A DNA stretch of 64,000 nucleotides from Reyranella sp. CPCC 100927 (GTDB lineage: Bacteria; Pseudomonadota; Alphaproteobacteria; Reyranellales; Reyranellaceae). Shown in pieces: positions 1-64,000 of the stretch (positions are counted from its first letter, which is position 1; each line of letters begins with the position of its first letter). A model generated the notes under the pieces. The model saw nothing but the letters and a program-made list of their open reading frames with translations, was not told the origin of the DNA and did no database searches. The position numbers and the translations under genes are program-made. The stretch covers positions 62,001 to 126,000 of the forward strand of contig NZ_VOHA01000005.1 of the NCBI RefSeq assembly GCF_007859315.1, given 5' to 3'.

Positions 1-663
1 CCGGCCACATCGAGAATCGAGCCCGCCACGCTCGTGCGTCTGAAGGCGGAAAAGTTCACAGCCTTCGAAAAGTTCGCCCGCTCTGACGAACGGCCGATCC
101 GACCGGAGCGCTTCGTCGCCGAATTGCAGCGGGTCGCACCCGAGGATGCCGTGGTGGTCGCCGACCCGGGTACGCCGTGTCCGTATCTGTCGGCCTACTT
201 CCAGAGCAGCCGGACCGGCCGCAGTTTCATCACCAACCGCGCCCACGGCGCGCTGGGCTACTCCCTGTCCGCTGCGATCGGCGCGCAATTCGGTCGTCCG
301 GACAAGAAGTGCATCGCCGTCATGGGCGACGGCAGCTTCGGATTCACGGTGGGTGAGCTGGAAACGGTGGTTCGCCACAAGCTGCCCATCACGTTCATCG
401 TCCTGTCCAACAGCGTCTACGGCTGGATCAAGGCAGGGCAGAAGACTGGCTTCGATCGACGCTATTTCTCGGTCGACTTCGACCGCACCGACCATGCCGC
501 CGTCGCGGCTGCCTACGGCGTGAAGTCCTTCCGGGTCGATGATCCCGAGAAGCTGCGCGCCACCCTGGCGCAGGCGATCGCGCACGACGGGCCGACCTTG
601 GTCGACGTCATCTCCCAGCCTCTGCACGAGGCGAATGCGCCCGTCAGCGAATGGGTTGCCTGA
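1..663 (+). CDS. ThDP-dependent enzyme, C-terminal part (cut by window edge)
   Basis: The frame is open from base 1, so the gene begins upstream and only about 220 C-terminal codons are visible. The GTG at 34 is an internal codon that merely could start. The visible part is the pyrophosphate-binding domain of the acetolactate synthase/benzoylformate decarboxylase superfamily: a GDGSFGF motif followed about 25 residues later by the LSN that completes the GDG-Nx25-N metal-ThDP motif. The family cleaves or joins 2-oxo acids. The next gene is an aldehyde dehydrogenase starting 45 bp downstream, so decarboxylation to an aldehyde followed by oxidation is a reasonable inference. The substrate cannot be read from this fragment. 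Confidence 0.85.
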   Translation, partial: PATSRIEPATLVRLKAEKFTAFEKFARSDERPIRPERFVAELQRVAPEDAVVVADPGTPCPYLSAYFQSSRTGRSFITNRAHGALGYSLSAAIGAQFGRPDKKCIAVMGDGSFGFTVGELETVVRHKLPITFIVLSNSVYGWIKAGQKTGFDRRYFSVDFDRTDHAAVAAAYGVKSFRVDDPEKLRATLAQAIAHDGPTLVDVISQPLHEANAPVSEWVA

Positions 664-707
664 CCGTCCGCTCGCCTCACGCTCTTCTTTCCACCGACGA
701 GACCACG

Positions 708-2207
708 ATGCCCGACAGCACCATCGCCACGGTTGCCCCCGCGCCGTTGCTCAAGCACGCCGCGCTTCTTCGACAGCAGGCGTTCATCGGCGGCGCCTGG
801 GTCGACGCGACCACGCAGCGCCGGTTCGCAGTTGTCGATCCGGCGACCGGCAACCCGGTCGCGCATGTGCCCGACATGGGCCGCGCCGATGTCGTGCGCG
901 CGATCGCGGCGGCCGACGCGGCGCTGCCGGCGTGGCGCGGCAAGACGGCGAAGGAGCGCGGGGTGATCCTGCGCCGCTGGTTCGACCTGATCGTCGCCCA
1001 TCAGGACGATCTCGCCGCCATCATGACGGCAGAGCAGGGCAAGCCGCTGCCGGAAGCCCGCGGCGAAGTGCTGTTCGGCGCCAGCTTCATCGACTGGTTC
1101 GCCGAGGAGGCAAAACGCGCTTATGGCGACGTCATCCCGACCTACAGCAACGACCGGCGCATCCTGGTGCTGAAGCAGCCGGTCGGCGTCGTGGCCGCCA
1201 TCACGCCGTGGAATTTCCCCAGCGCCATGGTGACCCGCAAGTGCGGCCCGGCGCTGGCCGCCGGCTGCACCCTGGTGCTGAAGCCGGCGGAGGACACGCC
1301 GCTCTCGGCGCTGGCCTTGGCCGCGCTGGTGCAGGAGGCGGGGCTGCCACCCGGCGTGCTGAACGTGATCACATCAAGCGCCGCGGGCGCTCCCGAAGTC
1401 GGCGGGGAACTCTGCAGCAATCCCGTTGTTCGGAAGCTTTCCTTCACCGGCTCCACCGAGGTGGGCAAGCTGCTGATGCGCCAGGCCGCTGGCACGATGA
1501 AAAAGCTGAGCCTGGAGCTGGGCGGCAGCGCGCCTTTCATCGTTTTCGCCGACGCCGACCTCGACCGCGCGGTGATGGCGGCGATGGCCTCGAAATTCCG
1601 CGCCTCGGGGCAGACCTGCACCTGCTCGAACCGGTTCTTCATCCAGGATGATGTTTATGACGCCTTTGCCGACAAGTTCGTGCGCGCCGTGGAAGCCCTG
1701 CGCGTCGCGCCCGGAACGGTGGACGGATCGGCGATCGGTCCCCTGATCAACGCTGACGCCGTTGCCAAGGTTGATGCCCACGTCGTCGATGCACGCAAAC
1801 GTGGGGCCCGCATCCTGACCGGCGGGCGTCGCCACGCCCTCGGGGGTGGTTTCTACGAGCCGACGGTGCTCGCCGACGCCACGACCGAGATGCTGGTGTG
1901 CCGCGAGGAGACGTTCGGGCCGGTGGCGCCGCTGGTACGGTTCAAGACCGAGGCGGACGCCATTCGCCTGGCCAACGACACCCGATACGGTCTGGCCGGA
2001 TACTTCTTCACGCGGGACCTCGCGCGCGCCTGGCGGGTCGCGGAGGCGCTGGAGTTCGGATCGGTGGCGATCAACGAGGGCAGTTTCGCCTCCGAGATCG
2101 TGCCCGTCGGTGGCTTCAAGGAATCGGGCGTCGGTCGCGAAGGCTCGAAGTATGGCATCGCCGACTACCTCGAGATCAAGCAGGTCTGCGTCGGCGGCCT
2201 CACCTGA
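708..2207 (+). CDS. gabD: NAD(P)-dependent succinate-semialdehyde dehydrogenase family
   Basis: A 499-residue aldehyde dehydrogenase, the usual length for GabD. Visible landmarks are the PWNFP cofactor-site motif, FTGSTEVGK, catalytic-base Glu270 in LELGG and nucleophile Cys304 in SGQTCTC. The doublet CTC is frequent in the SSADH branch. The ATG at 708 is preferred to an upstream ATG at 651, which would overlap the preceding gene and add a non-conserved leader. It lies between a ThDP enzyme and PutA, so it may oxidise succinate semialdehyde to succinate or handle the aldehyde made by the upstream enzyme. The exact aldehyde is inferred from family resemblance only. Confidence 0.85.
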   Translation: MPDSTIATVAPAPLLKHAALLRQQAFIGGAWVDATTQRRFAVVDPATGNPVAHVPDMGRADVVRAIAAADAALPAWRGKTAKERGVILRRWFDLIVAHQDDLAAIMTAEQGKPLPEARGEVLFGASFIDWFAEEAKRAYGDVIPTYSNDRRILVLKQPVGVVAAITPWNFPSAMVTRKCGPALAAGCTLVLKPAEDTPLSALALAALVQEAGLPPGVLNVITSSAAGAPEVGGELCSNPVVRKLSFTGSTEVGKLLMRQAAGTMKKLSLELGGSAPFIVFADADLDRAVMAAMASKFRASGQTCTCSNRFFIQDDVYDAFADKFVRAVEALRVAPGTVDGSAIGPLINADAVAKVDAHVVDARKRGARILTGGRRHALGGGFYEPTVLADATTEMLVCREETFGPVAPLVRFKTEADAIRLANDTRYGLAGYFFTRDLARAWRVAEALEFGSVAINEGSFASEIVPVGGFKESGVGREGSKYGIADYLEIKQVCVGGLT

Positions 2208-2237
2208 TCGCGGCGCCCATCGAACCTGTGCCGGTCC

Positions 2238-5200
2238 ATGCCCGATACCAGCCTTCCCTCCGAGATCCGCGCCGATGCGGTGCCGCGCCTGCGCGCTACG
2301 CTGCGCGCATTGCATCGTTGCGACGAGGCAACGCTCGCCCGCCGACTGGCCGATGATGCCAGGCTGTCGGATGAGGCGCGGCAGCGCGTCCACGCACGCG
2401 CCATCGACCTGGTGCGCCGCTTGCGGGCGCACAGCGCCGGCACATCGAGCGAGCAGTTGCTGAACCGCTATCGGCTGGGCACGCCCGAAGGCCTGTCGCT
2501 GCTGCGGCTGGCCGAGGCATTCCTGAGAGTGCCGGACGCCGCGACATCGGGTGAACTGGTGCGCGACAAGATTCTGTCGGGTGACTGGGCGTCCTCGGCG
2601 CGATCGAACTCGCTGGTCCTCGAGGGCATCAACCGCGCGTTGGCGCTGAGCCGCGCCTTTCTCGCGCGCACCGACGCAGCCGACAATGCCCTGACGCGCC
2701 TGCTGGCCGCCGGCGGCGATCCCGTCCTGCGCAGCGGTATCACTGCCGCCATGGGGCTCATGGCGCGCCGCTTCGTGTTGGGCCGCTCCATCGAGGAGGC
2801 TACCCGTCGCGCCGCCGCGGAGCAGGGGGCTTTCAGTCACTCCTTCGACATGTTGGGCGAGGCGGCGCGCACGCGGGCGGATGCCGACCACTACTTCGAC
2901 GCCTATCGGCACGCGATCGGCCACGCCGGAACATTGGCCGTCGCGCGCACGCCCGTGCCACGTCGGCGACCGACCATCTCGGTGAAACTCTCGGCCCTGC
3001 ATCCGCGCTATGAACCGCTGCAGGCCGAGCGCTGCCTGGGCATGCTCGGCGAGCGTCTGTTGGCCTTGGCGGTGGAGGCGGCGGCCGCCGGCATTGGCCT
3101 GACGGTCGATGCCGAGGAGTCCGAGCGCCTGGACCTGTCGCTCGACCTGATTGAGCGCGTGATGCGCGCACCGCAGCTTGCTGCCTGGGAAGGCTTCGGC
3201 GTCGCCGTCCAGGCCTATCAGAAGCGCGCTGTGGGCGTGATCGACTGGCTGGAAGCCCTCGCACGCGCCACGCGCCGAACCTTGTCGGTACGGTTGGTCA
3301 AGGGCGCTTACTGGGACACCGAGATCAAACGCACACAAGAGGAGGGGCTCGACGACTACGCGGTCTTCACGCGCAAGGCGTTGACCGATGTTTCCTATCT
3401 CGCGTGCGCGCGGCGGATGCTGCAAGCTCGCCATCTCTATCCAGCGTTCGCCACCCACAACGCCCTTACCGTGGCGACCCTGATCGAGTGGGCGGGCGAT
3501 CGGCGCGACTTCGAATTCCAGCGCCTCTACGGCATGGGCGACGGCCTCTATGACGCGCTGGTCGCGCGCGAGGGTTTTGCTTGTCGCGTCTACGCACCCG
3601 TCGGCGGCCATCGCGACCTGTTGCCCTATCTCGTGCGCCGCCTGTTGGAGAATGGCGCCAACAGTTCGTTCCTCCATCAGCTCGCCGACGCCGGGCGTGG
3701 CCTCGACGACGTGCTGGCCGATCCTGTCGTGAAAGCAGAGGCCCTCTTGGTGCAGCCCGTCCATCCGATTCCGCGCCCCGCCGACTTGTTCGGCACCGAC
3801 CGGCTCAATTCGCGAGGCTTCGATTTTGCCGACCGCGATGCCACGGCCGCGCTCCTGGATCGGCTGGCACCGGTCTGGTCTGCTATCCACAAGGCCGCGC
3901 CCTTGGTCGGCAGCCAAAGCCGTGGCGGGACAGAGCGTCCCGTCGTCGATCCGTCCGACCGCCGCCGTATCATGGGCCACGTGGTCGAAGCCGAGATCAG
4001 CGATGTCGATCGTGCCGTCGAACTGGCCGACGCGGCGTTTCCAGGCTGGGCCGCGACCGACGTCGCGGCGCGCGCTGCCATCCTCGATCGCGCTGCGGAC
4101 CTGTTGGAGGCCGACCGCGACGCCTTCATCGCGCTGTGCGTCCGCGAGGCCGGCAAGACCCTGGGTGATGCCGTCGCCGAGGTGCGCGAAGCTGTCGACT
4201 TCTGCCGCTACTACGCTCGCGAGGCCTGCCGCGCGTTCGCGCCACACCGCTTGCCCGGACCGACGGGCGAAAGCAACGTGCTGACGCTGCATGGCCGCGG
4301 CCCGATGGCGTGCATCAGTCCGTGGAACTTTCCGCTCGCCATCTTCATGGGCCAGGTTGCGGCGGCGCTGGTCGCCGGCAATCCCGTGCTGGCCAAACCG
4401 GCGCCGCAGACGCCGCTGATCGCGGCGCGGGCCGTGGCGATCCTCCAAGCCGCGGGCGTGCCGCCCGGCGTGCTGGCCTTGCTGCCGGGCGGTGTCGCCG
4501 TCGGGCAGGCGCTGGTGGCCGATCCGCGGCTGCGCGGGGTCGCCTTCACCGGCAGCACCGCGGCGGTCCGCGCGATCGCGCGAACGCTGGCAGCCAAGGA
4601 TGGTCCGATCGTGCCGTTGGTCGCGGAGACCGGCGGCATCAACGCCATGATCGTCGACAGCTCGGCGCTGCCCGAACAGGTCGTGGCCGACGTGATGACC
4701 TCGGGCTTCCGCAGCGCCGGCCAGCGCTGCTCGGCGCTGCGCGTCCTCTACCTGCAGGCCGAGATCGCCGATGCCGTGATCCGCATGCTGGGCGGCGCGA
4801 TGGCCGAACTGGTCGTGGCTGATCCCGCGCGCCCGGATACTGATATCGGGCCGCTGATCGACGCGGCAGCCCGGGACCGGGTCGAGGCACATCTGTCGTC
4901 GGGCCTGGGGCGGATCCTGCACCGTGCGCCGCTTGATCCGGCTTGCGCCGTCGGCAACTTCGTGGCGCCGGCGCTGGTCGAGCTCGAGGGCGGCAACCGC
5001 CTCGCACAGGAGGTGTTCGGCCCCGTGGTCCATGTCGTGCGGTGGTCGGCAGGCCACCTCGATGCCGTGATCGATGAGATCAACGCGACCGGCTACGGGC
5101 TGACCTTGGGCGTGCACAGTCGCATAGACCGCACGGTGGAAGCCGTGCGCCGGCGCGCCCGTGTCGGCAATCTCTATGTGAACCGCTCCATGATCGGTGC

Positions 5201-5375
5201 TGTCGTGGGCGTGCAGCCGTTCGGCGGCGAAGGCCTGTCTGGCACCGGCCCCAAGGCAGGTGGGCCGCGCTACGTGGCGCGCTTCGCCACAGAGCGCACG
5301 GTGTCCATCGACACGACGGCGGCGGGCGGCAACGCGACCCTGATGTCGCTGCCCGACGAGACAGGCCCGGCATGA
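2238..5375 (+). CDS. putA: Bifunctional proline dehydrogenase / glutamate-semialdehyde dehydrogenase (PutA, no DNA-binding domain)
   Basis: 1045 residues. The N-terminal third leads into a proline dehydrogenase barrel (about 245-490), with TISVKLSAL at its start and the YLVRRLLENGANSSF helix carrying the paired arginines that bind the proline carboxylate. The C-terminal half (about 590-1020) is an aldehyde dehydrogenase with PWNFP, Glu797 in ETGG and Cys831 in GQRCSA. Together they oxidise proline to glutamate via pyrroline-5-carboxylate, using FAD and NAD. The protein starts without a ribbon-helix-helix repressor domain and is shorter than E. coli PutA (about 1320), so it should be a non-regulatory enzyme. 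It overlaps proC by 4 bp (ATGA), implying coupled translation. Confidence 0.95.
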   Translation: MPDTSLPSEIRADAVPRLRATLRALHRCDEATLARRLADDARLSDEARQRVHARAIDLVRRLRAHSAGTSSEQLLNRYRLGTPEGLSLLRLAEAFLRVPDAATSGELVRDKILSGDWASSARSNSLVLEGINRALALSRAFLARTDAADNALTRLLAAGGDPVLRSGITAAMGLMARRFVLGRSIEEATRRAAAEQGAFSHSFDMLGEAARTRADADHYFDAYRHAIGHAGTLAVARTPVPRRRPTISVKLSALHPRYEPLQAERCLGMLGERLLALAVEAAAAGIGLTVDAEESERLDLSLDLIERVMRAPQLAAWEGFGVAVQAYQKRAVGVIDWLEALARATRRTLSVRLVKGAYWDTEIKRTQEEGLDDYAVFTRKALTDVSYLACARRMLQARHLYPAFATHNALTVATLIEWAGDRRDFEFQRLYGMGDGLYDALVAREGFACRVYAPVGGHRDLLPYLVRRLLENGANSSFLHQLADAGRGLDDVLADPVVKAEALLVQPVHPIPRPADLFGTDRLNSRGFDFADRDATAALLDRLAPVWSAIHKAAPLVGSQSRGGTERPVVDPSDRRRIMGHVVEAEISDVDRAVELADAAFPGWAATDVAARAAILDRAADLLEADRDAFIALCVREAGKTLGDAVAEVREAVDFCRYYAREACRAFAPHRLPGPTGESNVLTLHGRGPMACISPWNFPLAIFMGQVAAALVAGNPVLAKPAPQTPLIAARAVAILQAAGVPPGVLALLPGGVAVGQALVADPRLRGVAFTGSTAAVRAIARTLAAKDGPIVPLVAETGGINAMIVDSSALPEQVVADVMTSGFRSAGQRCSALRVLYLQAEIADAVIRMLGGAMAELVVADPARPDTDIGPLIDAAARDRVEAHLSSGLGRILHRAPLDPACAVGNFVAPALVELEGGNRLAQEVFGPVVHVVRWSAGHLDAVIDEINATGYGLTLGVHSRIDRTVEAVRRRARVGNLYVNRSMIGAVVGVQPFGGEGLSGTGPKAGGPRYVARFATERTVSIDTTAAGGNATLMSLPDETGPA

Positions 5376-6235
5376 CCCTCGATCGCGACCCCATCCGCAT
5401 CGCTGTCGTGGGCTGTGGCAACATGGGTGCGGCACTGGCACGAGGCCTCGCGGCGACCGATGGCCTTCAGGTGCTCGCGATCGATCCCGATATGGATCGC
5501 GCGCGTGGCCTCCTCGGTGATGCGCCCGTGATGTTGCGCGCGACGCCGGCGGCTCTGGGCGAGGAACAGCCGCCCGCGCTGGTCGTGCTGGCCGTGAAGC
5601 CGCAGGCGCTGCCGCTCGTCCTGCCGCCGGTGGCGTCCGTGCTGCCGGCCGAAACCGCGGTCGTGTCGATCGCCGCCGGCACGTCCTGCGCGAGCCTGCG
5701 CGCGGCGCTGGGGCCGCAACGTCCCGTGTTCCGCGCCATGCCGAACATGCCGGCCATGGTCGGCCGCAGCATGACGGTGATGTACGCCGACGGGCCGGGC
5801 GAGGACGTGCGAGCGCTGTGCCAGCGTGTCTTTGCCACGGTTGGCCAGACGGTGTGGGTCACGGCGGAGGCGCAGATCGACCTGGCGACGGCGGTGTCGG
5901 GCAGCGGTCCGGCCTATGTCTTCGCCTTTGTCGAACAGTTCGCTTGCGCCGCCGCTCGCATCGGTCTGCCGGTCGGGTTGGCTGATGCGCTGGTGCGCGC
6001 CACCGTGGTCGGTGCCGCCGACATGCTGGTGGATGGCGCGAACCGTGCCGAGGCGCTGAAGGCGGCGGTGACAAGCCCCGGCGGCACGACACAGGCGGCC
6101 CTCGATGTCCTGGAGGGGCGGCACGCATTGCCATCGCTGTTGAAGCGGACGCTGGCCGCAGCCCTGCGCCGCGCCCGCGAGCTTGCCCGCGCCGACGGCG
6201 GGCGGCCGATCAAATTGAGACTGAAACGGTCTTAA
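5372..6235 (+). CDS. proC: Pyrroline-5-carboxylate reductase
   Basis: 287 residues, slightly longer than typical ProC (about 270). It has an N-terminal Rossmann motif (VVGCGNMGAALARGL), the FRAMPNMPA segment and the C-terminal family signature around SPGGTTQAALDVLEG. It reduces P5C to L-proline with NAD(P)H. The start ATG overlaps the putA stop (ATGA), so a proline-making enzyme is translationally coupled to a proline-degrading one. This is an odd pairing unless the reductase acts on another cyclic imine or the pair balances P5C. The function call is firm at family level; the physiological substrate is open. Confidence 0.92.
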   Translation: MTLDRDPIRIAVVGCGNMGAALARGLAATDGLQVLAIDPDMDRARGLLGDAPVMLRATPAALGEEQPPALVVLAVKPQALPLVLPPVASVLPAETAVVSIAAGTSCASLRAALGPQRPVFRAMPNMPAMVGRSMTVMYADGPGEDVRALCQRVFATVGQTVWVTAEAQIDLATAVSGSGPAYVFAFVEQFACAAARIGLPVGLADALVRATVVGAADMLVDGANRAEALKAAVTSPGGTTQAALDVLEGRHALPSLLKRTLAAALRRARELARADGGRPIKLRLKRS

Positions 6236-6236
6236 T

Positions 6237-6246
6237 AACGATCGTT
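6237..6246. promoter_or_regulatory. 10-bp perfect palindrome upstream of the PhyH gene
   Basis: AACGATCGTT sits directly after the proC stop and about 60 bp before the hydroxylase start. It could be an operator or a chance palindrome; no regulator is encoded nearby. Confidence 0.25.
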
Positions 6247-6304
6247 CGGGGTTTTGGACGTCTTAATCGCGTCGTGCGACGACTTCAATCCGTGGAGGAA
6301 GGTC

Positions 6305-7120
6305 ATGAAACTGACAGAGCAGCAAATCGCCGACTATGACCGTGACGGCTACCTGATCCTGAAGGGCCTGATCAGCCCCGAGGAGGTCGCGCTCCTGCAG
6401 CGTGATGCCGAGATGCTGCGCACGCCGCGCCGCGGTCATCCCGACGCCAACGTCATCGAAAAGGACGGCACCAGCATCCGCGCTGCCTGGGCGATCGAGA
6501 TCGACTCGGCGGCCTGCGCCGCGGCCTACCGCATCCCGCGCGTGCTCGAACCGGTGAAGCAGCTCCTGGGAGAGGGTGTCTATCTCTACCAGTCGCGCCT
6601 CAACTACAAGGTCGCAGGCAAGGGCGACGTCTTCCAATGGCACCAGGACTATACGAGCTGGCACATGGACGGCATGCCGCACGGCGGGCACCGCGACATG
6701 CTGACGGTGTTGGTCATGCTCGACGACACCAAGACCGAGAACGGTCCGCTGCGCTTCCTGCCGGGTTCGCATCATGAGGGGATGATCGACCCGGTCTACG
6801 ACACCTGGACCACCAGCTATCCGCTGCACATCGTGCCGGATCCCAGGGTCGAGAGCCTTGTCGCGCGCCGCGGCATCGTCGAATGCACCGGGCCGGCCGG
6901 CACGGTGGTGATCTTCTGCGGCAATCTCGTGCACGGCTCGACCGAGAACCGGTCCGACCGCGACCGGCGCAACCTCTACTTCGCCTACAGCCGCGGCGAC
7001 AACCGGCCGGTACCCGGCGGACCGCGGCGCAAGCATTCCAACAACTACATCATGAATCCCCATCCCCATGCCCTGGAGGTGGTGGACGACCGGGCATTGC
7101 TGGCGGCCGCAACCGCCTGA
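6305..7120 (+). CDS. Phytanoyl-CoA dioxygenase (PhyH) family Fe(II)/2-oxoglutarate hydroxylase
   Basis: 271 residues. Fe(II) ligands are visible as His113-x-Asp115 in QWHQDYTSWH and distal His210 in NLVHGS, followed by an RRNLYFAYS segment that should hold the 2-oxoglutarate-binding arginine. The start at 6305 is chosen because GGAGGAAGG lies just upstream; an earlier ATG at 6254 lacks support. The overall pattern recalls ectoine hydroxylase (EctD) and PhyH-type proline hydroxylases. Position after putA-proC makes a proline-related amino or imino acid a plausible substrate, but no residue seen here proves it. The MFS carrier 47 bp downstream may import the substrate. Confidence 0.8.
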   Translation: MKLTEQQIADYDRDGYLILKGLISPEEVALLQRDAEMLRTPRRGHPDANVIEKDGTSIRAAWAIEIDSAACAAAYRIPRVLEPVKQLLGEGVYLYQSRLNYKVAGKGDVFQWHQDYTSWHMDGMPHGGHRDMLTVLVMLDDTKTENGPLRFLPGSHHEGMIDPVYDTWTTSYPLHIVPDPRVESLVARRGIVECTGPAGTVVIFCGNLVHGSTENRSDRDRRNLYFAYSRGDNRPVPGGPRRKHSNNYIMNPHPHALEVVDDRALLAAATA

Positions 7121-7167
7121 CCGGAGCACGGGGTCTGTCGGGGCAACGAGAAGGGGAGGAAGACATC

Positions 7168-8424
7168 ATGGATCGCAAGACGAGAGCGGCTTTCATCAGC
7201 GCCTACCTGGGCTGGGTCTTCGACTACTACGAGGTCTTCCTTCTCACCTTCCTGGTGCTGCCGATCCGCGCCGAGTTCGGCCTGAGCGTCGTGCAGGCCG
7301 GCTGGCTCTTCTCCTCGCAGCTGCTGTCGCTGGCGGTGGGCGGCATCATCTTCGGCTGGATCGCCGATCGCTGGGGTCGCAAGCCGACGCTGGTGCTGAC
7401 GATCGTGATCTACGCGCTCGCGACCTTCGCCCGCGCCTTCGCGCCCAACTACGAGACGATGCTGCTCCTCACCATCATCGGCGGCCTGGGGATCGGCGGC
7501 GAGTATGGCGTCGGGCAGTCATTGGTCTCGGAGTTGGTGCCGACGCGCCGGCGCGGCTTCTGGAGCGGCTTGCTCTATGGCGGCTGCTTTGTCGGCATCA
7601 TGCTGGCGGCCCTGGTGGGCGGTTACGTGGCGCCCGAGATCGGTTGGCGCTGGACCTTCGCTATCTCCGGTCTGCCCGTGCTCTTCGCCCTCTACGTCCG
7701 CGCCATGAGCCCGGAGAGCGAGGTGTGGGAACGCCAGGCACGCCACGCCGAGTCGGCGCGCCGGGCCTGGGAGACGATCTGGTCGGCCGCCTTCATGGTG
7801 CCCTTCGCCAAGTGCCTGGTGCTGGCGACCGTCTACTTCTTCGCCTACTACGGGATCGCGACATTCCTGCCGTCCTATCTGGTTTCGCAAGGACTCACCG
7901 TCACCAAGGCGTCGTGGTGGCTGTTCTTCTCGGGTGTCGCGGGCCTTGTCGGCAACGCCCTGGGATCCTGGCTGCTGGACCGCGTCGGACGGCGCTGGAC
8001 GCTCTCCATCCTCATGGTGACGGCGACCGTGGCCGCGGTGGTGCTGGCCACGACGTGGAGCACGCTCCTGCATTCCTGGCTGATCCTTGTGCCGTTCTTC
8101 GTGCTCTTCGTGGGGGCGAACGGCGCCACCGTGTTCGGTGCGTTGTTCAGCGAGGCGTTCCCGACCTCGGTGCGCACGACGGGGATGTCGGGCGCCCTGC
8201 AGGTCGCGCGCGGCCTGGCCTTCCTGCCGCCGCTGGTCGTGCCGATGGTGCTGCCGCTCTACGGCTACGCGCCCATCGTGGTGGTGAGCGCCGCGGAGTT
8301 CCTGTTCGTCGGCCTCTGGGTGTGGACGTTCCGCGAGACGCGCAATGTCGACATCACCGAGATCGACGAGATCGCCAGCCAACCGGCGCCGCAGACCGGC
8401 GGCCTGAAGCGCGCCATCGGCTAG
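7168..8424 (+). CDS. MFS transporter, metabolite:H+ symporter type
   Basis: 418 residues with about twelve hydrophobic segments. The family loop motif appears after helix 2 as GWIADRWGRKP, and the second half repeats the pattern as SWLLDRVGRR. Inner-membrane proton-coupled uptake is expected. The sequence resembles the aromatic-acid/ShiA/NanT group of metabolite:H+ symporters. The start ATG is preceded by AAGGGGAGG with good spacing. It probably forms one transcription unit with the PhyH gene and the OsmC gene downstream. The substrate is unknown; a proline-like or betaine-like compound is inferred only from neighbours. Confidence 0.85.
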   Translation: MDRKTRAAFISAYLGWVFDYYEVFLLTFLVLPIRAEFGLSVVQAGWLFSSQLLSLAVGGIIFGWIADRWGRKPTLVLTIVIYALATFARAFAPNYETMLLLTIIGGLGIGGEYGVGQSLVSELVPTRRRGFWSGLLYGGCFVGIMLAALVGGYVAPEIGWRWTFAISGLPVLFALYVRAMSPESEVWERQARHAESARRAWETIWSAAFMVPFAKCLVLATVYFFAYYGIATFLPSYLVSQGLTVTKASWWLFFSGVAGLVGNALGSWLLDRVGRRWTLSILMVTATVAAVVLATTWSTLLHSWLILVPFFVLFVGANGATVFGALFSEAFPTSVRTTGMSGALQVARGLAFLPPLVVPMVLPLYGYAPIVVVSAAEFLFVGLWVWTFRETRNVDITEIDEIASQPAPQTGGLKRAIG

Positions 8425-8457
8425 GTCCGCCGGCCACCCCCAACGAAGGAGATTCCC

Positions 8458-8931
8458 GTGACTGAGCGTGTGCATACCTACCGCTTGGGCCTCCAGTGGA
8501 CCGGTCGTGACGACTCTCCTTCGTTTCGCAACCATGTCCGCGCCTATGCGCTGACGATGCCCGGAAAGCCGCCGATCGCCGGGTCGTCGGATCCGGTGTT
8601 CCGCGGCGATGCGGCACGCTGGACGCCGGAAGACCTGCTGGTGGCGTCGCTCTGCGCTTGCCATCACCTGTGGTACATGGGGCTGTGCGCCGCGGCCGGC
8701 ATCGCCGTTCTCGCCTACGAGGACGCGGCCGAGGGCGTCATGGTGGAAGAGACGGCCGGTGGTGCCGGGCAATTCGAAAAAGTGGTGTTGCGTCCGCGCG
8801 TGGTGCTGGCGCCGGGGACCGATCTACAGAAGGCGCGCGACCTTCACGAGGTGGCGCACGCCAGGTGTTTCATCGCGCGGTCGGTGAACTTCCCCGTGAC
8901 CCACGATGCGGACGTGACGGTGGGCTCGTAA
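8458..8931 (+). CDS. OsmC family protein (peroxiredoxin-like)
   Basis: 157 residues starting with GTG behind AAGGAG. The OsmC/Ohr fold is indicated by a first cysteine motif, SLCACHHLWYMGL (Cys68 aligns with the peroxidatic position; Cys66 is an extra), and a second conserved cysteine, Cys137 in HARCFIARSVNFPV. Members reduce organic hydroperoxides or alkylating compounds in the cytoplasm using a dithiol partner. The gene follows the MFS gene by 33 bp, so co-transcription is likely. The family is clear; the precise substrate is not. Confidence 0.88.
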   Translation: MTERVHTYRLGLQWTGRDDSPSFRNHVRAYALTMPGKPPIAGSSDPVFRGDAARWTPEDLLVASLCACHHLWYMGLCAAAGIAVLAYEDAAEGVMVEETAGGAGQFEKVVLRPRVVLAPGTDLQKARDLHEVAHARCFIARSVNFPVTHDADVTVGS

Positions 8932-9000
8932 TATCCAAGGCAGCGTGGCGTTAGCCACGATTGTCGTCAGTGTCCGAGCCTGCCAAAATTCGGCACTGTC

Positions 9001-10389
9001 ATGAAACGGTTGCTCTCGATCGCCTTGATCGCTGCTCTGGCGAGCGCCATGCCGGCCGTGGCGCAGGATACCCAGGGGCGTCCGGCCGTCATCGCGAAGC
9101 CGGTCATCCTCGGCGAGAGCCACTACGAGGGCGAGTGGGGCCCCAAGCCGTACGACTTCATCACGCGCAAGCAGGCATACTGGACGATCCTGTCGGGCGG
9201 TGCCGGTCATGCCTACGGCGCCAAGGGGATATGGCGGTGGGGCGACCTGCGATGGGATCAGGACTTCCCCGCCGCGCTCAATGCCGCCAGCGCCGCGCAG
9301 ATGAAGCACACCAGCGACCTTTTCACCACGCGCGCCTGGCACAAGCTGGTGCCTGATCTCGACGGCACGGTCATGACGGCCGGCGCCGGCGAGGGGGTCG
9401 ACTATGCGACGACGGCGCGCGCCAGCGACGGCAGCCTGGTGATCGCCTACATCCCGACCCCGCGCACCGTGAGCATCGATATGGGCCGGCTCGCTGGCCC
9501 GGTGATGGCGCGCTGGTTCGATCCCACGAACGGCAAATACAGAGCCATCGCCGGATCAGCGCTGGCCAACAGCGGCCGCCGCGATTTCGCGACGCCGGGC
9601 AACAATGCGATCGGTCATGGCGACTGGGTGTTGGTGCTCGAGACAGGCCGGCCGCGCGCAGCGGCGCCAGCGCCGGCCTTTCCATTGAAAGTCAGCCGCA
9701 CTGGTCGCCATCTTGTGGACCGTCATGGCCGGCCGTTCTTCTATCAGGCCGATACGCCGTGGTGGATGATCTGGAAGGGGAAACCCGCCGACATTCACGC
9801 CTACCTCGTCAACCGCAAGGCACGCGGGTTCAACACGCTGCAGATCATGGTGTTGCCGGCCGGCGCGGCGCCGGAGGCGCATCTGGTCAACGAGCCCGAC
9901 GTCAACGGCAACCGGCCGTTCCCCAATGGCAGGATCCTCGATGTCGCCTCGGTGAGCGAGGCTTATATGCGGCACGCCGACGAGGTGATCCGGCAGGCCA
10001 GCGCGGCGGGCTTCTATCTCGTGCTCGCACCGGCCTGGTTCGGCGCCAAGGGCGGCGATTTCGAGGTGTACATCAATGATCACAACGCGACGGCGTGGGG
10101 CCGGTATCTCGCGAACCGCTATCGAGCGTACCAGAATATCGCCTGGATCGTGGCCGGCGACAGCAACGCCGAGGGCAAGGCTAGCGCCGTGCACGCTATG
10201 GCCCGGGCGTTCAAGGCGATCGCCCCGCACCAGCTCGTGACCGCACACGCCGGCGTGCAGTCGAGCTTCACGCAGTACCACAGCGAAAGCTGGCTCGATT
10301 TCAATATGGCCTACGACTACACCTGGGGCGGCGCCTGGGTCTACCCGCAGGTGCGGCGCGACTATCAGGGCGGGGTGGGCAGCCGATAG
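9001..10389 (+). CDS. Secreted apiosidase-like (DUF4038/GH140-like) protein with circularly permuted halves
   Basis: 462 residues. Residues 1-22 are a signal peptide ending AVA|Q. Residues 28-215 match what is normally the C-terminal half of DUF4038 proteins: the KPVILGESHYEG segment with candidate catalytic Glu39, RKQAYWTILSGGAGHAYG, then the beta domain ending ARWFDPTNGKY and GDWVLVLE. A Pro/Ala linker (about 216-226) leads to residues 227-462, which match the normal N-terminal half: PLKVSRTGRHLVDRHGRPFF, RGFNTLQ and WIVAGDSN with candidate catalytic Asp387. The protein ends just before the Glu segment would normally follow. Order is therefore swapped while all parts are present. It could act on apiose-type or other plant glycans in the periplasm or outside. 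Confidence 0.8.
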   Translation: MKRLLSIALIAALASAMPAVAQDTQGRPAVIAKPVILGESHYEGEWGPKPYDFITRKQAYWTILSGGAGHAYGAKGIWRWGDLRWDQDFPAALNAASAAQMKHTSDLFTTRAWHKLVPDLDGTVMTAGAGEGVDYATTARASDGSLVIAYIPTPRTVSIDMGRLAGPVMARWFDPTNGKYRAIAGSALANSGRRDFATPGNNAIGHGDWVLVLETGRPRAAAPAPAFPLKVSRTGRHLVDRHGRPFFYQADTPWWMIWKGKPADIHAYLVNRKARGFNTLQIMVLPAGAAPEAHLVNEPDVNGNRPFPNGRILDVASVSEAYMRHADEVIRQASAAGFYLVLAPAWFGAKGGDFEVYINDHNATAWGRYLANRYRAYQNIAWIVAGDSNAEGKASAVHAMARAFKAIAPHQLVTAHAGVQSSFTQYHSESWLDFNMAYDYTWGGAWVYPQVRRDYQGGVGSR

Positions 10390-10440
10390 CGCGCCAGCGA
10401 TAACCCCGGTTTATCCCGGCACGCGTCGCCATCGTGCAAC

Positions 10441-10459
10441 AATGATGTAAAGGATCATT
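10441..10459. promoter_or_regulatory. Inverted repeat upstream of the STN-sigma-fecR genes
   Basis: AATGAT and ATCATT flank 7 bp inside a locally AT-rich patch 46 bp before the first gene of the signalling locus. The half-sites recall Fur-type sequences but the spacing is too wide for a classical Fur box. It is a candidate operator or promoter element for the locus. Confidence 0.3.
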
Positions 10460-10504
10460 CTTAGCGTAGCCCGCCGATGCGAGCAGCCTGCGGGTCGATA
10501 ACGT

Positions 10505-11272
10505 TTGCCTGGTTCCAGCCTCCGTGCGCGACGGTCTTGTTGGGGGATTGCCCGGCGCTGCCGGGCAGTTTGTCTCGCGCTCGCCTTGATTCCAGGCGCA
10601 GGGGCCGCCCTCGCGGCGCCTGATGAAGCGATCGCTGCGACGTCCGGCAGCGACAGGAGCCCACGAAACCGGCTGGTCGCTTTCGACATTCCGGCTCAGC
10701 CGCTGGCGTCGGCGCTCGACCGCTACGGCGATGCCACGGGGCGCGAGGTTCTTTACAGCACCGGCATGGTCGTTAGCCGACGCTCGATGGCCGTGCGCGG
10801 CCTGCTGACGCCGGAAGCCGCGCTGCTGAAGTTGCTCGAGGGGACCGGGCTTTCGCCCCGGTTCATGGCGGATCAGTCCTTCGTCCTGGTGTCGACGCCA
10901 GACCACCGCCAGACAAGGGGCGCCGCCGCGGCACCAGCCCTCCAGCAATGGTACTACGCCCGCATTCAGGCCAGCCTGAGACAGGCATTCTGCTGGAACA
11001 GCACGGCGCTGCCGGGCAGCTATCGCGTTGCGGTGGTGTTCTGGCTCGGCCCCTCGGGCGACGTCCAGAGGCACGAACGGCTGAGTTCGACCGGCGCCGC
11101 CGATCTCGACGCCCGGATTGACGCAACCCTGCAGCGCCTGACCATCGGCGCGCCGCCGCCACCGGGTTTCGTTCAGCCCGTCCTCATCCTGATCGTGCCG
11201 CAGGCACCCGACGTGACTATGGGCTGCGGGACCGATGGTGCGGGTCACGGTCCGGCGAGATCCCGGCGATGA
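10505..11272 (+). CDS. STN-domain periplasmic protein with TonB-like C-terminus
   Basis: 255 residues. The start is a TTG two codons after an in-frame stop; no ATG or GTG lies before the signal peptide (hydrophobic to about residue 38, ALA|AP), so TTG is the only reasonable choice. Residues about 57-128 form a secretin/TonB short N-terminal (STN) domain, VAFDIPAQPLASALDRYG to FVLV, the module FecA-type receptors use to contact FecR. Residues about 145-240 resemble the TonB C-terminal domain (LSSTGAADLDARID, then IGAPPPPGF). Here the signalling domain is free-standing instead of attached to a TonB-dependent receptor. It overlaps the sigma gene by 4 bp, so the two are translationally coupled. 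Confidence 0.8.
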   Translation: MPGSSLRARRSCWGIARRCRAVCLALALIPGAGAALAAPDEAIAATSGSDRSPRNRLVAFDIPAQPLASALDRYGDATGREVLYSTGMVVSRRSMAVRGLLTPEAALLKLLEGTGLSPRFMADQSFVLVSTPDHRQTRGAAAAPALQQWYYARIQASLRQAFCWNSTALPGSYRVAVVFWLGPSGDVQRHERLSSTGAADLDARIDATLQRLTIGAPPPPGFVQPVLILIVPQAPDVTMGCGTDGAGHGPARSRR

Positions 11273-11781
11273 CGGAAACACCGCTGGCTACGCTTCGCCG
11301 GCTTTTTCTCGACTGCTACGACGAGCTCAAGACGCGTCTTGCGCGGCGCCTGGGTTCAACCGATGTGGCCGCCGACGTGATGCAGGACACATGGCTGCGA
11401 TTGGCGCGGGCGGACGCCATCGGTACGGTTCGCAATCCCGGCAACTACCTTCTGCGTGTCGTTCTCAATGTGGCGCAGGATCGCCGGCGCGCCGAGAAGC
11501 GGCATCTGTCGACGGCTGAGATCGACAGCCTGCTTCATCTCGCCGATGCGGCACCGGGTCCGGCGCAGGTTGCCGAAGCGCGATCCGAACATCAGGTACT
11601 GGCCGCCGTCCTGGCCGAACTGCCGCCACGCCGGCGGGCGATCCTGCTGGCGGCACGGCTCGACAACCTGCCGCGCCAGGAGATCGCCGATCGTCTGGGT
11701 ATTTCGCTGCGCCTGGTGTCGAAAGAGCTGCGCCTGGCTCACGAGCACTGCGTTGCCCGGTGCGGCGAGACGAAGGGCTGA
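11269..11781 (+). CDS. ECF sigma factor, FecI-like
   Basis: 170 residues. Sigma region 2 occupies about 5-80 (LARRLGSTDVAADVMQDTWLRL, which contains the core-binding and -10-recognition helices) and region 4 about 115-165 (LAELPPRRRAILLAARL, then an HTH around DRLGISLRLVSKEL). The protein would direct RNA polymerase to promoters controlled by envelope signalling. Its start overlaps the STN gene stop, and fecR follows after a 100-bp gap that contains a candidate promoter. Target genes are inferred to include fecR and the downstream exoprotein gene, because the same two-part motif precedes both. Confidence 0.92.
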   Translation: MTETPLATLRRLFLDCYDELKTRLARRLGSTDVAADVMQDTWLRLARADAIGTVRNPGNYLLRVVLNVAQDRRRAEKRHLSTAEIDSLLHLADAAPGPAQVAEARSEHQVLAAVLAELPPRRRAILLAARLDNLPRQEIADRLGISLRLVSKELRLAHEHCVARCGETKG

Positions 11782-11782
11782 T

Positions 11783-11817
11783 CGTGCGCGTTACGCCCGC
11801 AAGACTCGTCTTGGTGG
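11783..11817 (+). promoter_or_regulatory. Candidate ECF-sigma promoter upstream of fecR
   Basis: CGTGCGCGTT, 14 bp, then CGTCTTGGTGG, immediately after the sigma-gene stop. The same two blocks with the same 24-bp start-to-start distance recur at 12939-12973. The second block resembles the CGTC-type -10 element of FecI-group sigma factors. It explains the otherwise unusual gap between sigma and fecR. Confidence 0.6.
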
Positions 11818-11881
11818 CAGGGGCCGGCCTGGCCCGACGTCGCTTGATCGTGGGGAGGACGCTGCAAGGCGCCACACAGGC

Positions 11882-12880
11882 ATGAGCGAGGCCAGAAGCA
11901 AAACGACCACCCTCGATCCGCTGCAGCGCGAGGCTGTCGCCTGGGTTCAGCGGCTGGTGTCCGGCCGCGCCACGACCGAGGATTCGGCAGCGCTGCAGCG
12001 CTGGTGCGCGCGAAGCGCGGCGCACAGGGCCGCATTTACCGAAGCGAGCCGGGTGTGGGGGGAGATCGCATCGGCGGCGCGTAGCGTGCAGGCCGACCGT
12101 GGCGCATTGGCCCTGAACGCAGCGTATCCGCGCCGGACCGCGTCTCGCCGGGTGTTGCTGGGCGGCGGACTTGCGACGGCGGCGGCTGCCGCCTACGCCG
12201 TTGTCGATCCGCCGTTTCGACTCTGGCCGTCGCTATCCGAGCTCAATGCCGACTACCGGACCGCCACCGGCGAGCAGCGGCAGATCACGCTGGCCCATCG
12301 TCTGGCCGTGCGCATGAACACGCAGACCAGTCTCGTCGTGCGGCCTGCCGAAGGACTTGCCGATCGCGTCGAACTGATCGCCGGCGAAGCGTCCTTTGTG
12401 ATGGAGCCGCAGGCGCGGCGGTCGCTGATCGTGCTGGCCGCCGCTGGCAGCACCATCGGCACGGATGCCCGCTTCGATGTGCGCCACCTGCAGGGTGATG
12501 CCGGGGCGTCGGTGTGCGTGACATGCTTCGACGGCGATGTTCGGATCGAGCGGGGCACGGACAGGATGGTGCTCGGCCCCGGGCAGCAGGTGCGCTATGG
12601 CGCTGCAGGTCTGGGGCGGGTGGCTACGGTCGATGCCGAGGCCGCCTCGGCCTGGCAACGCGGAATCGTGGTTTTCCGTGCCACGCCGCTGGCTGAAGTG
12701 GTGGACGAGATCAACCGCTACCGGCCGGGCCGGATCATTCTGGTCAACGCCGAACTGGGCCGCAAGCCGGTCAGCGGCCGTTTCCGGGCCGATCGCATGA
12801 ACGAGATCCTGAGCCGATTGGAGCAGGCCTTTGCGGTGCGCGTGCGAATGTTGCCCGGTGGCATCGTGCTGTTGGGTTGA
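11882..12880 (+). CDS. FecR-family anti-sigma / signal transducer
   Basis: 332 residues. The N-terminal cytoplasmic part (about 10-80) is the DUF4880-type sigma-binding region, with AVAWVQRLVSGRATTEDSAA and WCARSAAHRAAF. One transmembrane segment follows an RRTASRR stop-transfer at about 82-107. The periplasmic FecR domain (about 120-240) contains TGEQRQITLAHRLAVRMNTQ, ELIAGEASF and GPGQQVRY. The C-terminus ends in a DUF4974/STN-like region with VDEINRYRP and FRADRMNEIL. ATG 11882 is chosen because the frame open upstream of it does not read like protein. It should hold the ECF sigma factor until signalled through the STN protein. Confidence 0.9.
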   Translation: MSEARSKTTTLDPLQREAVAWVQRLVSGRATTEDSAALQRWCARSAAHRAAFTEASRVWGEIASAARSVQADRGALALNAAYPRRTASRRVLLGGGLATAAAAAYAVVDPPFRLWPSLSELNADYRTATGEQRQITLAHRLAVRMNTQTSLVVRPAEGLADRVELIAGEASFVMEPQARRSLIVLAAAGSTIGTDARFDVRHLQGDAGASVCVTCFDGDVRIERGTDRMVLGPGQQVRYGAAGLGRVATVDAEAASAWQRGIVVFRATPLAEVVDEINRYRPGRIILVNAELGRKPVSGRFRADRMNEILSRLEQAFAVRVRMLPGGIVLLG

Positions 12881-12938
12881 CGCCGCTGATGACGACCGGG
12901 ACCCGCCGCTTCGGCGGAATCAGTCTTGTGTCGATACC

Positions 12939-12973
12939 CGTGCGCGTTTGGCGGGGATGGTCCGTCTTGGTGG
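12939..12973 (+). promoter_or_regulatory. Candidate ECF-sigma promoter upstream of the exoprotein gene
   Basis: CGTGCGCGTT, 14 bp, CGTCTTGGTGG, the same blocks and spacing as at 11783-11817. It lies 26 bp before the start codon of the giant exoprotein, which has AGGAG at 12988-12992 as ribosome-binding site. The conservation of both blocks and spacing in otherwise unrelated intergenic DNA argues for a shared sigma factor. Confidence 0.65.
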
Positions 12974-12998
12974 TAGAGGCCCCTGCCAGGAGTTGTCG

Positions 12999-15900
12999 AT
13001 GTCCGTTCCCGCCGCCGCTGATCGCGCTGTTGTTCTGAACCGGCGGCCTCGGCGCGCGTCGCTGCTGGCGAGCGTGAGCGTTGCCGCGCTGGTGACGGCA
13101 AGCGTGCCGGCCCAGGCGCGCGACATCCTGCGCGGCAACCGGACGGCGGCGCCGGTGGCGGCTGTTACGGCGCAGCAGGCGGCGGCGATGCAGCAGGCGC
13201 GACAGGCAAGCAATGCGCTGCAGCGCACGACGCAGGCTGTCCAGGCGATGCGCGCGGCGCAGAATGCGGCCCGCAATCTTGCGCTGCGGACGCCAGCGGC
13301 GGTTCCCAATGGCCTGACACCGGATGGCCTCGTGGTGGCGCTGGGGGCGGGCGCGGTACCTGGCGTCTGGACCGGTGCCCGGCTGCCGACGCAGACGCAG
13401 GTCGATGGTCGCACCCAGGTCGACATCAAGCAAACGGAAGCGAAGGCGATCCTGAACTGGACGACATTCAATGTCGGCAGGGAGACCACGGTCCGGTTCG
13501 ATCAGCAGGGCAATAGCACATGGGTGGCCCTGAATCGGGTAAGCGATCCGGCGGCACGCCCCTCGCGGATCGCTGGTCAGATCAAAGCCGACGGACACGT
13601 CTATATCATCAACCGCAACGGGGTGATCTTCACCGGCTCGGCGCAGGTCAACACGCATGCGCTGATCGCCTCCAGTGCCGGCATCACCGACGAGCAGTTC
13701 CGCACCGCCGGCATCTACAGCGCGCAGGCGGCAGGCGCCTACGTGCCGAGCTTCCGTGGAGCCGCGGGCCTGGTGCGGGTCGAGGCAGGTGCCGAGATCA
13801 CGACCCACACACCGACATCGGTGACGAGCGGCGGCGGTTTCGTTGCCCTGCTGGGCATTGGCGTGGAGAACGCCGGCACGATCGCCACACCGAAGGGGCA
13901 GGCGCTGCTGGCGGCCGGCGACGACTTCATCCTGCGCCGCGGTTACGGCACGGACGCCAATCAGAGTTCGACCACGCGCGGCAGCGAGGTCGCACCCATC
14001 ATCGGCGCCGGCAGCACCAGTGGCACGGTTGTCAACGCCGGCCTGATCTTCAGCCAGCAGGGCGACATCACGCTGGTCGGGCGGTCGGTGACCCAGGCTG
14101 GGGTGGCGCTGGCCACGACCTCGGTCAACACCCGCGGCACGATCCATCTGCTCAACGCGGCGTCCGATACGCAGGGCAGCGTGGTCCTGGCGACCGGCAG
14201 CCTGAGTGCCATCCTGCCCGAACTCGACAGCGTGGAGACGGCGCTCGACAGCCAGCGCTCGGCGCTCATCACCGCGTCGAGCGCGTCTGCGCACCAGCCG
14301 GTCGCGCATGCGCAGTTCACCAATCTCAGCCTGCTGCCCGACCGGCTCGACCAGTCGCGCGTCGAGATCGTGAGCGGCGGCGACGTGGTCTTCCAGCGCG
14401 GCTCGATCACCCAGGCCCAGGGCGGGCAGGTGGCGGTGAGCGCCGCCCGGCGCGTGCTGGCCGTTGACGGCGCCCTGATCGACGTTTCGGGCACGCGCGA
14501 CGTGCTGCTGCCCATGTCGAGCAACAATCTCAAGGTCAGCATCCAGGGCAACGAACTGCGGGATGCGCCGATCAACCGCGACAGCGGTCATCTCAAGAGC
14601 AGCGACGTCTGGATTGACACGCGTGACCTGGTCCTGGTGCCAGCCGGTACCGGTGGCTATGCCAGCGAGCGCTACTACACGAGGGGCGGGCTTCTCGAGG
14701 TCCGGGGCTACCTCAACAACAGCGGCCATCGGATCGGTGAGTGGGCAGCGCTGGGCGGCACGATCGCGTTGTCTGCGCGCGAGGTCGTAGCGCAGCAGGG
14801 CGCAATCTTTGACGTCTCGGGCGGTGCGGTCTCCTACGACGGCGGCTACATCCGCACCACCAACCTGCTGGGCAGCGACGGCCGGGTCTACAGCGTCAAT
14901 GGCGCCCCCGCCGACCAGTTGTTCTATGGCCTGGGGCAGGGCTTCGTGCGCAAGCATGCCCGCTGGGGTGTCACCGAGATCTGGATGAACCCGCTCGGCA
15001 AGGGCCGGGAAAGCTTGCGCTGGGAGGCCGGCTATACCATCGGCCGCGACGCTGGCGGACTCATCCTGTCGGCACCGACGACGATCTTCGACGGCACGAT
15101 CGTGGCCGGTGTCGTGGCGGGGCAGCGCCAGGCCACAGCCCGACCCGGCGGTGTCACCGACGGCTACGCGTTGCCGCAAAACACCGCGCCACGCGCCGGG
15201 TCGCTGACGGTGGGACGTTACGGCACCCTGGGCGTTGAGGGCGGGCATGACAGCAAGATCGTCGTCGGTGCCGTTGCACCGCTCGTATCCGCCATCGGTG
15301 CGGCAACACCGCTGCCGTCGGCGCGGACCAACACCGTTCTCCTCGATGCCCGGCGGCTCAACGACTCGGCGCTGGGCGGGCTCCATCTCACCACGACGCA
15401 GACGGTCGCCATCGATGCGCCGCTGACGCTGGCCGACGGCGGATCGCTGTCGATCACCGCGCCCGTGACCACGATCGGCGCGGACATCACGGCGCACAGC
15501 GGCCGGGTGAGCATCACCAACATCCTGAAGGTGCCGGGCCGCAATCCCGGCGAGTTTACGCCGCAGGCGCTGACGCTCGATGGCGCGGCCGGCGTGACAT
15601 TGAAGGCGGGTACAGCCATCGACGTACGCGGCGTGTGGACCAACGCCGTGCTGGATCCTACCCGTCGCATCGGCCTGGCCTACGTCGACGGCGGCACCGT
15701 CAGCGTCGCGACCACGGGCAGCGTGACGATCGAGCGGGGCAGCCTGATCGACGTGTCGTCGGGTGCCGCCTGGCTCGAAATCGGCAAACTGCTCGGTGGC
15801 CGTGGTGGCGACGTCACCTTGCAGGTCGGCGTGCCGGCGCACGACGTCATCACTGGTGCGACCCTGACGCTGGATGGCACGTTGCGCGCCGCCGGTGTCG

Positions 15901-18900
15901 CCGGCGGCGGTACGCTGAGCTTGCAATCGCCGGTGACGGTTCTGATCGGCAAGGACGCGGTCCTGGCCGGCGGCGTGCTGCGCGCCAACGAACGGGCACC
16001 CACGGGTGTCGTCCTGGCGCAGGACCTTGCGATTCTGCCCGGCGGCATCATCCCGGTCACCGTGACGGAGATGCGCTCGACAACGCCACTGGAAACCCCG
16101 CTGCCGGCCACCACCACACCGACCAATCAAGAAGTGATCGTCACCGCGTCGACATGGACGCTGCCGCCAGGCGTGATGCTGGCCACCAGCGACGGTCGGT
16201 ATTATGGCGCCGGCGCGGTCCTGCCGGCCGGCACGCGGATTGCCGCGTTCATGGGTGGCCTGCCGTTCGGCATGGTTGTCCCGGCCGCCGTGTTTCCGCG
16301 CGGTATTCCTGTCCGGCCGTTCCAGTTCACGCTGGTGGCCGGCTCCCGGACCTACGAGGGCTACACGTACCGGCCCGGGCAGAAGGTGCCCCAGGGCACG
16401 GCGTTCACCGAGGCCGTCCGCTTTGCGCCGCCTTTCGCCGTCGACCCCGGTCTCTTCCAGACCGGCTTCTCCACTTACAGCCTCACCAGCCTCACCGGCC
16501 TTGTCATCGGTGACGGGGCGCGCATCGACGTTGCCATGCCGGTGCTGCGGGCCACCGATACCGCTTTCGCCGCGCCGACGGGCAGCACGCCCGCACAGGT
16601 GCTGGCGCAATGGCTGCCGCCGGTCTATCGCGACGATCCTGTCACGGGGCGCCTGACGCAGCGCGCCGGCGCGAACCTCATCCTCGCGGGCATGGACCTG
16701 CGGGTGGACCGAGGCGCGGCCGTGACGGTCGATCCCGGCCGGTCGGTCCGGCTGGCCACCATCAGGCAGATCACTGTCGACGGCGCGATCGTGGCTCCCG
16801 GCGGCAGCGTCACGATCGTGAACGACAAGGTGTTCAACCGCGAGCCAGGCATGAATGCGCCGGGCCAGTCGATCTGGATCGGCGCGACGGCGGTGCTCGA
16901 CGTATCGGCGCAGGCCGTGACCGCCCGGGATGCCAACGGCCGACGCTACGGCATCGTCACCGAGGGTGGCGCCATCCGCATCGGCATCGACAGCGGCCAG
17001 AGGCCGACCGGCGCGCTGGTGATCATCCGCGACGGCGCGCGGCTGGACGCATCGGGCACGGCGGTCGACCTCGATCTGCCCGCGGGCCGCATGGATGCAG
17101 GCGCGTCCGTCACGCGCGCCAGCGCCGGCGGCACGATCGCGATCGGCTCGAGCGCCGGGCTGCTGCTGGACGGCGATATGCGCGCAGCCGCCGGCGGGCA
17201 GGGGGCAGCCGGCGGCAGGCTCGAGCTCACGTTGGAGACGACCTATGTCTCCAACACGTTCCTGGGCGCGGCGCGCGGGCCGCATGTCTTCACGATCACC
17301 CAGGAGCGCATCGGCCGCACACAGCCGGACGGCCTCGTGGCGGGAGTTCACGATCCGGCCTTGCCCTATGGACAGGCGCGGCTCAGCGTCGAGCAGGTCA
17401 GGGCCGGCGGCTTCGATACCCTGTCATTGTGGAGCCGCGACATCTTCCGCTTCGACGGTGATGTCGATCTGGCCATGGGAAGAAGCCTGATCCTCCAACG
17501 CGGTATCCTGTCGGTGGCACCCACGACGCCGGCCGCGCGTGTCTCGCTGGCTGCCCCGCACGTGGTGCTGGCAGGCCAGGGGAACATCGAGCTTCCCGAC
17601 GATCCCACGCTCTACTACGCGGGCATCACCTACACGGGCTACGGCTGGCTGATGCCGACCGTCAACGCGGGGCATCTGACGGTCACGGCCGACCTGATCG
17701 ACCTGCGCGACGCGGTCCACTTCGGTGCGCTGGCCCAGCACGGTATCGCACCGGTCCACAATCGGCCGATCGATCTGCCAGGCTTCGCCGACGTCGCCTT
17801 GATCAGCCGCGGCGACGTGCGGATCGGCAACGGCTCAGTGGATGCCGGCCGCCGGCTCACGATCACGGCCGCTCAGCTCTATCCGACAACCGGCGCCAAG
17901 GCGACGATCCGGGCGGGCGTCTACAAGCCTGATGCGGTTTACGATATTGCATTCGACCCCAACGCCGTCATCGCCATCCGCGGCCTGGGCGATGCGCCGC
18001 CGCCGCTCCCCGCGTCCGTCTTTGGCTCGTTGCAGCTGATGGCCGCCACGATGGAGCAGGGCGGTATCGTTCGGGCGCCGCTCGGCACCATCGTGCTCGG
18101 CGAGGGCGTGTCGAAGGCCGATCCGCGCTACGCCCAGCAGATGGCGGCGACCCTGCTGCCCGGCAGCGTCACATCGGTCAGCGCCGCCGGATTGATCGTG
18201 CCTTACGGCGGAACGGTCGATGGGCTGAGCTATACCTACAATGGCGAGAAGGTCGCCTTCTCCGACCTCGCCGCGCTGGTCGGCGACAACGGCGTCAACC
18301 AGGGTATTACACTCGGTGTCGGCCGCATCGACATTGACCGCGGCGCGCTGCTTGACCTGTCGGGCGGTGGCGAGCTCAGCGGCGCGGCGTTCTTCACCGG
18401 CCGCGGCGGCTCGGTCGATGTCCTGAGGACAGCGCTTGCCAATGCCAATCCTGCAGCGAACCGGGGCAGCACGCCGGGCGCTCGGGTCTACGCCATCGTT
18501 CCCGGCTATGCGTCGGCCTACGCGCCGCTGGCACCGGAGACCGGCGCCGGCGACCCGGTCGTGGGCCAACAGGTCACGCTGTCGCGGGCTGTCGGCGGCT
18601 TGCCGGCAGGCACTTACACGCTGCTGCCGTCGACATACGCGCTGTTGCCGGGCGCCTGGCGGGTCGAGATCGGCGGCGCCGCGCCGGTCGATGCGACGGC
18701 GCGGCTGGCGGACGGCTCGCACGTTGCTGCTGGTGTGTTGAGTGTCGCCAACACGGCCATCCGTGACGTGCTGCCCACGCTGCTGACGCTGACGCCGGCG
18801 TCTATCGTGCGCACCCATTCGCAATACAACGAGACCAGCTACAGCGCCTTTGCGCTCGCCAACGCGGCGACCTTCAACGCGGTGCGCCCGCGCCTGCCGG

Positions 18901-21900
18901 TGGACGGCAAGACGCTGGTATTGAGCTTCGGCGCGGCCAAGGGCGAGACGCTGCGCTTCGACGGCCAGGCGCTGTTCGCGCCGGCCCGGGGCGGCTATGG
19001 CGGAACGCTGGCCGTCATCGCGAACACCGGCATCGAGGTCAAGGCCGCGGGTGCACCGGCAACGCCGGGGCTGGTGTCGCTCAACGCACAGGATCTGTCC
19101 GCCTTCAACGCCAGTGCGCTGTTGATCGGCGGTGTCTATCGCTACGAGCTGGCCTTCGACTGGAGCACCTCCACGGCCCTGGGGCCGCGTGTGATCTTCA
19201 ACGGCAACGACGCCGGCGTCGCCGTGCGCCAGGGTGCCACGTTGCGTGGCGGGCAGATCTTCGTGGTCGGCCGCGACATCGTGATCGAGCGCGGCGCCAC
19301 GCTCGACACCTCGGCCGGTAGCTCGAACGGCATCGATTCCAGCCTGGGTTATGTGTTCTCCGACTCGTTGGACGATCGTAACTCGCAGGCCGGCGCCATC
19401 CTCACGGTCGCCAACGGCTACTTCCATTTCCTGCCGCCCATCCTTGATGCGCGGCCCAGCACGATCAAAGTGCAGGACGGTGCGATCCTGCGCACGCAGG
19501 GAACGATCGCGTTCTCCGCCGCCGGCGCCGTGGATCCCGGGCAGGCGGCGCTCAATGCACGCTTCCTGACCTTGAGCCTGCCCGAGCTGAACATCGGCGA
19601 TGCGGCCTCGTTCGCCGCGGCGGAGGCGGCGGGCGCGATCGGTTCGGGCTGGCGGTTGACCCAGTCGATGATCGCGCGGCTGCTGCATCCGACCGCATCC
19701 GGCATGACCCCGGTCGAGCGGCTGACGTTCACGGTCGGCGGTTCGATCAACATCTTCGGCGGCGTGACCATCGACATGCGCAGCACGGGCGCCACACGCA
19801 CGGCACTCATCCTGAATACGCCGGCCCTGTACGGCTGGGGCCGGCCGGGCGAGGTCGCGACGATCGCGACCGACACGCTGATCTGGAGCGGCCTCGTCCA
19901 GGGCATGGGCACGGTCGACAAGCCCTATGTCAGTGTCGGCCCGGGTGCCGTGAGGCCCGGCGGGGCCGGAACGGGCAGCGGCGCGTTGGTCGTTGACGCC
20001 CGCCAGATCGTCTTCGGTTACGATCCGTCGGCGCGACCGCAGACTCAGGCGACGCTTGATCGCCTGATGCTGGGGTTCTCGGCCGTGAGCCTGCAGGCCA
20101 GCGAGCGGATCAGCGCCAATAACCGCAGCAGCCTTGCCGTCTATCACACCGGCGCCAGCGCCAGCACCTATGGCGGCGGCAGCCTCGCTCTGCGTACCCC
20201 GCTGCTGACGGGCGAGGCCGGCTCCTTCATGACCTATCGATCGGGCGGTGCCGTCACGGTGAGCGCGCCGGCCGGCGCAGCGTCGGTCGACACCGCGACG
20301 ATCACGGCGCTGGGCGGCGAAGTGCGGCTGGCCGGCACGCGCGTGACACTGGACACGGCAGTGGCGCTGCCCAGCGGCCGTCTGATGCTGGAAGCAGCGA
20401 GCGACATCGCGCTGCACGATCGTGCTGTCATCGACCTGTCGGGACGGGGCGTGCGGTTCTTCGACGTCACCCGGTACAGCTGGGGCGGCGAGTTGGTGAT
20501 GGAGAGCACCGACGGCGCCATCCGCCAGGCCGCCGGATCGACGATCGACGTCTCGGCGCGCAACAACGACGCCGGCAGGATCAAGGTGACGGCCACAGGG
20601 GCTGATGGCAGCGTTGCTCTGGCCGGACGCCTGCGCGGCGCCGCCGACACCGGTTTCGAGGCCGGCGTCGTCGATATCCGGGCCCGGGTGCTGGACGATT
20701 TCGCGGGACTGAACGGTCGCCTCAACCAGGGTGAGGTGTTCGGCGCCCGCAGCTTCGTGATCAAGACCGGTGATCTGGTGGTCGGTGACGACGTTAGGGC
20801 ACGTCGGGTCACCATTGCCGTCGATGGCGGCAGCCTGACCATCAACGGCCGGATCGACGCCAGCGGGCGCGGGGCGGGTATCATCCGGCTTGCCGCCCGC
20901 GACAACCTGGTGCTCGGTACGGGCGGCATGCTCGATGCGCACGGCACGGTGTTGCGGGTCGACAGCCGCGGCGCGCCGATCGATGCGGCGAACACGGCGC
21001 AGATCGAGCTGACAACGACGCACGGCACGCTGACGCTGGCCCGCGGCGCGGTCATCGACCTGCGTGCTGCCGACGGCGTGGCCCGCGGCCGGCTCGAGCT
21101 CAACGCGCCGCGCACCGTCGCCGCCGGTATCGACAGCGACATTGCGATCAGTGCCGCCGGGCCGCTCGACATCAGCGGCGCCGCGAGCATCGCGATCAAC
21201 GGCTGGCGCCGCTATGCCGCGGACGGGGGACTCGTCGATCAGGTGCTGCTCGATCGCATCCATGGCGACAGCACCACCTTCATCGACGCCGCGCGCGGCA
21301 ACGATGCCTTGCGCGCACGCCTGGCGGGGCTCGACGCCCATGGTCTCCATCTGCGTCCGGGCGTCGAGATCCTCAGTGCCTCAGCCGGCGGCGATCTCAC
21401 CATCGCGGGTGACCTCGACTTCTCCGGCTACCGGTATGGACCGGACGCCGATCCGGCACGTCGTGGGTCGGGCGAACCCGGCGTCGTGGTGATCCGCGCC
21501 GGCGGCCGGCTGCTGGTCAACGGCAGCATCAACGACGGCTTCGCGCCGCCGCCGGCGACGCCGGACGACCATGGCTGGGCCGATGGCCGCGCGGGTCGGA
21601 TCTGGGCCATCGCGCCGATGCTGGCACCGGGATCGCTGTCGTGGTCGATGCGGCTGGTCGCCGGCGCCGACACCGCGTCGGCCGATACGCGCACGCTGCG
21701 GCCGCGCTCGAGTCTCGCCGGCGGCGGCGATCTGGTTCTGTCGGACGAGCATTTCTCGGGTTATTTCCCCGATCGCCGGGTCTTCAGCGTGATCCGCACC
21801 GGAACCGGCACGCTGGACCTGCTGGCCGGCGGCGACTACCGGCAGGACTCGCTGTTCGGTGTCTACACGGCGGGAACCGCCATCGCGGTGGGGCCTGAGC

Positions 21901-24833
21901 ACAACCTGCCACTGGCGCCCGGCTACGACGGCACCGTGCTGGGCTATCCCGACTACGAGGCGGCGCTGAGCGGCACGCGCATGTGGTTCACGACCGGCGG
22001 CGGCGATGTGCTGCTGTCGGCCCAGGGCCGGGTCAGCAGCTATGCCGTCAGCAATATCGATATGAGTGAAAGCACCCACGATATCGGCGACTGGCTGTGG
22101 CGGCAGGGCGGCGCCGATCTGGGCCAACCCACGGCGTGGGGCATCAACTTCGGGTCCTACGTCGCCGACAACCTTCTGGGCGTGATCAAGGTCGCGGGTT
22201 TTGCCGGCATCGGTGCGCTGGGCGGCGGCAACGTCACGGTCGAGGCCGGCGGCGACGCGGGCCTCATCAATCCGATCTCGCGCGGCGGCTTCGATCTGTT
22301 CACCGATGCGCTGAACATCGCCGTGGGCGGCAGCGGCCGGGTCAGTGCCGACGGCACGCTGGCGCAGACCGGCGGCGGCGACCTGACCCTGCGCGTCGGC
22401 GGCCGCCTCAACCCTACGATGGTGACAATCTCACTGTTCCAGGGATTGGTCACCAACGTGCGTGGTGACATCCGCGTGCTGGCCGGCTCGATCGGGCAGA
22501 CGGAACTGAAGCAATACGGCGTGCCGCGGATGGACGACCCGCGGCCGGTCGACAACCAGGCGCCGTTCGTCGCCAACATGTACAGCGGCCTGGCCGTGGC
22601 GCCGGGCGACGGACGCGCGACCCTGTCGGCACGCGGCGATCTGTCGATGTTCATCGCCGCCGATCCGGGCCGCGTCACCGCCCGTGGCGCGCCGGTGGCA
22701 AGCGACGGCGCGCAGACGGCTGCCGGCACGAGCTGGTTCACTCTGTGGACGGGCACGACGGCGATCGACCTGTTCTCGGCCGGCGGGTACGTGTCACCGA
22801 TGCAGACGTTCTACGGCACGTTCTACCCGCCCAACCTCAGCGTCGTGGCCGCCGGCGGCAGCATCATCTTCTCCCCCAACATGATGAACCTGATGCCGGC
22901 CGCGCGCGGCTCGCTGGAGCTGTTGGCACGCGACGCCATCGATGGCTACGGCGCCGTCACCACGAGCGGACCATCCTACATTTCTGTTTCAGGCGGATCA
23001 CCGGACGATCTCGCCACGCCGCTGCGCCCGGGCTGGAACCTTGTCGATTCCGGCGGCACGGTCCTGGCCACCAATCACTACGCCGGCGTCAATGGGCCGC
23101 GCGAGGACAGCGCCGGGTTCTACTGGTACGGCGGCTACTACGGTAACGTGGCGTTCGTGCACGGGCCGTTCACCGCATCGGCCGTCAACGTCCATGCCGG
23201 CGATCCAGACCCGATCCGCATCTATGCGCTCACCGGTGACATCAGCAACCTGGAGATCGGCAACATCCGGCAGGACTATGTCGGTGGCGCGTACGTCGCC
23301 AGCTACAATGCCGCCAAGCCGGTCTGGCTGCGTGCCGGCCGCGACATCCTCAATCTCACCGCCTTGATCCTCAACAACGACAACGACGATATCTCGCTCA
23401 TTGCCGCCGGCCGCGACATCGTCAATGCCGGCATCAACATTGCCGGACCCGGCCTGCTGGAAGTGCGGGCCGGCAGCGACATCTACCAGGCGCGCGGCAC
23501 CATCAACAGCATCGGCCCGGTCATCACCGGCGACCGCCGCGACGGCGCCGGCATCACGTTGCTCGCCGGCGTCGGCGTCAACGGGCCGGCCTACGCGCGC
23601 TTTGCCGCGCGCTACCTGGATCCGGCCAACCGCGCCGACCCGCTGCGGCCGCTGGCCGACCAGGACGGGAAGGTCGCGAAGACCTACCAGGCAGAACTTG
23701 TGGCCTGGCTCGCCGAACGGTTCGGCTATGACGGCGGCGCGGCCGGCGCGCTCGCCTACTTCCAGCATCTGCCGGTCGAGCAGCAGGCGGTGTTCGTCCG
23801 CCAGGTCTATTTCGAGGAGCTGCGCCAGGGCGGGCGCGAGTACAACGATCCCGATAGCCGTCGCTTCGGCAGCTACCTGCGCGGTCGCCAGGCGATCGCC
23901 ACGCTGCTGCCCGACACGGATGCGGCGGGCGCCCGGATCGATTACAGCGGCACCATCACGCTGATCGGCAATGCCGGCGTGCACACCGATTTCGGCGGCG
24001 GCATCCAGGCCTTCACGCCCGGCGGCGGCATTCTGCTGGGCGCCAACGGCGTGGCGCCGCCGCCCAGCACCGGCCTGTTGACCCAGGGCTCGGGCGACAT
24101 CGAGATCTACAGCAGGGACAGCGTCCTGCTGGGCCTGTCGCGGATCATGACGACTTTCGGCGGCGATATCGTGATCTGGTCGGCGGTGGGCGATATCAAC
24201 GCCGGCCGCGGTGCCAAGACGACCGTCGTCTATGCGCCGACCAAGCGCGTGTACGACAACTACGGCAACGTAACCTTGTCGCCGCAGGTGCCGTCCACCG
24301 GCGCCGGCATCGCCACGCTGGCGCCGATTCCGGAAGTGCCCGCCGGCGACATCGACCTGATCGCGCCGCTGGGCACGATCGACGCAGGCGAGGCCGGCAT
24401 CCGCGTGTCGGGCAGCATCAACCTGGCGGCGTTGCACATCCTGAACGCGGCCAACATCCAGGTGCAGGGCTCGATCACGGGCGTGCCCAAGGCACCGCCG
24501 CCGAATGTCGGCGCCATGTTGTCGGCCTCCACCACGGCCGGTGCGGCCGCGGCCACGACCGACCCGTCACGGCAGGCGCGGCAGGCACCGCGTGACCTGC
24601 CGTCGATCATCACGGTCGAAGTGCTGGGTTATGGCGGCGGCCAGGGTGGCGGCGATACGCAGCGCCGCGACGACGCGCCGCCCCGCCCCGGTGGTAGCCA
24701 GCAAGGCTACGATGCCCAGGGCATGTTCCGTGTGCTGGGCAATGGCACCTTCACCGGCGAGCAGGTGCGCGAGCTGACCGACGAGGAACGCCGCAAGCTT
24801 CACCAGCAGGTCGGCCAGAACGCTCCGCTGTAG
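12999..24833 (+). CDS. Giant filamentous-haemagglutinin-type exoprotein (TpsA, two-partner secretion)
   Basis: 3944 residues from the ATG with AGGAG 6 bp upstream; an open frame from 12831 is not needed. A long signal peptide (RRPRR at 15-19, hydrophobic stretch, AQA|R near 40) precedes a TPS secretion domain at about 115-320 with NVGRET, WVALNRV and NRNGVIF at 205-211, a variant of the usual NPNG. Most of the protein is a beta-helix-like series of degenerate G-x-V/I-x-V repeats. Near 3515-3640 comes a helical insert resembling the DUF3739 region of this family. The tail has an ITVEVLGYGGG motif. I see no cysteine in the mature protein. It should be a large surface adhesin or structural exoprotein. 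No TpsB pore gene is in the window. Confidence 0.9.
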   Translation: MSVPAAADRAVVLNRRPRRASLLASVSVAALVTASVPAQARDILRGNRTAAPVAAVTAQQAAAMQQARQASNALQRTTQAVQAMRAAQNAARNLALRTPAAVPNGLTPDGLVVALGAGAVPGVWTGARLPTQTQVDGRTQVDIKQTEAKAILNWTTFNVGRETTVRFDQQGNSTWVALNRVSDPAARPSRIAGQIKADGHVYIINRNGVIFTGSAQVNTHALIASSAGITDEQFRTAGIYSAQAAGAYVPSFRGAAGLVRVEAGAEITTHTPTSVTSGGGFVALLGIGVENAGTIATPKGQALLAAGDDFILRRGYGTDANQSSTTRGSEVAPIIGAGSTSGTVVNAGLIFSQQGDITLVGRSVTQAGVALATTSVNTRGTIHLLNAASDTQGSVVLATGSLSAILPELDSVETALDSQRSALITASSASAHQPVAHAQFTNLSLLPDRLDQSRVEIVSGGDVVFQRGSITQAQGGQVAVSAARRVLAVDGALIDVSGTRDVLLPMSSNNLKVSIQGNELRDAPINRDSGHLKSSDVWIDTRDLVLVPAGTGGYASERYYTRGGLLEVRGYLNNSGHRIGEWAALGGTIALSAREVVAQQGAIFDVSGGAVSYDGGYIRTTNLLGSDGRVYSVNGAPADQLFYGLGQGFVRKHARWGVTEIWMNPLGKGRESLRWEAGYTIGRDAGGLILSAPTTIFDGTIVAGVVAGQRQATARPGGVTDGYALPQNTAPRAGSLTVGRYGTLGVEGGHDSKIVVGAVAPLVSAIGAATPLPSARTNTVLLDARRLNDSALGGLHLTTTQTVAIDAPLTLADGGSLSITAPVTTIGADITAHSGRVSITNILKVPGRNPGEFTPQALTLDGAAGVTLKAGTAIDVRGVWTNAVLDPTRRIGLAYVDGGTVSVATTGSVTIERGSLIDVSSGAAWLEIGKLLGGRGGDVTLQVGVPAHDVITGATLTLDGTLRAAGVAGGGTLSLQSPVTVLIGKDAVLAGGVLRANERAPTGVVLAQDLAILPGGIIPVTVTEMRSTTPLETPLPATTTPTNQEVIVTASTWTLPPGVMLATSDGRYYGAGAVLPAGTRIAAFMGGLPFGMVVPAAVFPRGIPVRPFQFTLVAGSRTYEGYTYRPGQKVPQGTAFTEAVRFAPPFAVDPGLFQTGFSTYSLTSLTGLVIGDGARIDVAMPVLRATDTAFAAPTGSTPAQVLAQWLPPVYRDDPVTGRLTQRAGANLILAGMDLRVDRGAAVTVDPGRSVRLATIRQITVDGAIVAPGGSVTIVNDKVFNREPGMNAPGQSIWIGATAVLDVSAQAVTARDANGRRYGIVTEGGAIRIGIDSGQRPTGALVIIRDGARLDASGTAVDLDLPAGRMDAGASVTRASAGGTIAIGSSAGLLLDGDMRAAAGGQGAAGGRLELTLETTYVSNTFLGAARGPHVFTITQERIGRTQPDGLVAGVHDPALPYGQARLSVEQVRAGGFDTLSLWSRDIFRFDGDVDLAMGRSLILQRGILSVAPTTPAARVSLAAPHVVLAGQGNIELPDDPTLYYAGITYTGYGWLMPTVNAGHLTVTADLIDLRDAVHFGALAQHGIAPVHNRPIDLPGFADVALISRGDVRIGNGSVDAGRRLTITAAQLYPTTGAKATIRAGVYKPDAVYDIAFDPNAVIAIRGLGDAPPPLPASVFGSLQLMAATMEQGGIVRAPLGTIVLGEGVSKADPRYAQQMAATLLPGSVTSVSAAGLIVPYGGTVDGLSYTYNGEKVAFSDLAALVGDNGVNQGITLGVGRIDIDRGALLDLSGGGELSGAAFFTGRGGSVDVLRTALANANPAANRGSTPGARVYAIVPGYASAYAPLAPETGAGDPVVGQQVTLSRAVGGLPAGTYTLLPSTYALLPGAWRVEIGGAAPVDATARLADGSHVAAGVLSVANTAIRDVLPTLLTLTPASIVRTHSQYNETSYSAFALANAATFNAVRPRLPVDGKTLVLSFGAAKGETLRFDGQALFAPARGGYGGTLAVIANTGIEVKAAGAPATPGLVSLNAQDLSAFNASALLIGGVYRYELAFDWSTSTALGPRVIFNGNDAGVAVRQGATLRGGQIFVVGRDIVIERGATLDTSAGSSNGIDSSLGYVFSDSLDDRNSQAGAILTVANGYFHFLPPILDARPSTIKVQDGAILRTQGTIAFSAAGAVDPGQAALNARFLTLSLPELNIGDAASFAAAEAAGAIGSGWRLTQSMIARLLHPTASGMTPVERLTFTVGGSINIFGGVTIDMRSTGATRTALILNTPALYGWGRPGEVATIATDTLIWSGLVQGMGTVDKPYVSVGPGAVRPGGAGTGSGALVVDARQIVFGYDPSARPQTQATLDRLMLGFSAVSLQASERISANNRSSLAVYHTGASASTYGGGSLALRTPLLTGEAGSFMTYRSGGAVTVSAPAGAASVDTATITALGGEVRLAGTRVTLDTAVALPSGRLMLEAASDIALHDRAVIDLSGRGVRFFDVTRYSWGGELVMESTDGAIRQAAGSTIDVSARNNDAGRIKVTATGADGSVALAGRLRGAADTGFEAGVVDIRARVLDDFAGLNGRLNQGEVFGARSFVIKTGDLVVGDDVRARRVTIAVDGGSLTINGRIDASGRGAGIIRLAARDNLVLGTGGMLDAHGTVLRVDSRGAPIDAANTAQIELTTTHGTLTLARGAVIDLRAADGVARGRLELNAPRTVAAGIDSDIAISAAGPLDISGAASIAINGWRRYAADGGLVDQVLLDRIHGDSTTFIDAARGNDALRARLAGLDAHGLHLRPGVEILSASAGGDLTIAGDLDFSGYRYGPDADPARRGSGEPGVVVIRAGGRLLVNGSINDGFAPPPATPDDHGWADGRAGRIWAIAPMLAPGSLSWSMRLVAGADTASADTRTLRPRSSLAGGGDLVLSDEHFSGYFPDRRVFSVIRTGTGTLDLLAGGDYRQDSLFGVYTAGTAIAVGPEHNLPLAPGYDGTVLGYPDYEAALSGTRMWFTTGGGDVLLSAQGRVSSYAVSNIDMSESTHDIGDWLWRQGGADLGQPTAWGINFGSYVADNLLGVIKVAGFAGIGALGGGNVTVEAGGDAGLINPISRGGFDLFTDALNIAVGGSGRVSADGTLAQTGGGDLTLRVGGRLNPTMVTISLFQGLVTNVRGDIRVLAGSIGQTELKQYGVPRMDDPRPVDNQAPFVANMYSGLAVAPGDGRATLSARGDLSMFIAADPGRVTARGAPVASDGAQTAAGTSWFTLWTGTTAIDLFSAGGYVSPMQTFYGTFYPPNLSVVAAGGSIIFSPNMMNLMPAARGSLELLARDAIDGYGAVTTSGPSYISVSGGSPDDLATPLRPGWNLVDSGGTVLATNHYAGVNGPREDSAGFYWYGGYYGNVAFVHGPFTASAVNVHAGDPDPIRIYALTGDISNLEIGNIRQDYVGGAYVASYNAAKPVWLRAGRDILNLTALILNNDNDDISLIAAGRDIVNAGINIAGPGLLEVRAGSDIYQARGTINSIGPVITGDRRDGAGITLLAGVGVNGPAYARFAARYLDPANRADPLRPLADQDGKVAKTYQAELVAWLAERFGYDGGAAGALAYFQHLPVEQQAVFVRQVYFEELRQGGREYNDPDSRRFGSYLRGRQAIATLLPDTDAAGARIDYSGTITLIGNAGVHTDFGGGIQAFTPGGGILLGANGVAPPPSTGLLTQGSGDIEIYSRDSVLLGLSRIMTTFGGDIVIWSAVGDINAGRGAKTTVVYAPTKRVYDNYGNVTLSPQVPSTGAGIATLAPIPEVPAGDIDLIAPLGTIDAGEAGIRVSGSINLAALHILNAANIQVQGSITGVPKAPPPNVGAMLSASTTAGAAAATTDPSRQARQAPRDLPSIITVEVLGYGGGQGGGDTQRRDDAPPRPGGSQQGYDAQGMFRVLGNGTFTGEQVRELTDEERRKLHQQVGQNAPL

Positions 24834-24899
24834 CTGATCACTGCCCGATGCGGGTTACTCTTGCCCTGGCCCGGCGGTGGCGGCGAGCATCGATACAGC

Positions 24900-25883
24900 C
24901 TAATCGAGGCTGGCGCCGGTGCGTTTGACGATGGGACCGAGGCGCTCGATGTCCATCGCCAGGGTCTTGGCCAGTTCGTTCGGCGTACTGGAGGCGGGCT
25001 CGGCGCCGAGCGCGGCAATGAGTTTCTGCAGCTTGTCGGTGGCCAGCACGGCGCGCGCCTCCGTGTTGAGCCGCGCCACGATGTCGGGCGGCGTGCCGGC
25101 GGGCGCGAGCAGCCCATGCCATCCCGACGCCACCTCGACGCCCTTGATGCCGTGTGCGGCCAGCACCTTCAGGTCGGGCAGTGCCGGCAGCGGGTTGGGG
25201 CCGACCACGGCCAGCGCCTTCAGCTTGCCGGCCTGGATGTGCGACATGGTCGTTGCCGAATCGAACATGAAATCGATCTGGCCGGCCAGCAGGTCATTCA
25301 CCGCCGGCGCCAGGCCCTTGTAGGGCACGTGGCTGGTTTCGACGCCGGCCGCGGTGTTGAACAGCTCGGTGGCGATGTGGATGAGACTGCCGCTGCCGGC
25401 GGAGCCGTAATTCAGCTTGCCCGGGCGTGCCTTGGCGAGCGCGACGAATTCTTCGACCGTGTTCACGTTGAGCTTGGGGTGCACGACCAGGATGAAGTTG
25501 GTGCGTGCCGTCATGGTGATCGGCACGAAGCTCTTGATCGGATCGAACGGCAGCTGCTTGTAGAGATGCGGGTTGAGGTTGAGCGTACTGCCGCCGGTGG
25601 CGAGCAGGGTGTAGCCATCCGCCGCCGCACGCGCCACCGCGGTCGCGGCGATGTTGCCGTTGGCGCCCGGGCGGTTCTCGACCACGACGGGCTGGCCGAT
25701 GCGCTGCGCCAGGTCCTCGGCGATCGCGCGCGCGATGGTGTCGATCGAGCCGCCAGCCGAGACGGTGACGAAGATGTGGATCGGCTTATTGGGAAACGGC
25801 GCCTGAGCGCGGGCGCGCGTGCCGGCGAGAGCGGGCGGCAGGGCAGCCAGCAGGGGCAGGGAAAGAAGCAGGCGGCGTTTCAT
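24900..25883 (-). CDS. Bug/TctC-family solute-binding protein
   Basis: 327 residues. The signal peptide MKRRLLLSLPLLAALPPALA is followed by the hallmark start of the mature protein, FPNKPIHIFVTVSAGGSID, and by VVENRPGANGNIAA, YKGLAPAVNDLLAGQIDFMF and GTPPDIVARLN. These periplasmic proteins bind carboxylates and aromatic acids for tripartite tricarboxylate transporters or for sensing. No TctA or TctB gene is nearby, as is common in genomes with many orphan Bug proteins. It is the last gene of the minus-strand catabolic cluster, separated from the reductase gene by a large inverted repeat, so a role with the same substrate is possible. Confidence 0.9.
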   Translation of the reverse strand: MKRRLLLSLPLLAALPPALAGTRARAQAPFPNKPIHIFVTVSAGGSIDTIARAIAEDLAQRIGQPVVVENRPGANGNIAATAVARAAADGYTLLATGGSTLNLNPHLYKQLPFDPIKSFVPITMTARTNFILVVHPKLNVNTVEEFVALAKARPGKLNYGSAGSGSLIHIATELFNTAAGVETSHVPYKGLAPAVNDLLAGQIDFMFDSATTMSHIQAGKLKALAVVGPNPLPALPDLKVLAAHGIKGVEVASGWHGLLAPAGTPPDIVARLNTEARAVLATDKLQKLIAALGAEPASSTPNELAKTLAMDIERLGPIVKRTGASLD

Positions 25884-25915
25884 GTCATCGGGTTCCATTG
25901 ATAGAGAGCTGGAAT

Positions 25916-25992
25916 CCTGGGAGCGCGGGCGTCCCGCCCGCATCGGCGCGCCGCGCCGAGACATGAGCGGGCGGGACGCCCGCGCTCCCAGG
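25916..25992. repeat. Inverted repeat, family A copy 1
   Basis: Two arms of about 26 bp beginning CCTGGGAGCGCGGGCG and ending in its complement, with a short GC-rich loop. Related copies lie at 33991-34075, 45801-45834 (half) and 56129-56206. It separates the reductase and Bug genes and may act as a terminator-like hairpin. Confidence 0.85.
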
Positions 25993-25999
25993 AAGAGCA

Positions 26000-27223
26000 T
26001 CACAGGCGCTGCAGTTGAATGGCAGGGTTGACGAGATCCTCGGGGCGGACCGGCTTGCGGGCCTGCAACAGTTTTCGCGCCGCGCGCAAATCGCGTGGGG
26101 CATTGATCGAGACGATCGCGCTGAGATGTCCGTCCTCGAGGTAGAAGCGGCTGAAGCTGCCGGACGCGGGATCGCCACGCACGACCGACTCCGGCCAGTG
26201 TGCGGGATATCCCAGCATCTGCAGGTTCATGTCGTACTGGTCCGACCAGAACCACGGCAGCTCGTCGTAACGGACGTCCTGGCCCAGCGCGGTCTTGGCC
26301 GCGACGATGGCCTGGTTCTGCGCATTGGCCCACGATTCCAGCCGCACACGGCGATCGAGGCACGCCAATGGCAAGTTGGTGCAGTCGCCGGCAGCGAAGA
26401 TGGCGGGATCGGTGGTGCGGCCGGCGTCGTCGACCACGATGCCGTTGTCGACCGCAAGACCTGCCGCTGCCGCGAGCTCGGTGTTGGGCACGACGCCGAC
26501 GCCGACGACGACCTGGTCACCCGCGATGCGATGGCCGTCGGCGAGGACGACGGTGATGCCGCTACCCGACGTCTCGATGGCGCTGACGCCGACGCCCCGT
26601 CGCACGGTAACGCCGTGGCGCATGTGCAGCGCGAGCAGGTGCTCCGACACCTCGACCGGCAAGGCGCGCGCACACAGGCGGTCGAGCGCTTCGATCACGG
26701 TCACGTCAAGACCGCGCTTGCGCGCGGTGGCCGCGACCTCCAGGCCGATCCAGCCGCCGCCGATCACGATCAGGTGGCGGCCGGCGACGAGCTGGGCCTG
26801 CAGCGCGAGCGCGTCATCGATCGTGCGCAGGTAGCGAACGCCGGGTGCGTCGGCGCCGGGCACACCGAGCGTGCGCGCGCGGCTGCCGGTGCAGAGGATC
26901 AGCCGGCCGTAGGCGATTGCCTCGCCCGTTTGCAGCGTGATTGTGCGTGCCGCACGGTCGATGGCGGCGACGCGCGCGCCGGGCCGGCAATCGAGATCAA
27001 GCTTGGCGAAGTCCTCCGGCTTGAACAGGTGCGTCGCTTCCGGCGCAGCCTCGCCGGCGAGCACGGCCTTGGACAGCGGCGGCCGTTCATGTGGCGGATG
27101 TGCTTCGTCACCCAGCAGCACGATGCGGCCGGCAAACCTTTCGCTGCGCAGGGTCTTCGCCGCCCAGCCGCCAGCCTGGCCGGCACCGACGATGACGATC
27201 GGTTCGGGAGTGGCGTTGTTCAT
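26000..27223 (-). CDS. FAD-dependent ferredoxin reductase of a Rieske oxygenase system
   Basis: 407 residues, typical for the BphA4/ThcD-like reductases. It has an N-terminal FAD Rossmann motif (VIVGAGQAGGWAAKTLR), an internal NAD motif (LIVIGGGWIGLEVAA), the TDPAIFAAGDCTN FAD-ribityl motif and a C-terminal dimer/reductase domain. It passes electrons from NADH to a [2Fe-2S] ferredoxin. The Rieske ferredoxin (38203-38517) and oxygenase (30874-31938) of the same strand would complete the chain. The start is set at 27223 where TGATG couples it to the stop of the VOC gene. Confidence 0.9.
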   Translation of the reverse strand: MNNATPEPIVIVGAGQAGGWAAKTLRSERFAGRIVLLGDEAHPPHERPPLSKAVLAGEAAPEATHLFKPEDFAKLDLDCRPGARVAAIDRAARTITLQTGEAIAYGRLILCTGSRARTLGVPGADAPGVRYLRTIDDALALQAQLVAGRHLIVIGGGWIGLEVAATARKRGLDVTVIEALDRLCARALPVEVSEHLLALHMRHGVTVRRGVGVSAIETSGSGITVVLADGHRIAGDQVVVGVGVVPNTELAAAAGLAVDNGIVVDDAGRTTDPAIFAAGDCTNLPLACLDRRVRLESWANAQNQAIVAAKTALGQDVRYDELPWFWSDQYDMNLQMLGYPAHWPESVVRGDPASGSFSRFYLEDGHLSAIVSINAPRDLRAARKLLQARKPVRPEDLVNPAIQLQRL

Positions 27224-28134
27224 CACATCCGCTTGGCGCGGCGGGTGGTGCCGTCGATGCCACCGACCACGGCCCATTCGGCGAAAACGTCGGGTCCTTG
27301 CTGGAACTCGCGCGGCTGCCAGGCACCGTCAAGTTGGTCCTCGTCGGTGTAGTACTCGGCAAGCCCGCCGGCCGGATTCTTCACGTACCAGAAGTAGGCC
27401 GATGAGATCGGATGGCGGCCCGGGCCCATCTCGGTTTCCCAGCCGCAGCGGCTGATATGCAGGCCGCCGCCGAACACCTCGTGGATGTCGCGCACGACGA
27501 ACGCCACGTGGTTGAGGCCGCGCTTGACGCCTGGCGGCTGCAGCAAGAACAGGTCGTGATGGCCGCCCTCGGCGGCGCAGCGCAGGAACACACCGCGCCC
27601 GGGATAGCGGTCCGATACGCAAAAGCCCAGGGTCTCGACGTAGAAGCGCTCGGCGTCGGCGAGTCGGTCAGTGAACAGCACGACGTGACCGACCTCGACC
27701 GGCTCGGCACGCTCGTAGAAGGTACTGCGCTGATTGACGCCGCGCCCGGGCTGACCCCAGGCATTGACCGGTACGCCCTGCACCTGCACCGCGCGCTTGC
27801 GGGAGACGCGGAACGCGATGCCCAGGCCATTGGGGTCGGTCGTCCGCAGAACATCGCCGGCTGCGCTACCCAGGGCGGCGCTCAGGCGCGTCAGGTCCTC
27901 GGCACGCTCGACGCCCCAGACGACCTCGCGCAGGGTCGGCCCACTTTCAATCGCGACCGGCAGCGCAGGGTCGTCAGTGTGCCGCACATGGACTTCGCAG
28001 CCGTTGAGCGTCTCGAATTCGAGAACCTCGGGGGCCTCGCGCACCAGGTGCAGGCCCCAGTCGAGGAAGAACCGACGGCAGGTCGCCAGATCGTCGACGC
28101 CGTAGGTGATGCGGTCGATGCCCAGGATGCTCAT
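27223..28134 (-). CDS. VOC-family (extradiol-type) dioxygenase
   Basis: 303 residues made of two vicinal-oxygen-chelate modules: N-terminal about 1-125, metal-binding C-terminal about 145-275. The expected 2-His-1-carboxylate ligands are visible as His150 (EVGHVVLF), His209 (LNHVAFVV) and Glu260 (GLAEYYTD), with GRGVFLR between. This is the arrangement of class I extradiol ring-cleavage enzymes, which open catechol-like rings using Fe(II). It overlaps both neighbours by a few bases, indicating tight coupling with the ThDP enzyme and the ferredoxin reductase. Ring cleavage is likely; a different VOC activity cannot be excluded. Confidence 0.82.
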   Translation of the reverse strand: MSILGIDRITYGVDDLATCRRFFLDWGLHLVREAPEVLEFETLNGCEVHVRHTDDPALPVAIESGPTLREVVWGVERAEDLTRLSAALGSAAGDVLRTTDPNGLGIAFRVSRKRAVQVQGVPVNAWGQPGRGVNQRSTFYERAEPVEVGHVVLFTDRLADAERFYVETLGFCVSDRYPGRGVFLRCAAEGGHHDLFLLQPPGVKRGLNHVAFVVRDIHEVFGGGLHISRCGWETEMGPGRHPISSAYFWYVKNPAGGLAEYYTDEDQLDGAWQPREFQQGPDVFAEWAVVGGIDGTTRRAKRM

Positions 28135-29819
28135 GCCAGCACCTTTTCGGTTGGCGGGCCGGCGAAGGCCTTGGTGAACGGCCCGACGGCGACCATGTCG
28201 ACTTCGATCAGTACCGGACCGTCCTGCGCCAGCGCCTGTTCAAGGATCGCACCGACGCCGGCGATATCGCGGATGCGGCGGAACGGCAACGCGAGCGACT
28301 GGGCCAGCGTTGCGAAATCGGGCGTGTGCAGGTCGGCGTAGCAGCGCCGGCCGCCGTATTGCGCGTCCTGGATGTTGCGGATGACGCCATAGCCGCGGTC
28401 GTTCATCAGCACCACGGCGACATTGGCCTTCTCCTGCACCAGGCTCGCCAGCTCGCCGAGATTGACCTGCAGGCCGCCGTCGCCCACCAGGCACAGGGTC
28501 CTGCGATCGCCGGCCGCCAGCGCGGCGCCCAGCGCCATCTGGATGCCTTGTCCGATGCCGCCACCCAGCGCGTGCACACCATCGCGCGGACCGGAAAGGC
28601 GCAGCGCCCGGTTGCCCCAGGTGCTGTTGGAGATCGTGACGTCGCGCACCCACACGAAGTCGCGCCCGGTAGCCTGCTGCAGGGCGTGGACCAACACGGC
28701 GTAGGGGCCGAGCCCGTCGTTCACCAGGGTCTCGGCCGACGCGCGCGCGGCGGCGAGGTCACGCGCGAAGCGGGGATCGACCGTCATGCGGCCATCCAGC
28801 CGATCGGCCAGTCCGTTCAGGACGGCGGCGCAGTCGCCAGCGATGAAAACGTCGTCGGCGTAGGCGCGGCCGTGCTGCTGCGGGTCGATGTCGATGCGAT
28901 AGAGCGGGCGTGGCAGCTTCAGCTTGTACTTCAGTGTCTCGTTGCCGCGCAGCCGCGAGCCCGCCACCAGCAGCGCATCGCAGGTCGCGTAGAAGGTCTC
29001 GACCGGGCCGTGCAGGTTGAACGCGCCGAGCGAACGCGGATCATCCTCGGGCACGATGCCGCGGCCTTGCACGCTGGTGACCACACCGAAGCCCAGCGCC
29101 ATGAGGCGGCGCACCGCGTCGCCGGCGTGGCGGGCCCCGCCGCCCAGCCACAGCAGCGGGCGGCGGGCGCCGGCGAGGCGGTCGGCCAGCGCATCGAGTT
29201 CGGCTGCGTTGGGCTGCGGCAGCGCGATCTCTGCCGGCGCCAGCGAGGCCGGCATGTCGACCTCGGCGGCCTGGATGTCGATCGGGATCTCGATGCTCAC
29301 CGGGCCGCAGGGCGCCGTCAGCGCCACGCGCACCGCCTCGCGCAAGGTACCCAGCGCCGTCTCGGCGCTGTGGACCCGGAACGCGGCCTTGGAGACCGCC
29401 CGCAGCATGTCGAGCTGGCGCGGCGCTTCGTGGATGTAGCCAAAGTCGCGATCGAGGTAGGCCGTCTCGATCTGGCCGGTGAGATGCAGCAGCGGTGTGC
29501 CGGCGGTGAGCGCCTCGACCATGGCGCCGCAGGCGTTGCCGGCGGCGGTGCCGGTGCTGGTCACGGCCACACCAAGGCCGCCGGACACGCGCGCATGGGC
29601 GTCGGCCATGTTCACCGCACCCGGCTCGCTGCGCGCCGGCACGAAGCGGATGGGAGCAGGGAGGCCCTGGGCTTCGGCGGCCGCAGCGCGGCGGCCGAAG
29701 GCGTCCAGGATCGGCATGTTGTGGATCGAGATCACGCCGAAGGCGGCGCGCACGCCGCAACGTTCCAGGAACGCTGCGACAAGGTCTCCCACCGTCACGC
29801 GACGCGGGCGATCAGACAT
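28131..29819 (-). CDS. ThDP-dependent enzyme (acetolactate synthase / benzoylformate decarboxylase family)
   Basis: 562 residues, full family length. The N-terminal PYR domain carries the cofactor-activating Glu in RSEPGAVNMADAHARVSG, the middle domain is FAD/NAD-like, and the C-terminal PP domain has GDGGLQVN followed by LMNDRGYGV, the metal-ThDP motif. It decarboxylates or ligates 2-oxo acids. The start at 29819 gives an 8-bp overlap with the SDR gene upstream and avoids a non-conserved leader. In a ring-cleavage cluster it may process an aryl or alkyl 2-oxo acid. The substrate is unknown. Confidence 0.85.
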   Translation of the reverse strand: MSDRPRRVTVGDLVAAFLERCGVRAAFGVISIHNMPILDAFGRRAAAAEAQGLPAPIRFVPARSEPGAVNMADAHARVSGGLGVAVTSTGTAAGNACGAMVEALTAGTPLLHLTGQIETAYLDRDFGYIHEAPRQLDMLRAVSKAAFRVHSAETALGTLREAVRVALTAPCGPVSIEIPIDIQAAEVDMPASLAPAEIALPQPNAAELDALADRLAGARRPLLWLGGGARHAGDAVRRLMALGFGVVTSVQGRGIVPEDDPRSLGAFNLHGPVETFYATCDALLVAGSRLRGNETLKYKLKLPRPLYRIDIDPQQHGRAYADDVFIAGDCAAVLNGLADRLDGRMTVDPRFARDLAAARASAETLVNDGLGPYAVLVHALQQATGRDFVWVRDVTISNSTWGNRALRLSGPRDGVHALGGGIGQGIQMALGAALAAGDRRTLCLVGDGGLQVNLGELASLVQEKANVAVVLMNDRGYGVIRNIQDAQYGGRRCYADLHTPDFATLAQSLALPFRRIRDIAGVGAILEQALAQDGPVLIEVDMVAVGPFTKAFAGPPTEKVLA

Positions 29820-30618
29820 GGCGGGAATGTCCTCCTGAGACATCGATGAAGGTGCCGGTGGTGTATGAGGCGAGCGGCGAGGCGAGGAACGTGATCGCAT
29901 TCGCTGCTTCCTCAGGCCGCCCCAGCCGGCCGAGCGGAATGCCCTTGCGGGCGGCGAGTGCGGCCGTCCACGCTTCCCAGCTTTCGCCGGGTGCTGCCTG
30001 TGTCTCGAAGCGCCGGCGCCACTGGCCCGACTCGACCAGGCCGATCAGCACGGCATTCACGCGCACGTGCTGCGGCGCCAGCTCGGTGGCGAGCGAGCGC
30101 ACCAGGTTGAGCACGCCGGCACGCGCCGCCGAGGTGGCGACCATGTGCGGCTCGGGCTGGCGCGCCAGCAGCGAGTTCACGCACACGATGGCGCCGGCGT
30201 CGGAGCGCTGCAGCTGCGGCAGGAACGCGCGTGTCGGGCGCACGATGCTGAAGAACTTCAGGTCGAGCTCTTCACGCCAGGCGGCGTCCGTGGTGTCGGC
30301 GAAGGTCGACACGCGCCCCTGACCGGCGTTGTTCACCAGAATGTCGGCGGCCCCGAGACGGCGTGCGACAGCGTCGGCCAGGCTTGCGACCGCATCGCCA
30401 TCGAGCACGTCGCAGCGTTGTGCCAGCAGGCGATCGTTGCCGGCGTCACGGACGAGCGTCGCCGCAGCCGCCTCCAGCCGCGCGCCGTCGCGGCCGCAGA
30501 TGGCGACGCGTGCACCGGCATTCAGCATCAGGCGCGCGGTGGCGAGCCCGATGCCGGACGAACCGCCGGTGATGACGGCAACCCGGTCCTGCAGGCCGAA
30601 GGGCGAGGCGGTGGTCAT
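29812..30618 (-). CDS. SDR-family protein with altered catalytic motif
   Basis: 268 residues. The cofactor motif TGGSSGIG and NNAG are intact, so NAD(P) binding is expected. The usual YxxxK active site is replaced: aligning the following helix VLNLVRSLA with other SDRs puts Thr162 (in MVATSAARAG) at the tyrosine and Arg166 at the lysine. The upstream serine (VNSLL) is present. Either this is the known TSAARAG-type SDR subgroup with different chemistry, or a non-reductase. It overlaps the ThDP gene by 8 bp and is the first gene after a repeat-filled gap. Confidence 0.82.
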   Translation of the reverse strand: MTTASPFGLQDRVAVITGGSSGIGLATARLMLNAGARVAICGRDGARLEAAAATLVRDAGNDRLLAQRCDVLDGDAVASLADAVARRLGAADILVNNAGQGRVSTFADTTDAAWREELDLKFFSIVRPTRAFLPQLQRSDAGAIVCVNSLLARQPEPHMVATSAARAGVLNLVRSLATELAPQHVRVNAVLIGLVESGQWRRRFETQAAPGESWEAWTAALAARKGIPLGRLGRPEEAANAITFLASPLASYTTGTFIDVSGGHSRHV

Positions 30619-30622
30619 TGTG

Positions 30623-30883
30623 GTCGTCCTGAGCGAAGCGAAGGACCTTGCGATGCTTCGATGACACAGGGTTGTGCTGTGGGGCGATGAAGGTTCACCA
30701 CAGAGGCACAGAGGACACGGAGATCACTGAGGGGAGCTGTCGCTCGCCGCCGGTGCGCCGTCTCATCATCTCTGTGCCCTCTGTGTCCTCCGTGCCTCTG
30801 TGGTGAATCTTGTTGCTTTGCGCCAAACACGCTGTCGCTGATGAACATCCCACCGCAGGGTCCTTCGCTGTGCTCAGGACGAC
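30623..30883. repeat. Nested inverted-repeat unit (family C arms around family B)
   Basis: Outer arms (30623-30650 and 30857-30883) read GTCGTCCTGAGCGAAGCGAA and its near-complement. Inside, 30694-30811 is a second inverted repeat built from TTCACCACAGAGGCACAGAG and the complementary AGAGG-type sequence on the far side. The right arm runs into the last codons of the Rieske oxygenase gene (its C-terminal RTLSS). The same nesting is seen at 46583-47016. The gap of about 255 bp contains no credible gene. Confidence 0.8.
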
Positions 30884-31938
30884 AACGTGCGTACATGAAC
30901 ATGCTCTATGCCCGCCGTCTTGGCTTGCGCCTGCGCCAATGTATCGAGTTGGGCTTCGGCCTTCTTCTCCATCACCCGGCGCAGGCGGGCGAGGCCGGTG
31001 TCGTGCTGGTAGAGGAACTCGCGCGAACGCGCGTTGGGTGCCATGTTCTCCAGCACCGTGCGGTCCTGTTCGAGCACGGCCCAGTGTAGGCCTTCGAGCT
31101 TGGTGCGGTACATGAACTGCCACACATCGCGCACCCAGCCGGTGCACTGGCGCGTGCGCCAGAAGAAGACCGTGCAGTTATCCTCGTCGACCGGCGTCAC
31201 GAAGCCGGAAATGCCGAAGCTGCCGCCCGGGCCGGCGTTGGCGCGGTAGGGAATCGCCAGCCGCAGCCACATGGCGCCGGTGTCGCCGAACTCGGTCCAG
31301 TCGAAGTTGACGTCGCGCTGATTCGTCTTCTCGAAGATCATGCCGGTCGGCGTCTTGCGCATCTGCATGGTGGCCGACTTGTCACCGGCAGCCATCGAGT
31401 GTGACACCGCGTGCAGATAGGCGCCGTGCATCGGGTCCATGACGTTGTCGACGGCGTAGCGCCAGTTGCAGTGCCAATGGGCGAAGCACAGGATGGCGCC
31501 GTGTTCGTCGCTGATCAGCGCCTCCGGCAGCTGCAGCGGGCAGGGTTCGGGATGCGCGTCATCGCCGAAATAGACGAAGATGCCGCCGCGCACTTCCTGT
31601 ACCGGATAGCGCTTGACGGCCTGACGGCCTTCCAGTGGGCAGCGATCGACCGCCGGTACCCGGCGCACGGTGCCGGTGCCGTCGACCTCGATGCCGTGGT
31701 ACCAGCAGGCCAGCCGGTCATCGAGGTTCCAGCCCAGCGACAGCCGCGCGCCGCGATGCGGGCAGCGGTCTTCCAGCGCGTGGATCGCGCCGCCGGCATC
31801 GCGCCACAGCACAAGGTTCTCCGACAAGCGGGTGATGCCGACCGGCGTGCCGGCGACGGCCCAGCTTGGCAGCACCGGATACCACTGGTTCAACAGGCCG
31901 CGGTTGACGCGCTGTTCGATTGCCTGGGGATCGGCCAT
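30874..31938 (-). CDS. Rieske non-heme iron oxygenase, alpha subunit
   Basis: 354 residues. The Rieske [2Fe-2S] ligands are Cys59-x-His61 (CPHRG) and Cys78-x2-His81 (CWYHG). The mononuclear iron site shows bridging Asp168 and ligands His171 and His176 in DNVMDPMHGAYLH. The size and lack of a beta-subunit gene fit a homomeric oxygenase or demethylase of the vanillate O-demethylase/phthalate dioxygenase type. It receives electrons from the ferredoxin and reductase of the cluster. RBS GAGGAG precedes ATG 31938. The C-terminal codons are formed by repeat sequence. The substrate is not deducible, but aromatic or alicyclic hydroxylation or demethylation is expected. Confidence 0.92.
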   Translation of the reverse strand: MADPQAIEQRVNRGLLNQWYPVLPSWAVAGTPVGITRLSENLVLWRDAGGAIHALEDRCPHRGARLSLGWNLDDRLACWYHGIEVDGTGTVRRVPAVDRCPLEGRQAVKRYPVQEVRGGIFVYFGDDAHPEPCPLQLPEALISDEHGAILCFAHWHCNWRYAVDNVMDPMHGAYLHAVSHSMAAGDKSATMQMRKTPTGMIFEKTNQRDVNFDWTEFGDTGAMWLRLAIPYRANAGPGGSFGISGFVTPVDEDNCTVFFWRTRQCTGWVRDVWQFMYRTKLEGLHWAVLEQDRTVLENMAPNARSREFLYQHDTGLARLRRVMEKKAEAQLDTLAQAQAKTAGIEHVHVRTLSS

Positions 31939-31956
31939 GGTCGTGGCTCCTCGCGC

Positions 31957-32331
31957 TTAGGGTGAGCCGAACGCCAGGCTGCCCAGCTGGCGCAAGGTGT
32001 CCTGGAAGTTGGCCTCGGTCCACGTCGCGCCATCGGGCGTGCGCAGGCCCTCGCGGTTGAGCGCCGCGACGATCTCGGGCAGTTCGTAGAGGCGCTGGGC
32101 GAAGATCTGCTCCAGCGTATCGGCGAGCGCCTGTTCGTAGGCCGTCGGCAATGCGGGGCGCGTCTGCCACTGGATCAGGTCGCGCTGTGCCGGCCCGTAG
32201 ATGTGGCCCGAGCCGGCGCCCTGGTCGCGGCGCGGGTTGCGGTAGGGCTCAAGGTAGGGATTGAAATCGGGGATCACCTCCGCCGTATTCGCGGCGGGCA
32301 GATGCACCCTCATTGTGCCTCGCTCTGCCAT
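31957..32331 (-). CDS. Small protein with recombinase-like helix-turn-helix domain
   Basis: 124 residues, start supported by AGGAGG 6 bp upstream. The C-terminal half, with LPEIVAALNREGLRTPDG and WTEANFQDTLRQL, resembles the recombinase DNA-binding domain of large serine integrases, but there is no catalytic domain. The N-terminal half is proline and arginine rich (FNPYLEPYRNPRRD). It sits 18 bp upstream of the Rieske oxygenase gene in the same operon. I recall small proteins of this description beside ring-hydroxylating oxygenase genes, but their role is unknown. It could be a regulator or an oxygenase accessory factor. Confidence 0.7.
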   Translation of the reverse strand: MAERGTMRVHLPAANTAEVIPDFNPYLEPYRNPRRDQGAGSGHIYGPAQRDLIQWQTRPALPTAYEQALADTLEQIFAQRLYELPEIVAALNREGLRTPDGATWTEANFQDTLRQLGSLAFGSP

Positions 32332-32350
32332 GGCTGCCTCCTGAGATCGA

Positions 32351-33136
32351 TCACGCCGCTTCGGCGGGACGGTAATTGAGCCTGCGGGACAATTCGGCTG
32401 CGGCGGCGCACACCTGCACCACCAGCTGCTCGCGCAGCGTCGCGGGTTCCAGGTTCGGACGCTGGGCCGTGACGCTGACCGCCGCGACGATGCGGCCGCT
32501 GTGGTCGCGTACCGGTGCCGCCACGGCGCAGATGCCGTGCTCGAAGAACGATTCGCTCACGGCATGGCCGCGCGCATGATCCTCGCGCACCAGGCGTTTC
32601 AGCTCAGTGAGCGTGCGCGGCGCGTGCGGCGAGACCTGTGGCAGCGTCGCCTCCGGGTAGAGTGCGCGCAGCGCTGCATCGTCGATGTCACCCAGCAGGA
32701 TGCGGCCCAGGATGGTGGCATGCGCCGGCATGCGCGTGCCCACCGTGACGCTGCTCACGAAAGTGGAGGTCGGCGAGGCCTTCAGCACCACCACCACCTC
32801 ACGGCGGTCGCGGATCACCAGTTGTGCCGACAGTTCGGTCGCATCGCGCAGCTGCTCGATCACGGGCCGGCCGAGCTCGGCGATCTCCAGCGAGGCGATA
32901 TACTCGAAGCCCAGCCGCAGGATCGCCGTGCCGATGCGGTAGGTGTCGCCCTCGCGCTCGAGGAAGCCGAGGGCCTCCAAGGTCTGGGCCAGGCGGAACG
33001 CGGTCGAGCGCGGGATCTCGAGCCCGCGCGCCATCTCCGCTGCGGTGAGTCGCCGGCGCGTACGGTCGAACAGCTGCAGCAGCCGCAACCCGCGCTCCAG
33101 GCCGGGGACATTGTAGCGTGATGTCGCCTCGCTCAT
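32351..33136 (-). CDS. IclR-family transcriptional regulator
   Basis: 261 residues. The N-terminal winged HTH (about 25-85) includes LTAAEMARGLEIPRSTAFRL; the C-terminal effector domain follows from about 95 with RVVVVL-like strands and GHAVSESFFEHGICAVAAPV. ATG 33136 overlaps the hydrolase stop (ATGA), which fixes the start. IclR proteins commonly control aromatic catabolic operons and bind the pathway substrate or intermediate. As the gene is inside the operon, autoregulation with the catabolic genes is likely. Confidence 0.92.
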   Translation of the reverse strand: MSEATSRYNVPGLERGLRLLQLFDRTRRRLTAAEMARGLEIPRSTAFRLAQTLEALGFLEREGDTYRIGTAILRLGFEYIASLEIAELGRPVIEQLRDATELSAQLVIRDRREVVVVLKASPTSTFVSSVTVGTRMPAHATILGRILLGDIDDAALRALYPEATLPQVSPHAPRTLTELKRLVREDHARGHAVSESFFEHGICAVAAPVRDHSGRIVAAVSVTAQRPNLEPATLREQLVVQVCAAAAELSRRLNYRPAEAA

Positions 33137-33984
33137 GCAGCGACTCCCTGTGTGCAGCCGGCCGCGAAATCGGTGATCAGCGCGTTCACGGCTTGCGGCG
33201 CGTCGAGGTATGAAAGGTGGGCCGCCTCCGGCAGCAGGCGGTAGCGTGCATGTGGGAAGGCGTGCGCGAGGCGCTCGCAACCGGCCGGCGGTGTGACAGT
33301 GTCCGCCGAGGCGCCGATCACCAGCACCGGTCCATCGTAACGTGCAGCGTCCTCGACCAGGCGGCCATGCGCCAGCAGGCGGGCAGCCTGCGTGTAGCCG
33401 TCGGGGCGCAGCTGCGCGATGCTCCAGGTGGCGAGCGCGCGGGCCTCGGCGGAAGCGGCGGGCGAGAGCATGCCGGCGGAAAGCTCACGCGCCATGCCGT
33501 TGGGCCCGAGACGGGCCATGCGATCCAGGCGCGCCGCGAGCTTGGCCTCCCGTTCGGCCGGCTCGGCCAGTCCGTAGCCGCCGGCCGGGTTCAGCAGCAT
33601 GAGGCCCGCGACGCGGTGCGGCTGGCGTGCCGCGAACGACGTCGCGATCAGGGCACCCAGGGAACTCGCGACCAGCACGGTGCGCTCGATGCCGAGCGCG
33701 TCAAGCAGAGCGGCCAGCACATCGGCGTAGTCGGCAGCGACTGGCGACACCGCTGGAAGCAGGTCGGACCCGCCGTAGCCCGGCGCGTCCCACGCGGTGA
33801 CGCGAAAACGCGGTGCCAGCGCATCGAGCTGCCGGACCCAAGATCCGGATTGGCTGCCGATGCCGTGCAACAGGCAGAGCGCTGGCCCACTGCCTGCCGT
33901 GCGGCAGGACACGATGCCACGCGCCGTCTGCTGCCGGACGGCGGGGTAGGGCGCGAGCAGGGTATCGGCGAGGTTGGTCATCAT
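33133..33984 (-). CDS. Alpha/beta-fold hydrolase
   Basis: About 283 residues; a second ATG at 33981 has better spacing from AGGAGG and may be the true start. The oxyanion-hole motif LLHGIGS, nucleophile Ser108 in VASSLG (first Gly of GxSxG replaced by Ala), acid Asp in GASADTVTP and His in EAAHLSYLD complete the triad. The layout resembles meta-cleavage-product hydrolases and 3-oxoadipate enol-lactonases (PcaD). With an extradiol-type dioxygenase in the cluster, C-C bond hydrolysis of a ring-cleavage product is a reasonable inference. Confidence 0.85.
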   Translation of the reverse strand: MMTNLADTLLAPYPAVRQQTARGIVSCRTAGSGPALCLLHGIGSQSGSWVRQLDALAPRFRVTAWDAPGYGGSDLLPAVSPVAADYADVLAALLDALGIERTVLVASSLGALIATSFAARQPHRVAGLMLLNPAGGYGLAEPAEREAKLAARLDRMARLGPNGMARELSAGMLSPAASAEARALATWSIAQLRPDGYTQAARLLAHGRLVEDAARYDGPVLVIGASADTVTPPAGCERLAHAFPHARYRLLPEAAHLSYLDAPQAVNALITDFAAGCTQGVAA

Positions 33985-33990
33985 GAGCCT

Positions 33991-34075
33991 CCTGGGAGCG
34001 CGGGCGTCCCGCCCGCATCAAGGCGAAAGCGGCGCTTTCGCCTGACATGAGCGGGCCAGAGGCCCGCGCTCCCGG
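33991..34075. repeat. Inverted repeat, family A copy 2
   Basis: Starts CCTGGGAGCGCGGGCG directly upstream of the hydrolase gene and ends with the complementary GCCCGCGCTCCC. Inside is a second small hairpin, GCGAAAGC...GCTTTCGC. It separates the cupin and hydrolase genes within the operon. Confidence 0.8.
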
Positions 34076-34079
34076 GGAA

Positions 34080-34619
34080 TCACCGCTTGATCTTCGCCAG
34101 CGGATGATCGGGCGGATAGGTTGGCGTGATCGGCCTGGCGGCGCCCAGCATCACGCACATCAGCGCGTCCTCCTCGCCGATGTTGATCTCGCCGCGATAG
34201 ACGCCCGGCGGGATCGAGATCAGGTCGCGATCGCCGATCACGGTTTCCCAGCGCTCGCCGTCCTTCTCGCAGGTCACCTTCACCGTGCCGCGCAGGACGA
34301 AGAAGATCTCCTCGACGTCGGTGTGGATGTGCATCGGGCCTTCGGCGCCGGCCGGCAGCAGCATGGTCGAGAAGGTGAAGTGCTCGGCCGGCACGGTCTT
34401 GGTATCGGCCTTCACGCCGGTGCCGCCGGTGCCGACGTAGCGCATCTGGGCGCGGCGATATTTCGGATCGAAGTCGGCCTGGAACTTCAGCGCGTCCCAG
34501 TCGTAGCGGCGGGTCTCATGCCGCGCCACGCGCGACTCCATCCACTGCTCGAAGCTGGCACCGTCGGCACGATCCCATGAGCGCGGGGCCTTGGCGTCCT
34601 TGATCGGTGTGTCTGGCAT
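34080..34619 (-). CDS. Cupin-domain protein
   Basis: 179 residues with one central cupin fold. Motif 1 is GPMHIHTDVEEIFFVLRG (His-x-His plus Glu) at about 95-113; motif 2 lies in the strand after DLISIPPGVYRG but lacks an obvious histidine, so metal binding may be incomplete. Single cupins in aromatic operons serve as small dioxygenases, isomerases or ligand-binding proteins. It sits between an SDR and the hydrolase in the same operon. The specific function is not identifiable. Confidence 0.82.
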   Translation of the reverse strand: MPDTPIKDAKAPRSWDRADGASFEQWMESRVARHETRRYDWDALKFQADFDPKYRRAQMRYVGTGGTGVKADTKTVPAEHFTFSTMLLPAGAEGPMHIHTDVEEIFFVLRGTVKVTCEKDGERWETVIGDRDLISIPPGVYRGEINIGEEDALMCVMLGAARPITPTYPPDHPLAKIKR

Positions 34620-34638
34620 GATCGTCTCCTCTCGTCTC

Positions 34639-35376
34639 TCAATGCATCACGAAGCCGCCATTGACGGCCAGCAGCTGGCCCGTGACGAAACCCGCTGCGT
34701 CCGACAGCAGGTAGGTCACGGCACCACAGACATCGTCGGGCACCTGCGTGCGGTTGATCGCGCGGCCCTCGACATAGAGGCGGTGCCGGTCGGCCGGCAC
34801 GTATTCGGTGGCTTCCACCAGGGTCAGTCCCGGCGCCACGGCGTTCACCGTGATGCCGTCGCTGCCCAACTCGCGTGCCAGCGAGCGGGTCATGGCGATC
34901 ACGGCACCTTTGCTCGCGACATAGGCCAGCAGCCGCGGCGCGCCCCAAAGGGCGGTGTCGGAGGCGATGTTGACCACGCGGCCGCGACCCGAGGCGCGCA
35001 GCGCGGGCAGCGCCGCGCGAGTGGCGAGCCACGTGCCGCGCACGTTGACCGCCATGACGCGGTCCCAGGTCTGGGGATCGAGGTCTGCCATCCCCTTGCC
35101 GCCGGAGTTGGTGATGGCGCCGTTGTTGACCAGGCCGTCGAGGCCGCCCAGCGCGGCGTCTGCCGCCGCAACACAGGCCTCGATCGACTCCGGCACGGCG
35201 AGATCGACGGGAGCGAACACCGCGCCGATCGCCTCGGCTGTCGCGCGGCCGGCATCCTCCAGGATGTCGGCGATCGCCACGCGCGCGCCGGCGGCAATGG
35301 CCGCCTCGGCGAAGGCGCGGCCCAGGCCGCGGGCGCCGCCGGTGATGAGGATGCGTCGGTCGCGCAGCATGGGCAT
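34639..35376 (-). CDS. SDR-family oxidoreductase
   Basis: 245 residues. It has the cofactor motif TGGARGLGRA, NNGA in place of NNAG, catalytic Ser in NIASD and a complete YVASK active site, so this one should be an active NAD(P)-dependent dehydrogenase. The start at 35376 is preferred because TGATG overlaps the permease stop. It may be a cis-diol or alcohol dehydrogenase acting after the Rieske oxygenase. Product identity is inferred from context only. Confidence 0.88.
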   Translation of the reverse strand: MPMLRDRRILITGGARGLGRAFAEAAIAAGARVAIADILEDAGRATAEAIGAVFAPVDLAVPESIEACVAAADAALGGLDGLVNNGAITNSGGKGMADLDPQTWDRVMAVNVRGTWLATRAALPALRASGRGRVVNIASDTALWGAPRLLAYVASKGAVIAMTRSLARELGSDGITVNAVAPGLTLVEATEYVPADRHRLYVEGRAINRTQVPDDVCGAVTYLLSDAAGFVTGQLLAVNGGFVMH

Positions 35377-36239
35377 CACACCGAGACGTGCTGTGCTTTG
35401 GGCATGTAGTGCAGCACCCGGCGCTCGACCAGCACCACGGCCGCATAGGCGACGATGCCGATCAGGGTCAGCAGGATGATGGTGACGAACACCATCGCCG
35501 TGTTGCCCTGGCCCTCGCCGTAGGTGAGCAGATAGCCCAGGCCCAGATTGCCGCCCACCAGCTCGCCCACGACGACGCCGATCACCGCGAGCGTCGCAGC
35601 GATGCGCAGGCCGGCGAACAGCGGCGGCAGCGAGGCCGGGTACTCGATCATGCGGAACACCTGCAGGCGACTGGCCGAAAAGGAGCGCGCGAGGTTCACC
35701 ATATCGGGATCGACCGTGCGCACCGCCGTCAGCACGTTCACCATCACCGGGAAGAACACGATCAGGATGGCGACCAGGATCTTGGGATAGACGGTGTAGC
35801 CCAGCCACATCACGAACAGCGGTGCGAAGGCGACCTTGGGCGCGATCTGCAGTGCCAGGATGTAGGGCGACAGCACCAGTTCGGTCTTGGGCGACAGGCC
35901 CAGGATGAAGCCGATCACGATGCCCAGCAGACAGCCCAGCGCGAAGCCGGCGATGATCTCCAAGGTCGTGATGCCGGCGTGCCACAGCAGCCGGTCGTTG
36001 GCCAGCATGCGCAGGAACTCCGTCCACACCGTCGACGGCGGCGGCAGCACAAACTCGGGAACGCCGGCCATCGCCGGCAGCCATTGCCAGGCAGCGAGGA
36101 AGGCGGCCAGCACCGCGAGGCTGGCGATGATCGTGCCGGCGGTGAAGCCCGACGTACCGGCTGGCGCAGGCGCGACCGCGGCAGCTGGTGTCCTGTCGGT
36201 GACGGCAGCGTCGCTGCCGGCGTCGGCGACGTGGGCCAT
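35376..36239 (-). CDS. ABC transporter permease (SsuC/TauC-like)
   Basis: 287 residues with an N-terminal Ala-rich cytoplasmic leader, about six membrane segments and the EAA-loop region around FRMIEYPASLPPLFAGLRIA, typical of the nitrate/sulfonate/taurine permease family. It ends TGATG into the SDR gene and starts two bases after the binding-protein gene stop, so the transporter is built into the catabolic operon. Members of this family carry sulfonates, phthalates and other organic anions. Confidence 0.9.
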   Translation of the reverse strand: MAHVADAGSDAAVTDRTPAAAVAPAPAGTSGFTAGTIIASLAVLAAFLAAWQWLPAMAGVPEFVLPPPSTVWTEFLRMLANDRLLWHAGITTLEIIAGFALGCLLGIVIGFILGLSPKTELVLSPYILALQIAPKVAFAPLFVMWLGYTVYPKILVAILIVFFPVMVNVLTAVRTVDPDMVNLARSFSASRLQVFRMIEYPASLPPLFAGLRIAATLAVIGVVVGELVGGNLGLGYLLTYGEGQGNTAMVFVTIILLTLIGIVAYAAVVLVERRVLHYMPKAQHVSV

Positions 36240-36241
36240 GG

Positions 36242-37219
36242 CTATTGCACGAACTGGTTCGTGAACAGGTCGGCGACCGGCACCGCCTTGGGCACGATGC
36301 CTTCCTTGACATAGAACTGCTGCACCGCCGCCAGCCGCTCGGCGTCGATGGTGCCCAGCACGGTCTGGCCCGGATAGACGTAGGTGTTGTAGAGGCGGAA
36401 CACGGCCTCGATATAGGCTTCCTTGCCCTTGTGCTGCGGCACGGCGCTGATGTAGTCGCGCGCCGCGGCAGCGGGATCCTTCATGATGTCCTGCATGCCC
36501 TTGAGCGTGGCGCGCACCAGTTTGCGCACCACGTCGGGACGCTTCTGGATGGTGTCGTCGGCGACCAGGATCGCCTGCGCCATGCTCTTGAAGAAGTCAT
36601 CCGACGAAAAGATCTTGATCTTGATGCCGGCGTCGGTCACCGAGGCGATCCAGTCGGGCACGGCAGCCATCGCGTCGGCCTTGCCGGCGGCGAACAGCTG
36701 CCACACACCGGCGGGACCGGCGGCCTGCGCATCGACATCGTTCTTGCTCAAGCCGGCCGAGGCCAGCATGCCCTGCAGCGCGAAGAACGTGGTGTCCTGG
36801 TAGGCCATCGTCGTGATGATGCGGCCCTTGAGGTCCTTGGGCCCGTTGATGCCCTTGCCGTCATGCACCACCAGCTGGGTCAGCGAGCGGCCGCCCAGCA
36901 CGGCGACGGCCTTGACCGGGATGCCCTGGGCGCGCGCGATGATCGGCGTGTCGCCGATGGCGCCGCCGATCAGGGCGTTGCCGACGCCGACCTGCTTGGC
37001 GACATCGACGCCGCCCTTGGCGACGACGAAGTTCACCTTCAGCCCCTCGGCGGCGTAGTAGCCGCGGCCCTGCGCCAGCATCCACGGCCCGAAGGCCGGC
37101 AGGAACGCGGCGGCAGGCAGCAGGTAGGTGATTTCCTCGGCCTGTGCGCGCGCAGATCCCGCGATGGCGGTGGCTGCGACGGCGACCGTCGAGGTCATAA
37201 AGGCTCGCTTCGTCAACAT
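36242..37219 (-). CDS. ABC transporter substrate-binding protein (SsuA/NMT1-like)
   Basis: 325 residues. The signal peptide starts MLTKRAFMTSTVAVAATA and ends near ARAQA; the mature protein has an NMT1/SsuA-like fold with GRGYYAAEGLKVNFVVAKGG, GDTPIIARAQG and DLKGRIITTMAYQDT. GGAG lies upstream of ATG 37219. It should deliver an aromatic or organosulfur compound to the permease. A 31-bp perfect inverted repeat lies between it and the ATPase gene, perhaps to raise its mRNA level relative to the other subunits. Confidence 0.9.
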   Translation of the reverse strand: MLTKRAFMTSTVAVAATAIAGSARAQAEEITYLLPAAAFLPAFGPWMLAQGRGYYAAEGLKVNFVVAKGGVDVAKQVGVGNALIGGAIGDTPIIARAQGIPVKAVAVLGGRSLTQLVVHDGKGINGPKDLKGRIITTMAYQDTTFFALQGMLASAGLSKNDVDAQAAGPAGVWQLFAAGKADAMAAVPDWIASVTDAGIKIKIFSSDDFFKSMAQAILVADDTIQKRPDVVRKLVRATLKGMQDIMKDPAAAARDYISAVPQHKGKEAYIEAVFRLYNTYVYPGQTVLGTIDAERLAAVQQFYVKEGIVPKAVPVADLFTNQFVQ

Positions 37220-37255
37220 CGTCGGGTCTCCGGCTGAAACGGCTTGAGCCCACCC

Positions 37256-37340
37256 GTCATCCCGAGCACAGCGAGGGATCTTTTCGAAACGGCGCACGGT
37301 GCGCTCTGACGAAAAGATCCCTCGCTGTGCTCGGGATGAC
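37256..37340. repeat. Perfect 31-bp inverted repeat, family C, inside the ABC operon
   Basis: Arms 37256-37286 and 37310-37340 are perfectly complementary, starting GTCATCCCGAGCACAGCGAG, with a 23-bp loop. The repeat lies between the ATPase and binding-protein genes. A very stable mRNA hairpin is expected, acting as a processing or attenuation point, or as a remnant of a dispersed element. Confidence 0.9.
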
Positions 37341-37390
37341 GGCGGGGACTACGCTCGGGGATGACAGGAGGCGTCGCATCGAAGACATAC

Positions 37391-38191
37391 TCAGACCGCA
37401 CGGGCGTCGGCGGTGTCATAGATGTGCAGCAGCTCCATCAGCCGTGCGGCGTACTCGTGCACGCGCGGCCGGCTGCGGCGCACCATGGGGTTGTCGCGGT
37501 CCGGCAGGTCATCCAGGCGGATTTCCTCGATGATCGTGCCCGGACGTTGGCTCATCACCAGAACGCGGTCGGCGAGCGTAATGGACTCGACCAAATCATG
37601 CGTGATCAGCAGCGCCGTCTTCTTCTCGGCCGCCAAGGTGCGGGCGAGATCCTGCTGCAGCACCATCTTGGTCTGCGCATCCAGTGCCGAGAACGGCTCG
37701 TCCATCAGCAGCACGACCGGATCGACGGCCAAGGTGCGCGCGAGCGCCGCGCGCTGGCGCATGCCGCCCGACAGTTGGTGCGGATAGTGGTTCTCGAAAC
37801 CGGCGAGATGGCATTTTGCCAGTAACGCCTTGGCGCGCTCACGCCGCTCGCGCGCCGGCATGCCGCGCACTTCGAGCCCGAACTCGGCGTTTTGCTGGAT
37901 GGTACGCCACGGCAGCAGCAGGTCCTTCTGCAGCATGAACGCCACCTGCGGATTGGGGCCGCTGACCAGCTGGCCGTCGATGCGCACCTCGCCGTCGCTG
38001 GGCAGATAAAGGCCCGAGCCCATGTTGAGCAGGGTGGACTTGCCGCAGCCGCTGGGCCCGATCAGCGCCACGATCTCGCCGTCGCCGATCGACACGGACA
38101 CGTTCTGCACGGCCACCACCGGTTGGGCGCCAGCGCCGCGCGGCGGGAAGCGCTTGGTGACGTTGCGGAATTCGATGCGAAGGTCGGGCAT
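37391..38191 (-). CDS. ABC transporter ATP-binding protein (SsuB/TauB-like)
   Basis: 266 residues. Walker A is GPSGCGKST, the signature is LSGGMRQRAALAR and Walker B is VVLLMDEPFSALD, followed by the H-loop LITHDL. It powers the importer with the permease and binding protein downstream on the same strand. ATG 38191 is preferred over an upstream in-frame ATG at 38206 because the protein homology begins there. It starts only 11 bp after the Rieske ferredoxin stop. Confidence 0.92.
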   Translation of the reverse strand: MPDLRIEFRNVTKRFPPRGAGAQPVVAVQNVSVSIGDGEIVALIGPSGCGKSTLLNMGSGLYLPSDGEVRIDGQLVSGPNPQVAFMLQKDLLLPWRTIQQNAEFGLEVRGMPARERRERAKALLAKCHLAGFENHYPHQLSGGMRQRAALARTLAVDPVVLLMDEPFSALDAQTKMVLQQDLARTLAAEKKTALLITHDLVESITLADRVLVMSQRPGTIIEEIRLDDLPDRDNPMVRRSRPRVHEYAARLMELLHIYDTADARAV

Positions 38192-38202
38192 TGTTCCGAA
38201 CC

Positions 38203-38517
38203 TCACGCGACGCCGACGAACAGGCGCCCGGATTCGAGCTTCACGTCATAGCGCCGCAGATCGCGATCAGCCGGCTCCTTGGTGCAGCGGCCGGTGGGAA
38301 TGTGGAACTTGGCGCCGTGCAGCGGGCACTCGATCTCGTCGCCCTCGATGAAGCCTTGCGAGAGCAGGGCGTAGGCGTGAGGACACACATCCTCGAGCGC
38401 ATAGAATTCGCCATTGAGGCGATAGAGGCCGACATCACGGTCGCCCAGCTTCACCGTGATGGGCATGTCCTCCGCTACGTCCTCAGGCGCTGCTACGTCG
38501 TGCCATGTGGTCGTCAT
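38203..38517 (-). CDS. Rieske [2Fe-2S] ferredoxin component of oxygenase
   Basis: 104 residues, the usual size of BphA3/NdoA-type ferredoxins. Cluster ligands are Cys45-x-His47 (CPHAY) and Cys64-x2-His67 (CPLHG). It carries electrons from the FAD reductase to the oxygenase. It is the promoter-proximal gene of the 12-kb minus-strand cluster, while its partners are several genes away, showing that the cluster works as a unit. The upstream gap is AT-rich with inverted repeats. Confidence 0.93.
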   Translation of the reverse strand: MTTTWHDVAAPEDVAEDMPITVKLGDRDVGLYRLNGEFYALEDVCPHAYALLSQGFIEGDEIECPLHGAKFHIPTGRCTKEPADRDLRRYDVKLESGRLFVGVA

Positions 38518-38533
38518 CGCGTGTCCGCTCTTG

Positions 38534-38573
38534 TTTTATTAGTGAAACGCGGTTACCTATATGGATCATCATA
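38534..38573 (-). promoter_or_regulatory. Candidate promoter/operator region of the Rieske cluster
   Basis: The 280-bp gap before the ferredoxin gene has an unusually AT-rich patch here. It contains GTTT/AAAC-type and CCTAT/ATAGG (10-bp spacer) inverted repeats, suitable for an IclR dimer. No clear consensus promoter is visible. The rest of the gap to 38797 shows nothing gene-like. Confidence 0.35.
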
Positions 38574-38797
38574 GGCAACAGCCACCGCCTGTCAAGCGGG
38601 TGTGGCGGACAGGGAAGGCATGGCTCTTCGCCGGCTCCGATCGCGGAGGCGAGTGCACGGCCGCACGAACTCCTTCCGTGGCACTGGAGACAGGCCCCTC
38701 ATGCCATCGCCGCCTGCTTCAGCACCTCAGTTGCAACCCAACCTCGCCGGTTACGATGGATACTGTTAAAGCCAAGCACCAATCGGGTTGATCGAGG

Positions 38798-39538
38798 ATG
38801 TCGCCAGTGGGATGGGAGGCACTCGGGCAGTGGGGTGAAGACGCCGCCCGCATCGAACCGCTCGCTGGCGGCGTTGCCAACGACGTGTGGAGCGTGCGCG
38901 TCCACGGGCACCTCGCGGTCGGTCGTATCGGTGCCAGGAGCGACGCTGATCTCGCGTGGGAGACCGAGCTCCTCCAACATCTCGCCCGGGAAGGTCTGAC
39001 CGTGCCAGTGCCGATCCCGACGATGGATGGCCGGCTGTTCGCGGACGGCCTGGTGGTGATGACATATGTGGAGGGCGGACCGCCCGAGACGGAGGCCGAC
39101 TGGCGGCGCGCGGCCGACACGCTCCGCCGGCTGCATCGGTTGACGCAGGGCTGGCCGCAGCGCCCGGGTTGGCGATCGTCGACCGACCTCCTGCACGCCG
39201 AGACCGGGACGAGGATCGACCTCGGCGCGATGCCGCCGGAGGGCGTTGCTCGATGCCGAGCAGCGTGGGCTCGGCTCATCGGGCGTCGGACATGCGTCGT
39301 CCACGGCGACCCCAATCCGCGCAATATCCGGATGACCGCAGATCGGGTCGCGCTGATCGACTGGGACGAGTCGCACGTCGACGCCCCCGACCTTGACCTG
39401 GTGCTGCCCCACAACGCCGCCGGCCTCGACGGCGACGCGCATGACATCGCCGCGCAAGCATCGGCCGCATGGGAAGCCGCCGTCTGCTGGAACGACGAGC
39501 ACGCAATCAAGCGGCTTGCCGAAGTTCGAGCGGTCTGA
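38798..39538 (+). CDS. Aminoglycoside-phosphotransferase (APH) family kinase-like protein
   Basis: About 246 residues. The C-lobe motifs CVVHGDPNPRNI (catalytic Asp, Asn) and LIDWDES (DxD-type metal site) are clear, while the N-lobe (PLAGGVANDVWSVRV) is short. The family phosphorylates small hydroxylated compounds, not only antibiotics. ATG 38798 follows GAGG with no spacing; GTG at 38807 has better spacing (9 bp) and could be the real start. It stands alone between oppositely oriented clusters, so its substrate is unknown. Confidence 0.82.
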   Translation: MSPVGWEALGQWGEDAARIEPLAGGVANDVWSVRVHGHLAVGRIGARSDADLAWETELLQHLAREGLTVPVPIPTMDGRLFADGLVVMTYVEGGPPETEADWRRAADTLRRLHRLTQGWPQRPGWRSSTDLLHAETGTRIDLGAMPPEGVARCRAAWARLIGRRTCVVHGDPNPRNIRMTADRVALIDWDESHVDAPDLDLVLPHNAAGLDGDAHDIAAQASAAWEAAVCWNDEHAIKRLAEVRAV

Positions 39539-39727
39539 GCAGCGGCAGCGAATCAAGAGGTCGCATCGAATGCCGGATTCCCCGGCGACGCCGCTTAGCC
39601 ACCTGACGTGATCTGGGCCGGCTTCGTGATTAGGGGCGTATCCCACCATTCAATCTGCGGTGCCTGTGATGCGGTGCTCCGCGACGCGCCGGCTTGACTT
39701 GCCTCACAAGAGAGTTATGCAAGGCGA

Positions 39728-40294
39728 ATGGACGTCGACGACGCGACATTGATCGAAGACCTTGCTCGTCCCTACCGGGCAGGGACGGCGATGCGCGTTT
39801 TCATAGGCCGCGGTGCGGCAGCGGTTCCGGTGTTGGTCGAGGGGCTGCAGCATCCGGACGCCGAAGCCCGCTATCAATGCTGTCGTCTGCTTGACCGATT
39901 GCTGACCGCAGACGCGATGCAGCCGCTGCTCAAGATGTTGGATGATCCCGATGCGCGGGTGAGGGTTTCGGCTTTGCACAGCCTGAGCTGTGATCGCTGC
40001 AAGACAGACGCCTGTCTTCCCACGGACGGTCCTTTGTTGAAGAAGGCCATCCAGCTGCTCGACGCGGACCCTGACGCCCATGTCCGTGCCATGGCGATCG
40101 AGGCCGTGGGCCGGTCTGCTCACATCGAACCTGTGGCCGAGGCGGCGATCGTGAGAAGCATGTCGACTGATCCTTCGCCCGCAGTCCGGAAGAAAGCGCG
40201 CTGGTATGCGCCAGGTGGAAAAATCCACGAACGGTCAAAAGGCCGACACCATCGACAGGCGTCACGAACAGGCGCCGGAATCGCCCGGCCCTGA
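39728..40294 (+). CDS. HEAT-repeat protein
   Basis: 188 residues made of roughly three or four alpha-helical HEAT-like repeats, for example PDAEARYQCCRLLDRL, DPDARVRVSALHSL and DPDAHVRAMAIEAVG, and a basic tail (KGRHHRQASRTG). Such proteins are scaffolds; some act as phycobilin-lyase-like or NPC-type adaptors. AAGG precedes the ATG. The cysteines in CDRCKTDACL could bind a metal but this is a guess. It has no obvious operon partner. Confidence 0.75.
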   Translation: MDVDDATLIEDLARPYRAGTAMRVFIGRGAAAVPVLVEGLQHPDAEARYQCCRLLDRLLTADAMQPLLKMLDDPDARVRVSALHSLSCDRCKTDACLPTDGPLLKKAIQLLDADPDAHVRAMAIEAVGRSAHIEPVAEAAIVRSMSTDPSPAVRKKARWYAPGGKIHERSKGRHHRQASRTGAGIARP

Positions 40295-40296
40295 CT

Positions 40297-41334
40297 TCAT
40301 TCCGGCTTGAGTCCGGCCGTGGTGGCGATGGCGGCAAGCCGCTGTCGCTCGGCCGCGATCAGCGCGGCGAAGTCCTGCGGTCCGAGATCGCGTGGATCGG
40401 CGCCGAGCTGCGCCAGGCGCTGGCGGAAGTCAGCCGACGTCACCACGCGGCGGATGGCCACGGCCAGGCGATCACGGATCGGATGGGCAAGCCCCTTGGG
40501 CGCGGCGATGCCCCACCAGGGAACGTAGGCGACCGACGGCAGGCCGAGCTCCGCCATGCTCGGCACGCCCGGCATCGCCGAGCATCGCGTCTCGCCAGCG
40601 ACACCCAGCGCGACCAGCGCGCCGCTGGCGATATGCGGCAGCGCGGTCTGCACCGACAGGAATGTCGCCTGCACGCGATTGGCCAGCAGATCGCGCAGCA
40701 TGTCGGGATCGCCGCGATACATGGCGGCGACGGCCGTCGTGCCGGTAGCCTGCATCAGCAGCGCGAAGTTGATCTGCGAACTGGTGCCTGGTCCTGACAG
40801 CGCGTACGTCAGCGCGTGATCGGGTCGCCGCAGCTGAGCGATGAACGCAGCGAGGTCGGTCATGCCCAATGCCGACGGTACGCAAAGCACCGGCGGCGCT
40901 TCGGCCACCATGGCGATCGGCTGGAAGTCGGTGTAGGGATCGAAGGGCAGGCTGCGGCGCAGCATCGGCAGCAGCAGGGCGCCCGACGGCAGCATCAGCA
41001 GCATGTGGCCGTCGGCCGAGGCGTGCGCGACGGCTTCGGCGGCAATGGCGCCGCCGGCGCCGGCGCGGTTTTCAACCACGATGGGCTGGCCCAGCGTGTC
41101 GCCGATTGCCTGCGCCAGCGCGCGTGCGGGAATGTCGGCGGAGCCGCCGGCAGGAAAGCCGACCAGCAGCCGGATGGGCTGATTGGGCCAGTGACCCTGC
41201 GCCTGCGCGCTGCGCAACGCTAGCACGGCGAGCGGAGCCCCGACGATGCGGCGGCGGCGCAGATAGCCCAGAGCGGCGTGGGGATGCGGGAGACGAGGCC
41301 TGCGCGATGGCACGGCCCGGAGCGGTGTGGCCAT
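40297..41334 (-). CDS. Bug/TctC-family solute-binding protein
   Basis: 345 residues from ATG 41334, which is 7 bp from GGAAGG; an ATG at 41340 is too close to it. The long basic leader (SRRPRLPHPHAAL, then RRRRIVGAPLAVLALRSAQAQ) includes a signal peptide. The mature start WPNQPIRLLVGFPAGGSADI and VVENRAGAGGAIAAEAVAH are typical of Bug proteins. It stops 2 bp from the convergent HEAT-repeat gene. The racemase-like gene upstream on the same strand suggests a shared substrate such as a hydantoin or hydroxy/keto acid. Confidence 0.88.
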   Translation of the reverse strand: MATPLRAVPSRRPRLPHPHAALGYLRRRRIVGAPLAVLALRSAQAQGHWPNQPIRLLVGFPAGGSADIPARALAQAIGDTLGQPIVVENRAGAGGAIAAEAVAHASADGHMLLMLPSGALLLPMLRRSLPFDPYTDFQPIAMVAEAPPVLCVPSALGMTDLAAFIAQLRRPDHALTYALSGPGTSSQINFALLMQATGTTAVAAMYRGDPDMLRDLLANRVQATFLSVQTALPHIASGALVALGVAGETRCSAMPGVPSMAELGLPSVAYVPWWGIAAPKGLAHPIRDRLAVAIRRVVTSADFRQRLAQLGADPRDLGPQDFAALIAAERQRLAAIATTAGLKPE

Positions 41335-41469
41335 GGTCATACCTTCCGTTCGAGTCGGTATGGATATCCGGGATGGTGCCTCGCGCCTGAATGGTTATTG
41401 AACTTGCGAGACCTGAGGATGGTACGGAAGCGAGTCCCGGTTGTCCAGCACCGGCCGCCGCCGCGCGCG

Positions 41470-42333
41470 TCAAAACACTTTCTTGCGCCGCCACTTCGCC
41501 GGCCGCTCGCCGGGGAAGGCGAGGCCGCTGGCGTCGACACCGAGGTCGACCAGAGTCTTGGCGACCGCGATGGCGCAGCGATAACCCTCGAGCACCGGCA
41601 CGTCCCAGCCGATGGTGTTCAGGCGCTTCTGCAGCAGCGGCTGCATCCAGTAGGCCGCCGAGCAGCCCAGCATGATCACGTCGGCGCCGTCGTCCTCGAT
41701 GGCGGCGACCGCCTCGGTCACGGCAGCACTCAACATCACTGAGGGCTTGCCCGCCAGCGCCCGGTCGCGCTCGGCCTGGATCGGCCGTTCGTCGGGCAGG
41801 TGCGGCTTGGGCAGCGGGAAGTTGACGTTGCGGATCGAGGCACACCGCCCGGTCATCCGATACTGCACGACGAGGTGGGCCATCTGCATGTTGTGGGTTT
41901 CGGAGACGTCGATGATGCTGAACTTGTCGCCGAGCAGGCCGGCGACATGCATCTGTGCATGGGCGCACGATGTGATGGGGATGCGGTACTGACGACCGAT
42001 CTCGCGCGCCTCCATGTATGCCGGATCGCCACCACCCAACAGCACGATGGCGTTGTAGCGGCCACCGGCGCAGGCCTCGCGCACCAGCGGCAGGCGATTG
42101 GCGCCGACCGAGAGGAACTCCTGCCGGGTCTCGACCGGCCAGTTGCCGTGTGTCGCGCGTGCACCGGGATGCAGATCCCAGTCGACGCCTTCGAGCACCG
42201 GCGCCACGTCGGCATGGTTGTAGAGCTGCTCTTCCTTGGGGCCGTCTGTTGGGCGCATCTGGAAGCTGCTGCCCGGCGCCAGGCTGAATGGGTTGATCAG
42301 CAGGAAGCGGTAGGGGCTGGGCCGGGCGGTCAT
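41470..42333 (-). CDS. Asp/Glu/hydantoin racemase-superfamily protein
   Basis: 287 residues with AAGGAG 6 bp before ATG 42333. The fold is suggested by the N-terminal FLLINPFS, the middle GGDPAYMEAREIG and the C-terminal VIMLGCSAAYWM, which holds the second catalytic cysteine (Cys224). The first cysteine expected in the middle motif (usually C-x-G-D) is Gly here. A one-base racemase, a decarboxylase-type (AMDase-like) or a lyase activity is therefore possible. It is followed on the same strand by a Bug binding protein, which supports an uptake-plus-conversion pair. Confidence 0.75.
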   Translation of the reverse strand: MTARPSPYRFLLINPFSLAPGSSFQMRPTDGPKEEQLYNHADVAPVLEGVDWDLHPGARATHGNWPVETRQEFLSVGANRLPLVREACAGGRYNAIVLLGGGDPAYMEAREIGRQYRIPITSCAHAQMHVAGLLGDKFSIIDVSETHNMQMAHLVVQYRMTGRCASIRNVNFPLPKPHLPDERPIQAERDRALAGKPSVMLSAAVTEAVAAIEDDGADVIMLGCSAAYWMQPLLQKRLNTIGWDVPVLEGYRCAIAVAKTLVDLGVDASGLAFPGERPAKWRRKKVF

Positions 42334-42393
42334 GCGGGTCTCCTTGATCGTCTGACGCGACCTTACGCGCGCGGCCACGGATGGCGAGCGGCC

Positions 42394-42436
42394 TTGACAA
42401 GGCACGTCGGAGTCTAAATTCTACCGTCTGGTCGAT
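42394..42436 (+). promoter_or_regulatory. Promoter with operator-like sequence for the tandem binding-protein genes
   Basis: A perfect TTGACA (42394-42399) is followed 15 bp later by TAAATT as a weak -10. Directly after it comes TACCGTCTGGTCGATA, an imperfect palindrome where a repressor such as the downstream IclR protein could bind. The first gene begins about 45 bp further on. Confidence 0.5.
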
Positions 42437-42481
42437 AAACTGATCGCCAAACGAACGCAGCAAATCACCGGGTGGGAAACG

Positions 42482-43672
42482 ATGAAGCTCTGGGCGCCGG
42501 CGCTGGCCGGACTGTTCTCCATTGCCGTGCTGTCCGCGGCGCCCGCCGCGGCCAAGGACTACGGGCCGGGCGTGTCCGACACCGAGATCAAGATCGGCCA
42601 CACCATGCCCTACAGCGGTCCGGTGTCGGCCTACGGATCGGGCGGACGCGCGATTGCCGGCTACTTCAAGAAGGTCAACAGCGAGGGCGGCATCAACGGC
42701 CGGCAGATCAACTTCATCTCGCTGGATGATGCCTACAGCCCGCCCAAGACGGTGGAGCAGACCCGCAAGCTGGTCGAGCAGGACCAGGTGCTGCTGATCT
42801 TCGGCACCGTGGGCACGCCCACCAACACCGCGATCCACAAGTACCTCAACACCAAGCAGGTGCCGCACCTGATGATCTCGACCGGCGCGTCGAAGTTCAA
42901 CGACACCGCCAAGTTCCCGTGGACGACGCCGCTCTATCCTTCCTATCACCTCGAGCAGAAGATCTACGCCGACTACATCCTCAAGCACCGGCCCGACGCC
43001 AAGATCGCGGTCATCTATCCCAACGACGACTTCGGCAAGGACCACCTGCACGGCCTGAAGCAGGCGCTGGGCGAGAAGGGCAGGGCGCTGCTGGTGGCCG
43101 AGCAGAGCTACGAGACCACCGATCCCACCATCGATTCGCAGATCATCGCGCTCAAGGCCTCGGGCGCCACGGTGTTCGTGAACATCAGCACGCCCAAGTT
43201 CGCGGCCCAGGCCATCCGCAAGGCGCGCGACATCGGCTGGGCGCCGCTGCATCTGGTCGTCAACGCCTCGAGCTCGATCAGCTCGGTGCTGGCGCCGGCC
43301 GGGCTGGAGAATTCGGTCGGCCTGATCACCGCCGCCTTCATCAAGACGCCCAGCGATCCGGCGTGGGCGCAGGACGAGGACGTCAAGGCCTACGTCGCCT
43401 TCATGAAGAAGTGGGATCCGCAGGATTCGCCGGACGATGCCTTCTGCGCCATGGGCTACCTGGCCGGATCGGTGCTGCACCACGTGCTGCAGCGTGCCGG
43501 CAATACGCTGACGCGCGACAACGTCATGAAAGTGGCCAAGAGCATCCAGGATCTGCGGCCGCCCATGCTGCTGCCGGGCATCACGCTGCGCACCACGCCA
43601 CAGGATGTCGCTGCCTACACGACGCTGCGCCTGCAGCGCTTCGATGGCCAGAAATGGGTCCTGATGAACTAG
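42482..43672 (+). CDS. Liv-type ABC transporter substrate-binding protein, copy 1
   Basis: 396 residues. A signal peptide (to AAPAAA) is followed by the type I periplasmic-binding fold: SDTEIKIGHTMPYSGPVSAY, LIFGTVGTPTNTAIHKYL, then the hinge and second lobe to the C-terminus. The family binds branched-chain amino acids, amides and aromatic acids. Ribosome-binding GGTGGGA precedes the ATG. A close paralogue follows 27 bp downstream, but no Liv permease or ATPase genes are present, so partners must be encoded elsewhere. Confidence 0.92.
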   Translation: MKLWAPALAGLFSIAVLSAAPAAAKDYGPGVSDTEIKIGHTMPYSGPVSAYGSGGRAIAGYFKKVNSEGGINGRQINFISLDDAYSPPKTVEQTRKLVEQDQVLLIFGTVGTPTNTAIHKYLNTKQVPHLMISTGASKFNDTAKFPWTTPLYPSYHLEQKIYADYILKHRPDAKIAVIYPNDDFGKDHLHGLKQALGEKGRALLVAEQSYETTDPTIDSQIIALKASGATVFVNISTPKFAAQAIRKARDIGWAPLHLVVNASSSISSVLAPAGLENSVGLITAAFIKTPSDPAWAQDEDVKAYVAFMKKWDPQDSPDDAFCAMGYLAGSVLHHVLQRAGNTLTRDNVMKVAKSIQDLRPPMLLPGITLRTTPQDVAAYTTLRLQRFDGQKWVLMN

Positions 43673-43699
43673 ATGAAGCACTCGGACGGGCAGGACGTC

Positions 43700-44884
43700 A
43701 TGAAAAGCTGGTTCCCCGTATTGTCGTGCGTGGTTGTTGGCCTGACCCTCTCGGCAGCCGCCGCCGAGGAGAAAAAGTACAGTCCGGGCGCGTCCGACAG
43801 CGAGATCAAGATCGGCCACACCATTCCCTACAGTGGTCCGGTGTCGGCCTACGGCGTCGGTGGTCGCTGTCTGGCCGCCTATTTCAAGAGGCTCAACAGC
43901 GAAGGCGGTATCAACGGCCGGCAGGTGAACTTCATCTCGCTGGATGACGCCTACAGTCCACCCAAGACCGTGGAACAGACGCGTAAGCTGGTCGAGCAGG
44001 ACCGGGTTCTGCTGATCTTCGGCACCGTCGGTACGCCGACCAATACGGCGGTCCACAAGTACCTCAACACCAAGCAGGTACCGCAGCTGATGATCTCGAC
44101 CGGCGCGTCGAAATTCAACGATACGGCCAGGTTCCCGTGGACCATGCCGCTCTACCCGTCATATCAGATCGAACAGAAAATCTACGCCGACTACGTGCTG
44201 AAGCACCGGCCGAATGCCCGGATCGGGGTTCTGTACGCCAACGACGATTTCGGCAAGGACCACCTGCATGGGCTGAAACACGCCCTGGGTGAGACGGGCA
44301 AGAAACTGCTGGTGGCCGAGCAGAGCTACGAGACGACGGATCCCACCATCGAGTCGCAGATCATCGCACTCAAGGCATCGGGAGCGGACGTGCTCATCAA
44401 CATCAGCACGCCGAAGTTCGCCACCCAGGCGATCCGTAAGGTCTACGATCTCGACTGGAAGCCCTTGCACCTCCTGGTCAACGCGTCGGGTGCCATCAGC
44501 CAGGTCCTGGCACCCGCCGGGTTCGAGAAGTCGGTCGGCGTGATTTCGACGGCGTTCGTCAAGTTGCCCAGCGATCCGGCGTGGGCGAACGACGACGACA
44601 TGAAGAACTACCTCGCGTTCATGAAAAACTGGGCACCACAGGAGCCGCTCGACGATTGCGTCGCCTCGCACCTGACGGCGTCGGTGCTGCAGCATGTCTT
44701 ACAGCGTGTTGGCAGCAATTTGACGCGAGAGAACATCATGAATGCGGCCAAGAATCTCAAGGATCTTCGACCGCCGTTGCTGCTGCCGGGGATCGCTTTG
44801 ACGACGACACCGCAAGACGTCGCGGCATACCGCCGCCTTCGATTGAGACAGTTCGACGGTCAGAAGTGGGTTCTGCTCGATTGA
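43700..44884 (+). CDS. Liv-type ABC transporter substrate-binding protein, copy 2 (tandem paralogue)
   Basis: 394 residues from ATG 43700; an ATG at 43673 would add nine residues before the signal peptide. Most residues match copy 1, including long identical stretches such as NFISLDDAYSPPKTVEQTRK and GTVGTPTNTA. Differences cluster in the signal peptide and C-terminal lobe (for example DDCVASHLTASVL instead of DDAFCAMGYLAGSVL), which may change ligand choice. A tandem duplication with early divergence is inferred. An IclR gene follows 10 bp later. Confidence 0.92.
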   Translation: MKSWFPVLSCVVVGLTLSAAAAEEKKYSPGASDSEIKIGHTIPYSGPVSAYGVGGRCLAAYFKRLNSEGGINGRQVNFISLDDAYSPPKTVEQTRKLVEQDRVLLIFGTVGTPTNTAVHKYLNTKQVPQLMISTGASKFNDTARFPWTMPLYPSYQIEQKIYADYVLKHRPNARIGVLYANDDFGKDHLHGLKHALGETGKKLLVAEQSYETTDPTIESQIIALKASGADVLINISTPKFATQAIRKVYDLDWKPLHLLVNASGAISQVLAPAGFEKSVGVISTAFVKLPSDPAWANDDDMKNYLAFMKNWAPQEPLDDCVASHLTASVLQHVLQRVGSNLTRENIMNAAKNLKDLRPPLLLPGIALTTTPQDVAAYRRLRLRQFDGQKWVLLD

Positions 44885-44894
44885 ACCGAAGACG

Positions 44895-45794
44895 ATGAGG
44901 GCATCGATGCACCAGACACCGTGGTCGCAGGTACACCTGCCGCACGACGCCATGCTGTCCGCCGACGAGGCGGTGGCGAGCCGCCAATTCGTCACCTCGC
45001 TGGCGCGTGGCCTCGCCATCCTCGAGGCTTTCCGTGACGGCGACGGGAAGTTCGGCAACCAGGCGATCGCCACCCGCACGGGCCTGCCCAAGCCGACCGT
45101 GTCGCGGTTGACGCATACGCTGGTCGAGCTCGGCTACCTCGCCTACTGCCGGCGCGAGCGCAAATACTCGCTGGCGTCCTCGACCCTGGCATTGGGCTTC
45201 GCGGTGCAGCACTACAATCGCGCGCGGCACCGCCTGCGCCCGCATCTGGAAGCGCTGGTCGCCCGCTTCGGCGGCAGCGCCGTGCTGGTGGCAGCCTCGC
45301 GGCAGACGGTGATCTGCGTGGATCGCTGTGCCACCGACGGTCAGGCCGCGCCGTACGGGATCGATACCGGCGCGCGCATCGCGCTGTTCGACTCCGCGCT
45401 GGGCCGGTTGTTCGCCGCCGCGCTGCCGGCGCGCAAGCGCAGCGATGCGCTGGCGCATCTGCGCCACGACCAGCCGGCCGATGGGCAGGAGATCGCGGCG
45501 CGGATCGAGCAGATCGTGCGCAATGGCCGGAGGCAGGGCTTCTACACGTCGGAGCAGGCGGCGAGCACCGGGGGCATGACACCGGTCATGGCCTCGATCG
45601 GCGCCGCCGACGAGACGGCATCGGGCGTACTCGCCTGCTTCGTGCCGACCCGGCTGCTGACACGGGACAAGCCGCTGCTGGCGATCGGTTCCGCCTGCGC
45701 CCGGGCGGCGCAGGAGATCGCGGTGGAGGTTCTGAAAGCCACGGTCAGCCGCAACGACGGCTGCGAGCGCGGCCGTCCCGTCCGCGTCGCGTAG
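44895..45794 (+). CDS. IclR-family transcriptional regulator
   Basis: 299 residues; ATG 44907 is a possible alternative start. The winged HTH is at about 30-95 (FVTSLARGLAILEAF and IATRTGLPKPTVSRLTHTL). The effector domain follows, ending with LLAIGSACARAAQEIA. It lies 10 bp downstream of the second binding-protein gene on the same strand. It probably regulates that pair in response to the transported compound, with the operator-like sequence at 42421-42436 as a candidate site. Confidence 0.9.
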   Translation: MRASMHQTPWSQVHLPHDAMLSADEAVASRQFVTSLARGLAILEAFRDGDGKFGNQAIATRTGLPKPTVSRLTHTLVELGYLAYCRRERKYSLASSTLALGFAVQHYNRARHRLRPHLEALVARFGGSAVLVAASRQTVICVDRCATDGQAAPYGIDTGARIALFDSALGRLFAAALPARKRSDALAHLRHDQPADGQEIAARIEQIVRNGRRQGFYTSEQAASTGGMTPVMASIGAADETASGVLACFVPTRLLTRDKPLLAIGSACARAAQEIAVEVLKATVSRNDGCERGRPVRVA

Positions 45795-45800
45795 CGCCGC

Positions 45801-45834
45801 GACATGAGCGGGCCGGAGGCTCGCGCTCCCAGGG
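45801..45834. repeat. Half of a family A repeat
   Basis: One arm only, GACATGAGCGGGCC to GCGCTCCCAGGG, abutting the stop codon of the membrane-protein gene. It matches the right arm of the copies at 25.9 and 34.0 kb. Confidence 0.7.
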
Positions 45835-46473
45835 TCAACTGCCCAGCGACACCACCACGTTGACGGCGGCGGCCACCAGGACCGTGTTGAAGAAGAACGA
45901 AATGATCGAGTGCACCAGGCAGGTCACGCGCATGATGCGGACGGTCACGGCGACGTCGGAGGTCTGGGCCGCCATGCCGATCACGAAGGCGAAGTAGAGG
46001 AAGTCCCAACCGTTCGGTTCGGCATCGCCGGGGAACTGCAGGCCGCGCCGCGCGTGCGCGCCGATGGCCGGCGGCTGCCAATAGAGGTGCGCGTAGTGCA
46101 GCGCCGCCATCGTGTGGACGGTGAACCAGCCCAGCGGCACCGAAGCGAGCGTCAGTACCAGCGCCAAGGTGCCCGGGCTTTCCTTGCGGTTGATCAGGAT
46201 GAACAGCGAAACCAGGGCGACGACCGCGGTGGCGAGCGTGACGACGAAGATGATCCACACCGGCTGGTCGGCACTGTCGGCACGGTGCTTGAGGAAGTTG
46301 GCCGTCAGCCGTGGCATGCCGGTGAGCGCCAGCACCAGGTAGAACAGGAAGAACGCGTCGGCGGCGATGATGACGTCAAGCCCGGGCGCCAGCCAGCGCC
46401 CGCCCAGCCAGGCGATCACGCCGGCTACCGCGGCGACATAGAAGGCGATCCGCCGATGCGGCGGCGCTTTCAC
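45835..46473 (-). CDS. DUF1345 membrane protein
   Basis: About 212 residues with five or six hydrophobic helices and the family pattern MPRLTANFLKHRADSADQ and DFLYFAFVIGMAAQTSDV. Inner-membrane location is expected; function is unknown across the family. GTG 46473 with an AGGA upstream is the preferred start; an ATG at 46530 would add an unconserved tail overlapping repeat-like DNA. It converges with the IclR gene across a half repeat. Confidence 0.82.
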   Translation of the reverse strand: MKAPPHRRIAFYVAAVAGVIAWLGGRWLAPGLDVIIAADAFFLFYLVLALTGMPRLTANFLKHRADSADQPVWIIFVVTLATAVVALVSLFILINRKESPGTLALVLTLASVPLGWFTVHTMAALHYAHLYWQPPAIGAHARRGLQFPGDAEPNGWDFLYFAFVIGMAAQTSDVAVTVRIMRVTCLVHSIISFFFNTVLVAAAVNVVVSLGS

Positions 46474-46582
46474 CGGTGGTCCTGCGATGAGCGAACGACA
46501 TCCATGCGCAACACCTCGCGTCTTGATCATCGTAAGCGTAGCGAGGGATCGTGCGGGGGTCTACCTGTGCTGCAAATCTGCT

Positions 46583-47016
46583 GTCGTCCTGAGCGCAGCG
46601 AAGGACCTCGCGGTGCGTCGATCGAAGAGGGTGCGTGTTTCAAGGCAGGAAAGATTCACCACAGAGGCACAGAGGGCACAGAGGCTCACAGAGAGGTCAT
46701 GGGTGCGCCTTCGGTCGCGTCTCTTTTTCCTCTGTGAGCCTCTGTGCCCTCTGTGCCTGAAAGGAAACTGGCCAAGGCAGGTCGATCACACGCTGGGGGC
46801 GCGCCACTCCGTGGCGCGTCATGTGTCGATCCAGACGAAGACGCGCGACGGAGTCGCGCGCCCCCAGCGTTTGCCCAGACCACCGTGCGCCGTTTCGTTC
46901 CTTGTGGTCGGCGTAGCCGGTGCGGAACTCTGTGATGAGATCTTCAATAGAACGCACTCGTTCCGCCTTGGCCACGCGATGTACCGCAGGGTCCTTCGCT
47001 GCACTCACGACGACAG
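46583..47016. repeat. Second nested inverted-repeat unit (C arms, B and D inside)
   Basis: Outer arms 46583-46610 (GTCGTCCTGAGCGCAGCGAA) and 46987-47016 are near-complementary. Family B (46653-46759) repeats the CACCACAGAGGCACAGAGGG sequence and its inverse. Family D fills 46790-46870. The order C-B-C matches the unit at 30.6 kb, but this copy is longer. Confidence 0.8.
46790..46870. repeat. Family D inverted repeat
   Basis: Arms of about 30 bp starting ACGCTGGGGGCGCGCCACTC and ending in the near-complement GCGCGCCCCCAGCGT. Only one copy is visible in the window. Confidence 0.75.
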
Positions 47017-47020
47017 CAAG

Positions 47021-48589
47021 TCAGTTCACCCGCCTCGCGTAGCCTTCCCAGAACGGGGCGCGCAGGACGTTCTTCTGGATCTTGCCGGCGGCGGTGAGCG
47101 GCAGCGGCTCGCTGCGGATGTCGACCGAGCGCGGGCACTTGTAGCCGGCGATCTGTTCGCGGCAGTGGGTGATGATCTCCTCGGCCGTGGCCGAGGCGTC
47201 GGGTTTGAGCTGGATGATGGCGTGCACCGCCTCGCCCCACTTGGGGTGCGGGATGCCAATCACGGCGCACAGTGCGACGGCCGGGAACCGGCTGACCGCC
47301 GACTCGACCTCGACCGAATAGACGTTCTCGCCGCCCGACACGATCATGTCCTTCATGCGATCGACGACGTAGATGTAGCCATCCTCGTCCATGTAGCCGC
47401 CATCGCCGGTGTGCATCCAGCCGTCGCGCAGCGCCTTGGCCGTCTCCTCGGGCTTGTTGAGGTAGCCCAGCATGACATTGGGGCCGCGGGCGGCGATCTC
47501 GCCGGTCTGGCCGCGTGGCACCTCATTGCCGTCGGGGCCCACGATGCGGAGCTCGGACACCGGCACCACGCGGCCGGCGGCACGCAGGCGATGCGCGGTC
47601 GGCGCATCCGGATCATGGTCCTCGCGACCCAGCAGGGTGACCGACGCCGACGTCTCGGTCATGCCGTAGGCCTGCACGAAACCGCAGGTCTTGGGCAGCA
47701 CGGCGATCGCGCGCCGCAGCAGCGGTTCGGGCATCGGCGAGGCGCCATAGGTCACGGTTTCCAGGCTGGACACATCCGTCTGCGCGAAGGCGGGATGATC
47801 GAGCAGCATCTGCAGCATGGTGGGCGCGAACACCACCGCGGTCGGGCGATACTGTTCGATCAGGCGCAGCGCTTCGCCGGGCTCGAAACGCGGCGGCAGG
47901 ATGTTGCGATTGCCGCGCCCGGTCGCCGACAGCATGGTCACGATGCCGGACAGGTGGAAGAGGGGCATGGTGTGCAACAGGGCGGAGCCCTCGGCCACCA
48001 TGCGCGTGCCGTAGCCGACCAGCACCGCCGTCATCAGGTTGGTGTGGCTCAGCATCACGCCCTTGGCCTGGCCCGTGGTACCACCGGTGTAGAAGATGCC
48101 GGCGAGGTCATCGTTGCGCCGTCGCGCGTCCTCGGCCGGTGCGGCCCGTGCCACCAGTGCCTCGTAGTCGAGCATGCCGTCGGGTGCCGGTCCGTCGCCG
48201 ATCCAGATCAAGGTCGCGAGATGGGGCGCGTCCTGGCGCAGTGCCGGCGTCATGGCGGCGAAGGCGCCGTCGACGAGCAGGATCTTGGCCACCGAGTCGT
48301 TGAGGCAATAGGCGATCTCGGGACGCGCGTGGCGCACGTTCATCGGATCGAGCACGCCGCCGGCCCACAGCACGCCCCAGAGATACTCGAGATAGCGGTC
48401 CGACGCATGCGCCAGGATCGCCACTGGATCGCCGGGCCGTACCCCCAATGCCCGCAGGGCACCGGCCAGTTTCGCCGACCGCGTCGCGATCTCGGCCCAG
48501 GTACGCTGGCGCGTGCCGTGCACGGTGGCGCCCTCGCGGCCATGCAACTGCACGGCGCGCTTCAGCAGGCTGGTCAGCTCGAATGTCAT
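47021..48589 (-). CDS. AMP-forming fatty/aryl acyl-CoA ligase
   Basis: 522 residues, typical of class I adenylate-forming enzymes. It has the P-loop IFYTGGTTGQAKG, the A5 region QAYGMTETSASV, the hinge motif DGWMHTGDGGYMDEDGYIYV and the C-terminal catalytic lysine in LPLTAAGKIQKN. It activates a carboxylic acid with ATP and CoA. An upstream operator-like sequence also occurs in front of the TetR pair, so repression by one of those is likely. Chain length or aromatic nature of the acid is not readable. Confidence 0.92.
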   Translation of the reverse strand: MTFELTSLLKRAVQLHGREGATVHGTRQRTWAEIATRSAKLAGALRALGVRPGDPVAILAHASDRYLEYLWGVLWAGGVLDPMNVRHARPEIAYCLNDSVAKILLVDGAFAAMTPALRQDAPHLATLIWIGDGPAPDGMLDYEALVARAAPAEDARRRNDDLAGIFYTGGTTGQAKGVMLSHTNLMTAVLVGYGTRMVAEGSALLHTMPLFHLSGIVTMLSATGRGNRNILPPRFEPGEALRLIEQYRPTAVVFAPTMLQMLLDHPAFAQTDVSSLETVTYGASPMPEPLLRRAIAVLPKTCGFVQAYGMTETSASVTLLGREDHDPDAPTAHRLRAAGRVVPVSELRIVGPDGNEVPRGQTGEIAARGPNVMLGYLNKPEETAKALRDGWMHTGDGGYMDEDGYIYVVDRMKDMIVSGGENVYSVEVESAVSRFPAVALCAVIGIPHPKWGEAVHAIIQLKPDASATAEEIITHCREQIAGYKCPRSVDIRSEPLPLTAAGKIQKNVLRAPFWEGYARRVN

Positions 48590-48603
48590 TGGTTTCCTCC
48601 GGT

Positions 48604-48640
48604 TGATCTAAATTATATCTACCGGTCGGTAAGTCAATGG
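48604..48640 (-). promoter_or_regulatory. Promoter and TetR-type operator of the acyl-CoA ligase gene
   Basis: On the minus strand TTGACT is followed by ACCGACCGGT (48621-48630) and then TATAATTT. The operator-like decamer therefore sits between -35 and -10. The same decamer occurs at 49449-49458 between the divergent tetR genes. Confidence 0.6.
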
Positions 48641-48648
48641 AGACGATC

Positions 48649-48720
48649 GCTGTCGTCCCGAGCGCAGCGAGGGGGACCCAGCGCCGCTCCTGGATCCCGC
48701 GCTGCGCTCGGGATGACAGC
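48649..48720. repeat. Family C inverted repeat downstream of tetR
   Basis: Arms 48649-48669 (GCTGTCGTCCCGAGCGCAGC) and 48700-48720 match in all but one position. The repeat lies just after the 3' end of the minus-strand tetR gene and could form a terminator-like hairpin. Confidence 0.75.
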
Positions 48721-48727
48721 GATAATG

Positions 48728-49393
48728 CTAACTACGGCGACGCTTGGGCTTGTCAGGTGCGCGTGCGGTAGGGGCGGCGACGCCGGACAGCAGGATGTCG
48801 ACATGCATGGGGATCAGCTTGTCGGGCGGCAGGCGGCCGTCCGGCTTGGCCCATTGCGACATCCAGTTCAGCGAGCCGAAGAGGCCATGGCAGGCCACGA
48901 CGCGGTCGGGCACGACCATGCTGCCCTCGCGTTTGCCCTGGTCCAGCAGGCGATAGAGGATCTGGTTGGCCTCCTCGATACGCGTTTCCACCTCGATGCG
49001 GCCCTTTTCTCCGATCTCGCGGTTGGCGATCAGCGACAGGCAGGTGCCGTAGTCCGACATCATGAACTCGGCATAGCGGATCATGATGGCGCGCAGCTTT
49101 TCAAGCGCGGTGCCGGGGCCGGCGACGGTCGCTTTCATGAACGTCAGGATCTGCTCCTGGACCTGGATCTTGATATCCAGCAGCAGCCGGTCCTTGCTTT
49201 CGACGTAGTAGTAGATCGTGGGCTTGGTGATGTTCAGGATGTCGGCCAGCTCGTTCAGCGAGGCACCTTCGTAGCCGCGCTGGCGGAACAACGCGGCGGC
49301 CGCCTCCAGGACGGCGTCGCGCTTGAGCTGGAATTTGGACCGGTGCTTGCGGGGCGTGCTGCCCCAGGGCGATTCCGTCGTGGCGATGCTCAT
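48728..49393 (-). CDS. TetR-family transcriptional regulator
   Basis: 221 residues from ATG 49393 behind GGAAAGG. The N-terminal HTH (about 20-70) reads LFRQRGYEGASLNELADILN and ITKPTIYYYVESKDRL. The ligand domain follows to residue 200, with a basic tail KPKRRRS. It is divergent from a second TetR gene whose HTH is closely similar, and it precedes the acyl-CoA ligase gene on the same strand. A repressor responding to acyl-CoA or acid is the likely role. Confidence 0.92.
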   Translation of the reverse strand: MSIATTESPWGSTPRKHRSKFQLKRDAVLEAAAALFRQRGYEGASLNELADILNITKPTIYYYVESKDRLLLDIKIQVQEQILTFMKATVAGPGTALEKLRAIMIRYAEFMMSDYGTCLSLIANREIGEKGRIEVETRIEEANQILYRLLDQGKREGSMVVPDRVVACHGLFGSLNWMSQWAKPDGRLPPDKLIPMHVDILLSGVAAPTARAPDKPKRRRS

Positions 49394-49448
49394 GGCCTTT
49401 CCATACAGGCACGGCGGCATGGCTTCAACGCGCGCAGCGCGAAATTGG

Positions 49449-49458
49449 ACCGACCGGT
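49449..49458. promoter_or_regulatory. Shared TetR operator-like decamer between divergent tetR genes
   Basis: ACCGACCGGT, with the palindromic core GACCGGTC one step to the right. The identical decamer (opposite orientation) lies in the promoter of the acyl-CoA ligase at 48621-48630. One or both TetR proteins are probable binders. Confidence 0.6.
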
Positions 49459-49485
49459 CATTAGAAATCGATCTGATTTCAACAT

Positions 49486-49503
49486 GCAATCCTGTATGAT
49501 TGC
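49486..49503. promoter_or_regulatory. Inverted repeat in the divergent tetR promoter region
   Basis: GCAATC and GATTGC flank 6 bp, 30 bp before the plus-strand tetR start. It differs from the ACCGACCGGT site and may be a second operator, so each TetR protein could have its own. Confidence 0.45.
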
Positions 49504-49532
49504 CGCGGTGAGCCATACAGCAACGAGGTCCG

Positions 49533-50192
49533 ATGGCATCGCAAGAAACGCGGCCGGCGGGACAGCCGCCAGAGCCGCTGTGGCGGCCCGGCAGGCGGCG
49601 ACGCGCCGAGGCCTATGACGTCAAGCGCGAGGCGGTGATCGCCACGGCTGCTCGGCTGTTCCAGGAAAAGGGATATCGCAACACGACGCTGAACGATATC
49701 GCCGCCAGCCTGAACGTCACCAAGCCCACCATCTATTACTACGTGCAGAACAAGGCCGAGATCCTGGCCGAGTGCCGCGCGCGGGTGTGGGACGGCATCA
49801 GCAAGACGATCCAGGATGCTACAGAGAGCCGTAAGGTCGGCCTCGAGAAGCTCGAGATCTTCCTGAAAAGCTACGCCGAGGCGATTTCCACCGACTACGG
49901 CAAATGCCTGGTGATGACCATCCGCGACGTCGGCAGCGAGGATGCCGAGCTGCAGAAGTTCCGCCAGGGCCTGCGCGAGGCGACACAGGTGCTGCGCGAC
50001 ATCGTTGCCGAGGGCATCAAGGACAAATCGATCGCGTCGTGCGACCCGCGCATGGCGGCTTTCGCCATGTACGGCGCCCTGAACTGGATCACGTACTGGT
50101 ACGATCCGTCCGGACCCAACGATCCCAGCGAGATCGGCGAGGCGTTCGTACAGCTGTTCCGCACCGGCCTGAAGCCGCGCAAGGGACGGTAA
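49533..50192 (+). CDS. TetR-family transcriptional regulator
   Basis: 219 residues. The HTH (about 30-80) reads LFQEKGYRNTTLNDIAASLN and VTKPTIYYYVQNKAEI, closely similar to the divergent TetR protein, so the two look like paralogues. The ligand domain includes YGKCLVMTIRDVGSEDAEL. The acyl-CoA synthetase gene starts 30 bp after its stop and is probably in the same transcript, suggesting control of that enzyme. Confidence 0.92.
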   Translation: MASQETRPAGQPPEPLWRPGRRRRAEAYDVKREAVIATAARLFQEKGYRNTTLNDIAASLNVTKPTIYYYVQNKAEILAECRARVWDGISKTIQDATESRKVGLEKLEIFLKSYAEAISTDYGKCLVMTIRDVGSEDAELQKFRQGLREATQVLRDIVAEGIKDKSIASCDPRMAAFAMYGALNWITYWYDPSGPNDPSEIGEAFVQLFRTGLKPRKGR

Positions 50193-50221
50193 TCCTCCCC
50201 ACGAAACAGGGGAGGAAGAAC

Positions 50222-51805
50222 ATGGTTGATTTTATCGACCAGACGGTAGAATTTGTCCGCCAAGCAAAGAGGAAACGCACCGGGAGATCTCCGATGGCCG
50301 AGGTCACTCTCAATTCGTCCGCGTTGCAGCCGTCGCCGGCGGTCGCGGTCCCGATGGGCAGCCTGCCGGCCTATCATGCCGCGCGCGACCCTGCGCGCGC
50401 GGCGCTGACGCAGGACGACGTCACACTGCGCTGGGACGAGCTTGAGGCGCGCGCCAACCGCCGGGCCCGGCTGCTGGCATCACGCGGCGTGGGCGAGGGC
50501 GATTTCGTCACCATCGCGCTGCCCAACAGCCTCGAGTTCTTCGAAACCTCGTTCGCGATCTGGAAGCTCGGCGCCACGCCCAACATCGTGTCCTCGCGCC
50601 TGCCGGACATCGAACTGCGGGCGATCGTCGAGTTGGTACGGCCCAGCCTCGTGGTCGGTCCCGATCCGGCGCGCCTGCCGGGCTGGAACGTGCTGCCGGC
50701 CGGCCAGGTGCCGGACGCCGCGCTGTCGGCCGATGCCCTGCCGGTGAAGATTGCGCCGCACTGGAAGGCCATGAGCAGCGGCGGTTCGACCGGTCGCCCC
50801 AAGATCATCGTCGATCACATGCCGGCGGCATGGGATCCCGCGACCGGCATGCTGGGCATGCAGCCGGGCGACGTGCTGCTGAATCCCGGGCCGCTCTATC
50901 ACAATGCGCCGTTCAGCCTGATGCATGCCGGGCTGTTCATCGGCGGCCATGTCGTGAGCATGAGCCGGTTCGATCCGCTGCAGGCACTTGATCTGATCGC
51001 CCGCCATCGCGTGCAGTGGGTCAATTTCGTGCCGACCATGATGCATCGCATCTGGCGGTTGCCGGCTGAGCAGCGCACCGCGTTCGATCTCGACAGCCTG
51101 CGCGTGGTCTTCCACATGGCATCGGCCTGCCCGATGTGGCTCAAGGAGCAGTGGATCGACTGGCTGGGACCGGAGCGCATTTTCGAGCTGTACGGCGGCA
51201 CCGAACGTCAGGGGGCGACGGTGATCTCGGGCACTGAATGGCTGGCGCACAAGGGGTCGGTCGGCCGCATCGTGCCGGGCTCGAGGCTGCGGGTGGTGGA
51301 TGAGCAGGGCGGCGATTGCGCGCCCGGGCAGGTGGGTGAGATCTTCTTCTTGCCTGATGCGGGGCGAGGCTCGACCTACCACTATCTCGGCGCCGACGCC
51401 AAATCGCTGGGTGACTGGGAGTCGATCGGCGATCTCGGCTATCTCGACGCCGACGACTATCTCTACATCGTCGACCGGCGCACCGATCTCATCGTGTCGG
51501 GTGGCGCCAACATCTATCCGGCCGAGGTCGAGGCCGCGCTCGATGCCCATCCCGACGTTGGCTCCAGCGTCGTGATCGGATTGCCGGACGAGGACATGGG
51601 CCATCGCGTGCACGCCCTGGTGCAGCTGGCGCCTGACGCGCGTGGCCGGGTCGGCGAAGACGCCTTGCGCGCCTACCTCGAGTCGCGGCTGGTCCGCTAC
51701 AAGATCCCGCGCACGTTCGAGTTCGTCGACGACTTCCTGCGCGACGACGCCGGCAAGGTGCGCCGCAGCGCCCTGCGCGACGCCCGCATGGCGCGTTCGG
51801 GATGA
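50222..51805 (+). CDS. AMP-dependent acid-CoA ligase
   Basis: 527 residues from ATG 50222, 3 bp after a strong GGGGAGGAAG; ATG 50294 is an alternative that would remove 24 residues. Motifs are the P-loop SSGGSTGRPK, ELYGGTERQG and YLYIVDRRTDLIVSGGANIY with a C-terminal Lys region (DDAGKVRRS). It belongs to the fatty acid or bile-acid-CoA-ligase-like part of the superfamily. Together with the ligase at 47.0 kb it gives two acid-activating enzymes around one TetR pair. Confidence 0.9.
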   Translation: MVDFIDQTVEFVRQAKRKRTGRSPMAEVTLNSSALQPSPAVAVPMGSLPAYHAARDPARAALTQDDVTLRWDELEARANRRARLLASRGVGEGDFVTIALPNSLEFFETSFAIWKLGATPNIVSSRLPDIELRAIVELVRPSLVVGPDPARLPGWNVLPAGQVPDAALSADALPVKIAPHWKAMSSGGSTGRPKIIVDHMPAAWDPATGMLGMQPGDVLLNPGPLYHNAPFSLMHAGLFIGGHVVSMSRFDPLQALDLIARHRVQWVNFVPTMMHRIWRLPAEQRTAFDLDSLRVVFHMASACPMWLKEQWIDWLGPERIFELYGGTERQGATVISGTEWLAHKGSVGRIVPGSRLRVVDEQGGDCAPGQVGEIFFLPDAGRGSTYHYLGADAKSLGDWESIGDLGYLDADDYLYIVDRRTDLIVSGGANIYPAEVEAALDAHPDVGSSVVIGLPDEDMGHRVHALVQLAPDARGRVGEDALRAYLESRLVRYKIPRTFEFVDDFLRDDAGKVRRSALRDARMARSG

Positions 51806-51821
51806 CGAGGAAGATGAAGAA

Positions 51822-51943
51822 GATTCACCACAGAGGCACAGAGGACACAGAGAAACACAGAGAAGGATAGTGCGCACGACAGGCGCGCGAACTCGTTCTC
51901 TCTGTGCCCCTCAGTGTCCTCTGTGTCTCTGTGGGGAATCTTG
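51822..51943. repeat. Family B inverted repeat, copy 3
   Basis: Starts GATTCACCACAGAGGCACAG and ends in the near-complement CTCTGTGGGGAATC. It lacks the family C arms that enclose the other two copies, apart from a partial GTTCGGGATGAC before it. It lies between the ligase and SDR genes. Confidence 0.8.
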
Positions 51944-51969
51944 TTCCGGCAATACAGCAGGAGATTGGA

Positions 51970-52749
51970 ATGAAGCGGCTGGAGGGGAAGGTTGCGATCG
52001 TGACGGGTGGTGCCGGCGGCATCGGCACGGCGATCTGCCGGGTCTTCGCGCGGGAAGGCGCGCGCGTTGCGGTGGCCGATGTCAGCGAGCGGCGTGGCCC
52101 CTCGGTTGCCGAGATGATCCGGTCGGCGGGCGGCGAAGCGCAGTTCATGCGGCTGGACGCCGGCGATCCCGCGAGCTGGCGCGCACTCATCGATGCCGTC
52201 GTGGGTCAGTTCGGTGGGCTCGATATCCTGGTGAACGCCGCCTATTCGGGTAAGGCCGGCGCCGTCGACACCATGCCCGACGATGTCTGGGACGAGGCCT
52301 TTCGCGTCACCACCGACGGCGTCTTCTACGGCATGAAGACGGCGGCCGCCGCCATGCGGGCTCGCGGCGCCATCGTGAACATCGCCAGCGTCGCGGCCTA
52401 TCGCGGCTCGACGCACAACATTGCCTACGCGGCGGCCAAGTCGGCCGTCATCTCGGCGACCAAGTCGGCGGCGATGCGCTTCGCTGAACTGCCGCACAAG
52501 ATCCGCGTCAACGCCATCGCGCCGGGTATGATCCAGACACCGGCGCTGGAGAAGACCTTCGTCGCACTGGCGCGCGAAGGCCGCTCGATCGAATCCACCA
52601 AGGCCGCGATGGTCCGGCAGATTCCCCTGGGCGAGATCGGCGATCCCAATGACATCGCGCACGCCGCCCTGTTTCTCGCCAGCGACGATGCGCGTTACGT
52701 CACCGGCACCGAGTTGATTGTCGACGGCGGCTTCCTGGCCCGGTGGTAG
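51970..52749 (+). CDS. SDR-family oxidoreductase
   Basis: 259 residues with the cofactor motif TGGAGGIG, NAA in place of NAG, Ser in NIASV and the complete YAAAK active site. The C-terminal VTGTELIVDGGF is typical. AGGAGATT precedes ATG 51970. An NAD(P)-dependent alcohol or 3-hydroxyacyl dehydrogenase is likely. Distance from the acyl-CoA ligase gene (164 bp with a repeat) leaves co-transcription uncertain. Confidence 0.9.
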   Translation: MKRLEGKVAIVTGGAGGIGTAICRVFAREGARVAVADVSERRGPSVAEMIRSAGGEAQFMRLDAGDPASWRALIDAVVGQFGGLDILVNAAYSGKAGAVDTMPDDVWDEAFRVTTDGVFYGMKTAAAAMRARGAIVNIASVAAYRGSTHNIAYAAAKSAVISATKSAAMRFAELPHKIRVNAIAPGMIQTPALEKTFVALAREGRSIESTKAAMVRQIPLGEIGDPNDIAHAALFLASDDARYVTGTELIVDGGFLARW

Positions 52750-52819
52750 TCGAGGGCCTTCATGGTGAGCACAGGTGAATGCTCCGCATCCACCTGCGCT
52801 CGTCACGAAGTGCGCCGGA

Positions 52820-53308
52820 TCAGATCGTCGCGGCCAGTTCCGCCAGTTGATCGGCGCACTGGCCCCAGCCTTCGTGGAAACCCATCTTCTCGTGCGCCTC
52901 GCGGTCGGCGACCGTCCAGTGGCGTGCGACGGCGGTGTACTTGGTCTTGCCGTTGCCGGCATCCTCGAACGTGATGATCGTGGTCATGAACGGCTTTTCC
53001 GACGGCTTCCAGGCCTCGGTGTAGGCATCGGTCATGACGAGCCGCTCGTTCTTCACGACCTCCAGGTACACGCCCGGGACAGGCATGTCCTCGCCGTCGG
53101 GACTGCGCATGACGACATCGGCTGTGCCGCCGGGCCGCACGTCGAGCTTGGCGAAGGGCGTCGTGTAGGGCCGCGGCGCGAACCATTGCTTCAGCAGGTC
53201 GGGATCGGTCCAGGCCCGGAACAGCTTCTCGCGCGGCGCGTCGATGATGCGGACCAGGACCAGTTCGCGGTCGGAGGTCGGTGTGGCGGGGACGGGCGTG
53301 GCGGTCAT
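52820..53308 (-). CDS. AHSA1/START (SRPBCC) domain protein
   Basis: 162 residues with AGGAG before ATG 53308. The SRPBCC fold is indicated by ELVLVRIIDAPREKLFRAWT, KQWFAP, GVYLEVVKNERLVMTD and the C-terminal helix HEGWGQCADQLAEL. Members bind hydrophobic ligands in a deep cavity; many are stress- or herbicide-response proteins. It converges with the SDR gene. No specific role can be given. Confidence 0.88.
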   Translation of the reverse strand: MTATPVPATPTSDRELVLVRIIDAPREKLFRAWTDPDLLKQWFAPRPYTTPFAKLDVRPGGTADVVMRSPDGEDMPVPGVYLEVVKNERLVMTDAYTEAWKPSEKPFMTTIITFEDAGNGKTKYTAVARHWTVADREAHEKMGFHEGWGQCADQLAELAATI

Positions 53309-53529
53309 CGTTGTCTCCTGATCGTTAGAGCCCCAAGGACGAACGGCGGCCGCGCGTCCCGACATGCCGCGAAGAGATTCCATCAACCGCCGCGACACGT
53401 GGCCGCGCCGTCTGAAGATTCTCTTGTCGGCGGGTTTAGGAAAAGTGGTTTGCCCGGTCACCGCTGTCGACGCTAACGCTCAGCGCTCTCCAACACGGGA
53501 GCCTTCGTGCGTCAGCGTGCCTCAGTTCC

Positions 53530-54630
53530 ATGAACATCCAGACACCTCTCTTCAAGCCGACCGCATTGGCCGCGCAGACCGCTGACGCCATCATCCGCTT
53601 CGAAGCCGTGCACAAGGCCTTTCCCGCGCGTCAAGGCGGGGCGGCGGTCACGGCGCTCGAGCAGATCGATCTCGACGTCGATCGTGGCTCGATCGTGGGC
53701 GTGATCGGCCGCAGCGGTGCCGGCAAGTCGACCCTCATCCGCCTCGCCAACGGCCTGGAGAAACCGACCGGCGGTCGCGTGATCGTGGACGGCGTCGAGG
53801 TGTCGGCGTTGCCCGAGCCGGCGCTGCGCGACGTGCGCCGGTCGATCGGCATGATCTTCCAGCATTTCAACCTGCTGTCCTCGCGCACGGCGTTCGACAA
53901 TGTCGCCTTGCCGCTGGAGGTCGCCGGCGTCGGCAAGGCAGCCATCAAGGCACGGGTCGAACCGTTGCTCGAACTGGTGGGACTGACCGACAAGCGCGAC
54001 CGCTACCCGGCGGAATTGTCCGGCGGCCAGAAGCAGCGCATCGGCATCGCCCGCGCCCTGGCAACCGAGCCCAAGGTGCTGCTGTCGGACGAGGCGACGT
54101 CGGCTCTCGACCCCGAGACGACGCAGTCGATCCTCGACCTGTTGGCCAGCATCAACAGGGAACTGGGACTCACCATCCTGCTGATCACCCACGAGATGTC
54201 CGTCATCCGGCGCATCGCGCAGAAGGTCGCGGTGCTGGAAGCGGGGCGGGTGGTCGAGCAGGGTGACGTGTTCGATATCTTCACCCGGCCGGCGCACGCC
54301 ACGACGCGGTCATTCCTGGGCAGTGCCACCGGACGGGCGCTGCCGCCCAGCGTGGCCCGCCGGCTCTCGGCCGACGTCCAACCGGGCAGCCAGGCGCTGG
54401 TGCGGATCGTGTTCCGCGGCCACTTCGCGAGCGAGCCCGTGCTGGCTCAGCTGTCGCGTGAGCGGGGCATCGAGGCCAACCTGGTCGCCGGCCAGATCGA
54501 CGAGGTGGCCGGCAAGCCTTTCGGCATTCTGAACGTCGCACTGCCCGCGGCCGACGCCACGCTGGCATCGGCCCTCGATTATCTGCGGCAGCGGGATTTC
54601 GACGTGGAGATTCTCGGTTATGTCACCTGA
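53530..54630 (+). CDS. metN: Methionine ABC importer ATP-binding protein
   Basis: 366 residues. It has Walker [10 protein letters not shown], signature [16 protein letters not shown]-loop and H-loop LITHEM, then the C-terminal NIL regulatory domain (about 285-366, with [19 protein letters not shown]), which in MetN binds methionine for feedback inhibition. It overlaps metI by 11 bp. No clear RBS or known SAM riboswitch was recognised in the 220-bp upstream gap. Confidence 0.93.
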
Positions 54631-55285
54631 GATCGTCTGGCTGATCGCGGAAGCCACGCTGGATACCCTGCGCATGGTCGCGATCGCGATCGCCTGTGCG
54701 ACCCTGGCCGGGGTGCCGCTGGGCGTCTTCCTGGCCACCAGCGGCCGGGGCGAGCTGTTTGCCGCGCCGCTGTTCAACCGCATCATCGGCTTCGTCGTCA
54801 ACGCCACGCGCTCGACGCCGTTCATCATCCTGGTGGTGGCGATCATTCCGTTGACGCGGCTGGTCGCCGGCACCTCGATCGGCACCAGCGCCGCCATCGT
54901 GCCGCTCAGCATCGCCGCGGCGCCGTTCATCGCGCGGCTGGTCGAGACGGCCATTCGTGAAGTTGACCACGGCCTGGTCGAAGCGGCGCGCGCCATGGGC
55001 GCCAGCCCGCTGCAGATCGTGCGCAAGGTGCTGTTGCCGGAGGCGATCCCCGCCATCGCGCTCAGCCTGACGCTCGCTGTTGTCAGCCTGATCGGCTACT
55101 CGGCGATGGTCGGTGCCGTCGGCGGCGGCGGCCTGGGCGACCTCGGCATCCGTTACGGCTACCAGCGCTTCATGCCCGACGTGATGGCGGCCGTCGTCGT
55201 CGTGCTCATCGTGCTGGTGCAGGGCGTGCAGTCGATCGGCGACACCCTGTCGCGACGCCTCAACAAACGCATTCGCCAGCGGTGA
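54620..55285 (+). CDS. metI: Methionine ABC importer permease
   Basis: 221 residues with five predicted membrane helices and the EAA-type loop [22 protein letters not shown]. It is the inner-membrane channel for methionine or related compounds, partner of MetN and the MetQ encoded 44 bp downstream. The 11-bp overlap with metN indicates coupled translation. Confidence 0.93.
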
Positions 55286-55329
55286 TCATTTTCCTCCCGT
55301 GCAGCGGGGAGGGATCAAAGGAGCCTCTT

Positions 55330-56124
55330 ATGTTTGAACGCAGTATCGGCGCGAGCATCGCGGCCGCTCTGTTCCTGTCATCGCTTGCAGCCCAGGCCGC
55401 CGATCCTCCGACCATTCGTGTCGGTGTCACCGCCGGGCCGCATGCCGAGGTCCTCGACGCCGTCAAAAAGGTGGGTGCCGAGCGCGGCGTCAACATCAAG
55501 GTCGTCGAGTTCACCGACTACGTCATTCCCAACCAGGCCCTGGCGCAGGGTGAGACCGAGGCGAATTCCTTCCAGCACGAGCCGTATCTGAAGAACCAGA
55601 TCGCCAAGACCAACTGGAAGATCGTCAAGGTCGCCGATACCATCGCGTCGCCGATGGGCTTCTACTCGCGCAAGTACAAGAGCTTCGCCGACATCCCGCC
55701 CGGCGCGACGCTCGCGATCCAGAACGACCCGACCAACGGCGCCCGCTCGCTGCATATCCTGCACGCCAACGGCATCATCAAGCTGCGCGATCCCGCCAAC
55801 GTGGTGGCCAGCGTCGCCGACATCGCAGAAAATCCCAAACGCTTCCGTTTCATCGAGCTCGATGCGGCGCAGATTCCACGCTCACTGCCGGATGTCGATG
55901 CGGCCTCGATCAACAACAACTACGCCGTCCAGGCCGGCCTCGACCCGGTGAAAGACACCTTGATCAAGGAAGCCGCCGACGGCCCCTGGGTCAACATCAT
56001 CGCCGTGCGGACGGAGGACAAGGACAAGCCCTGGGTCGCTCAGCTGATCTCGGTGTATCATTCCGACCCGGTGAAGCAATTCGTGCTGAACCGCTTCAAG
56101 GGCGCCTACCAGCCGGTGTGGTAG
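55330..56124 (+). CDS. metQ: Methionine-binding lipoprotein-like protein, copy 1
   Basis: 264 residues. A signal peptide MFERSIGASIAAALFLSSLAAQA precedes the NlpA/MetQ fold with VRVG-like start TIRVGVTAGPHAEV, YVIPNQALAQGETEAN and NNNYAVQAGLDP. There is no lipobox cysteine in the leader, so it is probably a soluble periplasmic protein. It completes MetNIQ and delivers methionine or a derivative. Confidence 0.92.
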   Translation: MFERSIGASIAAALFLSSLAAQAADPPTIRVGVTAGPHAEVLDAVKKVGAERGVNIKVVEFTDYVIPNQALAQGETEANSFQHEPYLKNQIAKTNWKIVKVADTIASPMGFYSRKYKSFADIPPGATLAIQNDPTNGARSLHILHANGIIKLRDPANVVASVADIAENPKRFRFIELDAAQIPRSLPDVDAASINNNYAVQAGLDPVKDTLIKEAADGPWVNIIAVRTEDKDKPWVAQLISVYHSDPVKQFVLNRFKGAYQPVW

Positions 56125-56128
56125 CTTG

Positions 56129-56206
56129 CCTGGGAGCGCGGGCCTCTGGCCCGCTCATGTTTCGGCGCTATGCGCCGAGGCGGGCGGGACGCCCCGCGCT
56201 CCCAGG
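56129..56206. repeat. Inverted repeat, family A copy 4
   Basis: Starts CCTGGGAGCGCGGGCC, ends GCGCTCCCAGG, with GGCGCTATGCGCC as an inner hairpin. It separates metQ from the flavin monooxygenase gene and may terminate or attenuate the MetNIQ transcript. Confidence 0.8.
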
Positions 56207-56250
56207 AGAGCACCTCCCAGCGTCGCTGGGGAGGATCGAGAGGACAGTCC

Positions 56251-57639
56251 ATGGCCAAGCAGATCCGCTTCAATGCCTTCGAGATGAACACCGTCGGCCA
56301 TCTGTCGCCGGGGCTGTGGCGGCATCCGCGCGACCGGTCGGCCGACTACAAGCGACTATCGTACTGGACCGATCTGGCGCAGTTGCTGGAACGCGGCAAG
56401 GTCGATGGTCTGTTCATCGCCGACGTGCTGGGCATCTATGACGTGTTCGGCGGCACGCCGGATGCGGCGCTGGGAAGTGCGGCGCAGGTGCCGATCAACG
56501 ATCCGATGATGCTGGTCTCGGCCATGGCGGCCGTGACCAAGAATCTCGGCTTCGGCATCACCGCCAACCTGTCTTACGAGCATCCCTACGTCTTCGCCCG
56601 CCGGATGACGACGCTGGACCACCTGACCGACGGCCGCATCGGCTGGAACATCGTCACGGGTTACCTTGACAGTGCCGCCAAGGGAGCAGGGCTCGATCGC
56701 CAGCGTGCCCACGACGATCGCTACGACCTCGCCGAGGAGTATCTGGAGGTCGTCTACAAGCTGTGGGAAGGGAGTTGGCAGGACGATGCCGTCGTGCGCG
56801 ATCATGCGCGCGGCCTGTTCGTCGATCCCGCCCGGGTGCATCGGGTCCAGCATGCCGGCGAATTCTATCGCGTTGATGCCATCCATCTCGGTGAACCCTC
56901 GCCGCAGCGGACGCCGGTGCTCTACCAGGCCGGCACCTCCAGCAAGGGCCGCGCTTTTGCCGGCCGCCACGCCGAATGCGTGTTCGTCTCCGGTCCGTCC
57001 GTGGCCGTCATCGGCCCGCGTGTCGCCGACCTGCGTCGCCTGACGGCAGCGGCAGGCCGTCATCCGCAGGACATGCTGATCTTTGCCTTGGCGACCGTCG
57101 TGGTCGGCGAAACCGAGGCGGCGGCGCGAGCCAGATACGACGAATACCGCAGTTACGCCGATTATCGCGGCGGCCTGGCGCTGATGTCGGGCTGGACCGG
57201 CGTCGATTTCTCGACGCTCGACCTCGATCAGCAGGTGCGTCACGTCGAGAGCGACGCCAGCCGCACCGCGCTCGACAACATCACGCGCGCCGATCCCAGC
57301 CGCATCTGGACAGTACGCGATGTGGTCGACCAGCTCAGTATCGGCGGTATCGGGCCGGTCTTCGTGGGGACAGCGCAATCCGTGGCCGATCAACTCGAGG
57401 CCTGGGTCGATGCCACCGACGTTGACGGTTTCAATCTGGCCTATGCCGTCACGCCCGAGAGCTTCGTGGACGTGGTCGATCATGTCGTGCCCGAACTGCA
57501 GCGTCGCGGCCGCTACAAGCGCGACTATGCGCCCGGCGTGTTGCGCGAGAAGCTGTTCGGCCAAGGGCAGGCGCGGTTGTCGGGCGGCCATCCCGGTGCC
57601 AGCCACCGTATCGGTGCCACGAAGATCGCGGCTGAATAG
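56251..57639 (+). CDS. FMN-dependent monooxygenase, NtaA/SnaA/DszA/DmoA type
   Basis: 462 residues of the luciferase-like superfamily: an N-terminal QIRFNAFEMNTVGHLSPGLW, the characteristic NLSYEHPYVFARRMTTLDHL and GRIGWNIVTGYLDSAAK, FHRP-like linkers and GGIGPVFVGT. These two-component enzymes use reduced FMN to oxygenate nitrilotriacetate, dibenzothiophene sulfone, dimethyl sulfide and similar compounds. Location between two MetQ genes suggests an organosulfur substrate. A dedicated flavin reductase is not in the window. Confidence 0.9.
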   Translation: MAKQIRFNAFEMNTVGHLSPGLWRHPRDRSADYKRLSYWTDLAQLLERGKVDGLFIADVLGIYDVFGGTPDAALGSAAQVPINDPMMLVSAMAAVTKNLGFGITANLSYEHPYVFARRMTTLDHLTDGRIGWNIVTGYLDSAAKGAGLDRQRAHDDRYDLAEEYLEVVYKLWEGSWQDDAVVRDHARGLFVDPARVHRVQHAGEFYRVDAIHLGEPSPQRTPVLYQAGTSSKGRAFAGRHAECVFVSGPSVAVIGPRVADLRRLTAAAGRHPQDMLIFALATVVVGETEAAARARYDEYRSYADYRGGLALMSGWTGVDFSTLDLDQQVRHVESDASRTALDNITRADPSRIWTVRDVVDQLSIGGIGPVFVGTAQSVADQLEAWVDATDVDGFNLAYAVTPESFVDVVDHVVPELQRRGRYKRDYAPGVLREKLFGQGQARLSGGHPGASHRIGATKIAAE

Positions 57640-57642
57640 ACG

Positions 57643-57661
57643 AAGTATTCGTTAAATACTT
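57643..57661. promoter_or_regulatory. AT-rich inverted repeat between the monooxygenase and metQ copy 2
   Basis: AAGTATT and AATACTT flank a 5-bp loop just after the monooxygenase stop, in an AT-rich gap of 106 bp. There is no T-tract after it, so an operator seems as likely as a terminator. A weak promoter-like pair (GTGACA and TATTCT) follows downstream. Confidence 0.4.
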
Positions 57662-57745
57662 AACACGGTGACAAGTTAATCTGTCTTGTATTCTGAAGCT
57701 GATGTCGAGAAATGGTCACTCCAATGCAGAGGGGTGACAGAGAAG

Positions 57746-58540
57746 ATGATCAAGCGTTTTGTGCATCAGGTGATCGCTGCCGGCGTTACCTTGAGCCTCG
57801 CCGCGGGAGCCTGGGCCGCCGAACCTCTCAAGCTGGGTGCCAGCGCCGGACCGATGGGGCAGCTGCTGGGATATGTCGCCAAGCTCGCGAAAGAGAAGGG
57901 CATCGACGTCAAGGTCATCGAGTTCTCCGATTGGGTGACGCCGAATGAGGCGGTGAACAGCGGCGACATCGACGCCAACTTCTTCCAGCATGCGACCTAC
58001 CTTTCGCTGCAGAACAAGAACCGCGGCTTCAACCTGGTCCAGGTCGACAAGGTGGGGGTGATCGCGCCGGTGGGGCTGTTCTCGCGCAAGATCAAGAGCA
58101 TCGACGAGGTCAAGCCGGGCGCCAAGGTCGGCATTCCCAATGAACCGCTCAACGGTGCCCGTGGCTTGCAGCTGCTGGAACGCGCCGGCCTGATCAAGCT
58201 GACGCCGGGCAAGGGCTTCACGGTCACCAAGCACGACATCATCGACAACCCCAAGAAGATCGAGGTCATCGAACTGGATCCGGCGCAGCTCTATCGCGCG
58301 CTCGACGACGTGACCCTGGCCCTGGTCAACATTACGTACCTCATCCTGGCCGGTGGTGATCCCAAAACGGCGCTGATCATCGACCGCACCATCGACGACG
58401 GCCTGGTGCTGCGACTCACCGCGCGCGCCGACCGCAAGGATGATCCGCGGCTGAAGGCGTTCGTCGAGGTGTTCAAATCGCCGCAGGTCAGGGACTTCAT
58501 CGACACCAAGCTGCCGGCCTTCATCCCGGCAGGGTTTTGA
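57746..58540 (+). CDS. Methionine-binding protein-like, copy 2
   Basis: 264 residues. Signal peptide MIKRFVHQVIAAGVTLSLAAGAWA, then LKLGASAGPMGQLLGYVA, VIEFSDWVTPNEAVNSGDID, NFFQHATYLSLQN and NITYLILAGGDP. It is a MetQ/NlpA-family periplasmic protein but clearly diverged from copy 1, so it may bring a different ligand to the same MetNI. The ATG at 57746 begins the signal peptide and the frame upstream is not conserved. Confidence 0.9.
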   Translation: MIKRFVHQVIAAGVTLSLAAGAWAAEPLKLGASAGPMGQLLGYVAKLAKEKGIDVKVIEFSDWVTPNEAVNSGDIDANFFQHATYLSLQNKNRGFNLVQVDKVGVIAPVGLFSRKIKSIDEVKPGAKVGIPNEPLNGARGLQLLERAGLIKLTPGKGFTVTKHDIIDNPKKIEVIELDPAQLYRALDDVTLALVNITYLILAGGDPKTALIIDRTIDDGLVLRLTARADRKDDPRLKAFVEVFKSPQVRDFIDTKLPAFIPAGF

Positions 58541-58554
58541 ATCACAAACACAGG

Positions 58555-58632
58555 CTTAAGGCCATCTTAAGAAAATCTGAAAAGCGGCAGGGCGGCCGGA
58601 CGCGTAGTTTGCGCCGCCGCGTTGGCCCTGCC
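58555..58632 (+). promoter_or_regulatory. Two hairpins upstream of the peptide-type ABC operon
   Basis: CTTAAG repeated as an inverted pair (58555-58571), then arms GGCAGGGC (58586-58593) and GCCCTGCC (58625-58632) with a GC-rich loop. They lie in the untranslated leader before the binding-protein gene. A structured leader, terminator of the preceding gene or chance pairing are all possible. Confidence 0.4.
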
Positions 58633-58659
58633 GCGCCAGCATGACGGAAGGATCCCATC

Positions 58660-60285
58660 TTGTCTCTCACCAGACGCCTCGGCCTGATCACCGGCGCGAT
58701 GTTCCTGTTGACCGGGCCGGCCTTCGCTCAGGCCGGCGCACCGACCAAGGGCGGTACGCTGATCTACCTGGAGCAGCAGTCCCATACCAATCTCTACCCG
58801 CCGTCGGGCGGCTTCTACCCTAACGGCGGCGTGCTGAATCAGATCACCGACAAGCTGACATACCAGAACCCGCAGACGCTCGCGATCGAGCCGTGGATCG
58901 CCGAGAGCTGGACCGTCAACGCAGATGCGACCGAATACGCGTTCAAGATCCGTCCGGGCGTGACGTTTTCCGACGGCACACCGCTCGATGCCGCGGCCGT
59001 GGCGAAGAACTACGACACCTATGGGTTGGGCAACCGCGAGCTCAAGCATCCCGTGTCGGAAGTGATCACAAACTACGCCCGCAGCGAGGTGGTCGATGCG
59101 CTGACGGTACGGTTCTTCTTCCACAGGCCGTCACCGGGTTTCCTGCAAGGCACCTCGGTGATCGGCTCGGGTCTGGTATCGCTCAAGACCCTGGCACTGC
59201 CCTACGACCAGTTGGGGGATGCCACCAAGATCATCGGCTCCGGGCCGTTCGTGGTGGCAAGCGAGGTGCTCGACCGTGAGCTCGTTCTGGTCGCCCGCAA
59301 GGACTATGCCTGGGGACCGGCCAGGCATCCGCACCAGGGCCGTCCGCTGCTCGACGGCATCAAGATCATCGTGACGTCGGAAGACAGCGTGCGCATCGGC
59401 GCGTTGCTGGCCGGGCAGGCGCACGTCATCCGCCAGGTGCAGGCGTATGACGAGAAGCAGGTTCTGGCCAAGAACTTCCTGATCTACGCGCCCTCGACAC
59501 GCGGCATCAACAACAGCGTCGTCTTCCGGCCGGACAACCCGCTGGTCGCCGACCTGCGGGTGCGCAAGGCACTGTTGCATGCCACCAACACCCAGGAGAT
59601 CGTAACCACACTGTTCTCGGCAAACTATCCGCGGGCGACGTCGATCATCGCGGCCACGGCGCAAGGCTATGTCGATCAGTCCGCCAAGCTGGCGCACGAT
59701 CCGGCGCTGGCGGCGCGCCTGCTGGACGAAGCCGGCTGGAAGCTCGGCCCGCGCGGCGTCCGCCAGAAGGACGGACGTGACCTGGTGTTGACGGCCTATG
59801 AATCGCTGCCACAGCCGCAGAACAAGGAGACGCTGCAGCTGATCGCCCAGCAATGGGCCCGGCTGGGCGTCAAGCTCAATGTTCTGGCGGGCGATGCCGG
59901 CAGCCGGATCGTGGACAATCTGGATCCGCGCAAGACGCCGATATCGCCGGCCATGGTCGGGCGAGCGGATCCCGACGTGATCCGCAGCCAGTACTATCCG
60001 ACCACCCGCAACGTGCTGCTGCAGAAAGGCGGGGTGAGCACCAAGGTCGAGACCTTCGTCGACGACAAGCTCAATGCGCTACTGGAGGCCATCGCCTCGG
60101 AGCCCGATCCGGAGAAGCGGCTGGTGCTGGTGGGCGACGTGCAGGCCTATGTGCTCGACCAGGCTTATGCGATCCCGATCTTCGAGGAGCCGCAGGCGTT
60201 TGCCGCGTCACCGCGCGTGAAGGGTGTCGGCTTCGAGGCCGTCGGTCGGCCGAGTTTCTACGCCACATGGATCGAGGGGCGCTGA
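58660..60285 (+). CDS. Peptide/nickel-type ABC transporter substrate-binding protein
   Basis: 541 residues, TTG start after GGAAGGA. The signal peptide ends AFAQA; the family 5 extracellular domain shows WIAESWTVNADATEYAFKIR, PGVTFSDGTPLDA and LRVRKALLHATN. DppA/OppA relatives bind peptides, opines, nickel chelates, glutathione and similar solutes. It is the first gene of a four-gene importer. Neighbouring MetQ and flavin monooxygenase genes suggest a sulfur-containing ligand. Confidence 0.9.
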   Translation: MSLTRRLGLITGAMFLLTGPAFAQAGAPTKGGTLIYLEQQSHTNLYPPSGGFYPNGGVLNQITDKLTYQNPQTLAIEPWIAESWTVNADATEYAFKIRPGVTFSDGTPLDAAAVAKNYDTYGLGNRELKHPVSEVITNYARSEVVDALTVRFFFHRPSPGFLQGTSVIGSGLVSLKTLALPYDQLGDATKIIGSGPFVVASEVLDRELVLVARKDYAWGPARHPHQGRPLLDGIKIIVTSEDSVRIGALLAGQAHVIRQVQAYDEKQVLAKNFLIYAPSTRGINNSVVFRPDNPLVADLRVRKALLHATNTQEIVTTLFSANYPRATSIIAATAQGYVDQSAKLAHDPALAARLLDEAGWKLGPRGVRQKDGRDLVLTAYESLPQPQNKETLQLIAQQWARLGVKLNVLAGDAGSRIVDNLDPRKTPISPAMVGRADPDVIRSQYYPTTRNVLLQKGGVSTKVETFVDDKLNALLEAIASEPDPEKRLVLVGDVQAYVLDQAYAIPIFEEPQAFAASPRVKGVGFEAVGRPSFYATWIEGR

Positions 60286-60312
60286 GGCTACTCGCGCACG
60301 CACGGACAAACG

Positions 60313-61257
60313 ATGCTGAACTACCTCTTGGGCCGATTGGGCCAGGCGCTTCTGATCCTCGCGATCACGTTCACGGCGGCGTTCCTGCTGCTGCAGGCAC
60401 TACCCGGTGATGCGATCCTGATCAAGTTCATGAACCCGGAGCTGGGTCTCACGGCCGATCAGATCGCCGACATCCGGGCATCCTACGGCGCCGACCGGCC
60501 GATCTGGGAACAGTACGCCCACACGTTGGGCAATTTCCTGACCGGCAATTTCGGCTACTCGATCCAGGCCGGCGTGCCGGTGCGCGACCGGCTGCTGGTG
60601 AGCCTGCCGCCCACCTTCCAGCTGGCCGGGCTGGGTTTCCTGGCCGCCGCGATCCTGGCCGTCGCCATCGCGGTGCTGTCCACCGCCTTCGCCTGGTCGT
60701 GGCTGCGCACGGTGGTGCAATCGATACCGTCGCTGTTCATCTCCCTGCCGGTTTTCTGGCTGGGCATCATGCTGATCCAGCTGTTCTCCTTTCAGCTTAA
60801 TCTCGTTTCGGTGATCAGTCCGGGGCCGGTGGAGCGCCTGGTGTTGCCGGTGCTGACCCTGGCGATTCCGATTTCGGCGCCCCTGGCGCAGATCCTGATC
60901 CGCAACATCGATGCGGTACTGGCACAACCTTTCGTCGCCGTGGCGCGCGCCAAGGGGGCATCGCGGCAATGGGTGCTGTGGAAACACGTGGCGCGCAACG
61001 CGGTGCTGCCGACACTCACCATCGCCGGCGTCCTGTTCGGCGAACTGCTGGCGGGCGCCGTCGTGACCGAGGCAGTGTTCGGCCTGAACGGGTTGGGCAG
61101 CCTCACCTACAAGGCGGTCGACAGCCACGATACCGGGGTGCTGCAGGCGATCGTCGTCATTTCGGCGGCGACATTCGTCATCATCAACCTGATCGTCGAC
61201 CTGCTGTACCCGGTATTCGACCCGCGCCTTGGCGCCAGGCCCGGAGCATCGACATGA
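60313..61257 (+). CDS. Peptide-type ABC transporter permease (DppB-like)
   Basis: 314 residues with about six membrane helices. It has an N-terminal LGRLGQALLILAITFTAAFL, the periplasmic loop with YGADRPIWEQYAHTLGNFL and the EAA loop ARAKGASRQWVLWKHVARNA. It starts 27 bp after the binding-protein gene and overlaps the second permease by 4 bp (ATGA). Confidence 0.92.
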   Translation: MLNYLLGRLGQALLILAITFTAAFLLLQALPGDAILIKFMNPELGLTADQIADIRASYGADRPIWEQYAHTLGNFLTGNFGYSIQAGVPVRDRLLVSLPPTFQLAGLGFLAAAILAVAIAVLSTAFAWSWLRTVVQSIPSLFISLPVFWLGIMLIQLFSFQLNLVSVISPGPVERLVLPVLTLAIPISAPLAQILIRNIDAVLAQPFVAVARAKGASRQWVLWKHVARNAVLPTLTIAGVLFGELLAGAVVTEAVFGLNGLGSLTYKAVDSHDTGVLQAIVVISAATFVIINLIVDLLYPVFDPRLGARPGAST

Positions 61258-62126
61258 CCGATACCACGGCGCCGATCCTGCAGCGTACCGATGGTGCAGT
61301 AGCGGGCAACAGGCCGTGGCGCACCCGTCTGCGACGGTTGCAGCCGGGACTGGCGCTGGCCTGGCTGGTCGTCGCCGTCGTCCTGGCCTGGTCGATCGCA
61401 CCTGATCTCTTCACCAGCTACAGCCCCGTGGACGGCGTGGCCGGCCAGCAACTGCGGCCGCCCGGCGCCGAGCACTGGCTCGGTACCGACGGGCTGGGGC
61501 GTGACCTCTATGCGCGCATCGTCCACGGTGCCCGCCACTCACTGACCGGCGCCGTCGTGGCCGTCACGGTCGGCCTGCTGTTGGGCACGACGCTGGGCCT
61601 GATCGCCGGTGCCCGCGGCGGCTGGCTCGATGCTGCCGTCATGCGGCTGGTCGATACCTTGCTGGCGATCCCCTCGCTGCTGCTGTCGCTCAGCATCATC
61701 GTGCTGCTCGGCTTTGGTACCATCAACGTTGCCGTTGCTGTCGGTGTGGTGTCGGTGGCGCGTTTCGCGCGGCTCGCCCGCTCGGAGGTCGTGCGCGTGC
61801 GGCGCAGCGAGTATGTCGAAGCCGCCTTCGGCAGCGGCGGCAGTTTCATCGCCGTGTTGTGGCGACACATCCTGCCCAACTCGCTGACATCGGTGATCGC
61901 ACTGGCCGCGCTGCAGTTCGGGTCGGCCATCCTGGCGCTGTCCACCCTGGGCTTCCTGGGCTATGGCGCGCCGCCGCCGACGCCGGAGTGGGGCCTCTTG
62001 ATCGCGGAAGGACGCAACTACCTGTCGCGCGCCTGGTGGCTGACGGCAGCACCCGGCGTCGTGGTCGTGGTGGCGGTGCTGGCCGCCGATCGTATCAGCA
62101 CGTCGATCGGGCGGACCGAACCATGA
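61254..62126 (+). CDS. Peptide-type ABC transporter permease (DppC-like)
   Basis: 290 residues. It has the DppC N-terminal helix, the HWLGTDGLGRDLYARIVHGAR motif typical of this subunit, and several membrane spans with an EAA-like loop VEAAFGSGGSFIAVLWRHIL. ATG 61254 overlaps the previous stop; the long open frame upstream is an out-of-frame shadow of dppB. It overlaps the ATPase gene by 4 bp. Confidence 0.92.
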   Translation: MTDTTAPILQRTDGAVAGNRPWRTRLRRLQPGLALAWLVVAVVLAWSIAPDLFTSYSPVDGVAGQQLRPPGAEHWLGTDGLGRDLYARIVHGARHSLTGAVVAVTVGLLLGTTLGLIAGARGGWLDAAVMRLVDTLLAIPSLLLSLSIIVLLGFGTINVAVAVGVVSVARFARLARSEVVRVRRSEYVEAAFGSGGSFIAVLWRHILPNSLTSVIALAALQFGSAILALSTLGFLGYGAPPPTPEWGLLIAEGRNYLSRAWWLTAAPGVVVVVAVLAADRISTSIGRTEP

Positions 62127-63772
62127 GTGCACGTCATTCCGAACGCAGCGAGGAATCTCCCGCGAACAGCGTCCCGCTGCTCGAGATCGATGATCTCGCC
62201 GTTGCCTACAAGGTCGGCGATGCCGAGCATCGCGTCGTGCGCGGCATCTCGTTTCACGTCGATCCGGGTGAGGTGGTGGCACTGGTCGGCGAATCCGGAT
62301 CCGGCAAGACCACCACGGCACAGGCCGTGCTGGGTTTGCTGGCCGGCAACGGGCGCGTGCACGGCGGCGCGATCCGGCTCAAGGGCACCGACATCGCGGC
62401 GTGGTCGCAGCGTCGCCTGGATCGCGTGCGCGGCGCCGTCATCAGCCTGATTCCGCAGGATCCAGGCAGCTCGCTCAATCCGGTGCGCACCATCGGCGCG
62501 CAACTCGCCGAGATCCTGCAGATCCACCGATGGGGTGACCGCCGCGCCATCCAGGCCCGCGTGCTGGAGCTGCTGACGCGGGTTGGCCTGACACCCGCCG
62601 AGCTGCGCGCCGGACAGTATCCGCATGAACTGTCCGGCGGCATGCGCCAGCGCGTTCTGATCGCCATTGCCGTGGCGCTGAAGCCCGACCTGATCGTGGC
62701 CGATGAGCCCACGAGCGCGCTCGACGTCACGGTGCAGCGGCGCATCCTGGATCTGATCGACGAGCTGCGGCGCGAGAACGGTACGTCGGTGTTGCTGGTG
62801 ACGCACGACCTGGGCGTCGCCGCCGACCGCGCCGATCGCCTGGTGGTGCTGCGCGACGGCGCGATTCAGGAGCAGGGGCCGGTGCGCGATATCCTGGTCG
62901 GACCGAAAAGCGCCTATACAAGGCAACTGCTGGCTGACGCACCATCGCTGCAGACCGCGCGGCATCGGACGGCCGCCGCAACGACGGAAGCCGCCATCGT
63001 CGTCGAGAGCCTGACGCACGACTATCCCGTCGGCGGATCGCGGGCGCGTTTCCGGGCTGTCGATGACATGTCGTTCAGGGTACTGCGTGGCACCACGCAC
63101 GCCATCGTCGGCGAGTCTGGGTCGGGCAAGACGACGACCGCGCGGGCTGTGGCCGGTTTCCTGAAGCCGACATCGGGGCGCGTCGTGATCGAAGGCATCG
63201 ATATGACGACCTTGCGCGGCGAGGCCTTGCGCCAGTTCCGCCGCAAGATCCAGCTGGTCTACCAGAACCCGTTCGGCTCGCTCGACCCGCGGCAGTCCAT
63301 TGCCGAGATCATTGCGGAGCCGCTGCTGAATTTCGAGCCGATCAACCGCACCGAACGGGCCCGCAAGGTGCGTGACATGATGGGCCGCGTCGGCCTGCCG
63401 GAAAGCTTCCTGACGCGCCGGCCGCAAGCGCTGTCCGGTGGACAGCGACAGCGGGTGGCGATTGCGCGTGCCCTGGTGCTGGATCCGCGCGTGCTGGTGC
63501 TGGACGAGGCGGTGTCGGCGCTCGACGTCACGGTCCAGGCTCAGATCCTGGCGCTGCTCGACGAGTTGCAGCAGGCGCTCGGCCTGACCTACCTGTTCAT
63601 CTCGCATGACTTGGCGCTGGTGCGGCAGATCGCCGATACGGTGTCGGTGATGCATGGCGGCCGGCAGGTGGACGCTGGCCCGGTCGCGACGGTGTTCGAG
63701 AACCCGGACAGCAGCTTCACGCGCGAGCTGATCGACGCGATCCCCGGCAAGAGAATGCCGGTGGCGGCATGA
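62123..63772 (+). CDS. Fused double ATPase of peptide-type ABC transporter (DppD-DppF)
   Basis: 549 residues with two ABC ATPase halves. Each has Walker A GESGSGKTT (first about residue 56, second about 331), and the signatures are LSGGMRQRVLIAIAV and LSGGQRQRVAIARAL. Fused DppDF proteins drive import of peptides or similar solutes. The first dozen codons, ARHSERSEESPANS, are a translation of the genome's family C intergenic repeat and precede the real start of homology near LLEIDDLAV, so the element seems to have supplied the start. It overlaps the permease gene by 4 bp (ATGA). Confidence 0.93.
   Translation: MSARHSERSEESPANSVPLLEIDDLAVAYKVGDAEHRVVRGISFHVDPGEVVALVGESGSGKTTTAQAVLGLLAGNGRVHGGAIRLKGTDIAAWSQRRLDRVRGAVISLIPQDPGSSLNPVRTIGAQLAEILQIHRWGDRRAIQARVLELLTRVGLTPAELRAGQYPHELSGGMRQRVLIAIAVALKPDLIVADEPTSALDVTVQRRILDLIDELRRENGTSVLLVTHDLGVAADRADRLVVLRDGAIQEQGPVRDILVGPKSAYTRQLLADAPSLQTARHRTAAATTEAAIVVESLTHDYPVGGSRARFRAVDDMSFRVLRGTTHAIVGESGSGKTTTARAVAGFLKPTSGRVVIEGIDMTTLRGEALRQFRRKIQLVYQNPFGSLDPRQSIAEIIAEPLLNFEPINRTERARKVRDMMGRVGLPESFLTRRPQALSGGQRQRVAIARALVLDPRVLVLDEAVSALDVTVQAQILALLDELQQALGLTYLFISHDLALVRQIADTVSVMHGGRQVDAGPVATVFENPDSSFTRELIDAIPGKRMPVAA
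62130..62160 (+). repeat. Family C repeat arm inside coding sequence
   Basis: CATTCCGAACGCAGCGAGGA matches the arms of the intergenic family C repeats at 37.3 and 48.7 kb and encodes HSERSEE. It occupies the 5' end of the fused ATPase gene. No matching second arm is visible within the gene. Confidence 0.7.
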
Positions 63773-63845
63773 CGCGGGCCCGATGGCCTCTCCCTTTCGC
63801 GGCGATCTCTCGCTACGCTTGGGACGACGGACAGAGGACGAGCCG

Positions 63846-64000
63846 ATGACGATGGCCGTTTCGCCCAAGCGGCTGGGCTTCTTCACACGCGTGCTCGATG
63901 AGGCCGGGCCGGCGGAGCGCTACCGGCTGGCTTGCGCGCAGATCGTGCACGCCGAACGCTGCGGCTTCCACTCGGCCTGGGTGGCGCAGCATCACTTCCA
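63846..64000 (+). CDS. Luciferase-like (LLM) flavin-dependent monooxygenase, N-terminal part
   Basis: The gene runs off the right edge; about 51 codons are visible. MTMAVSPKRLGFFTRVLDEA and GFHSAWVAQHHF match the first strand and helix of bacterial-luciferase-like monooxygenases. AGAGGA precedes ATG 63846. It lies 73 bp after the ABC ATPase on the same strand and would add a second flavin monooxygenase to the organosulfur-type island. Confidence 0.8.
   Translation, partial: MTMAVSPKRLGFFTRVLDEAGPAERYRLACAQIVHAERCGFHSAWVAQHHF

Follow-up and report, generated by a model that had tools for sequence, protein, structure and literature searches.

The window analyzed here is a 64,000-nucleotide stretch of contig NZ_VOHA01000005.1 from Reyranella sp. 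CPCC 100927, the draft assembly of which amounts to 9.08 Mb in 81 contigs. An intact open reading frame on the forward strand (positions 9001–10389) encodes 462 amino acids followed by a stop codon, and its parts, numbered by their positions in the window, are as follows.

9001..10389, plus strand: permuted apiosidase-like gene, defined by the open reading frame, Pfam matches, and a custom profile
9001..9066, plus strand: signal-peptide-like N-terminus at the new N-terminal end, residues 1–22, recognized by eye
9094..9339, plus strand: C-terminal part of the PF13204 barrel (profile positions 229–318), inferred β7 to α8, with Glu39 (codon 9115–9117) and Tyr42
9367..9642, plus strand: PF12904 β-sandwich domain (Collagen_bind_2), residues 123–214, profile positions 5–92
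9646..9681, plus strand: Pro/Ala-rich linker running from GDWVLVLE (old C-terminus) to AFPLKVS (old mature N-terminus)
9697..10368, plus strand: N-terminal part of the PF13204 barrel (profile positions 2–225), inferred β1 to α6, with Asp387 (codon 10159–10161), Trp254, and Trp346
10369..10389, plus strand: new C-terminal tail GGVGSR and stop, within the canonical α6–β7 loop

Upstream of the frame, genes on the same strand encode a pyrroline-5-carboxylate reductase, a PhyH-type dioxygenase, a major facilitator transporter, and an OsmC-like protein, and downstream (10505–24833) follow a TonB/STN protein, a sigma-70-type factor, a FecR-type protein, and then an open reading frame of 4000 residues. 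The last of these resembles a filamentous haemagglutinin by eye, and the stretch from the TonB/STN gene to the FecR-type gene has a second copy at G000:C23:22189-23993 with 64–68% DNA identity. No functional link between the genes flanking positions 9001–10389 and the permuted enzyme is evident in the window, and three other genomes of the genus (5.0 to 8.8 Mb in size) showed no stretch syntenic with positions 7000–12880.

The initial annotation had proposed that this gene is a natural circular permutation of an apiosidase-like (DUF4038) enzyme in which the order of the family landmarks is reversed, and had suggested aligning the two segments separately and swapping them in silico. The protein was split at residue 216 and each part was matched separately to Pfam. 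Residues 28–215 alone matched PF13204 at positions 229–318 and then PF12904 at positions 4–92, and residues 216–462 alone matched PF13204 at positions 2–225 (model length 320). Both families are matched far above their gathering scores (216.1 bits against 26.5 for PF13204 and 49.1 bits against 22 for PF12904). The PF13204 domain is thus whole but lies in two pieces, 2–225 and 229–318 of 320, with the later piece preceding the earlier one, so that the colinear order, which is usual for PF13204 though not demanded by the Pfam score cut-off, is absent. Likewise, PF12904 stands at residues 123–214, ahead of most of PF13204, and not at its usual C-terminal location. The window protein is accordingly a permuted relative of PF13204 and not a standard member. 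Permutations of this kind can be hidden by routine annotation, since the Pfam best-hit table of the protein resembles that of an ordinary two-domain protein.

The same reversal was found with a custom profile built from 38 relatives, all of canonical order, against which residues 31–216 of the native protein correspond to model positions 243–436 and residues 221–456 to model positions 5–240. Swapping the halves in silico gave a single match over model positions 10–435 with 343.7 bits, and a chance match is excluded, since 200 shuffled versions of the window protein scored at most 4.9 bits against this profile. Only model positions 241–242 of the 38-relative profile are missing from the window protein, which bears out the earlier view that all parts are complete. 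In sequence comparison with the PDB, 3kzs, 8t9w, and 4qfu each give two aligned segments whose order is reversed, so that Pfam, the 38-relative profile, and the PDB alignments agree on the reversal, and neither profile search gives hits in the normal order, the outcome that the initial annotation had named as contradicting it. The cut falls in the loop between inferred helix 6 (AWVYPQVRRDYQ) and strand 7 (KPVILGE), the secondary structure of the window protein being assigned by inference from the family, and the length of this α6–β7 loop varies among relatives. A canonical DUF4038 gene in another genome (L052, ~2190–2290, G1177:C70) switches reading frame in the same loop, a shift that could reflect faulty assembly of that draft genome.

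The order was sought in ~1,970 genomes covering the genus, family, and order of the host and samples of its class, of its phylum, and of the orders or phyla surrounding the relatives, and the search also took in plasmids, phages, and one contig scan. Relatives were drawn from Verrucomicrobiota, Bacteroidota, an Acidobacteriota plasmid, alphaproteobacterial plasmids, genomes of the host's class, and Monoglobus bins; nothing from viral contigs could be used to deepen the alignment. Among the fetched loci, 76 open reading frames had profile matches and 71 spanned more than 300 model positions (duplicate loci counted); the reversed order occurs in the window gene alone, the other 70 near-full-length frames being canonical. 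No other permuted member of the apiosidase-like family was found among the relatives from this search whose order was determined. The host genome holds no second copy, no homologue was found in its order (0 of 75 other genomes searched), and the genomes searched yielded no intermediate stage, either duplicated or partly truncated. A match in genome G824 (query 156–443, with an internal stop) was considered as a pair of tandem genes and rejected, the linker having merely been aligned into the N-terminal region of L035. Genome G837 also gave a tandem-gene-like match over query 156–443 with an internal stop. The initial annotation had held that absence of the order from related genomes, together with missing core strands, would speak against a permutation; the order occurs in no related genome searched, whereas no core segment is missing.

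A singleton in an 81-contig draft raises the question of an assembly artefact, in which a canonical gene or a tandem pair was joined chimerically. This explanation is very improbable in our judgement, because the gene lies on an uninterrupted contig, the assembly contains elsewhere neither another copy nor the missing outer halves, and the 5 kb flanks contain no outer halves either. A collapsed tandem repeat would retain the outer halves and not drop them, and the joins are in frame with the signal-peptide-like start in place.

Whether the two halves stem from one gene or from two was addressed through their relationships. Raw identities hint at a chimera of distant paralogues, since the identities of the two halves to relatives are uncorrelated in the window protein (Spearman 0.05, against 0.5–0.9 for most relatives) and its closest relatives differ between halves. 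However, trees built separately from the halves do not support such a chimera. In 48-row half-trees, the window protein is sister to the same 11 rows in both, and in 55-row half-trees the same split of 14 versus 41 rows is recovered in both, with support of 100/98 in each. The 14-row subfamily consists of the window protein, L064, L003, six sequences of the L014/L060 type, and five of the L006/L018 type. One clade in the 55-row set has a very long A-half branch (1.82), which explains its low identity to everything, and the low half-to-half correlation is largely due to this fast-evolving A half. The end branch of the window protein in the A-half tree (1.49) is also among the longest (median 0.36), which is compatible with relaxed constraint. 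Within the 14-row subfamily, the two half-trees place L064 differently with respect to the window protein, and the B-half arrangement is not rejected by the A half (p-AU 0.095). Judged by these sequences, both halves are from one subfamily, and resolution ends at that level.

The shared subfamily argues for one permuted gene over a fusion of two distant paralogues. In the fusion scenario, two formerly adjacent DUF4038 paralogues were joined so that gene 1 contributes its second half and gene 2, following it, its first half, and the outer halves were deleted; the uncorrelated identities and half-specific best matches, as well as the presence of several DUF4038 genes in some genomes, can be cited in its favor. 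Placement of both halves in the same 14 rows, the origin of the low correlation mostly in one clade's fast A half, and the similar GC3 of the two halves (0.87 and 0.85) nevertheless make it unlikely. A fusion of two close paralogues within the subfamily would look the same as a duplicated gene.

The junction itself bears on the route by which the order arose. Canonical relatives stop one to a few residues past GDWVLVLE or its equivalent, and their mature chains start with sequences such as LAAAPVFPLK (L050), AVAAPAFPLK (L006), and RPAAAFPLKV (L060), while the window protein reads GDWVLVLETGRPRAAAPAPAFPLKVS at its junction. The Pro/Ala linker thus looks like an old C-terminus fused to an old mature N-terminus, as the initial annotation had said, and this likeness fits the prediction of end-to-end fusion of two copies, that is, of permutation by duplication. 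No remnants of the lost halves were found within 5 kb of the gene on either side, and the two new ends share no sequence of at least 8 bases.

Reversed yet complete coverage, the common subfamily, the likeness of the linker to the old ends, the retained conserved columns described below, the intact reading frame, and the position of the cut in a variable loop together make a natural circular permutation the best reading of the gene, and one that we consider likely. By the route we infer, an ancestral gene would have been duplicated in tandem and its copies fused end to end, so that the C-terminus of copy 1 was joined to the start of the mature chain of copy 2. Copy 1 would then have lost its first half, between the signal peptide and β7, and copy 2 its last part, after α6, and the resulting chain would consist of the signal peptide, β7 to α8 with Glu39, the β-sandwich, the Pro/Ala linker, and β1 to α6 with Asp387. 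Tandem duplication with loss of the outer halves had been proposed in the initial annotation; the linker is as that proposal predicts, though no intermediate was found, and the route, like folding, activity, and substrate, is presented here as presumptive. If the permutation reading is true, the old termini still recognizable in the linker make the route testable step by step.

The proposed catalytic pair, Glu39 and Asp387, which the initial annotation had numbered correctly, is kept, as are 31 of the 36 columns that are at least 90% conserved among relatives, a proportion within the range of ordinary relatives. Asp387, Trp254, and Trp346 are the counterparts of BT_1012 Asp187, Trp63, and Trp149 in the phmmer alignment, with BT_1012 numbering taken as chain numbering plus 20 by inference. 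Glu39 and Tyr42 correspond to BT_1012 Glu284 and Tyr287 in the profile alignment, just outside the printed phmmer alignment, and the Glu39 position is conserved in 98% of relatives. The roles of these residues in the BT_1012 active site have been described (PMC4032388).

Structure prediction had been suggested as a check on barrel closure. AlphaFold was run twice on alignments of nine rows, in which each half of a relative was entered as a row of its own, and with these shallow alignments the models reached mean pLDDT values of 58.5 and 64.4 and did not build the strands at either new terminus. Only the second part of the model fits 4qfu, 5msy, and 3kzs, with Z ~19 over 181–188 residues (VIA-align), and the top Foldseek match of the model is 8t9w. 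The unbuilt strands, together with the long branch of a singleton, could be taken to mean that a recent rearrangement left a dead gene whose chain neither folds nor works. We regard this as improbable, given the intact 462-codon frame, the precise cut in a variable loop, the signal-peptide-like start, the absence of any missing strand, and the conserved active-site residues, though this conservation may predate the rearrangement.

On balance, we favor the view that the circularly permuted gene, cut inside the TIM barrel at the α6–β7 loop, encodes a functional glycoside hydrolase. The permuted chain would be expected to fold into the barrel of its relatives, with Glu39 and Asp387 meeting in a single active site. 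The protein is a predicted secreted sugar-cutting enzyme, the N-terminal stretch, MKRLLSIALIAALASAMPAVA, resembling by eye the signal peptide that had been claimed for it, and it would cut a glycosidic bond of a glycan located in the periplasm or outside the cell. The description of the protein as apiosidase-like stands as far as membership of the PF13204/PF12904 family is concerned, but the two GH140-annotated relatives (L016 and L059) fall among the 41 rows in both half-trees, apart from the window protein. Because of this separation, "apiosidase" is to be taken here as no more than the name of the family. On alphaproteobacterial plasmids, three other members of the 14-row subfamily (L017, L057, and L058) adjoin glycosyltransferase or polysaccharide pyruvyl transferase genes, and these gene neighbors make a bacterial exopolysaccharide a candidate substrate.

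The best sequence and fold matches of the window protein are the GH140 enzyme BT_1012 (3KZS, 5MSY) and a mangrove GH140 apiosidase (8T9W), with which it shares the same two full-length domains and the same conserved active-site residues. It differs from both in its reversed order, with termini in the α6–β7 loop, and in the β-sandwich domain, which is internal in the window protein and C-terminal in BT_1012 and 8T9W. A paper that names DUF4038 describes the canonical order alone (PMC4032388). Because the case is a single gene with a junction still like the old termini, and because canonical structures have been solved, the effect of permutation by duplication on folding and activity is directly testable.

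Circular permutations are generally modeled as arising by duplication or by fission and fusion (PMC3320104). A search of the open-access literature for natural circular permutation together with the TIM barrel found no paper, and known examples of such permutation within TIM-barrel glycoside hydrolases seem scarce, GH70 being the well-studied one that this analysis came upon. The GH13 subfamily 19 amylase MalS is a barrel glycoside hydrolase with a permuted domain order (PMC10223318); in MalS, the C domain is split between both chain ends, whereas in the window protein the cut lies inside the barrel itself. The phenomenon is already known from GH70 compared with GH13, where the natural permutation of a (β/α)8 glycoside hydrolase has been explained by duplication, fusion, and partial truncation (PMC4919382), a precedent for the route proposed above, and what would be new here is a gene of the apiosidase-like family. 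The GH70 glucansucrases and the window protein are both permuted (β/α)8 glycoside hydrolases of different families, with the cut before α3 in GH70 and between α6 and β7 in the window protein, and GH70 is a whole established family, whereas the window case is one gene.
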